The position numbers and the translations under genes were made by a program. Shown here piece after piece: positions 1 to 64,000 of a stretch of DNA of 64,000 bases (within the stretch, counting starts at the first letter, position 1; the number at the start of each line of letters is the position of its first letter). The stretch is from Botryococcus braunii (taxonomy: Eukaryota > Chlorophyta > Trebouxiophyceae), in the NCBI GenBank assembly GCA_002005505.1, contig MVGU01001442.1:2501-66500 (forward strand), given 5' to 3'. The notes under the pieces were generated by a model. It was not told the origin of the DNA and searched no databases. It saw only the letters and a program-made list of their open reading frames with translations.

Positions 1-51
1 GGAGGTGGCAGAGAGGGAGACAGAGGGAGGGACAAGGGGGAGAGGGAGGGA

Positions 52-56
<5 letters not shown>

Positions 57-146
<90 letters not shown>
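57..146. repeat. (AG)n microsatellite
   Basis: Uninterrupted AG dinucleotide tract of about 45 units within a wider purine-rich stretch (1-200). It gives artificial Arg-Glu reading frames that are not genes. Confidence 0.97.
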
Positions 147-149
<3 letters not shown>

Positions 150-1160
150 TCTTGACAGAGAGAAACACTGTGTCTAGAGAGAGACAGAGAGAAGCACTGT
201 GTCTCGCATCTCCACTTTTGTGTATCTTAGGAAGAGCATGGCAGTCCACCGTGTCTACGCACACTTACCCACCCACACAGGCATCAGTGCGCATGTGCGG
301 CGGAGCCCACAGGGATACCTGGGGTGTTTAGTGAGAAACAAATCTTCACGTAGTTCTATTGCACTATTGTTTTTTAGCCTTTGTCCACAAGTTTTTGAGG
401 TCCCATGCCACCACTCGTCCACAGGTCATCAACAGAACATTGCATCAGTTCAAAAGAATTTGAGACTTAGCTGAGAAAGAGCTGCATCAGCTCGCCAAAC
501 CATCCCAGGATACAACACTACTTACTCCAACACATGTTGAGTTTTTAGTAACAAGCTCAACGGCACATTCTGATTCCAAGCAACCAGTGGGACCAGTGCC
601 ATGACATCTAAAGAACATACATGCTTCTAAACCATCTAAATCATCTTGAGCTGGTTCAAAATCAAATCAGTTGTACATTCAACCACCCATCTGTCCAGAA
701 ACAAGCCAAGAACATCTTTGTCCATCACATTCCGTTCAACAGTATATTGCACTTGTCCCTCGAGTTCATTCTTATGAGACTCCGGCCAATTCCCACGTAC
801 ATGAGCAAGTAGGGTCCTGGTACGTGAAGACATACCTGTTCTGAATCAGGACTGCTCTCTAACCTGCAATTGCTGTGTTGAACAGTCTGAAATGGCATTT
901 GACAACCTTTCTCACCCGAAAACTTCAGCTACTAACATCTATGTACTCCACCTTTAGTGAGTCCAATCCCCCACACTTCAATGGCGACATGTTGCCATCC
1001 CCCAAAGATCGAATGGAAGCCACTTTGGTACAACAACTCCGCCAGCCTGTACTCGTGTAAATCAAATGAATGAAGTAACTTAAGTCATACTGGCCCAAAT
1101 CTAGTTAAGCATGCACGCCTTACCATCATGTGCCACACCTCCCCAAAAGCCCTGTTCCTT
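147..1160. other. non-coding region downstream of CURT1
   Basis: No convincing exon, RNA gene or mobile-element protein was found on either strand. The part near 1160 should contain the 3' UTR and polyadenylation signal of the minus-strand CURT1 gene; I did not identify the cleavage site. Confidence 0.5.
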
Positions 1161-2274
1161 TCAACTGCTGATCTTTTTTTTCAGGTCATCCACATCTTGG
1201 AGCAGCTCCTCCCGGCTTGACTGTACCCCACAGAAATTATCTCAGAATGATGCACATCTACCAATGAAAGTCTCTGGCTTGCGCAGCCATGTTCCCCCAT
1301 GGTACTTCGTGAGTCATGCATGTTAGTCACATTGATGCGTACAGCACAGATTATCCACCGTCCTGCCAATGCCAAGATCACTGCAGCAGGTGAATCTCAC
1401 AAAGTTGCTGTTTTGGGTTAACAAAAGCACAGTTTGTTGAAGACCACATTCTTGTTTTCAGGAAAACATAAAAAATAAGAACAAATCACCATCCGATGGC
1501 CAAAGCCCTCACAAATTTGAATGATAATCAGCAGAAATGGATGACCCTTCAAGATGGAACCTACCTTGAAAAGCAGGTATCGATACACAAACCAAGCGGA
1601 ATATCCCAGGCCCACAAGCTCCAGGATTTTGGGAAGCTGTCAACCCGAAATCACAAATCAATTTTCAAGGACAATTCCCGTAATGCATTGCGCACAATAA
1701 AAATGCACGGACGAACGCAAAAATATGTACGGAGTACCAAAAAAATAATATAAAAAATACCTCTGGAACGAACGAGCTACTGTCAACAAGGTCGTACCAA
1801 GGGAACCGCATTTACAGCTCCTACAATTGTAGAAGACAGCCACACCAAAACAATTGCTCCAACTCCGTACACAATCACGGAGGTTTTGTTTTCGACGCCG
1901 TCCCACTGCGTGTACGGGTTCCCCGAACAATTTATGCCTCACCCGTAAACAGAAACAGGGTGTTGCGCAAGATTTATCAAACCGAAAATTACCTTGGACT
2001 GCAGATCTTTGAGGATTGCCTCGACATCCACTTCCTTATCAGTGTCAGTAGCAGCTCGTATCCTAGGGTTAAACCTATTTCCTGGCACCTTTCCCTGGAT
2101 GTCACCATGGGTCAGTTTGTCAACAATCATCAGATTTAAAGTAATCTTGAAAAGCATAGGTGTTACCTTGGGGTTCTTTAGGGGAAGAGGCAACCGAGGC
2201 GACACAGACTTCCGGTGCGAAGAATTTGCCAAAGAACGTGGGGAAATACCCAGCGAAATTGAAGTGCACGCCAT
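1161..2274 (-). CDS. CURT1: CURT1-like thylakoid curvature protein, five exons
   Basis: CURT1 proteins bend the thylakoid membrane at grana margins in chloroplasts. Exons on the minus strand are 2274-2167, 2094-1993, 1905-1798, 1636-1565 and 1220-1161. All junctions are GT-AG and phase 0, giving 149 residues ending in TGA. Exon 1 (36 codons) is Ser/Arg/Pro-rich and basic, as in a chloroplast transit peptide. Exon 3 starts at WDGVENKT and encodes the first membrane helix (VIVYGVGAIVLVWLSS) and the GAVNAVPL turn. Exon 4 holds the second helix (ELVGLGYSAWFVYRYLLFK). Exon 5 gives the amphipathic tail SSREELLQDVDDLKKKISS. Helix order and motifs match plant CURT1A-D as I know the family. The 72-bp first intron is a multiple of three and open in frame, so a retained form would add 24 residues. 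Start chosen at MACTSIS; an in-frame upstream ATG exists 48 bp earlier. No other family fits. Confidence 0.9.
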
Positions 2275-2600
2275 TTGTAGAAAAGACACGCAGTAGGCAA
2301 ACCGCAAGGGAAAAGGCAGCACCTTAATGCACCAGGTTGGAGATTAGAGATAAGAGCTTGGAGAAACGAGCTGGGGCTGGCTAAGAACACGGAATGAGAT
2401 CTGGACGTGGGATCATTGCGTTACTCGTAACTGAAGCACGTGGGAACCGGGCCAGCCCGATGACCGGGCCCAGAATCGGCCCTATATGCGCCCAGTCGTA
2501 TTAGGTCTCCGCCAGCCAATCAGAGGCCGCCATTTGAACGCCAGGAGCCCAGCGAAAGGTCCGGGCACGTGGACTCGGTCTAAAAATGTATTCTCGAGCC
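2275..2600 (-). promoter_or_regulatory. CURT1 promoter and 5' UTR with G-boxes
   Basis: Two perfect G-box hexamers CACGTG lie at 2437-2442 and 2566-2571, about 165 and 295 bp upstream of the chosen start codon. An ACGTGG core lies at 2405-2410 and a CCAAT box at 2516-2520. G-boxes bind bZIP and bHLH factors in light-controlled plant genes, which fits a thylakoid protein. The transcription start is not determined. Function is inferred from motif content only. Confidence 0.5.
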
Positions 2601-4052
2601 AAACCCAGTCTCCTCATTGCTTTGTTTCTGTGAGCGAACTACAGACGCTTTTGCATTGTATTCTGTCAGTAAGTGCTTGTATTCTAAAGTGTAGTGGGGT
2701 GCCAAGATTTTGTTTGTGGTTGCGGGTCCCGCCATGGAAAGTCCGCACTCCGGTGGAGGTTCGTCTGGACCTCAAATCATTTTGTGCTTTGCCTTTTCAA
2801 AGGCTGACAGAGAGTATCTTGTTTTGCTACTCAATGGTTTGGTCATTTGAATCGACTCCCGAGCTTGATGTCGGAACGCCGGTGCGCACTCTCTGTCTTC
2901 CATCATTCACGTCCTGCAGGTCGAACATCCTGTCAATTAGGACTCAGGCATGTCATTGATATCTTTTTTAAATGTTTCGTGGCTCAGCGGCTCGTTTTTG
3001 GACCTCCAAAATTCCCCCGTTGTTAAATCAGGGTCCATCCTTGCCTGCGACGGACTTTTCAGAGTTGCAATCCCTTGCTGACGCTGTTATCAGTGCAGGT
3101 TACTAAATATCGTCAATTTTGGTTTTGTTGCACCACTACCTCTTTCGGATTGGTGCCACTTGGATTGCGGCATCGGAATGCTCCTTGCTCCGAAGTTTCA
3201 GCAAGGTCCGTTGTACCCAAAAACCCTCTCCATTTTGTCCTTCTCGATTGGCTCTGCTTTTTATAAACATCTGAATTCGTTTGCGTTTGGATTTAATTAC
3301 TATGGTGTGCACGTGCTGGTCTCTTTGCTTTCCTCCACTTCCCGTTCCGCTTACTTCCTTTTAGATTATTCATCAGTCCTGTTTATATGGCCCATATAAA
3401 GGATGAAATGGACTATGTGTGTGTGTGATGTTGAGGGAGGGGTTGGGTGGTGTGGGTGAATGTGATTTGGGGTGGATTAGGGTGGGAGATAGGGGAGGGG
3501 GCTTTGTGGGTTTGGTGTGTGTGTGTGTGTGTGTGTGGGGGGGGGAAGGGGATGGGAGGGGAGTGGGGGTTTTGTATGGGTGTGTGTGTATGTGTGTGAG
3601 AGAGATGTGGAGGGGGATGGGGGGTGTGTGTGAGATGTGGAGGGCGTTTGGGTGGTGAGTGTGTGATGTGGAGGGAGGGGTTGGGGGGTGTGGATGTGTG
3701 AGATGTGGAGGAGATGTGGGTGGGGGAGGGTAGTTGTGTGTGTTTATGATGGGTGGGTGAAAAGTGTCTTGGATGGTTAGGGTGCATACAACCATTTTTT
3801 ATTCAGGATGCTCCTTTAGAAAAACTGTGTGTGTCTCTGTGCCTGTGAAGCCAACAGTAATTTGTTTTGTTGATATTGTAAGGTCGTCTTCCTGGTTCCT
3901 GCATCAGCACGGGTCATTTCCAACTTGTCAAGTTATTTTTAGAACTTCTTTGATGTGACGGAATATCAGCATTTATGCACTCGAGAGGCGGAATTTTGGG
4001 GGGTGGGGAGGGAGAGAGAGAGGGCAGGGGAGAGGGGGGTGGTTGGTTCTGG

Positions 4053-4087
<35 letters not shown>

Positions 4088-5377
4088 AGTGAGTCCCCCC
4101 CCCCCCCCCCAAGGCATGGTTTCCTGTCACTGGAGTCTCTTCCGAGTAGCAGCAAATAGGGTGCCGCTGATACATGTGAATGTCTCCTCATTGACCCTCT
4201 GGCATGTCAATGTCCATCCTCGAAAGTGCATCGACTGCTTCAATGAGACATATGTGTTTGCCTTGCATAAAAGGCTCCTGATGAGGTTCCCATACTTTAT
4301 CCCTGCCTACATAGTTTCCTCTTTTATTTCGCGTCTGTGGTTTCTTAAAGGAACTTCCTTTTGCCTCAGCATTCCTCTTTGCCCTGTATCTTGGGTAGCA
4401 GCAGCAGCTGTAGTGCTGGTGATAAGAGTTGTTGGTGCTTTTGTTGGTGGTTGTGTACTTCTTGCTGTTGCCGCCATTGCTGCTTAAGCCGCATTCATTG
4501 CTGCTGCTCCTGCTGTTGCGCCCGGCCGCTCCCCTCGTCTCAGGCAGTTTTCTCAATGTGTCCTGGGTTTTGGCCATGTAGCATGCATAAAAATGTCATG
4601 TGGAACGTGTTGGTTTCCTGGCAGGGAGCGAGGGTGGAGGTGAACGTGAGTGGCAGCAGCAGTAGGAGCGTGAATTGCCAGGCATAAACTCCAACCTAAT
4701 ACAGGCATTATCCCTTAAGGTGCCCACAGAAAGCATGATTCTGGAAGACCAGACCATCGAGAAACGTTGTTCCTAAGCCTTCACCGCTGTCAAGGTGGAG
4801 CCCTTCACTGTCCATCTCAGTACCTCCTCCCCCGTTTTCTCAGCCCTTATGTATTCATCCCCTGTATGTGTTCCTGTTCCCGGCGTGGGTCATGCGGCCA
4901 GCAAGGGGATGCTTTCAGATGCTAGCTCTGTTTTATTCATGCAACAAGACCCTGTTTCATGGTTGCCCCAATTGTAGTGTGGGTGTGTGAGCGCACACGC
5001 GTGTCTGCGTGCGTGTGTGCTCTCGTGTGCAACAAACAAAAAAGCTCTTCAGATTGGCTTGGCTTCCAATGCACATGTATTACATACCTAGTAGGCATTA
5101 GCTACCCAGGTGTGGTAACAAATGGCTGTGTGTGGGGCTTAAGTTGCGCGGTAAGGGGTTCAGGTACTCAGCACAGCTCTGTGCGCTACTTTGGAGAGGG
5201 ACATGCACCGAGTACGGCGATTCTTTCCTCCACAGGTTACTTGGCATCAAAAAACCCTTGCTCACGTACCGCCGAATCTAAATGTGTGGCGCTAGACTCT
5301 CAGTCAAGACTCTCAGTCAGGTATGTTTGAACTGGAGAGGAAGTGTGGGTGCATGCCCGTGTGTGTGCCGGCATGTA
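2601..5377. other. non-coding region with GT microsatellites
   Basis: No exon could be supported. The stretch contains a long G/T-rich imperfect microsatellite (about 3414-3760), a pure GT tract near 4054-4087 and a C run at about 4096-4110. Open frames here (Pro-Thr-His-rich on the minus strand, Cys-rich on the plus strand near 4361-4687) follow from the biased composition. Confidence 0.55.
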
Positions 5378-5383
5378 CCTACA

Positions 5384-5415
<32 letters not shown>

Positions 5416-5851
5416 TGCCCTTGTGACTGTGTGCATGCTTGTGTGTGTGTGTGTGTGTGTGGTGTGTCTGTGTATGTGTGCACGTGTGCGTACGCGTGTG
5501 CATTTGTTTTCGCTGAGTGTGTGCCATTGTGACTGTGTGCATGCTTGTGTGTGTGTGTGTGTGTGTGTGTGTGCCCTTGTGACTGTGTGCATGCTTGTGT
5601 GTGTGTGTGTGTGTCTGTGTATGTGTGCACGCGTGCGTACGCGTGTGCATTTGTTTTCGCTGAGTGTGTGCCATTGTGACTGTGTGCATGCTTGTGTGTG
5701 TGTGTGTGCACGTGTGCGCACGTGTATATGTGTGTGCTGAGTGTGTGCCCTTGTGACTGTGTGCATGCTTGTGTATCTGTGTCTGTGTGTGTGTGCACGT
5801 GTGCGTGCATATGTGTGCGCAGAGTGTGTGCCCTTGTGACTGTGTGCATGC

Positions 5852-5886
<35 letters not shown>

Positions 5887-6725
5887 CGTGGGTGCACGCG
5901 TGCATATGTGTGCGCTGTGTCTGTGCTCTTGTGACTGTTTGCATGCTTATGTGTGTGTCTGCACGTGTGCGTGCGCACGTGCATATGTGTGCGCTGAGTG
6001 TATGCCCTTGTGACTGTGTGCATGCTTGTGTGTGTTTGCATGTGTGCGTGTGCGTGCGCGCGTGTATATGTGTGTGCTGAGTGTGTGCCCTTGTGACTGT
6101 GTGCATGCTTGTGTGTGTGTGTGTGTGTGCACGTGTGCGTGTGCCCTGGTGACTGTTTGCATGCTTATGTGTGCGCTGAGTGTGTGCCCTTGTGACTGTT
6201 TGCATGCTTGTGTGTGTCTGTGTGTGTGTCTGTGTGCACGTGTGCGTGCGCACGTGTATGTGTGCGCTGAGTTTGTGCCCTTGTGACTGTGTGCATGCTT
6301 GTGTGTGTGTGTGTGTGCACGTGTGCGTGTGCGTGCGGGCAATGTGTGTGCGCAGAGTGTGTGCCCTTGTGACTGTGTGCATGCTTGTGTGTGTGTGTGT
6401 GTGTGTGTGTGTGCACGTGTGCGTGCATATGTGTGTGCCCTTGTGACTGTTTGCATGCTTGTGTGTGTCTGTGTATGTGTCTGTGTGCACGTGTGCGTGC
6501 GTGCGTGTATATGTGTGCGCTGAGAATGTGCCATTGTGACTGGGTGCATGCTTGTGTGTGTGTGTGCACGTGTGCGTGCGCGCGTGCATCTGTGTGCTCT
6601 GAGTGTGTGCCCTTGTGACTGTGTGCATGCTTGTGTGTGTGTGTGTGTGTGTGTGTGTTTTTGCGCGCGTGCATACATGTGCGCTGAGTGTGTGCCCTTG
6701 TGACTGTGTGCATGCTTATGTTAGT
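5378..6725. repeat. TG-rich minisatellite with recurring 20-nt motif
   Basis: About 17 copies of a core resembling TGTGACTGTGTGCATGCTTG are spaced 44-108 bp apart. They are joined by TG tracts and a second motif with GTGCACGTGTGCG and GCTGAGTGTGTGCC. This is a complex variable-unit minisatellite built on TG dinucleotides. The CA-rich strand is open in several frames simply because (CA)n has no stop codons. Confidence 0.93.
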
Positions 6726-7001
6726 AAGTGCGTGTGGGCATGCCAAGGGAAATTTTATTGCCCAACTACTCATCCATCAGTTTTAATAAACTTCGTAGCA
6801 TGCATATGGTAAGTACAATGTGCTGTTTTATTATCTATAGTCACATCTTCTGGTTACTTTTGATGCCCTTGTATTGGTGTGTGACTAAGGGCGTGTGTAA
6901 CAATGTACCATATTTTTGGCCTTAGTGTTTGAAATGTGGCCTTGCATGCAACGGCACTCCTAATACTTGGATTGGAAATGCAGGTCCTACATGCGCATAA
7001 G

Positions 7002-7339
7002 AAGGCTGTTCTATGCCGGCTCTTCGTCCAGCGACCCCTCCACAACGTAGCCTTCATGCAGATCTCCAGAATCGGCACAATGCCCCAACATTCCTTTCCC
7101 CTTTGGTTCCCAGTCTTGGCGTTCCTCCACATACCCCTGGGAGACAGCCCCCGCTCCAAAAAATGGGCAATCCCAACACTCAACAAGGGGCAAATGTACA
7201 TGGTCCCTTTGTTAACCTACCTGTCATGGGGCATAGTCGTCCACCCAATTTCGACAATGGTGCGCTGATGGGCACTTCCAAGCTTCAACTTGTTGGTGGC
7301 ATTCCCTTGGGGGCAAGGCACTTCCCCACTACGCTATGA
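7002..7339 (+). CDS. possible Pro/Asn/Gln-rich exon, unrecognised
   Basis: The frame containing ATG 7013 stays open to TGA 7337-7339 and encodes about 108 residues rich in Pro, Asn, Gln, His and Gly (for example NPNTQQGANVHGP). It is stopped upstream by TAA at 6998-7000; an AG at 7000-7001 could be a 3' splice site. No domain is recognised. An open frame of this size can arise by chance, so this is only a candidate terminal exon of a plus-strand gene whose other exons were not found. Confidence 0.15.
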
Positions 7340-7694
7340 TGCAACCCACCGGCAGTGAAGTGGTGAAAATGTCAGAGGTGCACAGGGGTTCATAAAAACT
7401 TGTTTGTAACGGGGATTGCGGGTGCATGAAAGAAGCTGTTAGGAACGGGAAGGCAGAGAAGAGCTCAAAAGTGGAGCTCCATTGAAAGCATAAGTTCAGT
7501 CTCTTGGGTGTCCTTGCCACTGTCCATTGTTACTGAAGAGGATAGCAGCATGCTTGGGACTATATACATTGGTAGTTGGCAAAAGATTGTGTTAGGGGAT
7601 ATAGAATGGTTTACACACTTTCGGTTGGGGCTTATTTGCCGCTATCATGTTTTTCTCTTTCTGGCTGTCGAGTGAAAGAATCAGCTTTTCCTTT

Positions 7695-7740
<46 letters not shown>

Positions 7741-8190
7741 CTTAGCGTCTAAATATATGTGCGTACACGGTGCAACTGGACATGTGGTTGAATGAAGTGT
7801 CAATTAAGTGTTATAGTTTGTAGGGCACATGAAGAGGTAGAGACGTATGCATTATGGGTGTTGTTGACCTGTGCCAATCTTAGAATTTATGTTGATATGC
7901 TGACTGCTCTATGTTTGAAGTAGCTCCTAAATATTAAAGGATCCTAAATATAGGACACAGGCCTAGCTAAGCATCCTCATCAGTGAAAGCTGTCTGCACC
8001 GGAACCCCTCCAGAAGGGGATGTAGCAATACAGTGAATTGACTTAAGGGTAATAGGATGATAGTGTAGTAGGTCAGAAAGGAGGTTGGTGTGATCTAAGT
8101 TCCTATGTAAGAGAAGTTTTTCCCCTCCACCCATTTCTTCAACCCGAACCGGACCTATTTTTTTGAAATCACCGCCTGTAACCTATCTTC
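7340..8190. other. non-coding region with 43-nt T tract
   Basis: No gene is visible. A homopolymer of 43 T occupies 7698-7740. It could be the poly(A) of a minus-strand retroposon, but I saw no SINE- or LINE-like body or flanking duplication. Confidence 0.5.
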
Positions 8191-8242
8191 GGCGGCCTTC
8201 GGCCGCCTATAACCCACCTTTAAGGCGGCCTTCGGCCGCCTT
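8191..8242. repeat. two GC palindromes with TTCG loops
   Basis: The palindrome GGCGGCCTTCGGCCGCC occurs at 8191-8207 and again, extended by AA/TT arms, at 8222-8242. Each can form an 8-9 bp stem around a TTC(G) loop. Confidence 0.85.
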
Positions 8243-8277
8243 ATAATATGGACCTATTGCCCGTGCCTACTACCGCC

Positions 8278-8389
8278 CGGTAGTATAGGGTGCCTTCCGA
8301 CGCTCCCATTGGCCCGCAAAAGGTCCGATAGGTCCGCCCAGTCTACAGATCATCCGACCTGGAGCGTCGGAAGGCACCCTATACTACCG
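8278..8389. repeat. perfect 29-bp inverted repeat
   Basis: The 29 bases at 8278-8306 are repeated as the exact reverse complement at 8361-8389, with 54 bp between. The arms run from CGGTAGTATAGGG to GACGCTCC. This could fold as a long hairpin or be the ends of a small MITE-like element. Confidence 0.88.
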
Positions 8390-8601
8390 TTCCATCACCG
8401 GCACCCCACTTGGGGGCCCCACAGTCGCGACCAGTGAACGACAACCCGGACGGGAACCGTACGGGTTGGCGAATTTCAGTAGGGGTCCCGTACGGGTCGC
8501 ATAGGGGGGATACGCTTACCCGTTAGAATTCATCAGATTCTGGTAGCGAAATACGGGTCCTACCCAACGGGCTAAGCGGAAGTCTTACGGCTTACCCGGG
8601 A

Positions 8602-8733
8602 AATTTCCCACGAACCTTTTGCGTGCCAATCCGCTTACACCATTTGGGTTTACTCCCGGTTGACTGACCTTTATATGGTGGTATTAGGGCTTGGGAACCC
8701 TAAGCTGGTGAGTAATTTTCCACCAGACCATCC
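8602..8733. repeat. 132-bp direct repeat, copy 1
   Basis: Begins AATTTCCCACGAACC and ends CCACCAGACCATCC. It is repeated at 8990-9122 with one extra base. The unit contains TTTATATGGTGG and GTATTAGGGC and has no coding character. Confidence 0.92.
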
Positions 8734-8989
8734 GGGTGGGCGGGCGGGACCAATAAGGTGCGTAGAGCCACCCGTCCCCCGGGTATATCAGTCAAGAAGG
8801 AGGGACCCACCTAATGGTTTCCTCAGTTGCTTGTTTAAATTCTTTCCTTTGGTTTTCTATATCAACTAGCCTGTTTCACCGTTGTTTCACCTGAAATATC
8901 TTTGATTGTCCATTCGTGATCTGGAGTCACATGCTTGTTCGCCCTTAGTCAATCCTTCTGGGGGTTTACTAGCCCTCCCGTGGCAATGG

Positions 8990-9122
8990 AATTTCCCACG
9001 AACCTTTTGCGTGCCAATCCGCTTACACCATTTGGGTTTACTTCCCGGTTGACTGACCTTTATATGGTGGTATTAGGGCTTGGGAACCCTAAGCTGGTGA
9101 GTAATTTTCCACCAGACCATCC
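8990..9122. repeat. 132-bp direct repeat, copy 2
   Basis: Second copy of the block at 8602-8733. The only difference I found is one added base in the TTACTTCCCGG stretch. It lies about 110 bp before the recombinase gene of the DIRS-like element and may mark a terminal region of that element, which is inference. Confidence 0.92.
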
Positions 9123-9486
9123 ACCTTCCCAGTTCCCCCAACTGGCAGCCTGCTGACTAGCTGGCTGTCCTGCAGCATGCAGGATCACCCTTGGCAGCCA
9201 TCATAGGGTCCCCAGGACTCCTAGGCATGGCTGACACCTTGCTCCTGGGCCGCCAAATCCCTTGCCACACTGGCCCCCCCCCCTGAGTGCTACAGCTGCT
9301 GACCAGTACTTCCAGTGGCTCGCCCGGGCCAACTCCATCCAGCTGCTAGCAGTCAAGGGGGCGACCATGCAGAAGAAGATCAGTGCCTTCGATAAATCTG
9401 TGAGTTCATGAGTGACACTGTGAGTTCATGAGTGACACACTGGCCGCCATGCCCTCCAAGGGACTCCTCAAGACATCAAAGTCTAC

Positions 9487-10677
9487 ATGACATTGTGGGC
9501 TACCACCTGCGGTAGATATAAGCATCAAGGCTTGGACCTTGCTGCGCCGGTTAGCATGCGCTGCCTGTTGTCTTTCCTGGCCACTGAGTTTGACCGCTAT
9601 GCCACCACCCATGGCAACTGGGACCCTCTCCGTGGTCAAGGTAAGCTGTCAGTGTCCCCAATACTTGCATCAAGCCTTGCTACATGATGGAAACTGTGTG
9701 CATGGGTTTGACTAAACGTGTAACCATTTTGTAAACGTGTAAGTGATGTACAAATTATATGTTGCAGGCAATCCTGTGCGTTCTTTAGACGTGGCAGAAT
9801 GGGCAACTGGCTACACCCGCTGGCTGGCCCACTTGGGCTATAATCCCCAGTCAGCTCATCCCTGGAGCTTGTCAGACCTGCAGCAAGTCATGGCACGCTT
9901 GGATACTTGCATAAACACCACCACCGGCGTCCCCTTGCTCCGCCTGCACCGAGATGCCTTCACCATGACAATTTTGTGGGAGACCTGCTCACGTGGGGCC
10001 ACTGCTGTCTCCTGGTGCTTGGATGACCTGTGGCTGGCCTCTGGTATGTCCCCACCCACTGTGTCAGCCACTCCTCCGGTCCCCCCCTTGGGTCTCTGCC
10101 AGGTCCTGTCCTCTATCTCTCTTTATGCCCCTTTTTTCCTACATGCTGACATTCTGTCAGCTGGTGCAGGGACGCCTGCTGGCCCCAGCTTGTACCCCTC
10201 CTTGCAGATTCCTCTCGGCGGGGTTGTCTTATTCAAGGCCCTTTAATCAAGCACAACCTGCACCCTGAGGTGATGATCATCACTCGCAAAGATGACCCCC
10301 TCTGCCCAATCCAGCGTCTCCATGCCTTGCTGGTCCAATCTGCCGCACTGGGTCACCCCATCACCCAGTTTCTTTGCCGCCCATTGTCCTCCAATAAGGA
10401 CCATTTCATAGAACGCAGCCTCAGCGTGGCTGCCTTCGAAGAAGACATCGACTTCCATTTTACAGCTGCCAACATCCCCTACCACGCCACCTTGCATGGG
10501 AGCAGGCGAGGCTCCCTCCAGCATCACGACCAGCAAGGTCAGACTCTGGAGGCTTTGGGCCGCCTCGCTCAAATCAAAACGCCGAGCGTGACCAAACGCT
10601 ACATCGACCCAACCCGTCACTTGCCCCCTAAGCTGCCTAAAGGGAAACGTCCTAACAAAAAGGTTCGCCTGACCTGA
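9487..10677 (+). CDS. tyrosine recombinase of the DIRS-like element, intron-containing
   Basis: Encodes a phage-integrase-fold recombinase expected to insert the circular DNA copy of the element. Supported exons are 9487-9640, 9768-10043 and 10208-10677, with introns of 127 and 164 bp (GTAAGC...GTTGCAG, GTATGT...CTTGCAG), both phase 1. The minimal product is about 299 residues. Candidate catalytic residues are Arg in ETCSRGATAVSW (box I), His and Arg in TLHGSRRGSL (box II), and the nucleophile Tyr in VTKRYIDP. A basic Lys/Arg tail follows. The N-terminus is uncertain: an open stretch 9235-9399 (DQYFQWLARANS) may be an earlier exon, but its donor lies in a tandem 20-bp duplication (9399-9438) and gives an awkward phase. 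The stop is 5 bp from the converging RT/RNase H stop. A solo Crypton is less likely because of that fit. Confidence 0.75.
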
Positions 10678-10682
10678 CGTGC

Positions 10683-11306
10683 TCAGCCTGTGCCTGCCCT
10701 TTTACGCTTGGCCCCTCTGACAGAGGCTGGCCTTCTGGGCTTCTCAAATAATATCAAGCTGCAAGTCAGGTGACACTGATAGTCTCCATCCTGCAGCATG
10801 TGAGGTGGGAAACGAGAACCTAACACAAACATGTGCTTCCGGGGGGGAACCGTCGTTTCTGCCCTGACTGGCAAATGGAGCAGCCAAGTCTTCCACTTGG
10901 CTGGTCTATTGCATACTACCAGTATACAGTTTTTTCTTTCTTGTGCTACTTTGGCTATTACCTCCCTGAGGCACTCTCTGGGTGGGAATACCCACAGCAG
11001 AGGTGTGCCATCTGTGGGGTCTAGTAGACTCCAGGGCATGACCAGTGCGTCTGCCCCCATACCCTCTGCAGCAGGGTACCTTGTAAAATATCTTTTCACT
11101 TGGTGGAACTTGTCTACTGTTCCTGCAAAGCAATCCCCTGTGGGAAAACCCCATATGCCTCCTTCTGGCAGACCCGTCTTACATATCTGTGTATATATAC
11201 CCCTATCTAGTGCAAAGTCACCTGCATCATCACACCTAGACAGCAGGTCAGCCACCTGGATTTCAGGAGTGTCCCTTGGCACCCACTGGGCCCTCACTTC
11301 CACACC
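10683..11306 (-). pseudogene. pol: DIRS-like pol, 3' segment (RNase H end and C-terminal domain)
   Basis: Continues the RNase H domain of the segment at 31563-32219, from which GypsyA separates it. It begins in VRAQWVPRD, includes the last RNase H carboxylate in VADLLSR, and then the region WGFPTGDCFAG, GMGADALVMPW, LLWVFPPREC typical of the C-terminal part of DIRS/Ngaro polyproteins as I recall it. It ends with basic KRKRAGTG and TGA at 10683-10685. No methyltransferase motif is recognised. Open throughout here, but the gene as a whole carries upstream lesions. Confidence 0.8.
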
Positions 11307-11546
11307 TGTTAGGGAGGATCCGGCGGAAGAGTTTAGGAAAGAAACGCAAGATAGTTACAAAGGAGCAACCGCCCAGACCACCTTCCACGTCCAAGTCCCT
11401 TTCCCATAATATATGCTATATTCTAGTCTAACTCTAATTAACACACGTAACACACTCCTCCCTACTCCACGGTGCTTCGTCCCATAAGGGCGCGTCACGC
11501 CGCGACAGAGATCCGGCGTTACGACTGTACCGGAATCCCTCTAACA
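11307..11546 (-). repeat. GypsyA 3' LTR
   Basis: 240 bp, TGTTAGAG...CCTAACA on the element strand. The same sequence is at 31323-31562, with no difference seen. Flanked on the left by ACACC. Confidence 0.96.
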
Positions 11547-12013
11547 CCCTCCCCCTCTTATTCTTTGGCCGTCCCGGCAAAGAAGAGTGAGGAGACTAAC
11601 TAGTCCTAGCCCTCGGTGGTCTTGTCTGACGTCCCCAGCTCCAGGTCAGACCCCTTCCAAGTCCAATGTCCAGTCCCAGTCCCTTACACATATACTAAAG
11701 CACAAAGCCCTAAGTCTATGTCCGAGTCCCAACACAAGTCCCAATACGAGGTCCAAGTCCCAAGTAACGGAATGCCATCACACGACTATTCACGTTGCAA
11801 GTTGAGCATCTAAGGCAGCAATAGTCAAGTCCCGCGGGTGAGCAGCCCGTGCCACACGCACCCGAAGCAATCAATTGTATTACGTAAGCCCCGTCCCATG
11901 CCATGCTCTCGTACTAGGATACCCCCAAGGTACACTTTGGTGTGCCTATCCAAAGCTTCCCTGATGGCCAAGGATGTACCAAGGGGCCGACCCGACCTCC
12001 CAGGGTGACTAAA
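11547..12013 (-). other. GypsyA 3' untranslated region and polypurine tract
   Basis: 467 bp between pol stop and 3' LTR. The polypurine tract AAGAGGGGGAGGG (minus strand, 11547-11560) abuts the LTR and would prime plus-strand DNA synthesis. The rest, rich in AAGTCC-type motifs on the plus strand, has no coding potential. Confidence 0.8.
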
Positions 12014-15000
12014 CTAACGCTTTCGTTTCTTTTTCCCATCTCCCTTGGCCTTCACCCCGTGGTTATCCCAATACGTCTGCAACGCCTCCCGCGCGTGCCC
12101 TAAATGATCCTCAGGCTCCCATGTGTTATTGATATCCTCGTACCCTGTCCACTTAATGAGATACTCGCGTTTAACTTGTCGCCCTCGTCCCTTTTTCTCC
12201 CTATGGGCTAACACGGCCTCCACCTCATACTCCAATTCACCATCTACCACCTCTGGTGGAGGTGGAGGTTGAACAGTACCGTCACTACGGTAAGGCTTTA
12301 ACAAGGAAACATGAAACACATCATGAACACGCATTGACTTGGGTAACCGTAACTTAAACGCTACGGGTGACACCACCCTATTTATAACAAAGGGACCCAT
12401 AAAGCGTGGAAGTAACTTCCGAGTACGCGTATGCTTGAACTTAATGTTTTTGCTAGATAACAGCACCTGTTGCCCTACTTCAAAGGTTGGACCATCTCGA
12501 CGATAACGGTCTGCGTACGCTTTCATCCGATCCTGGGCAGCCTTGAGGCACTGCCGAGCCCGTTCAACATCATAACGCATGCGGCGTACAAATTCTTGTG
12601 CCGCTGGGACATAATCATCTCCTAAGAAGCGTACGGTCATCCGAGAAGGTAAAACTTCTTGGAAAGGTATCCTTGGGTCCTGCCCAAAAGTCAGCCTAAA
12701 CGGCGTAGAATTTATAGACGCTTGATATGTATTATTATACACAAACTCAGCCTCACAAAGATGTACGTCCCAATCCGTATGCCTACCTGTCACATAATGA
12801 CGTAAGTAGTCTTCTAGAATACGGTTTACCCTTTCGGTCTGCCCATCCGTTAGTGGATGGAAGGCCGTGGAGAGAGCGTTACGACACCCCGTGAGCTTAA
12901 ACAGCTCTGCACAAAACTTATTGACCCAACGGGGGTCCCTATCACTAACTATCTCCATGGGAAAACCATGTAATGTAAATACTCTAGTCCTAAGCAGGTT
13001 GGCAATGTCTACTGCATCGGCCTCCGTCCAAGTGGCAGCAAAGTGTGCACACTTGGAGAGACGGTCCACTACTACCCAGATTGCATCGTGCCCAGACTTA
13101 GTTTTAGGTAAACCAGTGATCAAGTCCATTGAAATGGATTGCCACTTCTTAGTAGGTATCTCCAGGGGATGCAAAAGTCCTGCTGGAAGTTGTGAGGAGG
13201 CTTTTACACGTTGACAACTATCACAATGGGCAACAAAATCTCGAACATCCTCATAAACTCCTGGCCACCACCAGGATCTAGCCACCAACTCTAAGGTACG
13301 ATCCCGCCCAAGGTGGCCCACAACTGGTGGCCCGTGGAGGTTTTCTAATACCTCCCTGCGTAAATTATACTCGGTCCCTTCCCTATCCACATGATGTGAG
13401 GGAACATACACACGCGAGTTTTTATAGAATAACCCATCCCTAAAGGTTACCTTACGACGGTTTTGCCGTCGCTGGAGCCATGGATCACCTAAACTAGCTT
13501 GCTTGATACGGTCCAGCCACACGCTCTCCTCTCCGGTATGCGAGGGTAGGGTGATAGCCCCTGCAGTGACTCCAACCCCCATCGCCCCTGCAGTCCTTTT
13601 AGCATGTGCGGGCCCCATAAAATCAGGGTGACGCGAGAGTGGGTCGGCAGGGTTGTGGCGACCTGGTGCCCAAACCCACTCTATGCTAAAATTTTGCAAG
13701 AACTCGGCCCACCGCGCCCGTCGAGGTGTTAGTGAGGACTGTTCCTGTAAGAAACTATTTGACTTATGATCTGTAATGACCTTAAAGGACTTTCCTAACA
13801 AGTAACACCGCCACTCCTTTAACGCATACATGACCCCGGCCAACTCTTTTTCAGTGGTAGAATAGTTTCTCTCCGCGTCATTTAATTTTTTGCTGAAATA
13901 GGCTACCGGCCTATCATTCTGCAGTAAGATAGCCCCTACCCCTACATCACTGGCATCGGAAATGACCTTGAGCTCAAAGGCTTTGGTCATATCCGGCAAC
14001 ACTAACACAGGTGCGGAGGTTAGAGCGTCCTTAATTCTTTGAAATGCATGTTGTTCTACCTCCCCCCATGCCCAAGGACGTTTGGTACTAGTCAAGGATG
14101 TCAAAGGTGCTGCAATGATACTGTAACGCGCGATAAACTTACGAAAATAATTGGCCAATCCGAGAAACTGCCTTACGTGTTGTACAGTGGAAGGCGTGGG
14201 CCATTTATTAATTACCTCGATCTTCTCTGGGTCAGGTTTGAGCCCATCCTTCCCCACTAAATGTCCTAAGTATTTGAGTTCGTGTGTGAGAAAGTTGCAT
14301 TTTGACAACTTAGCATACAGCTGGTGTTCCCTTAGGCGGTCTAACACCCGCTTAAGGTGGTGCATATGGTCCTCTGCAGTTTTACTGTATACTAACAAGT
14401 CATCAAGATATACGACCACAAAGCCTTCTCGCACAAAGTCGTGAAAGATAGTGTTCATTAAACGCTGGAATGTTGCTGGAGCATTTGTGAGCCCAAAAGG
14501 TAAAACTAAAAATTCATAAGAACCAAAAGGAGTCCGGAATGCTGTCTTCGGTATATCAGAATCCAAAAGTCTAACTTGGTGGTATCCAGACAAAAGATCG
14601 AAAGAAGAAAAATGTTTTGCACCTTGTAATTTATCAAGTAGATCGTCAATCCTAGGCAAGGGGTATTTATCTTTCACAGTTAAGTTATTGATGGCCCTAT
14701 AGTCTATAACCATCCTAAATGTACCTTCTTTCTTCCGCACAAACAGGATGGGACTGCCATAAGGTGAAGCACTTGGCCTTATCAAACCTTGCTGAAGCAA
14801 TTCCTCCACCTGCTTTTTACATTCTTCTAGTTCTAGATGAGAAAGACGATACGTTGGCCTACAAGGGGGTCTGTGTCCCGGGTCCATGGGAATTGTGTGT
14901 GAGACTTGCCGCACGGGCGGTAAGCTCGGCAATTTGGTGGGAAACCTATCCACATACTCCATCAGTAAATCTTTTAGAGCATCGGGTTTTTCCAGCAACT

Positions 15001-15112
15001 CTATGACACGACGGGACTTTTCATTTAATTGGCCTTCGGCACCCAACAAGTCCTCTTCCCAAGGGTTCAACTGTTCTGAAGCCATTGCGGCTGCAGAAAA
15101 TATCTTTTGCAC
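12014..15112 (-). CDS. pol: GypsyA pol: RT, RNase H, integrase, chromodomain
   Basis: About 1,030 codons. Reverse transcriptase comes first ([31 protein letters not shown], catalytic VVYLDDLL), then RNase H (SDASDVGVGAI, Glu in TTEKELAGV, ITDHKS). Next are the H2C2 integrase zinc finger (VGHLGRDRT...HCDSCQRVK) and the integrase core with Asp in SMDLITGLP, Asp in VSDRDPRW and Glu in GQTERVNRI. A chromodomain at the C-terminus (YEVEAVLAHR...YLIKWTGY...NTWEPEDHL) places it in the chromovirus clade; chromodomains guide insertion to particular chromatin. The frame continues from the protease ORF with only a TAA (15125-15127) between. The first ATG is at 15085 (MASEQLNPWEED). No internal lesion. 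Confidence 0.95.
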   Translation of the reverse strand: MQKIFSAAAMASEQLNPWEEDLLGAEGQLNEKSRRVIELLEKPDALKDLLMEYVDRFPTKLPSLPPVRQVSHTIPMDPGHRPPCRPTYRLSHLELEECKKQVEELLQQGLIRPSASPYGSPILFVRKKEGTFRMVIDYRAINNLTVKDKYPLPRIDDLLDKLQGAKHFSSFDLLSGYHQVRLLDSDIPKTAFRTPFGSYEFLVLPFGLTNAPATFQRLMNTIFHDFVREGFVVVYLDDLLVYSKTAEDHMHHLKRVLDRLREHQLYAKLSKCNFLTHELKYLGHLVGKDGLKPDPEKIEVINKWPTPSTVQHVRQFLGLANYFRKFIARYSIIAAPLTSLTSTKRPWAWGEVEQHAFQRIKDALTSAPVLVLPDMTKAFELKVISDASDVGVGAILLQNDRPVAYFSKKLNDAERNYSTTEKELAGVMYALKEWRCYLLGKSFKVITDHKSNSFLQEQSSLTPRRARWAEFLQNFSIEWVWAPGRHNPADPLSRHPDFMGPAHAKRTAGAMGVGVTAGAITLPSHTGEESVWLDRIKQASLGDPWLQRRQNRRKVTFRDGLFYKNSRVYVPSHHVDREGTEYNLRREVLENLHGPPVVGHLGRDRTLELVARSWWWPGVYEDVRDFVAHCDSCQRVKASSQLPAGLLHPLEIPTKKWQSISMDLITGLPKTKSGHDAIWVVVDRLSKCAHFAATWTEADAVDIANLLRTRVFTLHGFPMEIVSDRDPRWVNKFCAELFKLTGCRNALSTAFHPLTDGQTERVNRILEDYLRHYVTGRHTDWDVHLCEAEFVYNNTYQASINSTPFRLTFGQDPRIPFQEVLPSRMTVRFLGDDYVPAAQEFVRRMRYDVERARQCLKAAQDRMKAYADRYRRDGPTFEVGQQVLLSSKNIKFKHTRTRKLLPRFMGPFVINRVVSPVAFKLRLPKSMRVHDVFHVSLLKPYRSDGTVQPPPPPEVVDGELEYEVEAVLAHREKKGRGRQVKREYLIKWTGYEDINNTWEPEDHLGHAREALQTYWDNHGVKAKGDGKKKRKR

Positions 15113-15124
15113 CTCCGGGGTTGT

Positions 15125-15872
15125 TTAATTTAATGTAACAATAGTAGTACCTTCTTTGAAATCCCCGGCGCATGGTCGCACAAGTCCCCAGAAAGCTTGC
15201 GCACCCTTTCGCAAGTACCGACAAGCTGTCACCGCACCTACCACCTTTGGCGGTCCTCTCCGCTGATTTCCCCAGTAGTGAGTAGGTGTATTGGACAGAG
15301 TGACATAGTTATGTTTTGCTCGGAGGTAACACATGTTATTTCCATAGTTTAAAATGACCCCCCGAGCCCGTAGAAAATCTTGGCCTAAAATAACATCTAC
15401 CCCATCTAAAAGGGTATCGCATACGATGAATTTTCTTTGATCTGTGATATGGGCAGCTAAGTGTAATCTTAACCGAGCCGTGCCCGCTGACTTCATCGTT
15501 TGACCATCTGCCAACTGAATATTGACACTTTCAGTATTGGCCCTGATTCCCAATGTATTTAAAAAAGAAGCTCGAACAAAAGAGTGGGTAGCCCCGGAGT
15601 CCATAAGAGCAGTACCCCATACCCCACCTACGTTCACATTGAATATCATGTGTAAAGTTCTATTACCAAATGCTTGTGCAAAGCTGATATTATACTTGGG
15701 GGCAGCATAGAAAGTTCTGAAAGAGTAGGGGGTATTTCTATCTTTCTTACCCTGCCCAACTAATTTCATTCCCTTGGTGAGAGAGTAAACACTATGAACC
15801 TTAGAAGCTTTTTCCCCTATTAAGAAACACGCCGATAAGTGAGGGTTTTTTGTTTGTGCCTCTAAAAAGGAC
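15125..15872 (-). CDS. GypsyA protease ORF, 3' part after Copia1
   Basis: Encodes the retroviral-type aspartic protease with active-site motif ALMDSGATHSFVR and the flap/second-half motifs VCDTLLDGVDVILGQDF. It is joined in frame to the start of the same ORF at 29633-29822 once Copia1 and one copy of AGGAC are removed, giving about 310 residues. A conserved stretch before the protease, HLSACFLIGEK, has a counterpart in GypsyB (PSLSACFVISQK). Ends with TAA at 15125-15127; pol continues in the same frame. Confidence 0.9.
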
Positions 15873-16602
15873 TGAACAATTCTGGGCGTAATGTTCCCTG
15901 TATGTCCCGGCACGAAGGGTGTTAAGCTCGGTCGGGTCTCTTGCTGTGTGTCGGAGAGCAAGCAGAGCCCGACTGTGTGTTGGCACTTGTGGCAACTGAT
16001 CAGAGATAAGCACCCGGAGTGCTCTTTCAGTCCCAAACAAGTCATTACATTGCTTCTTGCTCTCTCTCAACGCCAAGGAATTCAAACTACCTCTTCTAAG
16101 CATTGACAGATAGTTCGCATTACCATTGTTCGATGAGCCAAGCATTAGCAACATTCTAATACTCTTATCTAGACCTCTTCCTAATCAATTTGTCCATGCA
16201 AGTTACACTAAGATGCAGCACTTCACCTGTATGTCCCGGCACGAAGGGTGTTAAGCTCGGTCGGGTCTCTTGCTGTGTGTCGGAGAGCAAGCAGAGCCCG
16301 ACTGTGTGTTGGCACTTGTGGCAACTGATCAGAGATAAGCACCCGGAGTGCTCTTTCAGTCCCAAACAAGTGCCGTGCCCTTCATGCCTGCTGCCTATAT
16401 CCTTTCTCGCAAGGACGCGTCAAATTGCATTACTCTCTCTCTCCAAAATGGAATCGGTCCAGATCAATTATGGCAGAACTCTAGAGTTCTGCCATCCATT
16501 ACTCTACCTCTAAGATTGTTCACATTGATTGCTATAGGGAAGCCTAGCCACTATTACTCTTCTGAGGGAAAGTCACTAATTTGTTCCTTCACTATTATAA
16601 CA
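15873..16602 (-). repeat. Copia1 3' LTR
   Basis: 730 bp, TGTTATAATAG... on the element strand to ...GAATTGTTCA. Contains a 146-bp block twice (15897-16042 and 16226-16371, start-to-start 329 bp). The adjoining polypurine tract AAGGGGAAG is at 16603-16611. Confidence 0.96.
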
Positions 16603-16620
16603 CTTCCCCTTGACTTTTCC

Positions 16621-18880
16621 TCACAAAAACTTGGCTAGTCCTAGAGCCTCACGATGGCCCTGAAATACCTGCCTTGTCAACGGCTTGGTAAATATATCTG
16701 CCACATTCCTAGCAGAAGGAACGTATTTCACATCCACCTGTCCCAATGCAATAGCTTCCCGAGCAAAATGAAAGCTGATTGCAATGTGCTTGGTATGTTT
16801 TGAGAACACTGGATTTCTGAGATGATTGATGCATCCCTGATTATCACAGTGGATCTTCACAATCCAAGGAGAAATACCAATTTCTTCCAGGAATCCCTTC
16901 ATCCAATTTGCCTCTTTGACAGCTGCACTTGCCGCCATAAACTCAGCCTCTACAGTGGATGTGGCCACTGCAGACTGCTTCTTGCTTCCCCAAACTACAG
17001 CTCCTCCAAACACACGAATTACGTAACCAGTAGTGGAGAACCTGTGATCCTGATCACCACCATAATCTGCATCCACAAAGCCCTCCAGCTCTGTGTCCTT
17101 CCCCCCAAGTACTAACACAAGATCCCTGGTAGCCATCAGATACTTCAACACTCTGATGGCTTCATTCCAGTGAGCAGTGGTGGGAGTAATCCTGTACCTG
17201 GAAAGCACTCCCACAGCCTGGGAAATATCAGGCCTTGTGGTGTTCGCAATGTACAACAGTGACCCAACCAGCTCACAATATCTGTGCCCTGGTGGTAAGG
17301 GACTCCCAGCTCCAATGCTGGCACTGTTGTCCTTGGACATCGGTCGCTGTGTGGCCACAAAATCCTTAGTCATAGGGATGTCAGGCCCCACAGACTCCAG
17401 ATCCAGCCCAAATTTCTCAACTAGGGCATCAATCTTTGGTATGCAACTCAAAGAAATCAACCCTTTCTCTCTATCTCTCATCACTTGGCAGCCCAAGAAA
17501 TCTTTCACCTCTCCTAGATCATGAATGGTGAACTCCTGCTTCAACAACCCTTTCACTCTCTCAATCTCACTCATGCCCTTCGAGACTATCAACAGATCAT
17601 CAACATAAATCAGCACAAAGGATTTCCCTCCATCCACAGAACATTTCACATAGACCCCAGCATCACTCTTGCACACCTCATACCCCATGGTATGTAGCTT
17701 CTCATTAAGGGTCTTATGCCATGCCCTTGGAGCTTGCTTCAGGCCATACAGTGCCTTCTTCAAGCGACACACAGTGTTCCCATCCCCATTCTCAAACCCA
17801 GGAGGTTGTGTGACATAGACTTCCTCCTCTAATTCACCATTTAAAAACGCAGTCTTGACATCCACCTGGTGAATTTCAAGACCCTCCTGTGCAGCCACTG
17901 ACAGTAAAGCTCTTCTAGACCCATAACTGCTGGTGGGAGCAAATACCTCCATCACATCCACTCCTGGAATTTGCCTACACCCTTGAGCCACCAGCCTGGC
18001 CTTGAACCTAAGGACATTGCCATGAGCATCCATTTTCACTGAGAAAATCCAGTGAACTGGGATTACTTTGTGCCCACGAGGTCGAGGAACAAACTCCATC
18101 ACCTCATGAGCATCTAAGGAGTTTTGCTCCTCCTGCATTGCAGCCTTCCAGTATTCCCACTGTGGGGACTGCTGGGCCTCCTTTAGACTTGAAGGCACAC
18201 TAATCTTCCCAAAACGCACCCCAGTGTGCTTCCCCTGATCTTGCTTACTCTTACTCTCACTCTCATCCACTACTCTTTCGCTGAATGTCGCCGCACTGCA
18301 TGTGGGGACTGTGGGTAAAGATCCAGATCTCTCCCTCTGCTCTTTCTCTCTCTTAGACTCACAGCTTGCCCTCTCAAGCTTGTTGCCAGCCACTCTCACA
18401 TCATCCTCCCAAACACAGGTACCTCTCGGAAAGCTCTTGTAATTGGGGGAGTTCTCACACTGTCTTGGCTTCCGATTCACCTCCTCAGACACACTCTCAC
18501 ATGGCTGACGGTTTGCAGTCCCGTCAGGACTCTCACAGACATGTGTACCACTCTGCCTTGCATGAGCTCTTGGTCTATCTTGCTGCTGTGCCCATGTCTC
18601 TCTCTCTCTCTGTCTGCTCCCTACTAGACATGAGCGCTGGGGCGCAGGCCCAGCAGCACACTCCCATGCATGGCCCACACTTGCGTGGCTGGCACCACAT
18701 TGTCCTTGGGCATCACTGATAGACTTCTCATCCCTAACATTTCTCTCAGGCACTGAGCAGGTCCCACCCATACAGCTCAACTCACTTGGACCATCTGCAG
18801 TCTGATCAGAGACTGCCCCCCTCTCATCTCTTACAAGTGAAGCAGGTCTCTCGGTGTCCTGCCCCAATTCCTGCACTTCC
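16621..18880 (-). CDS. pol: Copia1 gag-pol, 3' part: RT and RNase H
   Basis: Continuation of the gag-pol frame after the Copia2 insertion. It begins with a poorly conserved acidic/Ser-rich linker of about 220 residues. Reverse transcriptase follows (VHWIFSVKMDAHGNVLRFKA, HQVDVKTAFLNGELEEEVY, QPPGFE, ALYGLKQAPRAW, catalytic LIYVDDLLIVS). RNase H has Asp in VDADYGGD, Glu in STVEAEFMAAS, Asp in IHCDNQGC, and the Copia-typical end ARNVADIFTKPL. Ends TGA at 16621-16623, just before the polypurine tract. No lesions. Confidence 0.95.
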
Positions 18881-19574
18881 TGTGAAAGGTTATGGGCAAT
18901 CGGCTTTCCCTGTACAAAGCAGACAGGTCGTCAATAGACGAAGTTACTCCAGCTACAGTCCGTACGACTGTCTGCTGAGTGCCACACACAACTGTCGGAC
19001 AAGACTAGCATCTGGTGATGCCCAGCATCTTTCACAACCAGTTCCGTTACATCATTATCTTGTACACAAGCACCGATCAAGCAATCACTAGATAAGGCTC
19101 TAGACGGCTACGTTCAAGTACATGCCTATACTCCCTGAAGTCACTGTCCCTTATCTGTTTGAGTGACTACAGGGTACACTAAGCTTGTTCACTCTCACAA
19201 TAGCAACAATGATACAACACACACTGCCGCACCGTACCTGTACAAAGCAGACAGGTCGTCAATAGACGAAGTTACTCCAGCTACAGTCCGTACGACTGTC
19301 TGCTGAGTGCCACACACAACTGTCGGACAAGACTAGCATCTGGTGATGCCCAGCATCTTTCACAACCAGTTGGTATTCACTCCGGTGGGGCAGCCTTAAG
19401 AGTTCATCCGACAAACGTGTGATCTAGATAGGATTGTACCTTATGTTCGAAAACGTCCAGAATCTGCCGTGTCTTAAGGTACCTTATGTTCTCAATGGAC
19501 CCATATCCTAATAGTGCACACATGAAGATCACTTAAAGCACAAGGCATTCAATAATAATGTTCAGAACTCAACA
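18881..19574 (-). repeat. Copia2 3' LTR
   Basis: 694 bp, TGTTGAGTTCTG... on the element strand. Contains a 135-bp block twice (18909-19043 and 19237-19371, start-to-start 328 bp). Polypurine tract AAGGGGAAG at 19575-19583. Confidence 0.96.
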
Positions 19575-19594
19575 CTTCCCCTTGCCTGCATGCT

Positions 19595-22210
19595 TTAAGT
19601 GTATCTTCTCAAACCTAGTGAATCACGATGACCAACAAACACGGGCTTGGCAAGTGGCTTGGTCATAATGTCAGCCACATTGCGAGCAGATTCCACATAG
19701 AGGATATCTACCTGCCCAAGTGCCATAGCTTCCCTAGCGTAGTGGAAGCTTACTGCAACGTGCTTTGTGAATTTGGAATACAGGGGGTTCCGTAAATTAG
19801 AAATGCATCCTTGGTTGTCACAGAAAATTTTGACCCTCCAAGGTGCAGCCCCTATCTCTTCCAAGAAGCCCCTTAGCCAGTTGGCTTCCTTCACAATATG
19901 GCCAGCTGCCATAAACTCAGCTTGCACAGTTGAGGTAGCAACTGAGCTCTGCTTCTTGCTTCCCCAAACCACGGCACTACCATAGACTGATAGAACATAG
20001 CCAGTGGTGGAATACCTGTGGTCCAGGTCCCCAGCATAGTCGGCATCAACATAGCCTTCTAGCTCAGGGCCCTTTCCACCCAGAGTAAGAGCTAACTCTC
20101 TGGTATCTCTCAAGTACTTCAGCACTCGAATGGCCTCATTCCAGTGTGAGGTAGTGGGTGTCATTCTATACCTTGACAACACTCCAACAGCCTGAGAAAT
20201 GTCAGGCCGGGTCGTATTGGCTATGTACAGTAACGATCCAATTAACTCGCAGTATCGATGACCAGGTGGCAGAGGGGTACCCGCCCCATGTGACATACCA
20301 TCTGAGGACTCGGGTCTGCTGCTAGCCACGAAGTCCTTGGACATGGGGGTATCAACCCCACGTCCATCATCAGCAACGCCAAACTTCTCCACAAGAGCAT
20401 CAATCTTGGGAGTGCAACTCATGGAAATAGTGCCCTGAACTCTATTGCGTAGGACCTGACACCCCAGGAAATCATTCACCTCTCCCAAATCATGGATGGT
20501 GAAGTCCTTCTTCAATAACTCTTTCCCCCACTCAATCTCTGCAACCACTCTGGCAACTATGAGAAGATCATCGACATAAACAAGAATAAACGACAGATTA
20601 CCATCAGGGGCCCTCCTGATGTATACCCCAGCGTCGCTCTTGCACACACTATACCCCATCACGCTCAACTTGTCGCTCAAGGTCTTGTGCCAAGCCCGTG
20701 GGGCTTGCTTAAGACCGTAGAGTGCCTTCCTGAGCTTGCACACAACTCTCGTGTTGCCATTCTCAAATCCTGGTGGTTGGGTCACATAGACCTCTTCCTC
20801 CAACTCCCCATTGAGAAAAGCTGTCTTGATATCCACTTGGTGGATCTCAAGATTTTGTGTGGCAGCCACTGCCAGCACAGCTCTCCTAGCACCATAGCTG
20901 CTGGTAGGTGCAAAAACCTCACCAACATCTATACCAGGAATCTGTCTGCAACCCTGGGCAACCAATCTTGCTTTAAACCGAGTGACATTCCCATGTGCAT
21001 CGTTTTTTGTAGAAAAAATCCAATGAACAGGGATAACTTTCTGCCCATGGGGTCTTTCCACATACTGCATAACCTCATGGGTGTCTAAAGACTCCATCTC
21101 CTCTTGCATTGCCTGCTGCCAAAACTCCCACTGAGGTGAGCGCTGGGCTTCCCTCAAGTTTGAGGGCACGTGAACTTTTCCCAACCTGACAGAAGGTACA
21201 CTCTGTACCTTATGCTGTGGTGCAGCAGGGCTGTCAGCCTTACTGGTGCTGTTCCCTTCTCTCTCTCTCTCTCCCTGGTTGCCAGAATAAGGTACATTAT
21301 GTACCTTATGCTGGGACTGGGCAGTACTGCCGGGATTATCTGATTCCTTCTCAAGTCTCTCTCTCTCTCCTTGACTACTGGACTCATGTGCAGCACCCTT
21401 ACATTCTCGCACCTTCCGCAATGCAGAGGGGAGCAGCAGCTCTCTCTCTCTCCTGGACTCACACTTGGGCACACTACCCAGACTTGCCTGAGCTGCGCCT
21501 ACAATGTCAGCCTGCACACCATAAGCATGACTAGCCAGTGACTGGGATTGGGCACCAGCTTCCCCTACTGCTGGCATGTCTAACCCACTGCTCTCATCTC
21601 TTACATCTGCACCGAACATAGCCTCGACTGTCTCAACCTGCCCCTGCATATCAGGGAGACCAACCATGTTTGGCTCACTCACAATTGCCTGACCTGGGTC
21701 AGGGGCATGCAATGGGATGTCAGAATGCTCTCTCCTAGCCACGCGCTGTACATAACGCTGCTCCCTTGTAAGGGTGGTCCCTGGAGGAAGGGGAATTTGT
21801 GACTTCCCCTGCATTCGCAACCCCTCTTGTACCTTCTGCATTTTTCCTACCTGGGATTGAGTTTCTACAACCCCCCTGGCCAGATTCTGCATATGCTCAA
21901 GCACCGACCACGAGTGCTGAGATGGTTCTGGGGTCCCAACAGTAGAATCCAGGCTGGTGGGGGTTCCTTGGTCATGTGCTGCTATGGTCCCGTCTCCAGA
22001 CTGATCCCCAGCACAAAGTCCAGAGGTCCCAGGAGCCCCAGTGGAAAGCGTCTCCACTCCATGGTCATCCTCCTCATCCCAGAACGTGGGTGGAGCAGCA
22101 GAGGGAATTGCTTGAGGCGTTGCCAGATTCTCACTGCCAAGGGGGGGTGATATCCTAGAATCATAGACAGACCCAGGCTGGACCTTTGATAGACCCACTC
22201 TCTCAGCCCC
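19595..22210 (-). pseudogene. pol: Copia2 pol, RT and RNase H part
   Basis: Open frame carrying a long Gln/Ser-rich linker, then reverse transcriptase (VHWIFSTKNDAHGNVTRFKA, HQVDIKTAFLNGELEEEVY, ALYGLKQAPRAW, LVYVDDLLIVA) and RNase H (VDADYAGD, FCDNQGC, ARNVADIMTKPL), ending TAA. It is in a different frame from the integrase half: near 22207-22211 a run of five G on the element strand is one base short compared with Copia1, just after EHLRG. Catalytic motifs are intact. Confidence 0.9.
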
Positions 22211-23705
22211 CTCAAGTGCTCGATAAAGCTGACGTCCCTACTCTCCTTCCACACTCCATTCCCCACGTACACACGATACGCTTTAGACTGGGGACAATAA
22301 CAAGTAAACATCCCAGGGATGGTCTTGGGCCCAAAAACAGACCTTTGGCCACTGGGAATGTGCACATGGGCTACACAGCCAAACGTGCGCAGCACAGACA
22401 CATCAGGTTTGACACCAAAGAATAATTCCATGGGGGTCAGGGACCTGCCTGAAGTAGGACCCACATTGTAGAGGAGGGTAGCTGTCTCAAGCGCCTCCTT
22501 CCAAAGGGAAGGGTCTGCTGCAGCATGGACCAACAGAGTCCTTGTTCGCTCCTTCAGGGTCCTATTCATCCTCTCCGCCACCCCATTCTGCTGAGGCGTG
22601 TAGGGCGCTGAGGACTCCATCTTAGTGCCCTGCTGAGCACAAAACTCTTTGAATTGCTGGTTCAGGAACTCTGAACCCCTGTCAGTCCTCACACACTTCA
22701 CAACCGTGCCTCGTTGGGTCTGCCAAAAACGGAGCAGGTCTATCACAGCCTTTGGGATGCAATCCTTTGACTTCACAGGCAGGGAGGCAACTTGGTGTGA
22801 ACTTTCATCCACTACAGTGACCCAATATCGTTCACCTGTGATGGCAGGAGGTGATATGGGACCCACAGTATCCACATGGACTCTATCGAGTGGGTGATGT
22901 GCAGGCCTGGAAGATACAGGGAAAGGAGGTCTGGAGTGTTTCCCTTGTATACACGATTCACAGTGCTTGGGGCACTCAGAGCAGGGAGCAAGGGAGATAT
23001 TGATTCCTGTAACCAGATCTTCCTTGGAGAACCTCTGCATGCTGCTGGCACCAGGATGACCTAACCTAGCATGCCACAGAGATCTCTCGCTACACACGTG
23101 TCCTTTCCTAAGATGAGACGCCTCAGCCATGTGATCAATATGTCTGCAGCCAACTTGCTGCCCTCTGACAGGACTAACAAACTCCAAAAAAAACAGACCT
23201 CGTGCGCGGGTGATATCTCCACACCACCCTTCAGGTCCCTTCATGGCTGTGTAACCACCTGCAGTGTCAGTCAGGAAAGATGCTCCATCCTGAATTGCAC
23301 CAGTGACTGAAATGAGGTTGGTATGCGCAGAAGGAACACACTGCACATTGTGCAGCCAGAATACTTCGTGCCTTGCATTCACAAGGCATACAGACCCAGA
23401 TGCAATGATTCCTCCCTTGGCGTCTGAGGTTGCCAAGTGCAGAGGAAGAGGCTGTCTATGCATAACTGGATTATGGAGCAATGAGAGATCATTGACTATA
23501 TGCACAGAGGCACCACTATCTATTAACCAAGATGTGCTGCTAGCTCCATGCGAAGTTGGGGCAAGCACATTGAGAGAGATAAACATCGCCTCACCAGAAG
23601 GAGGGGGTGGAGGTGGTAAATGCCACCCCGGAAACGTGTGTTGACTTGTTGGATAGTTATATGCTGAAGGTGGTCCAGGGCTGGAAGCGGATGAAGGCGT
23701 GCCAC
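22211..23705 (-). pseudogene. pol: Copia2 pol, protease and integrase part
   Basis: Contains a Pro-rich spacer, protease motif WLIDSGASVHIVND, GAG-pre-integrase zinc finger (LWHARLGHPGASS...CSECPKHCESCIQGKHSR) and integrase core (Asp in VHVDTVGP, Asp in VRTDRGSEF, Glu in QNGVAERMNRTLKERTRTLL). The frame is lost at both ends: upstream at the gag deletion near 23705 and downstream at the frameshift near 22210. Confidence 0.9.
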
Positions 23706-24227
23706 CCCGGCCAGATCCATCATTCTGTAGAGGTAGACCTTGAGTGTCTCCCCTGTCTTGATGCCCTGCTCCATTTCCTTGTACCACTCAAGGTTGATGT
23801 CTTGGTTGCTCCCTCCAGTGTGACTGTTCTTCACCCACGCGATGAAGTCGAACGCTGCTTTGTGGCATGAAATCTGAGAATGCCAGATGACTGGAACTGA
23901 CTGGATCAGCCACTGCTTGATGGCTGAGTTCTCCACCGACCCTGGCATTGGCCTCTCCAAAGCCGCTCTGACCCCCTTGGTGTTTGCGCACGCCTCCAAA
24001 GCTTCATACCAAAATTCAAAATTGCGCCCTCCATCATCAAGCATGACAGTCATCTTTGGATTAGAGGTATTGGGGATGTAGGCTGCCTTGTCAATCTCCA
24101 CCTTTGGTTCTGCAGTGGCTGATTGTGTCCCGGTCATAGACTGCCCTGGAGTGGCCCCACTGACTTCTCCAGGTTGAGACATTGCTGTTTCACTGCTACT
24201 TTCCTTTTCTTTGCCCCTTTTTGTCAT
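23706..24227 (-). pseudogene. gag: Copia2 gag, C-terminally deleted
   Basis: Starts MTKRGKEKESSS and encodes the N-terminal gag domain (FEFWYEALEACANTKGVRAAL; WYKEMEQGIKTGETLKVYLYRMMDLAG). Compared with Copia1, the C-terminal half of gag, including the CCHC zinc knuckle, is missing. At about 23705 the sequence jumps to the Pro-rich spacer before the protease, in another frame. This gag could not bind RNA through a zinc knuckle. Confidence 0.85.
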
Positions 24228-24602
24228 ACTATTGTCACTTCACCAGCCAAACTTACTCATAAACTTCTGGAATGCAGCAATACCCTACAATTCCCTCCAT
24301 GTCATGGAAATTTACCAGCCAGTCTTGCACAGTAGTAGCAGATATGTTCCCCTCAGAAGTTTGCGCCGGAGTCCGGCCCGACTCACTCAGTGCTTCTAGA
24401 CAACGTCTATGAATGATAAAGCACAGCTAAAACTTCAATTATGAATTTCCCAGAAAGGTAAACTGTGAGTAAGATAATGGTCCTGGTACACTCGAGTTCC
24501 CTTGCGCCGCTGCGCCATGCTCGAGCTCCTTTGTTGACGCTTACGTCTGACCCATCCGTAGACGACCTTCACTCCTGCTTTTACTTGGCTCAGCTGGAAG
24601 GG

Positions 24603-24634
24603 TGTGGGCCCATAACCTGTGAAAGGTTATGGGC
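24603..24634 (-). other. Copia2 PBS in a U5-PBS hairpin
   Basis: On the minus strand GGTTATGGGCCCACA (24603-24617) directly follows the 5' LTR. It matches, from memory, the complement of the plant initiator tRNA-Met anticodon arm. The last bases of the LTR (24625-24634) are the exact inverse of 24608-24617, so a 10-bp stem with a 7-nt loop can form across the U5/PBS junction. Confidence 0.7.
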
Positions 24635-25311
24635 AATCGGCTTTCCCTGTACAAAGCAGACAGGTCGTCAATAGACGAAGTTACTCCAGCTACAGTCCGT
24701 ACGACTGTCTGCTGAGTGCCACACACAACTGTCGGACAAGACTAGCATCTGGTGATGCCCAGCATCTTTCACAACCAGTTCCGTTACATCATTATCTTGT
24801 ACACAAGCACCGATCAAGCAATCACTAGATAAGGCTCTAGACGGCTACGTTCAAGTACATGCCTATACTCCCTGAAGTCACTGTCCCTTATCTGTTTGAG
24901 TGACTACAGGGTACACTAAGCTTGTTCACTCTCACAATAGCAACAATGATACAACACACACTGCCGCACCGTACCTGTACAAAGCAGACAGGTCGTCAAT
25001 AGACGAAGTTACTCCAGCTACAGTCCGTACGACTGTCTGCTGAGTGCCACACACAACTGTCGGACAAGACTAGCATCTGGTGATGCCCAGCATCTTTCAC
25101 AACCAGTTGGTATTCACTCCGGTGGGGCAGCCTTAAGAGTTCATCCGACAAACGTGTGATCTAGATAGGATTGTACCTTATGTTCGAAAACGTCCAGAAT
25201 CTGCCGTGTCTTAAGGTACCTTATGTTCTCAATGGACCCATATCCTAATAGTGCACACATGAAGATCACTTAAAGCACAAGGCATTCAATAATAATGTTC
25301 AGAACTCAACA
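24618..25311 (-). repeat. Copia2 5' LTR
   Basis: 694 bp, same sequence as 18881-19574 as far as I can read. Followed on the right by TSD CTTCC. Confidence 0.96.
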
Positions 25312-28309
25312 CTTCCCCTGGTCCCTGTGACTCTGTGTCACCTTCAGTCATCCCCTCTCGCTCACAGCTCTCTCCCTTATCCTGTGCCAGCAGGATATCT
25401 CGAGCCGCAGTTCGTTGCTCATAGCGTTGAGCCCGCGACAGTCCGTCCGGAGGCGGGATGGTAGTAGCCGGATGCGTGTTACGCAGTGATTGCTGTACTC
25501 GCTCTAATATCTGATGGTGTTGTCCTTTGTCCGCACTTCCTCGCGCCAGTCGTTGAATAGCGTCCAGAGCCCCGGACTGATCCAGGTCCGGCTGCTGCTC
25601 TCCCGTGCTTGCTTCGGGAGACACACTGAGAATGCCCTCCTCTTGAGAAGGCTTCCCCTGACTATCAGGCTCAGTTGCAGCCTGGTCAGGGGGTACCGGG
25701 AAGGAGCTGTCAGGTCTACTGCTGGAGCATGGGCTGCTGACAGTCTGATTCTGCATACTGCGCTGTGACAATGGCACCACTGGGTTGCTGCTGTGCAATG
25801 GCTCTGCTAAGTCTTCAGGGTACGAGAACTGCTGAGGCTGGTCAGGGAGAACAGCCATTCCCACCCGAGTAGCTCCTCGAATGTGTTCCACAAATTGAAC
25901 ATCTCTGCTCTCTCTCCAGATCCCCCCTCCCATATAGATACGATATGCCTTTGATACTGGAGAGTAACCAGTGAACATCCCAGCCACAGCCTTTGGTGCA
26001 AAGGCTCCCCTCTGCTGGTCAGGAACGTGCACAAATGCAAGGCATCCCCATGTGCGCAGCAAGGATACATCTGGTTTATATCCCATGAACATTTCGCAGG
26101 GAGATAGGGGCCTGCCTGTGCTGGGTCCCATGTTTAGGAGGGTGCAGGCTGTCTCCAGGGCTTCCTTCCACATAACAGGGCTTGCTGCAGCAAAATTGAG
26201 GAGGGTCCTGGTGCGCTCCTTGAGGGTTCTGTTGGCTCTCTCAGCAACTCCATTCTGCTGAGGGGTATATGGGGCAGATGTCTCCAGCTTAGTGCCCTGG
26301 GATGCACAAAATTCTTTGAACTTGGCATTTAAGAACTCTGTCCCTCTGTCACTGCGGATGCACTTCACTGTAGTTTCCTTCTCAGTTTGCCAATACAGAA
26401 TTAGGTCTCTGACAACAGCTCCAATTACATCTTTTGACTTCACTGGCAGCACTGCCTTCCACCCAGATGCCTCATCAGTTACAGTTACCCAAAAGCGTTC
26501 CCCAGTAATGGCTGCTGGTGATATGGGACCCACAGTGTCAATGTGGATTCTGTCAAGGGGTTTCTCAGCAGGTCTAGAGCTTTCTCCAAATGGGGGACGT
26601 GCATGCTTCCCCTCAATGCATGCTTCACAGTACTTAGGACACTTTTCACAGGGGGACATCAAGGTGTCTAGGCCAGTAACCAGTTGCTCACTGCTCAGGC
26701 GTTTCATCCAGGGGTCTCCTGGGTGTCCCAATCTGCTGTGCCACAGGGAACGTTTGGCACAGTCGTGGCTTAGACCTTTGGAGCATTTCTTCTTCAAGGC
26801 AGCTGTCACTGAATAATGAACCTTCACTGGTGCTACTGGGAGACAGTTGTGGATATAATAGAGACCATTCTCTGGTTTCACAGGCATCTGCCAACCACTC
26901 GGTCCTGAGACAGCAGTGAAGGCTCCCAGTCTATCTGTACTGAACCAGATTCCATCACGCAGAGCAGCAGATACTGAGAGAATATTGGTGGTGGCTGAGG
27001 GAACACACTGGACATGATGCAGCCACACTGGAATATGCTGAGAGGACATGAGACACACTGACCCAGTAGCAACAATACCCCCAGTGGCATCAGAGGTAGC
27101 AAGCAGCAGTGGAATAGGATGGTCATGTACTGTAGGGGCATGCAGCAGGGAAAGGTTGTTCACGAGATGTACAGACGCTCCACTGTCCACAAGCCACGAC
27201 TGTTTGGACAGTTGGTGTTTACTGCCATCCAGCACATTATAAGATACCACGTATGGCATACCTTCTGAGGGAGGAGAAGGTGGGCCTGGAGGAGGGTGCA
27301 GTAGTGGGAACGCTCCAGTGCCTGGGAATGCATGCTGTACGCTTGGAGGTGGCTGGGGTGCACCAGGCAACGGTCCTTGGGGCCACATGGCAGCAAGTTG
27401 CTGTACAGCTGCCACCACATTGCGTTGTGTCTCTGCATCCCTTTTACGTTTGCGGCAGTCTCTCCAAAAATGGCCTTTCCTGTGGCAGTAGTTGCACGTG
27501 CCTCTCACTTCTCCCCTTGATTCTGAGTCTGCTGGCTGTTTGGAGGGATTGGCCCCGCTAGTGGACAGGGCTGGAGCAGTCTCTCGTAGATCAGGCATTG
27601 CCTTCATCACCATGGCAGGCTGTTCTCCATCATCATTGTAGCCAGAGGCCTCTGCAGTGGTGGAAATGAGAGCTGCCAGATCATCCAGGGGGTAAGCTAC
27701 TGCAGTGGGCAACAGCCCGGGAGGATTAGCTGCTGCTGGCAGTCCCTGCACGATCTGGGTGGCCACATGACCATCCAAGAGGTCATGTCCATTGCGTTTC
27801 AGGCAGCCTTTGAGATTTATCATTCTAGACACATACTGAGAGATCGTTTCTCCACGTCTCATCCCTTTTGACATTTCCTTCAGCCAGTCTGCATTCGCTT
27901 GAGTGTTGTAACCACCAACAAATTTCTTGCAAATAAACAGATATGCATCATATGCTGACGGCTTACTTGACACTTCTCCTAACCATTCCTCTGGAACTGA
28001 CTCATACAGCAGAAGCATTGCAGCCGCATTATGGATAGTTCCAGGCATGGCTGACTGAATGGCAGGAAAGGAACCCTTGGCACTATTGGCAGCAGTGAAA
28101 GCATTGTCCCATACCACAAAATTTGTGCCATGACGGTCCAGTTTAATATGCACTTTGACTTGAGTGGCTATGACCTTGGGAAGTACGTCTCCCTCGCCCT
28201 TTGATGTGCTGGGTGTACACGGCTGTCGTGTGGGAGACGATGTAGATGCTTCCTCTGTTGTGGGCTCCTCCTCAGATGGCTCTCTTGATTTAGATCTCTT
28301 TCTCGCCAT
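25312..28309 (-). CDS. gag-pol: Copia1 gag-pol, 5' part: gag, protease, integrase
   Basis: Starts at ATG 28307-28309 (MARKRSKSREPSEEE). The gag domain (FVVWDNAFTAANSAKGSF; WLKEMSKGMRRGETISQYVSRM) is followed by CCHC zinc knuckle CNYCHRKGHFWRDC, a Pro-rich spacer and protease SWLVDSGASVHLVNN. Then come the GAG-pre-integrase finger (LWHSRLGHPGDPW...CEKCPKYCEACIEGKHAR) and integrase core with Asp in IHIDTVGP, Asp in IRSDRGTEF and Glu in NGVAERANRTLKERTRTLL. After a Ser/Gln-rich linker the frame meets Copia2 at GPGE and resumes at 18880. No lesion in this part. Gag starts 11 nt after the stop of the upstream ORF. Confidence 0.95.
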
Positions 28310-28320
28310 GCTGATGTTAC

Positions 28321-28845
28321 TCAGTCTGCGTTAGGTTCTGACCGCTGCGAGTCCCCGTCCTCGTCTCCGTTGTCTGTGTCCGTGCACCACTCCTCTGGGC
28401 TGAATCCTTTTCTGCTGCCCAGAAAGGAAAGTAGGAAGTCCTCGTCAAGAGTGGCGAAAGCACACTCCACTGCTGTGTAGGCTGCCCTTTCTTCCCAATA
28501 CTCGGGTTTGCTGGGTCCTCCGAGCTGTTGTAGGTGTCGTTCAAATAATGCTCGCGTGACGAAGCCTGGGTCCGCGTTGATGAATGAACACTCCCACGCA
28601 GTTACTTTGTAGGCTGGGTAAACAGAGAATCGTCGTCTGAACCACAGAGGCTGTTCGACTTTGCCCAGTCCGTACGCGCGGCTGACAAAATCCTTCACTA
28701 GAAATGCTCGTTCTTCTGGTGTCCTCGGTCCCGTATCTCCTCCAGCTCTCCTCAGGCTATCATATGTAGGTGGTGAAGGAGTTGGGGGAATAAAAGGTCT
28801 TTTACTGCCGGTCAACATCCTCCCGCTCTGCTTCGTTCGTCCCAT
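28321..28845 (-). CDS. conserved 174-residue ORF upstream of Copia1 gag, function unknown
   Basis: ATG at 28843-28845, stop TGA at 28321-28323, 174 residues. A basic N-terminus (MGRTKQSGRMLTGSKRP) and Pro-rich segment lead to a globular core with RTPEERAFLVKDF, WFRRRFSVYPAYK, ECSFINADPGF, TRALFERHLQQLGGPS, EYWEERAAYTAVE and an acidic tail. Copia3 carries a same-length homologue at 56330-56854, roughly half identical by eye with conserved blocks in the same order. It lies between the PBS and gag, in the leader position. I recognise no domain; it is not gag, which follows as its own ORF. How it is translated relative to gag is unknown. Confidence 0.8.
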   Translation of the reverse strand: MGRTKQSGRMLTGSKRPFIPPTPSPPTYDSLRRAGGDTGPRTPEERAFLVKDFVSRAYGLGKVEQPLWFRRRFSVYPAYKVTAWECSFINADPGFVTRALFERHLQQLGGPSKPEYWEERAAYTAVECAFATLDEDFLLSFLGSRKGFSPEEWCTDTDNGDEDGDSQRSEPNAD

Positions 28846-28887
28846 CGTAGGCTCGGAACATACTTTCAGTTGCCCAGCTCAAGAGTT

Positions 28888-28902
28888 GGTGGGCCCATAA
28901 CC
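28888..28902 (-). other. Copia1 primer-binding site (half-tRNA type)
   Basis: GGTTATGGGCCCACC on the minus strand directly follows the 5' LTR. From memory it is fully complementary to the anticodon arm of plant initiator tRNA-Met, and not to a tRNA 3' end, which suggests priming by a cleaved tRNA as in Drosophila copia and yeast Ty5. Confidence 0.75.
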
Positions 28903-29632
28903 TGAACAATTCTGGGCGTAATGTTCCCTGTATGTCCCGGCACGAAGGGTGTTAAGCTCGGTCGGGTCTCTTGCTGTGTGTCGGAGAGCAAGCAGAGCCC
29001 GACTGTGTGTTGGCACTTGTGGCAACTGATCAGAGATAAGCACCCGGAGTGCTCTTTCAGTCCCAAACAAGTCATTACATTGCTTCTTGCTCTCTCTCAA
29101 CGCCAAGGAATTCAAACTACCTCTTCTAAGCATTGACAGATAGTTCGCATTACCATTGTTCGATGAGCCAAGCATTAGCAACATTCTAATACTCTTATCT
29201 AGACCTCTTCCTAATCAATTTGTCCATGCAAGTTACACTAAGATGCAGCACTTCACCTGTATGTCCCGGCACGAAGGGTGTTAAGCTCGGTCGGGTCTCT
29301 TGCTGTGTGTCGGAGAGCAAGCAGAGCCCGACTGTGTGTTGGCACTTGTGGCAACTGATCAGAGATAAGCACCCGGAGTGCTCTTTCAGTCCCAAACAAG
29401 TGCCGTGCCCTTCATGCCTGCTGCCTATATCCTTTCTCGCAAGGACGCGTCAAATTGCATTACTCTCTCTCTCCAAAATGGAATCGGTCCAGATCAATTA
29501 TGGCAGAACTCTAGAGTTCTGCCATCCATTACTCTACCTCTAAGATTGTTCACATTGATTGCTATAGGGAAGCCTAGCCACTATTACTCTTCTGAGGGAA
29601 AGTCACTAATTTGTTCCTTCACTATTATAACA
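28903..29632 (-). repeat. Copia1 5' LTR
   Basis: 730 bp, same sequence as 15873-16602 as far as I can read, with the same internal 146-bp duplication. TSD AGGAC follows at 29633-29637. Confidence 0.96.
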
Positions 29633-29822
29633 AGGACCCTAACACTTCTTCTGCTTTACCAGGGGACACAATTACAAAAGAGGGTTTAGAAGTGCCATCT
29701 TCAAGCACTACATCTCCTTCCTCCCTTGCAAATTGACAATTAAGCAAGGTTTCTAGTGTTTTCTGTTGTTCGGAATAAAATTTGTCGAGACGAGTAAAAT
29801 TTGGGGAATGTGGGTTAGCCAT
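29633..29822 (-). CDS. GypsyA protease ORF, 5' part before Copia1
   Basis: ATG 29820-29822 begins directly after the gag TAA and in the same frame (MANPHSPNFTRLDKFY). About 63 codons of pre-protease sequence run to the Copia1 LTR and continue at 15867. Confidence 0.85.
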
Positions 29823-31130
29823 TTAATATCTCCCTCTTCCCCTTCTTCCTCCTCCTCCTCTGCCTCTGCCCCTGCCTCTGCCCCAGCCCCATCCTCTGCC
29901 CCTGCCCCTGCCTTGTCCAAAGCCCTGTACCATCCCTGCCCCTGCTGGCAGAGCCTGTGGGGCAGGGAGACCATGAATGGCCCCCCTACCCCTCCCCTGT
30001 GTCATGTAAATGTGTGGGGGGACTCTGTTCTCCATCGCACACTGTTGTAAGCACAACTCAATCGTGAGTTGGTCAAACGATGTGAGGGGTATATTATTCT
30101 GGAGTTTCCTGAAGGGGCACATATGAAACTCGTGGCCCCTACAATGGCACGCATGACAACGCCTATCCGGGGGTATCGCAACCCGAGTGTCTACTCGGAG
30201 ATGCGGGGCCGCACCATCCCTTCTATGTGGAAGCGGGATGAATGGTGGGGCCCCTCCCCAAGCTTGTCCAGCTGCCATACCAGCCATGCCAGCTACTCCA
30301 GCTTGCTCCTGAAGCGCTGGTGGGTGAAACACCAATGGCTGCTGCCAGTCCCATTGCCCCAGTCCTGGTCCTTGTCCTTGGGGTTGCACAGCTGCCGCTT
30401 GCCCACTTGGGGCCCCCATCCTGGTCCTCTTATAGTGTCTCTGCCCTCCCCCCATGGCAGCCTCATATTTTGTCAGTGCATTGATCATTACATCTATGTC
30501 ATTATAGGGCAAACCAGTCCCCGGGTCAATGATTGCTTTGTCTTGCAATTCTTCTCGCAGGCCCTTTTTAAAGCGATGCAACTTTTCACCCATAGACAAA
30601 GTTTCATGTGCTTCAACCTCTCCAAACAAAGTAGTGATTCTTTTTACATATTTTGACAAAGGCTCATTGCCTTGATACACAATATCAAGTTTATTACGGG
30701 CTGTGGTAGCTCTATCTTTGCTATCATACACACTTTGCATCAATTCGTTCATAATATCCAACGTTACCTCTTCATTAGGATTTGCTCTTTCAAAAGCAGC
30801 TCTTTTGGACAGCCATACCTTCCTAGGTAGTTTTCCTAAGCACCTGTACGCATAATCCACTCGCAAAGCTTGTGGCACCTTCGTTAGTACGCAATACGAA
30901 CGGACATCAGCCATGAATTGTTGCCAATCATCTTTTCGACCTTCAAACTTTTCTGGTAAATGAGCCCTTATGGCAACGGGACGAACCTCTGCTTCGCCTT
31001 CTCTAGCTTGTTGTCGTTCTTCTTCCCGATGGAGCAGATCGTCGAGTTGGCCTCGCAAGACATCCATGCGCTCGTTCATAGCGGCATTGTCCGCCTGTAT
31101 TGCTGCTATTATTTGTTGTCTTTGAGCCAT
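29823..31130 (-). CDS. gag: GypsyA gag
   Basis: 435 residues from ATG at 31128-31130 (MAQRQQIIAAIQ); the frame is open further upstream without an ATG. The gag capsid-like domain (PEKFEGRKDDWQQFMADVRSY; LDIVYQGNEPLSKYVKRI; FKKGLREELQDKAI) is followed by a Gln/Gly-rich segment and CCHC knuckle CHACHCRGHEFHMC. The C-terminus is an RG-rich tail (RGRGRGWGWGRGRGRG), which is expected to bind RNA. Ends TAA at 29823-29825, followed at once by the in-frame ATG of the protease ORF. Confidence 0.92.
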   Translation of the reverse strand: MAQRQQIIAAIQADNAAMNERMDVLRGQLDDLLHREEERQQAREGEAEVRPVAIRAHLPEKFEGRKDDWQQFMADVRSYCVLTKVPQALRVDYAYRCLGKLPRKVWLSKRAAFERANPNEEVTLDIMNELMQSVYDSKDRATTARNKLDIVYQGNEPLSKYVKRITTLFGEVEAHETLSMGEKLHRFKKGLREELQDKAIIDPGTGLPYNDIDVMINALTKYEAAMGGGQRHYKRTRMGAPSGQAAAVQPQGQGPGLGQWDWQQPLVFHPPALQEQAGVAGMAGMAAGQAWGGAPPFIPLPHRRDGAAPHLRVDTRVAIPPDRRCHACHCRGHEFHMCPFRKLQNNIPLTSFDQLTIELCLQQCAMENRVPPHIYMTQGRGRGAIHGLPAPQALPAGAGMVQGFGQGRGRGRGWGWGRGRGRGRGGGGRRGRGRY

Positions 31131-31302
31131 TTTTACTGCTCGTGCGAAGGAATGAGACCGTGTTAACCCAGGCGGAGGCCCCAACGGGGCGCCGAGTGAA
31201 ACCCGCGCTAACGCACCACAGATACCGCAAAGCTCGTCCTCACTTGATGTATAACTATTATTAGAACTACTATACACACTCTCCGTGGCCGGAGAGGGGC
31301 CT

Positions 31303-31320
31303 AGCCCCTCGCCGATACCA
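31303..31320 (-). other. GypsyA primer-binding site
   Basis: TGGTATCGGCGAGGGGC on the minus strand, two bases after the 5' LTR. TGG matches the universal tRNA CCA end. The first 12 bases TGGTATCGGCGA are shared with GypsyB1 and Copia4. The tRNA was not identified. Confidence 0.8.
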
Positions 31321-31322
31321 GC

Positions 31323-31562
31323 TGTTAGGGAGGATCCGGCGGAAGAGTTTAGGAAAGAAACGCAAGATAGTTACAAAGGAGCAACCGCCCAGACCACCTT
31401 CCACGTCCAAGTCCCTTTCCCATAATATATGCTATATTCTAGTCTAACTCTAATTAACACACGTAACACACTCCTCCCTACTCCACGGTGCTTCGTCCCA
31501 TAAGGGCGCGTCACGCCGCGACAGAGATCCGGCGTTACGACTGTACCGGAATCCCTCTAACA
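31323..31562 (-). repeat. GypsyA 5' LTR
   Basis: 240 bp, same as 11307-11546. TSD ACACC follows at 31563-31567. Confidence 0.96.
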
Positions 31563-32219
31563 ACACCTGCCTCAGCTGCAGCCTCAAACATCAGCCTTAG
31601 CTCTTTGAGGGTGTGAGTCTTACCATTCATGCTATTCACATTAGACACTGCACCCTGATTGTCACAGAATACCAACAGCACCGCCCCCCGCATCTTGTCC
31701 GTGTTGGCTCTAATGCATGTCCTGACCAGTAGGCATATATTCTTCACCTCCCTGTGACAAGAAGACAGTGTCCCCTTGCTCATGAGCTCCTGTTCCTCTT
31801 CTGTGAAACTCTCCTGCATGGGTTGCAGCAGCAGCTCTTCTGAGAATCCCCCATAACCCCTAGCAGATGCATCCCCATAGCACACGAAGACTGGTCCCTC
31901 CTGCCTCCATGGCTTGCCCTTCTGCCTTTCTAACGCCTCCACCCAATACAGCAAATCTTCTTCCGTTAACGCTGCTAACTCCTCTGTCAAGCTCTCCCCC
32001 CATTCCCGGAGCTCTTCCATGGCTTGAAACAACCTCCTAATGTACAAGGGGGTAGCCGTACTGCAGGGGCCACACTCACTAACATGCCTGCCAACCTTGC
32101 CATGTCCCTCTTGGTACCCCCAGCTGTCCTAACCTTGCCTATTTCCTCCAAAATGAAATCTGCTTTGTCCTGGGGCACGTGGAAAGCTTGTTCCTCTAAG
32201 TCCACTATCAAGCCAAGAT
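31563..32219 (-). pseudogene. pol: DIRS-like pol, middle segment (RT thumb and RNase H)
   Basis: Lies between GypsyB1 and GypsyA. The first part, GLIVDLEEQAFHVPQDK and RLAGMLVSVAPAVRLPP, is the RT connection typical of DIRS-type elements. A one-base frameshift around 32047-32053 then moves to the frame with LYIRRLFQAMEELREW. The RNase H begins here, with Asp in VCYGDASARGYGG, Glu in HREVKNICLL and Asp in VFCDNQGAVSNV. The last carboxylate is in the segment at 10683-11306. Confidence 0.85.
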
Positions 32220-32696
32220 TGTAATAACTCGCGGAATTTATAAGGAAGTAAGGCAGGAAGGGAGCAAGGAACGAGGCGCGACACGAGGTCCGTCAGTTGG
32301 GGCAAGCAAGCGTTTACAAGAACCACCCCACCACACAGCTTACCCTTGTGGTTTCTCCAGTTCTGTCCTCTCGTGTTAATCTACTCGGCACGCGGGTTCC
32401 TAGCCAAGGGACGCCTATGATTCGAACTCGGCCCATGTACGACTTAACTCCCTCTATCCTTCGTGAGAGCCCTAGATCGTCCACTCGCTGGCGTGCTAAC
32501 GGTGACAACTATTGTCATCTAACACACGCAATGACGGAGTGCCAACTATGCATGGCGTAAGCAACCATCACCAACGGAAGGTGCTACTCTCGTTCGAGCG
32601 GCTAACCACGTGGCTCCCACGGGCGTGCAGTATGGCGCCAAAGGGCGTCTCCGGCAAATGTCCCGAAATGCTCGGAAATCCTCGCATTCCGTTACA
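32220..32696 (-). repeat. GypsyB1 3' LTR
   Basis: 477 bp, TGTAACGGAATGCG...GAGTTATTACA on the element strand. Polypurine tract TAAGGGGGGATAA lies at 32697-32709. Confidence 0.95.
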
Positions 32697-33749
32697 TTAT
32701 CCCCCCCTTAGTCCTTTGCATGTCCTCATGCAAACCCACTCGAGGATTTTCAAGAAGAACAAGAACAACCAGAGAAACCCGTAAACTGGACGGCCCAAAC
32801 CTCCAACTGCCGTCTGACCACTGCCGAATTGGTGGTTCATGGGGTCCCCACTTCCAATGTATAATATCTCCAAGTAAACACTTCCTTGCCATTTATTTTA
32901 TTTTTATAGCTTTTCTAGGACACTAGGTAGACTTGCGTCTAATCTTATTCGAAGAACAAACATGAAGAAATAAACGTTCAAACATGAAAAACAAGTGTCC
33001 CATTTCACAAGTCCAAGAGAACATAAAAATCTAATCCAAAAACATACAACACAAAAGAATGAATAAAGTGCTGAAGTCCAAAAAGTAGGGAACTTCCATG
33101 GAGAAGTTCCATGCTCCCAATGAGTCCCGTTCCCGTAATGGATGATCCCAAGTCAACATACTGTACAAATCCGCATAAGGTACATATTCCAGTTCATGCC
33201 GAACGAGTCGGGTTGCGTTGGCTCTGAACCATGATCCAAAAGGAAAAAACAAACAAACAAACAAACAAAGAAACAAAGTCCAACGTTCCCAAAAGTCCCA
33301 ACAACACAAACGTTCAAGGTCCAAGATTTCAAGAGAGTCCAAGTCCCCCCTATTGACATAGACTGTCCAAGACCTGCCAGTCACATAGAAGAATCCCCAA
33401 TCCCTCTCCAATTTCCAAGCCCCTTCTAGTCACATAGTCCACCAATCACCAGAAAAGTGCCCAGGATCCACAACTGATTGCTTGTGCTAGCAGGTGTACT
33501 CCCCCCCCCCCCCCCCCACCTATCCAAAGCGAGCAGACTCCGGGCTGCAACATGCCATGGTGTGTGACATCTGTCCACCCACACCGGAGTGGGCGACCCA
33601 CTCCCAATCCCATCCCGAGGGGGTGCACACATTTGCAATCCTACCACCGGCTTGTCTGTGCAGATCCTTGCGTACCCGACAAGGACTCCCTCCTAAAGAG
33701 AGCAAAGACAAGGTAACCGACCGGAGGAGCGGGCAGCAGGGGAAAGGCC
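32697..33749 (-). other. GypsyB1 3' untranslated region
   Basis: About 1.05 kb without coding sequence, conserved in GypsyB2 (51355-52386). Includes an AAAC microsatellite near 33245-33272 and a C homopolymer near 33506-33523, both longer here than in GypsyB2. The start holds the polypurine tract. Confidence 0.8.
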
Positions 33750-34444
33750 TCAAACGGCCGTCTCGCCCCACTTGGGCGGGCCCAACTCCTGGTGACGGTG
33801 GTAGGCGTTGATGGTGTCCTTTGCGTGGTCGAACATGTCCAAGGGCTCCCAGTCGTCTCCGACGTCGTAACCTGACCACAGTACCCAGTACTGGTAGGCT
33901 GGGGTACCGTCCGGGAAGTGGAGGGCCCGGTTCCCCTTCATCAAGGGACGGTGACCGAGGATGCCGTCCACGCCGTACTCGGCATTCTCCGTGCCGTCAT
34001 CGCCCTTGACCATGCGTGGTCCTGGCTGGTATTTGTAAATGCTGAGGCGGTCTGGGTTACGTGGCCCCTTGTAGAGGTCCACATATTCCACGTTTATGCG
34101 TGGGTGAAACTTCAGGGCGGCGGGGACGTCCAGCTCAACAGAGCTGGGATGGACGGCAGTGACCCGGAAGGGTCCAATCCGGCGCCTGGCAAGCTTTATG
34201 TACTTCTGCGACGTCAGGGCGGCTGGGAACTTCGTCCGAAGGAGAACAAGGTCCCCCTTCTTATAGATAACAGCCCGGCGGTGGCGGTTCGCCTGGGCCG
34301 CCTGCCGCTCCTGAGCTGCAGCCAAAAACTTCCGTGCAAGGGTAAGGGAGTCTTGCATCTTCCGGAGGAAAAGATCTGCCCGATCTGCTTTACCCCCCTC
34401 CATGTGTCCCATAGCAAATGGAATGTTTGGGTCCTGTCCATATG
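33750..34444 (-). pseudogene. pol: GypsyB1 pol, integrase C-terminus and chromodomain
   Basis: Open part after Copia4. It begins at the integrase C-terminal region (ADLFLRKMQDSLTLARKFL; GDLVLLRTKFPAALTSQKY; RRRIGPFRV) and ends in a chromodomain with a long insert (YGVDGILGHR...YQYWVLWSGYDVGDDWEPLDMFDHAKD). Joins in frame to the integrase core at 42032 after removing Copia4 and one copy of ATATG. Confidence 0.9.
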
Positions 34445-35345
34445 TTTAGCATGATGGCATCATCAAAACAGAATTTGTAGAATTGGAATTGGTATAAAAA
34501 TCCCTGTGACTCACACTCTTCTGAGTAAGTGAACTGTGCCCAAGTGAAGCTTGTATAAGTGGACGAAACACGACCAAGCAAACGGGACAGGAGCTTGATA
34601 AGGGATACTCAAGACTGTTACAATAACAACTAATCTAATGATGTTGCAATTACCTGTGACTCACACTCTTCTGAGTAAGTGAACTGTGCCCAAGTGAAGC
34701 TTGTATAAGTGGACGAAACACGACCAAGCAAACGGGACAGGAGCTTGATAAGGGATACTCAAGACTGACTGATCCCTTTGGGCACTTCCTATTTATACTA
34801 ACTAAGAAGACTATTCATTTATTAGCCTCCTGACAGGTTTGCAACTCCAGATCTTAAAAGAGTACGGGCACGATCAAGTTTGCATGCCTCAGTACTATGC
34901 ACTGGAATTTCAATGTACCTCATGACTCGACATGGTCGTCGATGAATAGTGCGAATCTCGGTCGATGCTAATCTCGAATCTAAGTGACTCGGAACTTTAA
35001 CTCACGACCGATACGAGGCTCGGATCAAGCACCAAGAGCCGCAAGGCTAAAGTCTCACGATCGATGAGATCCGGGCCGAGTGTACCTTACTCGAAACTTG
35101 GCAGAAAACAGGCCGATTTTGTACCATGGCCCCTATAAAACGCTATGAGTGTCTTTTATCATTTAAGTACCATACAGTACGAACACACCCAAGTGAGATA
35201 TGACTGTACCTTATTGTTTATATGTATTATAAGTATTATAAAGCCTTTAAATGATAGATGTGGCTCACAAACATGCTAATATGAAATGACCCAACATGTT
35301 GCACAAATACCTAAGGTATACATGTTAGTGTCCATTTTTCCAACA
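34445..35345 (-). repeat. Copia4 3' LTR
   Basis: 901 bp. On the element strand it begins TGTTGGAAAAATGG and ends CATGCTAAA, so the 3' end is AA in place of the usual CA in both copies. A 115-bp block is duplicated (34503-34617 and 34653-34767). Polypurine tract GAGGGGAGG at 35346-35354. Confidence 0.94.
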
Positions 35346-35404
35346 CCTCCCCTCATGTGTAGGGAGAAACATCTCTAAAATTGTTTGAAAATTAGGTCAC
35401 AAAT

Positions 35405-38400
35405 TTATTTAAGACCTGCCATTGCTCTAAGCTTGGCAAAGGTGACCTTTGAAAGTACCTTGGTGAAGAAATCAGCAATATTCTCACTGGTAGCCACATA
35501 CTTTGGCTCAATTGCTCCATTCTCCACCTCATCTCTGACCCTGTGGTACCTTACAGCAATGTGTTTAGTCCTGGATGAGATGGGAATCCCCTTCACATTA
35601 GCAAGGGCCCCAGTATTGTCAGTGTAAACCACAATACTACCAGGATTTTCACCAAAGTCAGTAATCAACTTGGTGAACCACAGTGCCTCCTGAACTCCAG
35701 TGCACAAGGAGATAAACTCAGCTTCAACAGTAGACAAAGCAACTATTGGTTGCAACTTGCTACCCCATGAAACTGCAGCTGACCCAGACATGAAAACAAA
35801 ACCAGAGGTGGACTTCCTACCATCCAAATCCCCTGCATAGTCTGAGTCAACAAAGGCAATAAAACCTTTGTCACTCTTCTCCCACACAAGCCCCAAATTC
35901 TTAGTACTAGCAAGATATTTTAAGACATGCATGCCAGCACTGAGATGTGTATTTGAAGGGGCATTTGCAAAACGTGCAAGGACACCAGTAGCATATGACA
36001 GATCAGGCCTAATTGTGTTGGCCAAATATAAAATGCCCCCCACAAGTTCCCTGTACCTGTTGTCTTTAGGCAAGGGATCCCCTGAATTCTTCTGCAACTT
36101 GAATGAATTATCCAGGGGTGTAGCCTTGGGGTTGCAGCCTGTCATGCCAAAGCTGTCCAAAATGTCAGTGATTAGCTTCTCATTTGATAACTTCACTGAC
36201 TTTAGACTACCATCTAAATACCTTTCAAAGGTAATCTGCATGCCCAGAAAGTGTCGGGCCTCCCCTAAATCCTTCACTGCAAACTTACTTGCAAGGAGAG
36301 ACTTCACTTCAGAGATACATTTGGGGTCCTGAGAAACAATGAGAATATCATCCACATATAAAAGTAGATAAACAGTCTCAGAACTATCTCTCTGCAGTAT
36401 AAATAAAGATGGGTCTGCATCAGAAATGACAAAACCAGCAGATTTTAGAAAACTGCTGATAGTGACATACCAGGCCCTAGGAGCCTGTTTAAGCCCATAC
36501 AAGGCTTTGTGCAACCTGCAGACAGTGTTAGGCCCACCAATGTGAAACCCCTCTGGCTGCTGAATGAAGACCTTCTCTTCAAGGTCTCCATGCAAAAATG
36601 CAGTGCTCACATCCATTTGATGGACCTGCATGTTTCTCTCAACTGCTTTAGACAACACATATCTTAGAGTTGAGTGCTTGGAAACTGGTGCATACACTTC
36701 AGTGTAATCAACACCATAAATTTGTTTAAAGCCTTTGGCCACAAGCCTAGCCTTAAACCTCTCAATCTCTCCAGTTTCAGAAAGTTTTACTTTGTAAACC
36801 CACTTAACTGGAAGAGCCTTCTTCTTGGTTTTGTCATCAACCACAACATATGACCAAGTGCCTAGTGCTTTTAATGAATTCATCTCATCTTGCATTGCAC
36901 TGACCCACTTGTCACTTTCAGGTGAATTTATTGCATCTATATACTTTGCTGGCTCAATTATCAGTGTGTCCTTTTGCACTTGCACATAACCACTGACAAT
37001 TTCAACTGAATTTGTTTCATTTTGGAGTACTGTGTTCTTAACTCTGTCAGGATATCTACCCCCAAAGAGACCAGCAGGTGAGTGTGAGATCCCAGCACCT
37101 AGAAAATCAAACTCAACAGGCTCAAGTTGGACATCAGGAGCCTCATTAACTATACCTTGTTGGAGGACCACTTGTGGAACATCCTGAACGGGACGCGGGT
37201 CCGAGCCATGGGATTCAGGATCTGCAGTGTCCTGATTTTCCCCAAGGTTAGTGTTTTCTTGACTTGTAAACTTAGCCCTTTCAAGGTTTAGATGATCAAA
37301 CCTTATGACACTTGGATCAGTGCCCAAAGGGTCTAAAGAAACAGGAGACAAGTCTTCAGAAGTTTCATGCACATCTTCCCCAATGATTGCAGTTTCAGAA
37401 TCTTCAGGAGAATCCTCTTCATCATTCACCACATCAAGGAGATCAGGCATTTCATCATCATCAGACAAGGCCTCCTCAAAATTGACAAATTGTCTTGCAC
37501 ACACTGTGACTTTGGAATCCATGAGGACACGATAATTCTTGCTGTGCCCATCATAGCCCAAGAAAATACCCTCCTTACTGACAGGGCTAAATTTACCATC
37601 CCTTTTGGACTTTTCAATCATGACATGACACTTGCTCCCAAAAACACGTAAGTGACTGACATCAGGAACAGTGCCAAACCACATCTCAAATGGGGTCTTA
37701 TCATGATTTGAAACTGCAGACAAATTTCTAACATAGTTTGCAGTTAAGAGAGAGTCACCCCAATATTCTGGAGGTAGGCTCGAGGCAGTCAGCATGGCTC
37801 TGGCTTTCTCCTGCAGAGTCCTGTTCAGCCTCTCAATTTTCCCATTTTGTTGATGTGCATATGGTGCAGTCTTTTGGTGGACTGCACCATTTTTCCTGCA
37901 GAACTTTTCTAAACCAGAAAATTCAGTACCAGTGTCGGTCCTGATAAACTTAACCTTGCACTCGTGCTGGGTCTGCCACTCAGTCAATAAATTAACTGCC
38001 TCTCTTGATGCATCTGCCTTTGACTTGAGTAGAATGGTTGCTGACATCTCAGAAAACTCATCTAAGACATTAAGTGCATATTTCTCATCATCATAAGTTT
38101 CTGGTGAGACTGGACCCATAAGGTCCATATGCACAACTTCTAATTTACTAGTGCAAGCAGTGCCTGTTGGTTTAAAAGGCTGCACAGTTTGTTTCCCATG
38201 CAAGCAGGCACTGCAGACACCTCTCGTACCAATAGAACTTGAGAAATCAGAAGAGGGGAGTTTCATTCCCTTGACCATTTTTCCCTTCATCATTCTTACC
38301 ATGTAGGCTGGAGACAAGTGCCCCAGCCTCTGATGCCACAGGTCTGCATCCCTGTGAAGCACCTGAACATTGCATGCCTCCACAAACTTAGTTTCTGGAT

Positions 38401-40771
38401 GAAAAGAAACATGCTTGTCTGGTAGAGCTAAATCCACCAGCCACTGATAGGGGAAAGCATGCTCAGCATTTCCCAAATGGTACCCATTAGAATCTGTGAG
38501 ATAACACTCTATCCCCATGATATTAACATTAATACCATCTAAATATGCCTTGCCCACTGATAGAAGATACTTCTTGCTAGAGGGAACATGCTTGACATTA
38601 TGCAAGAACAAGGAACTGCCAGACTCGAGGAACACTTGCATGGAACCTTCTCCTACAATTTCCTCAGACTTGCCATTTGCCACAATCAAACGTTGTGGCA
38701 CATCAAACTTGACATAATTTATCATGTTTTCACTTGAAGGTGAAATGTGATCAGTTGACCCTGAATCTATAAGCCAAGCAGGAAGAGAAGGTTGGGAGAT
38801 TACTGTATCCCTTTGCACACAATTGGTTTGTGCCCTCCTCTCCTGTGCTGCAAGCTTAGGACACGTTGCTTTGATGTGTCCTTGATTCCTGCAGTACTGG
38901 CAAATTAGTACAGGCCTTCCCTGCTGTTGAAAAGCAGGTTGCCCTGTCCCTGAATTTTCACGGTTAGTATTTTTAGGCACTTCTGCCTGGTGAGCACCTG
39001 GACCAGCCCCACCTGAACCACCTTGCCTGCCTGCAGGCTGACCACCCCCACCTTGATTCCTATAAGGTTTGGGATTTGAGGTGTTTGGAGGATTATATGG
39101 CTTCTTTGCTTGAAGATCCATATATGTTAACTCAAGAACATGCTGGAGTTGGTGCACATTTGGATAGTTGTTGCACACAGACAGCTGTAAACGTCTATCT
39201 ACCTCATACTCTTCAGTGAGGCCTTCAATGATCATAGAGCACTGGCAAACCTCAGAACACTGCTCTCCTAGTGATTTGAGGTTGTTTGCAATTTTTCTGC
39301 ACCTTAACACGTAGTCAGATGGTTTTTCACCTGGCTTCATGGCAAATAACTTTTGCTCCCTGTGGAGGCTCGTCAGCCTAGCTGCTGCTCTAGCGTTAAA
39401 CACCTGCAGCAGCTTATTCCACATATGGTAAGCACTTGTCAAGTCAGTAATCTGAACAGAATACTGCTCAGTACATGCTTGAGTGATGATTGTTTGGGCC
39501 TTGAAATCATCATAAGCTCCCTGATAATCATCATGAACACAGTAATTGACATTCATTTCCCACAACATAGCATACACTTGCTTTGTCCATGTCAACCAAT
39601 TGGTATCATTCAACTTGACTAACTCTATCTTTGGAGTTAACTTCTGATGAGACGAGAACGAAGGGCCAGTGGTTGGATTTATATTGGGCAGACCAGGAAT
39701 ACCTACGTTTGGAAATTGACCTTGTCCAACACTATATGGTGGCCCCTGACTATAAGGAGGACCACCCCAACCACCACCACCTGGTCCACCAGGACCGCCT
39801 GGACCACCAGGACCGCCTGGTCCTCCAGGACCACCAGGACCACCCCCACCAAAGCCACCAGGAACATTCCCACCAGAGCCCGGATAAACAGGGTATTGCG
39901 GGTAGTTGCCTGAGACTGGTGGAGGATGCCAAATCGAGCTTGCTCCTCCAGGGGGACCCCCACTGTATGGTGGCCCACCTCCAGGAGGACCACTGCCTGA
40001 GCTGTATGGGTAGCCACCACCAGGAGGGCCTCCAGCTGGAATTGCTGAAGCTGACGTTGACACTCCAAAGTTGGATGGTACCTGCACACTAGCTGGCTGC
40101 ACCAAGGTTGGATTAGAAATTTGGTTCAGCGTTGAGGCAGGTAGTGAAATGGGGATCATGCCCCCAGTAGCCAGTGGTAAATAAACAGTTGCCTGTGCAC
40201 TAGCTACTGATGTTGCTGGAACCATTGCGCCACTAGTAATGACTGGAACGCTAGCTGGCTGGACTGTCACAGCAGGATATTGCGAAACGGGTACTTGTAA
40301 AGGACCACTGGTAAGTGTCCTTGACCCTGAAACTGCAGACTGTGAAGGTCTGCGCAAAACCCTAGGTGCGCTTGAAACAGGCACAGGATTAATCCTGACT
40401 GCTCTTCTGACACTGCTAGGATCTAAAGGAAGGTTGGAAGGCATACCACTAGGAGGAGAGATGCCTGAGCTTACAGCAGGAGCAGCTACAGCTAGAGGTT
40501 GACCAGCAGGATCAGCAGGAAGAGACTCAGAGTGATCATAATCCCCGTATAGAACCTCATCACTTACCTCCCCTGCGTGGCGCCCCTCAGCTTCACTGTC
40601 CTCCGTTGAGCTGTTGGCACCTGCACATGCACTAGAGGTGTAGCCCCTTGAGTAAGATTGTTCAAAGCTCTCATTATTGTAAACAGTTGAGGGATCATCC
40701 TCAATCATAATTGGTACTTCATATGATTCTTCAGGATTGGCATAGGGTGGCACAGTATATGTACCACTCAT
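35405..40771 (-). CDS. gag-pol: Copia4 gag-pol polyprotein
   Basis: Single ORF of 1,788 residues from ATG 40769-40771 (MSGTYTVPPYANPEE). An unusual N-terminal extension of about 350 residues is rich in Pro, Ser and Gly and includes a collagen-like GPGGPGG run. Gag follows (LNDTNWLTWTKQVYAML; LHREQKLFAMKPGEKPSDYVLRC) with zinc knuckle CQYCRNQGHIKATC. Next are protease WLIDSGSTDHIS, the pre-integrase finger (LWHQRLGHLSPAY...CSACLHGKQT) and integrase core (Asp in VHMDLMGP, Asp in IRTDTGTEF, Glu in NGKIERLNRTLQEKARAML). Reverse transcriptase (HQMDVSTAFLHGDLEEKVF, LLYVDDILIVS) and RNase H (VDSDYAGD, VYTDNTGA, SENIADFFTKVL) complete it. Ends TAA. All catalytic motifs present. Confidence 0.96.
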   Translation of the reverse strand: MSGTYTVPPYANPEESYEVPIMIEDDPSTVYNNESFEQSYSRGYTSSACAGANSSTEDSEAEGRHAGEVSDEVLYGDYDHSESLPADPAGQPLAVAAPAVSSGISPPSGMPSNLPLDPSSVRRAVRINPVPVSSAPRVLRRPSQSAVSGSRTLTSGPLQVPVSQYPAVTVQPASVPVITSGAMVPATSVASAQATVYLPLATGGMIPISLPASTLNQISNPTLVQPASVQVPSNFGVSTSASAIPAGGPPGGGYPYSSGSGPPGGGPPYSGGPPGGASSIWHPPPVSGNYPQYPVYPGSGGNVPGGFGGGGPGGPGGPGGPGGPGGPGGPGGGGWGGPPYSQGPPYSVGQGQFPNVGIPGLPNINPTTGPSFSSHQKLTPKIELVKLNDTNWLTWTKQVYAMLWEMNVNYCVHDDYQGAYDDFKAQTIITQACTEQYSVQITDLTSAYHMWNKLLQVFNARAAARLTSLHREQKLFAMKPGEKPSDYVLRCRKIANNLKSLGEQCSEVCQCSMIIEGLTEEYEVDRRLQLSVCNNYPNVHQLQHVLELTYMDLQAKKPYNPPNTSNPKPYRNQGGGGQPAGRQGGSGGAGPGAHQAEVPKNTNRENSGTGQPAFQQQGRPVLICQYCRNQGHIKATCPKLAAQERRAQTNCVQRDTVISQPSLPAWLIDSGSTDHISPSSENMINYVKFDVPQRLIVANGKSEEIVGEGSMQVFLESGSSLFLHNVKHVPSSKKYLLSVGKAYLDGINVNIMGIECYLTDSNGYHLGNAEHAFPYQWLVDLALPDKHVSFHPETKFVEACNVQVLHRDADLWHQRLGHLSPAYMVRMMKGKMVKGMKLPSSDFSSSIGTRGVCSACLHGKQTVQPFKPTGTACTSKLEVVHMDLMGPVSPETYDDEKYALNVLDEFSEMSATILLKSKADASREAVNLLTEWQTQHECKVKFIRTDTGTEFSGLEKFCRKNGAVHQKTAPYAHQQNGKIERLNRTLQEKARAMLTASSLPPEYWGDSLLTANYVRNLSAVSNHDKTPFEMWFGTVPDVSHLRVFGSKCHVMIEKSKRDGKFSPVSKEGIFLGYDGHSKNYRVLMDSKVTVCARQFVNFEEALSDDDEMPDLLDVVNDEEDSPEDSETAIIGEDVHETSEDLSPVSLDPLGTDPSVIRFDHLNLERAKFTSQENTNLGENQDTADPESHGSDPRPVQDVPQVVLQQGIVNEAPDVQLEPVEFDFLGAGISHSPAGLFGGRYPDRVKNTVLQNETNSVEIVSGYVQVQKDTLIIEPAKYIDAINSPESDKWVSAMQDEMNSLKALGTWSYVVVDDKTKKKALPVKWVYKVKLSETGEIERFKARLVAKGFKQIYGVDYTEVYAPVSKHSTLRYVLSKAVERNMQVHQMDVSTAFLHGDLEEKVFIQQPEGFHIGGPNTVCRLHKALYGLKQAPRAWYVTISSFLKSAGFVISDADPSLFILQRDSSETVYLLLYVDDILIVSQDPKCISEVKSLLASKFAVKDLGEARHFLGMQITFERYLDGSLKSVKLSNEKLITDILDSFGMTGCNPKATPLDNSFKLQKNSGDPLPKDNRYRELVGGILYLANTIRPDLSYATGVLARFANAPSNTHLSAGMHVLKYLASTKNLGLVWEKSDKGFIAFVDSDYAGDLDGRKSTSGFVFMSGSAAVSWGSKLQPIVALSTVEAEFISLCTGVQEALWFTKLITDFGENPGSIVVYTDNTGALANVKGIPISSRTKHIAVRYHRVRDEVENGAIEPKYVATSENIADFFTKVLSKVTFAKLRAMAGLK

Positions 40772-41125
40772 TGCATGAAAATAACGTAGTCAGCACAAAC
40801 TCTAACAAGTAGAGCTCTCCAGCGACCACCCCAGCCTTCCCAAAGGAAAGCTGCCTTCACCAATAACCAACTTCTCTCCCACTGCCTTAACCACAAGGGC
40901 TTAGGCAATCGAGAAGTCCAACCAGAGTAACCCACCAGAAGACAACAAGAGTCCTTCTACCTGACACGGTGGTCTGCGTAGACCCCGTGCTGGCTTAGGT
41001 GCTCTTTAGTCTTTAAAAGAGTGCTATGAAAAGCAGAACGTAGAAAGCTGCGAGGCTTCTTTACGTAGAAAGATCCCGTGCGCCGGGAGACGATAATACC
41101 ATAAGCGATTTAATCGCCGATACCA
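40772..41125 (-). other. Copia4 leader and primer-binding site
   Basis: 354-bp untranslated leader. The PBS TGGTATCGGCGATTAAA (minus strand, 41109-41125) directly abuts the 5' LTR and shares its first 12 bases with GypsyA and GypsyB1. No separate upstream ORF is seen. Confidence 0.8.
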
Positions 41126-42026
41126 TTTAGCATGATGGCATCATCAAAACAGAATTTGTAGAATTGGAATTGGTATAAAAATCCCTGTGACTCACACTCT
41201 TCTGAGTAAGTGAACTGTGCCCAAGTGAAGCTTGTATAAGTGGACGAAACACGACCAAGCAAACGGGACAGGAGCTTGATAAGGGATACTCAAGACTGTT
41301 ACAATAACAACTAATCTAATGATGTTGCAATTACCTGTGACTCACACTCTTCTGAGTAAGTGAACTGTGCCCAAGTGAAGCTTGTATAAGTGGACGAAAC
41401 ACGACCAAGCAAACGGGACAGGAGCTTGATAAGGGATACTCAAGACTGACTGATCCCTTTGGGCACTTCCTATTTATACTAACTAAGAAGACTATTCATT
41501 TATTAGCCTCCTGACAGGTTTGCAACTCCAGATCTTAAAAGAGTACGGGCACGATCAAGTTTGCATGCCTGAGTACTATGCACTGGAATTTCAATGTACC
41601 TCATGACTCGACATGGTCGTCGATGAATAGTGCGAATCTCGGTCGATGCTAATCTCGAATCTAAGTGACTCGGAACTTTAACTCACGACCGATACGAGGC
41701 TCGGATCAAGCACCAAGAGCCGCAAGGCTAAAGTCTCACGATCGATGAGATCCGGGCCGAGTGTACCTTACTCGAAACTTGGCAGAAAACAGGCCGATTT
41801 TGTACCATGGCCCCTATAAAACGCTATGAGTGTCTTTTATCATTTAAGTACCATACAGTACGAACACACCCAAGTGAGATATGACTGTACCTTATTGTTT
41901 ATATGTATTATAAGTATTATAAAGCCTTTAAATGATAGATGTGGCTCACAAACATGCTAATATGAAATGACCCAACATGTTGCACAAATACCTAAGGTAT
42001 ACATGTTAGTGTCCATTTTTCTAACA
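41126..42026 (-). repeat. Copia4 5' LTR
   Basis: 901 bp, near-identical to 34445-35345 and with the same internal 115-bp duplication. TSD ATATG follows at 42027-42031. Confidence 0.95.
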
Positions 42027-42984
42027 ATATGTCAAGCGGAACGGTGTGGTGTTGATCGAGGCTTGCCAGGTATTGTTATAGGCAAACTCTGCAACAGCCA
42101 GATGGTTTTCCCATTCTTTAGGCTTATCCCAAACATAATGTTTGAGGTAGTCCTCAAGAATCCTGTTAATCCGTTCCGTTTGTCCATCAGATTGTGGGTG
42201 ATAGGCTGTAGACCGTGCAGGTTTGCAGCCTGTTAAATTTAGGAGTATATCCATAAATTTACTCACAAACTTAGGATCCCTATCCGACACAAGTTCCTCT
42301 GGAAATCCGTGGTATCTCCAGACTTTATCCCTTAGCAAAACTGCTACATCATATGAGTCAGCTTTTGTGGTGGTGGGCACAAAGTGAGCACACTTACTTA
42401 ACCGGTCCACCACAACCCATATGGCATCATTCCCGTTTGCAATCCGTGGCAACCCCGTAATCATCCAAATAGACAACGACAAATCCCTCCCGAATGAAAT
42501 CATGGAAGATTTCATTCATCAGCCGCTGAAAAGTGGCCGGAGCATTCGTTAAACCAAAGGGGAGCACCAGAAACTCGTACAACCCAAATGGTGTTCTAAA
42601 TGCTGTCATTGGGATATCTTCTTCTTTAAGCCGGACCTGATGGTATCCGCTCTATAAGTCCAGGCTTGAGAAGACCTTTGCTCCTTTGAGCCTATCAAGC
42701 AAATCATCAATCCGGGGCAAGGGGTACCTATCCGGAATGGTAATCTGGTTGACAGCTCTATAATCAATTACCATCCTATAAGTTCCTTCCTTCTTTTTAA
42801 CAAAAAGAACAGGAGATGCATAAGGTGAGTGACTGGGCCGGATGTGCCTTAATGCGAGAAGCTCATCCACTTTTTTAGTACACTCTTCCATTTCTAGAGA
42901 AGATAAACGATAAGCAGGCTTATTAGGAGGTACAGAGCCAGGTTGTATCCTGATGGTGTGATACACCTGTCTATGCGGTGGCAA
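42027..42984 (-). pseudogene. pol: GypsyB1 pol, RT start fused by deletion to integrase
   Basis: The RT begins at [15 protein letters not shown] and [16 protein letters not shown]. It is cut by TAG at 42652-42654 (TTG in GypsyB2), reopens at [21 protein letters not shown] and reaches VVYLDD near 42462. There it jumps directly to integrase sequence [19 protein letters not shown]. The rest of RT, RNase H and the zinc finger are gone. Integrase Asp in VSDRDPKF and Glu in GQTERINRI are retained up to the Copia4 insertion. Confidence 0.9.
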
Positions 42985-44099
42985 TCATGGCAAACCTTGA
43001 GGAAACAAATCACTGTACTCCCTAAGGAGCACCCCCAATTGTTCCGGTTTGCCCTTCAACACCTCCTCCAGTCCCAAGGATCCCGTGAGCTTACCCGACG
43101 ACGACATTGGCTTCTCCTCCTCCCCCTCCACTAGGGGTTCCGAGAATAATTCCGGGACCGGCCCGCCCTGGGTACCCGGTCCCCTGGAGTTGGTTGATGA
43201 GGTGCGTGATTCGTCGTCGGAGGGATTTAGCTCGTTTCCCTCCTGGGATGATTCCCCCTCCTGCTCATCCCATGCATACTCTTCAGGTCTCATGACAACA
43301 TTCAACAGACAAAGTCTTCATTGATCTACTTTGTTCTTCCCCTTCCTCACTATGTTCATACCCCATTGCAACGTGCAGGGTAAGACTTTCCTGTGAGGGT
43401 CCAACGTTACCCACTTCCCTTGATGTTTTATTTGTGCTTTCCCAACCCCAACACTGACTGTGGCTTCCCTTGGAGACATCCAGTCTTGACCCAAAATGAG
43501 ATCCACTCCCTCCATGATAGAATCACATACAAAGAAAGTATGGCGGGTGACTACCGAAGGGGTGAACCTAACACTAAGGTCAACCTTCCCCTTGGTTTTA
43601 GACAAGGTCCCATCTGCAAGGACTACTGTTGTTGCTTCCTTGTGATACCTAAGCCCTTGTAAACTTTGCCTCGGACAAAGGAATGGGTAGCCCCAGTGTC
43701 CATGAGTGCACGAAAGTCCATGCCTCGAACAGTAACGGCAAAAGTCAGGTTGAGTGGTGAGAGATTTCCCACATGCCCTACATGACAAGATGGTTGTGGC
43801 ATGACACATGCAAGCACAAATGCAAAAGGAAATATTCCTGCCTTGCCCGAGAACATAAATTGTTCTCCCCTACATCCCCGAGCAAGAACTTTTAGTTTGG
43901 CCTTTGTCCTGTACTCTAAGAAAAACCTCCTGCTTTTCCAGACTTTTTGACTAATAACAAAGCAGGCACCAAGGCTGGGATCATGTTTTCTCTTTGCAAA
44001 GAAATCATGCAAGCAAGCCTCTGCACAATTTTTCTTAGGTACTACCAACTCAAAGGGTTCAGAGAGTGAAGACAAATAGGCCAAACAATGGGGATCCAT
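42985..44099 (-). pseudogene. GypsyB1 protease ORF, frameshifted
   Basis: Starts MDPHCLAYLSSLSEPFE 15 bases after the gag stop and in the same frame. Carries the pre-protease motif PSLGACFVISQK and active site ALMDTGATHSFVRG. A one-base loss near 43660-43670 relative to GypsyB2 shifts the frame; the remainder (VVLADGTLSKTKGK, CDSIMEGVDLILGQDW) is in another frame. An acidic region then leads to the RT, with TGA at 42985-42987 where GypsyB2 has GGA. Confidence 0.88.
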
Positions 44100-44111
44100 G
44101 ACCCTTGCGAG

Positions 44112-45373
44112 TCAAGTTTTGGGTTTCCGCTTCCCTTCCCCCTTCCACTTCCCTCTTCCCTTTCCTTTCCCTTGCCAATTACCTTGCCCTCCTTGAGGTG
44201 GTGGAAGCCCTCCTTGCACTGGTGCCACCACTGGTGGGGCCTGTGGTGCAGAGGGAAAGTAACCCGGTTGAAAAACTGGTGGTTGGAACCCTCCCGCTTT
44301 AGCTTTAGCAGCCAACCACTCCCTTTTCAACTGACATTGCCATGCTTCATGGCCCAACTGTTTGCAAAAGTAACACTCCCTATTAGCGGGGATGACCTTC
44401 CGAGAGTCCAACTTTCCTCCCTTCCCTGGTGCACCTGGGGGTCCTCCAACAGCTCCCCAGAAGGGTGGTGACCCTTGAACTTCCTCTGGGATATGAGCTG
44501 CACCAAGATTGGTGTGGAAGTTTGATAGTGTCCTCCTCTTGGGGGGACCTCCCTGTGCATCCCCATGGGCACTTTTGAAACCACCTTCATGACCACAAAG
44601 GTGCACAAGTCATCCAGGTCTGTGAAGGGTTTCCCTGTCCCGGGGTTGATGGTACTGGCCAATCTTAACTGCACATTAAGACCCTTCATGAACAAGTGCA
44701 ACTTATCCTGCTCTACCATTTCATATTCCACCTCAATATCCGAAAGCAAAGCAACAAATCTTTCAATGTACCTCTCCACACTTTCATTCCCTTGGTATAC
44801 TTTGTCAAGCTTTTGTCTTGCTATTGCTACTGTGTCAGTGGCATCATATCTTTTGGACACAAAAGCTTTAAAGTCTTCCCACTCTATGGCATCTTCCTCT
44901 CCTCCCTCTTTGTCCCACTTACGCACAAAAGCATCCCACACTTTAAGTGGCCTTTCCTCTAAGTGTTGAACTGCAAGAGCAACCCACTTAGCATTAGGCA
45001 CGTTAGTGAGTTTAGCATATGATGCCAATTTCCGTGCAAAAAATATGAAACTCCCTCTTTTTCCATTAAACAGAGAAGGAGGGGCAGCACGCACTTGCAC
45101 CGGTTTGAGGATCGGTGCTTGGGCCTCAGCCTGCCGAGCCTCCAACTTTTGTTCGACTAACGTGTTAATGTATTCTTCAATTTCCTCCTTTGACAAGGGG
45201 CGTTTCTTCCTTCTGCCTTCCGATCCCTCGGTTGTAGGGGCGATCGGGTTCATGGAATCGACGTCCTCCTCTAACAAATCCGTAACCTCGAAGCCTTCCC
45301 GCAAAGAACCTTCCAAAAGGCTTCGGTCGTCCTCAGAAAGGTTTTTAAACCTATCTGATGTCACCGAGCTCAT
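44112..45373 (-). pseudogene. gag: GypsyB1 gag
   Basis: Starts MSSVTSDRFKNLSEDD. The gag domain (LFNGKRGSFIFFARKLASY; LDKVYQGNESVERYIERF; FMKGLNVQLRLAS) runs to about 44590, where the frame changes. The C-terminal part has zinc knuckle CYFCKQLGHEAWQC and a Lys/Gly-rich tail ending KRKPKT and TGA at 44112-44114. The frame change may be a lesion or programmed; the matching part of GypsyB2 is outside the window. Confidence 0.85.
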
Positions 45374-45460
45374 CTACGAGGGGCATCCCAAAGTTAGATC
45401 CTTGCATCGGCATCTGCCAACTTCCAACAACTTGATCGAAAACCCCAAAGGATTGATAAC

Positions 45461-45477
45461 GGCTTTCGCCGATACCA
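45461..45477 (-). other. GypsyB1 primer-binding site
   Basis: TGGTATCGGCGAAAGCC on the minus strand, two bases after the 5' LTR. Shares TGGTATCGGCGA with GypsyA and Copia4. Confidence 0.8.
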
Positions 45478-45479
45478 AA

Positions 45480-45957
45480 TGTAATAACTCAGCGGAATTT
45501 ATAAGGAAGTAAGGCAGGAAGGGAGCAAGGAACGAGGCGCGACACGAGGTCCGTCACTTGGGGCAAGCAAGCGTTTACAAGAACCACCCCACCACACAGC
45601 TTACCCTTGTGGTTTCTCCAGTTCTGTCCTCTCGTGTTAATCTACTCGGCACGCAGGTTCCTAGCCAAGGGACGCCTATGATTCGAACTCGGCCCATGTA
45701 CGACTTATGTCCCTCTATCCTTCGTGAGAGCCCTAGATCGTCCACTCGCTGGCGTGCTAACGGTGACAACTATTGTCATCAAACACACGCAATGACGGAG
45801 TGCCAACTATGCATGGCGTAAGCAACCATCACCGACGGAAGGTGCTACTCTCGTTCGAGCGGCTAACCACGTGGCTCCCACGGGCGTGCAGTATGGCGCC
45901 AAAGGGCGTCTCCCGCAAATGTCCCGAAATGCTCGGAAATCCTCGCATTCCGTTACA
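45480..45957 (-). repeat. GypsyB1 5' LTR
   Basis: 478 bp. Differs from the 3' LTR by one inserted base (ACTCAGCGG against ACTCGCGG) and several substitutions, so the insertion is older than GypsyA or Copia4. Confidence 0.95.
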
Positions 45958-47154
45958 CAGATACTGCCCTTTCTTGGCTGGTTCTGACACACACTTGCCC
46001 CTGGACAAGCAAAAACCCAGATACGTTAACAGCAACAGCAGTGCCCTCATGCCCATCCACCCCTGCATGCGACTAGCAGCCAGGAAAATCGCATCATCCA
46101 CAAACGTGGTCATCCTTAGGCCTCTCTCCCTGAGAGGAGTATACACCTGTAGCATGAACCTTGTGTAGGTTCTGCATGCAGAGGACAAACCAAATGGTAA
46201 CACAGTAAACACAAAAAATTTTCCTTGAAAACTCAAACCCAGGTACTTCTGATCCTCCTTGTGCACCCGAAAATGATGGTAACCTGCTTTAAAATCTGTG
46301 AGACACAGCCAGTCTCCTGGCCTGGCATACTGTGGCACGTCAGTCAGTTTTTCATACGTGAAACTGACATATTTATCAAACAGGTTAATATACCTAGCGT
46401 CCAGAATAAGCCGCAACTTGCCCTTTCTATTTGCCACCACCCCCAGCCCACTGCACACCTGTACCTTGTCGCCTGTGACTTCCATTAATGCCCCTGTGTG
46501 CAGTAAGTCTTCTAAAGACGTCCTGACAAACTCTGCATGCAGCTCAACCGATTTTTTATTGGCAAACTGTACCTTCCCAGGCCTGTCTCCCTTCAGCAGC
46601 TCTCGGACCCTTTGCCCTTGCCCTGGCAGCGTGGTCTTTAGTAATTCTACCACTTGCTATTTCCTATCTTGATACCTTGGATGTTCCGACTGTGTCTTGG
46701 AGTCTGCCCCTACCCATTCCAGCTTGACCCCATGCCTTAGCCAGTTCAGCACTTTCTGCTGTTCAGCAGTCAAAGGCGCCTGCCCTTGTGCCCACACGAA
46801 ATACCTCTCCCAGGCCTTTAGCCGACTATTGGGTACCCCTGCCACAAACTCTTCGTCTTTTAAAGCCCTGTCCCACTCCTGCGCTAGTAGGCGTGGAGTT
46901 CCTAGCTCAGGCCCTTCACCTGCAGTCACGCCTTCCTCCTGCCACGCCCTTAACGCATGCTGCACCTCTTCCCATTCAACATCTATCTTTGGTAGGCCCC
47001 TGTTAAGCCCTTTTGTGCATCTGGCAACTTGTGGCGCATGGCCCTGCTCTCCGCCAGTCCCAGCATGCTGCCCTGCTGCTTCTGCCCAGCCTGCCTCCCT
47101 CCAACCAGGTTCTCCAACCTCTAAATCTCCCATTGACACCCCCTCACCTGTCAT
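45958..47154 (-). pseudogene. pol: DIRS-like pol, 5' segment (reverse transcriptase)
   Basis: Starts ATG 47152-47154, which overlaps the gag stop as ATGA. The N-terminal part has WERYFVWAQGQAPLTAEQQKVLNWLRHGVKLEW, the usual lead-in of DIRS-type RT. TAG at 46657-46659 interrupts the frame after RYQDRK. Beyond it come KLRLILDARYINLF, DWLCLTDFKAGYHHFRVHKED, VLPFGLSSACRTYTRFM and the catalytic MTTFVDDAIF. The frame runs to QYL, where GypsyB1 inserted, and resumes at 32214. Placement in the DIRS/Ngaro group is from these motifs; exact subgroup not determined. Confidence 0.87.
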
Positions 47155-47594
47155 AGCCTTGGCTGGGCACTTGTGGATGCCATCCCCTGACCTCTGTGGG
47201 CAGGGGCATGTTGAAATTTGCAGCCATCCATCCCTGCAGTGGCATTACACTCTCCATCCAGCCACCAGCCCCTGCAGCAGTGCGTGGGCTCCGGTTTGGC
47301 ATTGGGATAATGGGTAAGGTCGTACCCTCCTTTAAATAATTCCTTCCGTGCTCTTCCACCCGCCGGGAATCCACGGCCTCTCCCTGCCGGTGGCCTGTAG
47401 TTGGGTACGTAGCTTGGCACGGGTGCGGCACGTTGAACGTTTACCGCCCGCAGTTGAGTTGCAAACTGTTCCCTCCCAGCTTCGGATGCCAGCTTTCTTA
47501 ACTGGGCGCAGTGCAGCTCCCAGTGTTCGGCGAACAAGTAGTCCAGCAAGCCGATTATCTCTCCAGCCTGCGTCCCGTGCCATTCTTGTACCAT
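47151..47594 (-). CDS. gag: DIRS-like gag ORF
   Basis: 147 residues from the first ATG (MVQEWHGTQAGEIIGLLDYLF); the frame is open about 30 codons further upstream without an ATG, so an upstream exon is possible. An Arg/Gly/Pro-rich stretch is followed by a Cys/His cluster CCRGWWLDGECNATAG...GCKFQHAPAH, which resembles a CCCH finger. The TGA at 47151-47153 overlaps the pol ATG. The call as gag rests on position, basic composition and the finger. Confidence 0.6.
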   Translation of the reverse strand: MVQEWHGTQAGEIIGLLDYLFAEHWELHCAQLRKLASEAGREQFATQLRAVNVQRAAPVPSYVPNYRPPAGRGRGFPAGGRARKELFKGGYDLTHYPNAKPEPTHCCRGWWLDGECNATAGMDGCKFQHAPAHRGQGMASTSAQPRL

Positions 47595-47800
47595 ATTTCT
47601 CTCCTTAGCCTTGCATCCTTGCACCCATTGCCACCCTTCCTTATCCGTGTGTATCCGGGAGGTCTCCCCACCGACTCTCTCTCACGATCGTCCACCGTCC
47701 GGACCCCACTCGCTTGCCTCCATGCCCACTCCACCACCAACTCAATATGTTTTCCAAATACAATAAGCCCAAGTATCCATCTGGTCGCAAGCAAGTCATG

Positions 47801-48449
<649 letters not shown>

Positions 48450-48538
48450 AACCTAGCAGACTTCTGAAACTTGTTATAGTGGCAAAGGAAGAGAGAGAGA
48501 GACGAGACACCAGTCAGGTTAGAGCATTCAGCGGAATC

Positions 48539-48676
48539 TGTTACAAGCCGGTCAGCACCGGGACTTCCTTCGACGCCAAGACGCGTGCCACTTTCCAGAA
48601 CCTTCATTTCAGGACCCGGCAGCTTCCTGCCCAAAATCCTACACATTTCAGGACCTGGCAGCTTCCTGCCGTTACA
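48539..48676 (-). repeat. possible GypsyC 3' LTR
   Basis: 138 bp starting TGTTACAAGCC and ending CCGTTACA on the plus strand. A strong polypurine tract on the element strand (GTAGGGGAGGGGGAAG, 48677-48692) abuts its right edge, 271 bp after the pol stop. No second copy is in the window, so the left edge is a guess. Confidence 0.35.
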
Positions 48677-48947
48677 ACTTCCCCCTCCCCTACATGGGAG
48701 CGTCCTCGCTCACATCAGAGCAGTCATCACGAGCAAGACTCTGTAAGGTAAGAGTTCTTCAAGCAGTGTACATGCCGTCTACACTCAAGCAACAATATTT
48801 TTTTACACACATAGCTTAGGCGACAATTTTGTTGAGCCTCCAATGGTGAGGTACGCCAGGGTACGTCAGTGAGCTTTGTTCATCATCATTCATTGCTTGA
48901 AATTGTCATGGCGGGCTTCAAAGTGGATCGATGATCTACACTTAACA
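48677..48947 (-). other. GypsyC 3' untranslated region
   Basis: Contains the putative polypurine tract at its left edge and no open frame of note. Confidence 0.45.
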
Positions 48948-50876
48948 TCATGCGCGCGCTATACAGCTCACCGTACTGAACTTCCCACTTGTATAACAAC
49001 GGGGTGACACGCGGGGAGCAACTAAGCCCTTCTCCCTCCCCCCGGCGGGCAGCCATGCTGTACCCGCAACAAACAAGTGCAGGAAAAGATCGCCTCTCCG
49101 TGTCAAAGTCCGCCTCTTCTTAGGCGCAGTATTCGTAGTTGCTGAGGCACGCGCATTACTTCGCTTCTTAGTACCGTTGCCTGCAGCCGCGACACCTTGC
49201 GTGCGCTTCCTTGTTCCCACCTTCTCATTGAGAGCGCGACCAGCCCAGTACTCCTGGACAACCTCTTGGGCATGTTCTATTAATCCTGGTTCCGGTTCCC
49301 ATGAGTTACGCTCAGGCCCGTAGCCTTTCCATTTTACCAAGTATTCTTTCTTCGGCGCATGGTGCGCAGCCTTCTTCTCTCGATGCATCAAAATACACTC
49401 CACCTCGTATTCCCAATCACCATCAATCCAATCTGGCGGAGGTGAGGGAGCCACATTGACACCCTTATGATATGGCTTCAACAGCGACACATGAAACACA
49501 TTGTGAATGGTGCACTCATCAGGCAACTCCAGCCTATATGCAACAGCGCCAATCCTAGCCAAAATCTTGAATGGCCCAATGAAACGAGGCAAAAACTTCT
49601 TGGTGCCAGGATGCTTCCAACGAATATTCTTAGTGGACAAGAGTACTTCTTGCCCAACTTCATACTCAACATGTCTGCGCCCCTGGTTAGCATAAGTGCG
49701 CTGCCTATCTTGTGCCTCAATCAGGTTACGCTTCGCTAACGCGAGATCATCATGCAACTCTATAGCAAATCTTTTAGCCGACGGAAAAGTGGTCCCAGAA
49801 ATCACTGCAAACGGCTCAATAGGATCCTCCCCATACACCAACCGGAATGGAGTTGTGCGAACGGATTCTTGATAAGCATTGTTATAAGCGAATTGTGCGG
49901 CTGGCACATGCACATCCCAATCATGTTGTGTAGGACTAACATAATGCCGCAACATGTCTTCCACAATGCGATTCACACGCTCAGTTTGGCCATCAGTCTG
50001 TGGATGATAAGCCGTTGAAAAGACAGACCTCGTGCCCAAAATTTTAAACAACGCTTTAGTGAAGGCACTCGTGAACACCGTTCCGCGATCAGTCAACACC
50101 TCTTTAGGCATACCGTGCAGCTTAAACACACGATCCACAAACACATCAGCAAGACCTTCAGCAGACAGCTGATCAGTTGTTGGGATGAAATGCGCATATT
50201 TAGACAGTCGGTCCACAACCACAAGGATAGCATCATTCCCGTTCACCGTTTTGGGTAAGTCAGTAATAAAATCCATGGAGATGCTTTCCCACCTTCGTGA
50301 AGGAATTGGTAGAGGCTGCAGCAGACCAGCTGGCAGTGAGGTATCCACCTTGTTGCGCTGGCACGCATCGCAAACGCGAAGAAAATCTTCAACACCTTCC
50401 CTCAGCTTCGGCCACCAAAAATACCGTTGTATTTTCTCCAACATTTTAGTCCGGCCCACATGGCCTGCCTGTGGCACTTCATGGTTTTCTTTGAGAATGG
50501 CTTCTTTGAGCTCTTTATCTTTACCATCTGCCATTTCGGGAACATACATTGCTTTTCCACGGAACCAGTAACCATCTTTAGCGACCAACTTCGCTCTTTG
50601 TCTTTTACGCCCATCCCTTAGAAGATGATCCTTCTCATACGCGGTCCGTATGCGGTGCAACCAGTCTTCCCCCTCGGGGCACCACATGGTGAACCCATCC
50701 GGGCACGCGTCGCCCGAGTCACTCGCTGCTCCAGGGACCACCCCACCTAATGGCGGGGCCGTACCGCCTCCAGTGGAACGCGCCCCCTTGCGCGTAAGTA
50801 CAGCACACCTAATACGATGACCTATGCCGCGCCCCCCCATCGCGGCCCTACGCTGAACAGAGCCCCTAGGAGTGTG
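48948..50876 (-). CDS. pol: GypsyC pol, integrase and chromodomain part (truncated)
   Basis: Open frame of about 630 codons cut at its 5' side by the GypsyB2 LTR; the missing gag and RT would lie beyond the right edge of the window. Contains the H2C2 finger (QAGHVGRTKMLEKI...VCDACQRNKV) and integrase core with Asp in SMDFITDLP, Asp in LTDRGTVF and Glu in GQTERVNRIVE. A C-terminal chromodomain (YEVECILMHREKK...YLVKWKGYGPERNSWEPEP) precedes a basic tail. It is a third chromovirus lineage, distinct from GypsyA and GypsyB. No lesion in the visible part. Confidence 0.92.
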   Translation of the reverse strand, partial: HTPRGSVQRRAAMGGRGIGHRIRCAVLTRKGARSTGGGTAPPLGGVVPGAASDSGDACPDGFTMWCPEGEDWLHRIRTAYEKDHLLRDGRKRQRAKLVAKDGYWFRGKAMYVPEMADGKDKELKEAILKENHEVPQAGHVGRTKMLEKIQRYFWWPKLREGVEDFLRVCDACQRNKVDTSLPAGLLQPLPIPSRRWESISMDFITDLPKTVNGNDAILVVVDRLSKYAHFIPTTDQLSAEGLADVFVDRVFKLHGMPKEVLTDRGTVFTSAFTKALFKILGTRSVFSTAYHPQTDGQTERVNRIVEDMLRHYVSPTQHDWDVHVPAAQFAYNNAYQESVRTTPFRLVYGEDPIEPFAVISGTTFPSAKRFAIELHDDLALAKRNLIEAQDRQRTYANQGRRHVEYEVGQEVLLSTKNIRWKHPGTKKFLPRFIGPFKILARIGAVAYRLELPDECTIHNVFHVSLLKPYHKGVNVAPSPPPDWIDGDWEYEVECILMHREKKAAHHAPKKEYLVKWKGYGPERNSWEPEPGLIEHAQEVVQEYWAGRALNEKVGTRKRTQGVAAAGNGTKKRSNARASATTNTAPKKRRTLTRRGDLFLHLFVAGTAWLPAGGREKGLVAPRVSPRCYTSGKFSTVSCIARA

Positions 50877-51354
50877 TGTAATAACTCAGCGGAATTTATA
50901 AGGAAGTAAGGCAGGAAGGGAGCAAGGAACGAGGCGCGACACGAGGTCCGTCACTTGGGGCAAGCAAGCGTTTACAAGAACCACCCCACCACACAGCTTA
51001 CCCTTGTGGTTTCTCCAGTTCTGTTCTCTCGTGTTAATCTACTCGGCACGCGGGTTCCTAGCCAGGGGACGCCTATGATTCGGACTCGGCCCATGTACGA
51101 CTTATGTCCCTCTATCCTTCGTGAGAGCCCTAGATCGTCCACTCGTTGGCGTGCTAACGGTGAAAACTATTGTCATCAAACACACGCAATCACGGAGCGC
51201 CAACTATGCATGGCGTAAGCAACCATCACCGATGGAAGGTGCTACTCTCGTTCGAGCGGCTAACCACGTGGCTCCCACGGGCGTGCAGTATGGCGCCAAA
51301 GGGCGTCTCCCGCAAATGTCCCAAAATGCTCGGAAATCCTCGCATTCCGTTACA
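50877..51354 (-). repeat. GypsyB2 3' LTR
   Basis: 478 bp, closely similar to 32220-32696 and 45480-45957. Polypurine tract TAAGGGGGGATAA at 51355-51367. Confidence 0.95.
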
Positions 51355-52386
51355 TTATCCCCCCCTTAGTCCTTTGCATGTCCTCATGCAAACCCACTCG
51401 AGGATTTTCACTGAGAAGAACAACCAGAGAAACCGGTAAACTGGACGGCCCAAACCTCCAACTGCCGTCTGACCACTGCCGAATTGGTGGTTCATGGGGT
51501 CCCCACTTCCAATGTATAATATCTCCAAGTAAACACTTCCTTGCCATTTATTTTATTTTTATAGCTTTTCTAGGACACTAGGTAGACTTGCGTCTAATCT
51601 TATTCGAAGAACAAACATGAAGAAATAAACGTTCAAACATGAAACACAAGTGTCCCATTTCCCAAGTCCAAGAGAACATAAAAATCTAATTGAAAAACAT
51701 ACAACACAAAAGAATAATTAAAGTGCTGAAGTCCAAAAAGTAGGGAACTTCCATGGAGAAGTTCCATGCTCCCAATGAGTCCCGTTCCCGTAATGGATGA
51801 TCCCAAGTCAACATACTGTAAAAATCCACATAAGGTACACATTCCAGTTCATGCCGAACGACTCGGGTTGCGTTGGCTCTGAACCATGATCCACAAGGAA
51901 CAAACAAGCAAACAAAGAAACAAAGTCCGACGTTCCCAAAAGTCCCAACAACACAAACTTTCAAAGTCCAAGATTTCAAGAGAGTCCAAGTCCCCCTATT
52001 GACATAGACAGTCCAAGACCTGCCAGTCACATAGAAGAATCCCCAATCCCTCTCCAATTTCCAAGTCCCTTCTAGTCACATAGTCCACCAATCACCTAAA
52101 AAGTGCCCAGGATCCACAACTGATTGCTTGTGCTAGCAAGTGTACTCCCCCCCCACCTATCCAAAGCGTGCAGACTCCGGGCTGCAACATGCCATGGTGT
52201 GTGACATCTGTCCACCCACACCGGAGTGGGCGACCCACTCCCAATCCCATCCCGAGGGGGTGCACACATTTGCAATCCTACCACCGGCTTGTCTGTGCAG
52301 ATCCTTGCGTACCCGACAAGGACTCCCTCCTAAAGAGAGCAAAGACAAGGTAACCGACCGGAGGAGCGGGCAGCAGGGGAAAGGCC
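51355..52386 (-). other. GypsyB2 3' untranslated region
   Basis: About 1 kb of non-coding sequence colinear with 32697-33749, with shorter AAAC and C-run microsatellites. Confidence 0.8.
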
Positions 52387-54815
52387 TCAAACGACCGTCT
52401 CGCCCCACTTGGGCGGGCCCAACTCCTGGTGATGGTGGTAGGCGTTGATGGTGTCCTTTGCGTGGTCGAACATGTCCAAGGGCTCCCAGTCGTCTCCGAC
52501 GTCGTAACCTGACCACAGTACCCAGTACTGGTAGGCCGGGGTACCGTCCGGGAAGTGGAGGGCCCGGTTCCCCTTCATCAAGGGACGGTGACCGAGGATG
52601 CCGTCCACGACGTACTCGGCATTCTCCGTGCCGTCATCGCCCTTGACCATGCGTGGTCCCGGCTGGTATTTGTAAATGCTGAGGCGGTCTGGGTTACGTG
52701 GCCCCTTGTAGAGGTCCACATATTCCACGTTTATGCGTGGGTGAAACTTCAGGGCGGCGGGGACGTCCAGCTCAACAGAGTTGGGATGGACGGCAGTGAC
52801 CCGGAAGGGTCCAATCCGGCGCCTGGCAAGCTTTATGTACTTCTGCGACGTCAGGGCGGCTGGGAACTTCGTCCGAAGGAGAACAAGGTCCCCCTCCTTA
52901 TAGATCACAGCCCGGCGGTGGCGGTTCGCCTGGGCCGCCTGCCGCTCCTGAGCTGCAGCCAAAAACTTCCGTGCAAGAGTAAGGGAGTCTTGCATCTTCC
53001 GGAGGAAAAGATCTGCCCGATCTGCTTTCCCCCCCTCCATGTGTCCCATAGCAAATGGAATGTTTGGATCCTGTCCATATGTCAAGCGGAACGGTGTGGT
53101 GTTGATCGAGGCTTGCCATGTATTGTTATAGGCAAACTCTGCAACAGCCAGATGGTTTTCCCATTCTTTAGGCTTATCCCAAACATAATGTTTGAGGTAG
53201 TCCTCAAGAATCCTGTTAACCCGTTCCGTTTGTCCATCAGATTGTGGGTGATAGACTGTAGACCATGCAGGTTTGCAGCCTGTCAAATTTAGGAGTATAT
53301 CCATAAATTTACTCACAAACTTAGGATCCTTATCCGACACAAGTTCCTCTGGAAATCCGTGGTATCTCCAGACTTTATCCCTTAGCAAAACTGCTACATC
53401 ATATGAGTCAGCTTTTGTGGTGGTGGGCACAAAGTGAGCACACTTACTTAACCGGTCCACCACAACCCATATGGCATCATTCCCGTTTGCACTCCGTGGC
53501 AACCCTGTTATGAAATCCATGGAAATGCTTTGCCATTTCCTAGTCGGGATTTGCAAGGGGTGAAGGAGGCCTGCGGGCAACTTGTTTGAAGCTTTGACCC
53601 TTTGACAAGAATCACAGTAGGCAACATATTCCCGCACGTCCTCTGTCATTCCCGGCCACCACCATTCCCGTTTCACCAGTTCATACATCTTGGCAAAACC
53701 AGGGTGTCCCACACACAAAGGTTCATGCAATGCCTTGAGTATATCTTGTCTTAGGTTTCTCCCCACGACTCCTTCCCCATCCTTCACCTCATAATGCCCT
53801 GGGACATACTTCCGTCCCTCCTTCCCATATTCCCATATCCCATTCCTGAAATGCACCTTCCTTCTGTTCGACCTCTTTCCCAACCACTCATCATCCATGT
53901 AAGCCCTCTTTACTAACTCCAGGAAGGGTTCACACGTGTCAAGCTGCTGGGTGACTCCGCTCGGGCGGGCCCTCCCGCCGGAGTCCATTGCGACCCGGGG
54001 CTTGACACTCCTGAGCTCGGGCTCCGCTGGCTCGACGTTGCGTCGGAGCTGCCTGGCCGCGAGGATTGGGACCCTGGACAAGGCATCTGCGACGTTAGTC
54101 TTGCCTGGCTCCCAAACCCAGAGTATGTCAAACTCCTGCAATCGCTCAGCCCACCTAGCTCTTCTCGGGCTAAGTCCTGCCTGTTGTTGCAAAATGGTAT
54201 TACACTTATGGTCAGTAGTTACAGTGACTGGTTTTCCTAACACATAACATCTCCATTCCTGTAGAGCATACACTACAGCCAGCAATTCCCTTTCCGTAGC
54301 AGAATAGTTACGATCTGCACTATTCAACTTTTTGCTATAGTATGCTACTACTTTCCCGTCCTGCATAAGAACTGCTCCCACCCCAAAATCACTTGCATCA
54401 CATGTCACTTGGAATGGTTTCCGAAGATCAGGTAGTGATAAGATAGAGGCCTCTACCAAAGCAGTCTTCAATGCTGAAAAAGATTCCTTCTGTTCCAATT
54501 CCCATTCCCATGCCCTCTTGCTGCTTGACAACTTTGTTAAAGGAGCAGCGATGGCACTAAAGTCCCTGATAAACTTCCTGAAGTAGTTTGCAAGGCCCAG
54601 AAACCTACGGACATCCGTGGTGTTTTTGGGTACGGGCCATTCCTTGACTACTTCCACCTTTTGTGGGTCCACCTTTAATCCATCCCTTCCAATGATATGC
54701 CCCAAGTATCGAAGTTCAGAACGCATGAACTCACACTTGGGTAGCTTGGCAAAGAGTTGCTTCTCTCGCAAGCGAGCGAAGACATTTTCCAAATGAACAT
54801 AGTGCATGTTTTCAT

Positions 54816-54853
<38 letters not shown>

Positions 54854-55300
54854 ACATCATCCAAATAGACAACGCCAAATCCCTCCCGAATGAAATCATG
54901 GAAGATTTCATTCATCAGCCTCTGAAAAGTGGCCGGAGCATTCGTTAAACCAAAGGGGAGCACCAGAATCTCGTACAACCCAAATGGTGTTCTAAATGAT
55001 GTCTTTGGGATATCTTCTTCTTTAAGCCGGACCTGATGGTATCCGCTCAATAAGTCCAGGCTTGAGAAGACCTTTGCTCCTTTGAGCCTATCAAGCAAAT
55101 CATCAATCCGGGGCAAGGGGTACCTATCCGGAATGGTAATCTGGTTGACAGCTCTATAATCAATTACCATCCTATAAGTTCCTTCCTTCTTTTTAACAAA
55201 AAGAACAGGAGATGCATAAGGTGAGTGACTAGCCCGGATGTGCCCTAATGCAAGGAGCTCATCCACTGTTTTAGTACACTCTTCCATTTCTAGAGAAGAT
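52387..55300 (-). pseudogene. pol: GypsyB2 pol with poly-Phe insert in the RT active site
   Basis: Starts at MEECTKTVDELLALGHI. Reverse transcriptase is complete up to VVYLDDV, then 12 consecutive Phe codons (from the 36-nt A tract on the plus strand) replace the usual 6-7 residues before DENMHYVHLENVF. RNase H (TCDASDFGVGAV, ATERELLAVV, TTDHKCN), H2C2 finger (CVGHPGFAKM...YCDSCQRVK), integrase (SMDFITGLP, VSDKDPKF, GQTERVNRI) and chromodomain (YVVDGILGHR...YWVLWSGYDVGDDWEP) follow. VSDKDPKF keeps the catalytic Asp. The frame is otherwise open to TGA at 52387, but the start is shifted from the protease frame by an extra base near 55301. Confidence 0.9.
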
Positions 55301-55863
55301 TAAACGATAAGCAGGCTTATTAGGAGGTACAGAGCCAGGGTGTATCCTGATGGTGTGATACACCTGTCTGTGCGGTGGCAATCCTGGCAAACCTTGAGGA
55401 AACAAATCACTGTACTCCCTAAGGAGCACCCCCAATTGTTCCGGTTTGCCCTTCAACACCTCCTCAAGTCCCAAGGATCCCGTGAGCTTACCCGACGACG
55501 ACGTTGGCTTCTCCTCCTCCCCCTCCATTATTCCCTCTTCCTCCCCCTCCACTAGGGGTTCCGAGAATGATTCCGGGACCGGCCCGCCCTGGGTACCCGG
55601 TCCCCTGGAGTTGGTTGATGAGGTGCCTGATTCGTCGACGGAGGGATTTAGCTCGTTTCCTTCCTGGGATGATTCCCCCTCCTGCTCATCCCATGCATAC
55701 TCTTCAGGTCTCATGACAACATTCAACAGACAAAGTCTCCATTGATCTAATTTGTTCTTCCCCTTCCTCACTATGTTCATACCCCATTGCAACGTGAAGG
55801 GTAAGACTTTCCTGTGAGGGTCCAACGTTACCCACTTCCCTTGATGTTTTATCTGTGCCTTTC
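55301..55863 (-). pseudogene. GypsyB2 protease-RT linker, after Copia3
   Basis: Begins QIKHQGKWVTLDPHRKVLP, continues through an acidic Glu/Ser-rich region to [19 protein letters not shown], and loses the frame near 55301. Joins to 62879 once Copia3 is removed. Confidence 0.85.
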
Positions 55864-56263
55864 TGTTATAATAGTGAAAGAACATTTTGGTGCCTTTCCC
55901 TCAGAAGAGTAATAGTGGCCAGATCAGCTCCAATTACCAGTGAGAACATTCATTAGAATGAGTAATAGGTGGCAGAACCTAGGAGTTCTGCCAGAACCAA
56001 TCTAGACCAATTTTACGTTGATGAGGGAGGATGAGGTAATCAGACACGCTTTGCTCGAAAGGTTATATGCTCCTGGCTCGAAGGAATGAGGCACTTGATT
56101 GGGACATCAAAAACACTTCGGGTGTTTGTCGTTTAACTGTTGCCAGTCAAGTCACCTCACTCACAGTCGCCACTGCTTGTTAACCGACATACAACAAGAG
56201 TGTCGCCGGGCTAAACACCCTCGTGCCGGGTCATACAGGAAACGCCGAACTCAGAAGTTTACA
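55864..56263 (+). repeat. Copia3 5' LTR, shortened
   Basis: 400 bp, TGTTATAATAGTG...GAAGTTTACA. Has one copy of the roughly 145-bp block that occurs twice in the 3' LTR; the unit plus the spacer (330 bp) is missing. Confidence 0.95.
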
Positions 56264-56278
56264 GGTTATGGGCCCACC
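56264..56278 (+). other. Copia3 primer-binding site (half-tRNA type)
   Basis: GGTTATGGGCCCACC directly after the 5' LTR, the same 15 bases as in Copia1. Confidence 0.75.
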
Positions 56279-56329
56279 ACTCTTCTGCGGGGGCATGTAA
56301 AATGTATGACTCGGGCAAAGTATTCTGCT

Positions 56330-56854
56330 ATGGCGCGAAAGAGACCAACCGGACGCATGAGCACGGGCGGACGTAGACCTCCTCCGCCTCCAACTCCTCC
56401 TCCAACATACAACGAGCGAAGAAAGGCAGGAGGAGAGAAAGGACCACGAACGATCGAAGAACGAGCATTCCTGGTAAAGGACTTTGTCAACGAAGCTCAC
56501 GGACGGGGAGCACTCACGCCTCCTCGGTGGTTCCAAGAACGCTTCCCGATATATCCAGCCTATAAATTCACTCTGTGGGAAGTCTCATTCATCAACGGAG
56601 AGCCTGGATATCTAACACGTGCAATCTTTGAGAGGTGCCTACAGCAAACGGGAGGACCGTCACACGAATCTTATTGGACAGAGAAGGCAGCCTACGCAGC
56701 CATTGAGCTAGCTTTGAGCAGTCTGGGAGACGACTTCATTGACAGACTAATTCTCTACGGCGAGGGCGAGTTCCACGTGGACGAGTGGGTCACAGAGGAC
56801 GACAGTGAGGACGAGGACGGAGACTCCAGACTGTCAGACAGGAGCAACGACTGA
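56330..56854 (+). CDS. conserved 174-residue ORF upstream of Copia3 gag, function unknown
   Basis: Homologue of the ORF at 28321-28845, and exactly the same length. MARKRPTGRMSTGGRRP and a Pro-rich stretch lead to RTIEERAFLVKDFV, WFQERFPIYPAYK, EVSFINGEPGYLTRAIFERCLQQTGGPS and ESYWTEKAAYAAIE, then an acidic Ser/Asp-rich tail. The start is chosen by alignment to Copia1; an in-frame ATG also lies 24 bp upstream at 56306. It remains open while the neighbouring gag-pol has several lesions. No known domain recognised. Confidence 0.8.
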   Translation: MARKRPTGRMSTGGRRPPPPPTPPPTYNERRKAGGEKGPRTIEERAFLVKDFVNEAHGRGALTPPRWFQERFPIYPAYKFTLWEVSFINGEPGYLTRAIFERCLQQTGGPSHESYWTEKAAYAAIELALSSLGDDFIDRLILYGEGEFHVDEWVTEDDSEDEDGDSRLSDRSND

Positions 56855-56869
56855 CCAGGACCAAACAGC

Positions 56870-59800
56870 ATGAAGAAGAAGGGTAGGTAAGTACCAGCAC
56901 CAGCTCTGAATCCAAGTCAGCTGGTGAGGAGTCTACATCAACTCCTACCAGGGAACCATGCACTCCCAGTACCTCAAAGGGGGAAGGAGACACCCTTCCC
57001 AAGGTCATTGCCACACAGGTCAAAGTCCATATAAAACTGCAGCGTAAAGGCCAGAACTTTGTGGTGTGGGACAACGCGTTCACAGCAGCCAATGATGCAA
57101 AGGGTTCTTTGCCTGCCATCCAAGAAGCTATGCCCGGGACTACTCATAATGCTGCAGCATTGTTGTTACTGTATGAATCAGTTCCTGAAGACTAGTTGGG
57201 GGAGCTGTCAAGTAAACCATCGGCATATGATGCATATGTGCATATTTGTAGGAAGTTTGTGGGAGGCTACAATCCTCAGGCTAATGCTGACTGGCTAAAG
57301 GAGATGTCCCGTGGCATGAAACAAGGTGAAACAATTTCCCAGTACGTCAATAGAATGATCAATCTGAAAGGTTGCTTGAAGAGAAATGGTCATGATCTCC
57401 TGGATGGGCACGTGGCCACACAGATTGTGCAGGGCCTGCCTGCAGCTGCCAACTCCCCTGGACTACTGCCTACAGCCGTGGCTTATCCCCTGAACCAGCT
57501 GGCAGACCTCATCTCCACCACAGCAGAAGCAACGGGCTATAATGATGACCCAGATCTGCCTGCAGCGGTCATGACAGCACAGCCAATGCTGGCTGCAGCA
57601 GTCCCTGCCCCTACTGCATGTGCTGTGACTCAGACCAGACAGCCTGCAGACACAGAGGCCAAGGTGGAGGTACGTGGTACGTGCAACTACTGCCACAAAA
57701 AGGGGCACTTCTGGAGAGACTGCCGCAAGAGACAGAGGGACGCAGAAACACAGAGGAATGTGGTAGCAGCAGTGCAGCAACTGGCAGGCATGTGGCCCCA
57801 AGGTCAGTTCCCTGGAGGACCCCAGCCCCCACCAACAGTCCAGCATGTCTTCCCTGCAGCGGGAGCGTTCCCACTGCTGCATCCACCACCTGGTCCACCT
57901 TCTCCCCCGCCAGAAGGTATGCCACACGTGGTATCCTATAATGTTCTCAAACCATGCAAGGGGAGAATATCCAAACAGTCCTGGTTGGTAGACAGTGGAG
58001 CGTCAGTCCATCTTGTCAATGATATGTCACTACTGCATGCTCCCACAGTACATGCTGCTCCCATCCCTCTGCAGCTGGCCACGTCTGATGCAACAGGAGG
58101 AATTACTGCCACTGGATCAATCTGTCTATTGAATCAGCAATCTATCCCGCTGTGGCTGCATCATGTTCAGTGTGTTCCCTCTGCAACGATGAACATCTTG
58201 TCTGTTTCTGCTGCCCTTCGTGATGGAGCCAGCTTTGCCACAGACAGCATGGGTGCATTTACCACAGTCTCTGGCCCGAATGGCTGGAAGATGCCCATCA
58301 GAGCAGAAAAAGGCCTTTATTATGTACATGACTGCCTATCTGTTCCCCCAGTGCAACGTTTGTTACCAGTGGCAGCTGCAATGAAGAACAAATCCAAGAA
58401 AAACCTGCAGCATGACTGTGCGAAACGATTTCTGTGGCACAGCAGAATGGGTCATCCGGGTGAACCATGGATGCAGCGCCTGAGCAACGAACAGCTGGTC
58501 ACAGGCATTGATACTTCCCTGTCAACATGTGAGAACTGTCCAAAGTATTGTGAAGCGTGTATTGAGGGGAAGCACACCCGTCCTCCCTTTGGTGAAAGTT
58601 CTAGGCCTGCAATAAATCCCCTTGACAGAATCCATATTGACACTGTGGGCCCCATTTCACCAGCAGCAATCTCTGGGGAACGCTTTTGGGTGACTGTAGC
58701 TGATGAGGCGTCTGGATGGAAAGCTGTCCTACCAGTAAAGTCAAAGGATGTAATTGCCTCAGTTGTCCGGGACCTGATTCTATTTTGGCAGACTGAAAGA
58801 GGGACCACTGTCAAGTGCATTCGGTGTGACAGAGGCACAGACTTTATTTATTCCAGATTCAAGGAGTTCTGTGCGTCTCAGGGCACTAAGCTGGAGATGT
58901 CTGCACCCTACACTCCCCAGCAGAACGGGATAGCAGAGCGAGCCAACAGGACCTTGAAGGAGCGAACCAGAACCCTCCTCAATTTTGCATGTGCCAGTCC
59001 AGTTATGTGGAAAGAGGCCCTAGAAACAGCCTGCATCCTCCTGAACATGGGACCCAGTACAGGCAGGCCTCTCACTCCTTGTGAATTATTCATGGGATAC
59101 AAGCCAGATGTATCACTTCTTCGTACTTGGGGATGCCTGGCATTTGTGCATGTGCCTGATCAGCAGAGGGGGGTATTTGCACCAAAGGCTGTGCTTGGCA
59201 TGTTCACTGGTTATTCCCCAGTGTCCAAGGCATATCGTATTTATCTGGGAGGGGGAGTCTGGAGAGAGAGCAGAGATGTCCAATTTGTGGAACACATCCG
59301 AGGAGCCTCTCGGGTGGGAATGTCCACTCTCCTGGACCAGCCACTGCAGTTCTCATATCCGGAAGTTTTGCCAGCCCAACAGCACCTCAGCAACCCGGCA
59401 GCTTCCTTACCTCAGTGCAGCACTCGGAATCAGGCTGTCAGCGCTCCCTGCCCCAGCAGCAGACCTGACAGCACCCTCCCAGGACCCCCTGATCAGGCTG
59501 CAACCGAGCCTGCTTGTCAGGGGAAGCCTTCCCAAGAGGAGGACACCCCAGAAATTGTTCCGGGACCAAGTGAGGAACCACTCCAGCTAGATCTGGACCA
59601 GTCCGGGGTACTGGATACACTTCAGCAACTTGCGCGAGGAAGCTCTGACAGTGGGCAGCATCAACGGACCTTGGAGCGAGCACAGCAGTCACTCCGGAAT
59701 ACTCCTCCCGCTACTGCAAATCCTCCTCTGGATGGACTGTCTCGAGCTCAAAGCTGTGAGCAACGAGCTGCTGCTCGGGAAATCCTGCTGGCACAGGATA

Positions 59801-60150
59801 GGGGAGAGAGTTGTGAGAGAGAGGGGCTGACTGATGGTGACACTAAGTCACAGGGACCAGGGGATGTGCAGGATTTGAGTCAGGTGCAAGAGAGACCTGT
59901 TTCAATTGTGAGTGAAGAGAGGGGGACCGTCTCTGATCAGACTGAAAATGGTCCAAGTGAGCTGAGATGCATGGGTGGGACCTGTTCAGTGCCTGAGGGA
60001 ACTGTTAGAGATGTGAGTTCTATCTGTGATGCCCAAAGACAATGTGGTGCCAGCCACACAAGTGTGGGCTATGCTTGTGAGCGTGCTGCAGGGCCTGCGC
60101 CCCAGCGCTCATGTTTGGTGGGGAGCAGACAGAGAGAGAGAGAGAGAGAC
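56870..60150 (+). pseudogene. gag-pol: Copia3 gag-protease-integrase, broken
   Basis: An ATG at 56870 runs into TAA after six codons, and the gag frame (TPTREPCTPSTSKGEG from 56941) has a TAG at 56884. TAG 57193-57195 replaces the Trp seen in Copia1. Beyond it the frame is open: gag (WLKEMSRGMKQGETISQYVNRM), zinc knuckle CNYCHKKGHFWRDC, protease WLVDSGASVHLVND, pre-integrase finger and integrase core (IHIDTVGP, IRCDRGTDF, NGIAERANRTLKERTRTLL). The frame is lost in the AG tract at 60131-60150. Confidence 0.9.
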
Positions 60151-62130
60151 ATGGGCACAACACCAAGACAGACCAAGTGTCCAAGCTGTGCAGAGTGGGT
60201 CAATTGCTTGTGAGAGCTCTGACGAGGCTGAAGCACGTCAGTCATGTAAGAGTGTGGATGAGGAGGTGAATCGGAAGCTTGGACAGTGTGAGAATTTGCC
60301 CAATTACAAGAGCTTTCCGAGAGATACCTGTGTCTGGGAGGATGATGTGAGAGTGCGAAGCAGTAAGCTCGAAAGGGCAAACTGTGAGTCTCAGAGAGAG
60401 AGAGAGAGAGTAGAGCGAGGAAAGTCGGAATCCTCGCAAACTGCACCCATGTGCAGTGCGGCGACATTCAGCGAAAGAGTAGTGGGTGAAAGAGAGAGTG
60501 AGAGCAAGCCAGATCAGGGGAAGCACACACGGGTGCGGTTTGGGAAAATTAGTGTGCCTTCCAGTTTGAAGGAGGCACAGAAGTCCCCTCAGTGGGAATA
60601 TTGGAAGGCTGCTATGCAAGAGGAGCAGAATTCTTTGGATGCCCACGAGGTCATGGAGTATGTCCCTAGACCTCGTGGCCATAAAGTAATTCAAGTTCAT
60701 TGGATCTTTTCAGTGAAAATGGATGCCCATGGTAATGTGCTGAGGTTCAAGGCTAGGCTGGTAGCTCAAGGATGCAGGCAAATTCCTGGAGTAGATGTCA
60801 TGGAAGTCTTTGCTCCAACTAGCAGTTATGGATCCAGGAGAGCCTTACTGTCAGTGGCTGCACAAGAGGGTCTTGAAATCCATCAGGTGGATGTCAAGAC
60901 TGCCTTCCTGAATGGAGAATTAGAGGAGGAGGTTTATGTCACACAACCTCCTGGGTTTGAAAATGGGGATGGTAACACAGTGTGTCGCTTGAAGAAGGCA
61001 TTGTATGGCCTGAAGCAAGCTCCAAGGGCATGGCATAAGACCCTTAATGAGAAGCTGCATACCATGGGCTATGAAGTGTGCAAGAGTGATGCTGGTGTCT
61101 ATGTGAAGTGTTCAGTAGATGGAGGAAAGTCATTTGTGTTGATTTATGTAGATGATCTGCTGATAGTTTCCAAAGGCATGGGAGAGATTGAGAGAGTGAA
61201 GGGTTTACTCAAGCAAGAGTTCACCATTCATGATTTAGGAGAGGTAAAGATTTTCTGGGCTGTCAAGTGATGAGAGATAGGGATAAAGGGCTAACTTCGT
61301 TGAGCTGCATCCCTAAGATTGATGCACTGGTTGAGAAATTTGGGCTGGATCTGGAGTCTGTGGGGCCTGACACCCCTATGACTAAAGATTTTGTAGCCAC
61401 ACAGAGGCCTATGTCCAAGGACAACAGTGACAGCATTGGTGCTGGGAGCCCTCTGCCACCAGGACACAGGTACTGTGAACTGGTTGGGTCACTGTTGTAC
61501 ATTGCAAATACCACTAGGCCTGATATTTCACAGGCTGTGGGAGTGCTTTCCAGGTACAGGATTACCCCTACTACTGCTCACTGGAATGAAGCCATCAGAG
61601 TGCTGAAATATCTTAAGGCAACCAGAGATCTCGTTTTGGTCCTTGGAGGGAAGGACACAGAGCTTGAGGGTTTTGTTGATGCAGATTACGGTGGGGACCA
61701 AGATCAACGGTTTTCCACTACAGGGTATGTCATCCGAGTGTTTGGTGGAGCTGTAGTTTGGGGGAGCAAGAAGCAGTCTGCAGTTGCCACATCCACTGTA
61801 GAAGCTGAGTTCATGGCGGCAAGTGCAGCTGTCAAAGAGGCCAATTGGATGAAGGGATTCCTTGAAGAAATTGGGATTTCCCCATGGATTGTCAAGATTC
61901 ACTGTGATAATCAGGGATGCATCAATCATCTCAGAAATCCAGTGTTCTCTAAGCACACTAAGCATATTGCTATCAGCTTCCACTTTGCGCGGGAGGCTAT
62001 TGCACTGGGTCAAGTTGATGTGAAATACGTTCCTTCTGCAAGGAATGTGGCGGATATATTCACGAAGCCTTTAACAAGGCAAGTATTTCAAGGACATCGT
62101 GAGGCTCTGGGTTTGGCCAAGTTTTTGTGA
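60151..62130 (+). pseudogene. pol: Copia3 RT and RNase H, broken
   Basis: Second frame with RERETWAQHQDRP, the linker, and reverse transcriptase (VHWIFSVKMDAHGNVLRFKA, HQVDVKTAFLNGELEEEVY, LIYVDDLLIVS). A one-base loss near 61245 (EVKIFWAVK in place of EVKDFLGCQ) ends it at 61270. RNase H (VDADYGGD, IHCDNQGC, ARNVADIFTKPL) continues in the next frame to TGA 62130. Very close to Copia1 in sequence. Confidence 0.92.
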
Positions 62131-62148
62131 GGAAAAGGCAAGGGGAAG

Positions 62149-62878
62149 TGTTATAATAGTGAAAGAACATTTTGGTGCCTTTCCCTCAGAAGAGTAATAG
62201 TGGCCAGATCAGCTCCAATTACCAGTGAGAACATTCATTAGAATGAGTAATAGGTGGCAGAACCTAGGAGTTCTGCCAGAACCAATCTAGACCAATTTTA
62301 CGTTGATGAGGGAGGATGAGGTAATCAGACACGCTTTGCTCGAAAGGTTATATGCTCCTGGCTCGAAGGAATGAGGCACTTGATTGGGACATCAAAAGCA
62401 CTTCGGGTGTTTGTCGTTTAACTGTTGCCAGTCAAGTCACCTCACTCACAGTCGCCACTGCTTGTTAACCGACATACAACAAGAGTGTCGCCGGGCTAAA
62501 CACCCTCGTGCCGGGTCATACAGGTAAACTGTTGTCAGGACATTACGTGCACAAGAACAATGGATTAGGAAAGGGTCTAGATAATGTGTATTAGAAAGGT
62601 GCTAATGTTTTAGCTCATCGGACATCGGTAATGCAGACTATCAGTAACTTCGTAGATAGAGTAGTTTGAATTGCTGAGTGATGAGAGAGAGCAACAAGCA
62701 TTGTAAGACTTGATTGGGACATCAAAAGCACTTCGGGTGTTTGTCGTTTAACTGTTGCCAGTCAAGTCACCTCACTCACAGTCGCCACTGCTTGTTAACC
62801 GACATACAACAAGAGTGTCGCCGGGCTAAACACCCTCGTGCCGGGTCATACAGGAAACGCCGAACTCAGAAGTTTACA
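62149..62878 (+). repeat. Copia3 3' LTR, full length
   Basis: 730 bp with two copies of the internal block (about 62379-62524 and 62708-62853). Polypurine tract CAAGGGGAAG lies just upstream. Confidence 0.95.
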
Positions 62879-63543
62879 CTTTCCAACCCCAACACTGACT
62901 GTGGCCTCCCTTGGAGACATCCAGTCTTGTCCCAGAATGAGATCCACTCCCTCCATGATAGAATCACATACAAAGAAAGTATGGCGGGTGACTACCGAAG
63001 GGGTGAACCTAACACTAAGGTCAACCTTCCCCTTGGTTTCAGACAAGGACCCATCTGCAAGGACTACTGTTGTTTCTTCCTTGTGATACCTAAGCCCTTG
63101 TAGTACTTTGCCTCGGACAAAGGAATGGGTAGCCCCAGTGTCCATGAGTGCACGAAAGTCCATGCCTCGAACAGTAACGGCAAAAGTCAGGTTGAGTGGT
63201 GAGAGATTTCCCACATGCCCTACATGACAAGATGGTTGTGGCATGACACATGCAAGCACAAATGAAAAAGGAAATATTCCTGCCTTGCCCGAGAACATGA
63301 ATTGTTCTCCCCTACATCCCCGAGCAAGAACACTTTTAGGTTGGCCTTTGTCCTGTACTCTAAGAAAAACCTCCTGCTTTTCCAGACTTTTTGACTAATA
63401 ACAAAGCAGGCACTAAGGCTGGGATCATGTTTTCTCTTTGCAAAGAAATCATGCAAGCAAGCCTCTGCACAATTTTTCTTAGGTACTACCAACTCAAAGG
63501 GTTCAGAGAGTGAAGACAAATAGGCCAAACAATGGGGATCCAT
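62879..63543 (-). pseudogene. GypsyB2 protease ORF
   Basis: Starts MDPHCLAYLSSLSEPFE in frame with the gag stop 15 bases upstream. PSLSACFVISQK is present; a two-base insertion near 63330 then shifts the frame. Active site ALMDTGATHSFVRG and VVLADGSLSETKGK...EGVDLILGQDW are open in the next frame up to the Copia3 insertion. Confidence 0.88.
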
Positions 63544-63555
63544 GACCCTTGCGAG

Positions 63556-64000
63556 TCAAGTTTTGGGTTTCCGCTTCCCTTCCCCCTTCCACTTCCCTCT
63601 TCCCTTTCCTTTCCCTTGCCAATTACCTTGCCCTCCTTGAGGTGGTGGAAGCCCTCCTTGCACTGGTGCCACCACTGGTGGGGCCTGTGGTGCAGAGGGA
63701 AAGTAACCCGGTTGAAAAACTGATGGTTGGAACCCTCCCGCTTTAGCTTTAGCAGCCAACCACTCCCTTTTCAACTGACATTTGCCATGCTTCATGGCCC
63801 AACTATTTGCAAAAGTAACACTCCCTATTAGCGGGGATGACCTTCCGAGAGTCCAACTTTCCTCCCTTCCCTGGTGCACCAGGGGGTCCTCCAACAGCTC
63901 CCCAGAAGGGTGGTGACCCTTGAACTTCCTCTGGGATATGAGCTGCACCAAGATTGGTGTGGAAGTTTGATAGTGTCCTCCTCTTGGGGGGACCTCCCTG
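63556..64000 (-). pseudogene. gag: GypsyB2 gag, C-terminal part, runs off the window
   Basis: Colinear with 44112-44560 of GypsyB1. The Gln/Gly/Lys-rich tail ends KRKPKT and TGA at 63556-63558. One extra base near 63781 puts the zinc knuckle region out of frame with the tail. The N-terminal half lies outside the window. Confidence 0.85.

Follow-up and report, generated by a model that had tools for sequence, protein, structure and literature searches.

How a retrotransposon keeps introns in its genes is the question raised by two converging genes in the 64,000-nucleotide stretch of Botryococcus braunii DNA analyzed here (the window). A preliminary description of one interval, beginning at 9235, recognized a tyrosine recombinase (YR) gene with two phase-1 introns facing a reverse transcriptase (RT)/RNase H gene, assigned both to an element of the DIRS group and proposed that the inverted gene orientation is what allows introns. 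The window contains one broken copy of an approximately 8.2-kb PAT-like retrotransposon of the DIRS order, which lies in three pieces (8605-11308, 31563-32219, and 45959-48474). In all likelihood, the element is an autonomous PAT-like, DIRS-order retrotransposon of B. braunii with an inverted YR that was active recently. The parts of the window copy are as follows.

8605-8733, no strand: terminal repeat B (129 bp), the element end on this side by alignment to full copies; the flanks beyond it differ in five
8749-8986, no strand: repeat A (239 bp), internal copy by alignment; full copies have their terminal A at the opposite end
8993-9122, no strand: internal copy of repeat B, 99.2% identical to terminal B with one gap
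9227-9640, plus strand: predicted YR exon 1, from ATG 9227; frameshifted and longer here (405 nt from codon 4 versus 382 nt in 34 of 37 copies)
9641-9767, plus strand: predicted YR intron 1, phase 1; GT/AG in 37 of 37 copies
9768-10043, plus strand: predicted YR exon 2 with candidate catalytic arginine R206 (of a 391-aa protein); constant at 276 nt across 37 copies
10044-10169, plus strand: predicted YR intron 2, phase 1; GT/AG in 37 of 37 copies; JGI models share this junction
10170-10677, plus strand: predicted YR exon 3 with H332, R335, Y367, and the stop codon; 1-nt deletion in the window copy
10678-10682, no strand: 5-bp spacer between the stop codons
10683-11306, minus strand: 3' part of the RT ORF, with the RNase H end and the MT-like C-terminal region
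31562-32217, minus strand: middle part of the RT ORF, residues 392-610, in two frames in the window copy
45958-47133, minus strand: 5' part of the RT ORF, residues 1-392, with the start at 47133
47151-47567, minus strand: gag exon 3 (last exon), from the exon model
47568-48474, minus strand: 3' part of predicted gag intron 2 with a (GA)n microsatellite; the matching donor is outside the window on the same contig (C451:75876)

The interval first described ends at a Ty3/gypsy insertion in the RT gene (11303-31562), which has 244-bp LTRs that are 99.6% identical and, by eye, a 5-bp flanking repeat, ACACC; the element resumes at 31563-32219 and then at 45959-48474. A second LTR element (approximately 32213-45957), with repeats of approximately 485 bp that are 97.9% identical, also lies in the RT gene. 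Two direct-repeat pairs within the gypsy insertion (15872-16602/28902-29632 and 18879-19582/24616-25319), both 100% identical, enclose ORFs that are copia-type by eye, which points to nested insertions, the inner ones very young. The second LTR element holds an inner pair of its own (34445-35345/41126-42026, 99.8% identical) around a 1,794-aa ORF (35405-40789), also copia-type by eye. Elsewhere in the window, long minus-strand frames at 5300-6776 (up to 471 aa) consist of Thr/His/Ala-rich short repeats and look less like a gene than an array of repeats.

A DNA search with the interval first described gave 132 candidates, 40 of which were scored, and 37 of these were full-length over 2,072 bases. 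Five copies with both ends (C52, C227, C121, C32, and C366) were 8,157-8,321 bp long. The order in the window direction is B (129 bp), A' (239 bp), B' (129 bp), YR on the plus strand, RT and gag on the minus strand, and A (239 bp). In the RT direction, A is followed by gag (three exons), a single ORF for RT, RNase H and the MT-like region, the converging YR (three exons, opposite strand), B'A', and B. The internal B and A copies together constitute a split direct repeat (circle-junction copy). The A - B'A' - B arrangement by which PAT-like elements are recognized was present in all five copies, each with both ends and the internal copy, and the RT and RNase H expected of the DIRS order were found; the assignment to the DIRS group was upheld and narrowed to PAT-like.

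The YR stop codon (TGA, 10675-10677) and the RT stop codon (TGA on the minus strand, 10683-10685) are separated by CGTGC (10678-10682). The sequence TGACGTGCTCA, which comprises both stop codons and the 5-bp spacer, was identical in all 37 aligned copies, and the convergent arrangement originally described was confirmed. The divergence of a copy from its nearest other copy had a median of 0.07% (YR region, 37 copies), indicating that the family moved recently. The YR protein had full-length matches among the JGI B. braunii gene models (Botrbrau1), with identity up to 97%. TGTAA is a polyadenylation signal in Chlamydomonas, and this motif was found 35 bp from the B end, in RT sense, in five of five copies, where the chance expectation is approximately 8 per strand.

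The preliminary description had named RT copies without the recombinase, or a recombinase alone with its own ends, as evidence against its reading. Among the 40 scored of 132 candidates, 37 had the whole YR-RT query and three missed only its 5' part. A recombinase alone with its own ends was nearly encountered in a related subfamily of 75-82% DNA identity, represented by one copy (L015 and L018; the second element on contig C227, minus strand), which combines split repeats and intact YR exons with an RT that has decayed and shows no match to gag. The subfamily may be non-autonomous and yet have retained a functional recombinase.

An inverted YR is a layout already known, published for Kangaroo of Volvox carteri (PAT group), as the preliminary description had noted, and for a PAT form of Daphnia pulex (PMC4157794). 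As presented in that source, Kangaroo resembles the B. braunii element in being a green-alga element with RT, an inverted YR and split direct repeats, and it has an MT domain, to which the MT-like region of the B. braunii element may correspond (PMC4157794). The internal repeats of Kangaroo lie between MT and YR, whereas those of the B. braunii element lie between the 5' end of YR and the terminal repeat. For Kangaroo, the literature considered here mentions no zinc finger; the B. braunii Gag has a C-terminal C-x8-C-x8-C-x3-H stretch with a Pfam CCCH match (E 0.023) that is below the cut-off. The Daphnia form (1G; PMC4157794) shares the inverted YR and has its internal repeats beside the 3' terminal repeat; it differs in its host. 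The repeat order of the B. braunii element is that of the Daphnia form and not that of Kangaroo. PAT-like DIRS elements are also reported from Chlamydomonas and its relatives (PMC8226300). The B. braunii genome paper, in its account of transposable elements, groups them as LTR, LINE, SINE or DNA elements, and its main text does not contain the term DIRS (PMC11286282).

The splice model for YR is a prediction from sequence and JGI gene predictions. Both introns of the preliminary description were kept, but the second acceptor had been placed at 10207 and belongs at 10169. An acceptor at 10207 was ruled out, AG being absent there in 21 of 37 copies, and the frame that had led to it was traced to the 1-nt deletion, which is found in the window copy only. 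Exon 3 was 509 nt long in 36 of 37 copies, and intron 2 varied from 117 to 176 nt among the 37, largely in a poly-T tract. This tract and the GA microsatellite of gag intron 2 showed large length differences between near-identical copies. With 9641-9767 and 10044-10169 removed, the frame was open from codon 4 to the stop in 35 of 37 copies, the window copy and C232 being broken. Variable columns at codon positions 1, 2, and 3 numbered 31, 18, and 79 (37 copies). Substitution divergence was 0.026 in intron 1 and 0.073 in intron 2, compared with 0.019, 0.027, and 0.019 in the exons; on that measure alone, intron 1 can hardly be separated from the exons. The junctions predicted here recur in JGI models P0001 and P0002, which comprise 31 and 18 member sequences, respectively. 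In an alignment with relatives 53-55% identical to P0001, additional residues occur where intron 1 (P0009) and intron 2 (P0008) would fall, which would fit introns read through at conserved positions.

That YR is a tyrosine recombinase is likely, not proven; the label rests on catalytic residues in register and on the structure of the element. Pfam gave no match for P0001 and one among 11 relatives, at an E of 0.16. Searches with YR gave no match in PHROGs and no recombinase among PDB sequences. The hhalign scores against four E. coli recombinases were inside the control range, and the score against nine bacterial and phage recombinases was 16.3, compared with 9.4-21.2 in 30 column shuffles, six of which scored higher. 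In the best hhalign alignment of the C-terminal part of YR, H332-x-x-R335 and Y367 fall without gaps on an H-x-x-R motif and a Y that are catalytic in XerD and in Cre. R206 is within a box of the expected kind. The AF2 model of YR was poor (mean pLDDT 46). Foldseek with this model placed Cre or the Cre-derived Tre at all of ranks 1-18 of 145 (best E 1.3e-3, probability 0.97), with no match at an E of 0.001 or less and TM values of 0.27 or less.

The RT ORF was full length in four of the five full copies. The Dam family was matched in 2 of 33 relatives, the better one at 28.0, just under the Pfam cut-off of 28.1, and the Dam-aligned region is present in P0013 (residues 636-719) without a Pfam match of its own. 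A structural second look, the rows of which spanned residues 82-633, barely covered the MT-like part. The viral contigs scanned with YR and RT contained no relatives. Four short contigs filed under bacterial MAGs (L067-L070) encode DIRS-like RTs of 24-30% identity and are probably eukaryotic contamination; they gave no information on YR orientation.

The gag gene lies on the RT strand and is predicted, from sequence and a JGI gene prediction, to encode 450 aa in three exons separated by introns of approximately 1.14 and 0.85 kb. Eighteen regions were compared, of which C199 (no gag exon in the stretch) and C36 (no exon 1) were excluded. GT/AG was found at all four splice sites in each of the remaining 16; over all 18 regions, donor 1 was found in 16 and each of the other three sites in 17. 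The spliced frame was open in 13 of 16, in C121 only through offsetting length changes. Variable columns by codon position were 31/25/63 in exons 1 and 2, and the corresponding counts for intron 1, taken over its first 900 nt, were 41/51/51; the variation is of the coding type in the exons and not in intron 1. The three exons showed divergences of 0.034, 0.025, and 0.033 and the two introns of 0.041 and 0.045, a measure that hardly separates exons from introns, and most gaps were in the introns. JGI model P0012 (Bobra.0161s0045, 450 aa, 19 member sequences) has both gag junctions, and the next-lower gene number, 0044, is RT. The exon 2 piece had no family match above the cut-off.

Spliced junctions were sought in the 176-Mb genome with patterns modeled on this element family, which diverged subfamilies would escape. 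No site was found for the spliced junction of YR intron 1 (two mismatches allowed) or for those of YR intron 2, gag intron 1 and gag intron 2 (three mismatches allowed in each). In unspliced form, YR intron 1 was found at 49 sites, and gag donors 1 and 2 were found at 54 and 57 sites, respectively. The proposal that the inverted orientation allows introns was not supported, since gag on the RT strand also has two introns and these patterns found spliced junctions for neither strand. With introns on both strands, RNA of either sense holds two introns in splicing orientation, and copying should therefore start from RNA that has not been spliced, or bypass RNA. Antisense shielding could cover one pair of introns, never both. 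The convergent orientation may have other causes but is not the explanation for the kept introns.

In the reading we favor, with fairly high confidence, Gag would be made from spliced RT-sense RNA and YR from spliced RNA of the opposite sense. The copy that re-enters the genome would be made from unspliced full-length RNA, and such a template would be needed whichever strand is reverse-transcribed. A circular intermediate would allow the internal B'A' copy to rebuild the ends, and YR would insert this circle without target duplication. Within a copy, A and A' differed at 0, 1, 2, 5, and 6 positions in the five full copies, compared with 1-15 positions between copies. This similarity would fit ends rebuilt from the internal copy, although weakly because C366 (one of five) breaks the pattern, its A' being nearer to the A of other copies than to its own. 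The left flanks were different in all five full copies, and no target-site duplication was seen by eye in their flanks. One paralogous site, which also has other differences, would fit insertion at a short ATTT that is shared, with no duplication of the target.

Spread mainly as DNA is an unlikely alternative, in which YR would excise or copy circles in a Crypton-like manner, the introns would never meet splicing and RT would be little used. It would account for the lack of spliced junctions on both strands in the genome patterns, and the single copy of the second subfamily combines intact YR exons with a decayed RT and no gag match. However, the full-length RT in four of five full copies is not expected of it, the open gag frames (13 of 16) with their codon-position bias indicate that gag at least is under selection, and conservative excision alone brings no rise in copy number. 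Somewhat less probable still is the model of the preliminary description, that the genomic RNA is RT-sense and the YR introns, antisense in it, are shielded, so that orientation permits introns. YR is indeed inverted with conserved introns, and a similar antisense-template idea appears in published discussion of Penelope elements (PMC3846280). The RT strand, however, carries the two larger gag introns, likewise with no spliced junction found, and if the RNA were YR-sense the problem would shift to YR; the gag introns rule out antisense shielding as a sufficient cause of intron retention. That gag is a chain of separate ORFs and spacers, as its large introns and the unmatched exon 2 piece might suggest, is highly improbable: all 16 regions keep AG acceptors and consensus donors, the exons join in phase with 13 of 16 frames open, coding-type variation is seen in exons and not in intron 1, and a 450-aa JGI model has the same junctions.

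Penelope-like elements are likewise retroelements that keep introns through copying (PMC3846280), but their integration enzyme, a GIY-YIG endonuclease, and their structure are unrelated. In the passages of PMC3846280 that bear on this subject, an antisense template and an unspliced sense template are treated as an open choice, and the dispersal of intron-containing genes is said to distinguish Penelope from all other retrotransposon types. The word intron is absent from the main text of PMC4157794. A literature search at the level of titles and abstracts, outside which the original Kangaroo description lay, found no DIRS element described as having introns on both of its strands.

With four introns divided between the two strands, no antisense template could shield them all, which implies unspliced copying for at least one pair. 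The B. braunii element thus separates the antisense-template and unspliced-sense-template options debated for Penelope elements. A bolder reading, with a probability that falls somewhat short of even, is that of a DIRS-order element with spliceosomal introns in opposing genes on both strands, in which Gag and YR both depend on splicing and spliced RNA is never copied. Introns would then be retained because an unspliced template is sorted for copying, as could happen if nascent RNA were reverse-transcribed in the nucleus, and Penelope elements would not be alone in dispersing introns. The family is young and has many near-identical copies in a culturable alga, which makes the template prediction testable.
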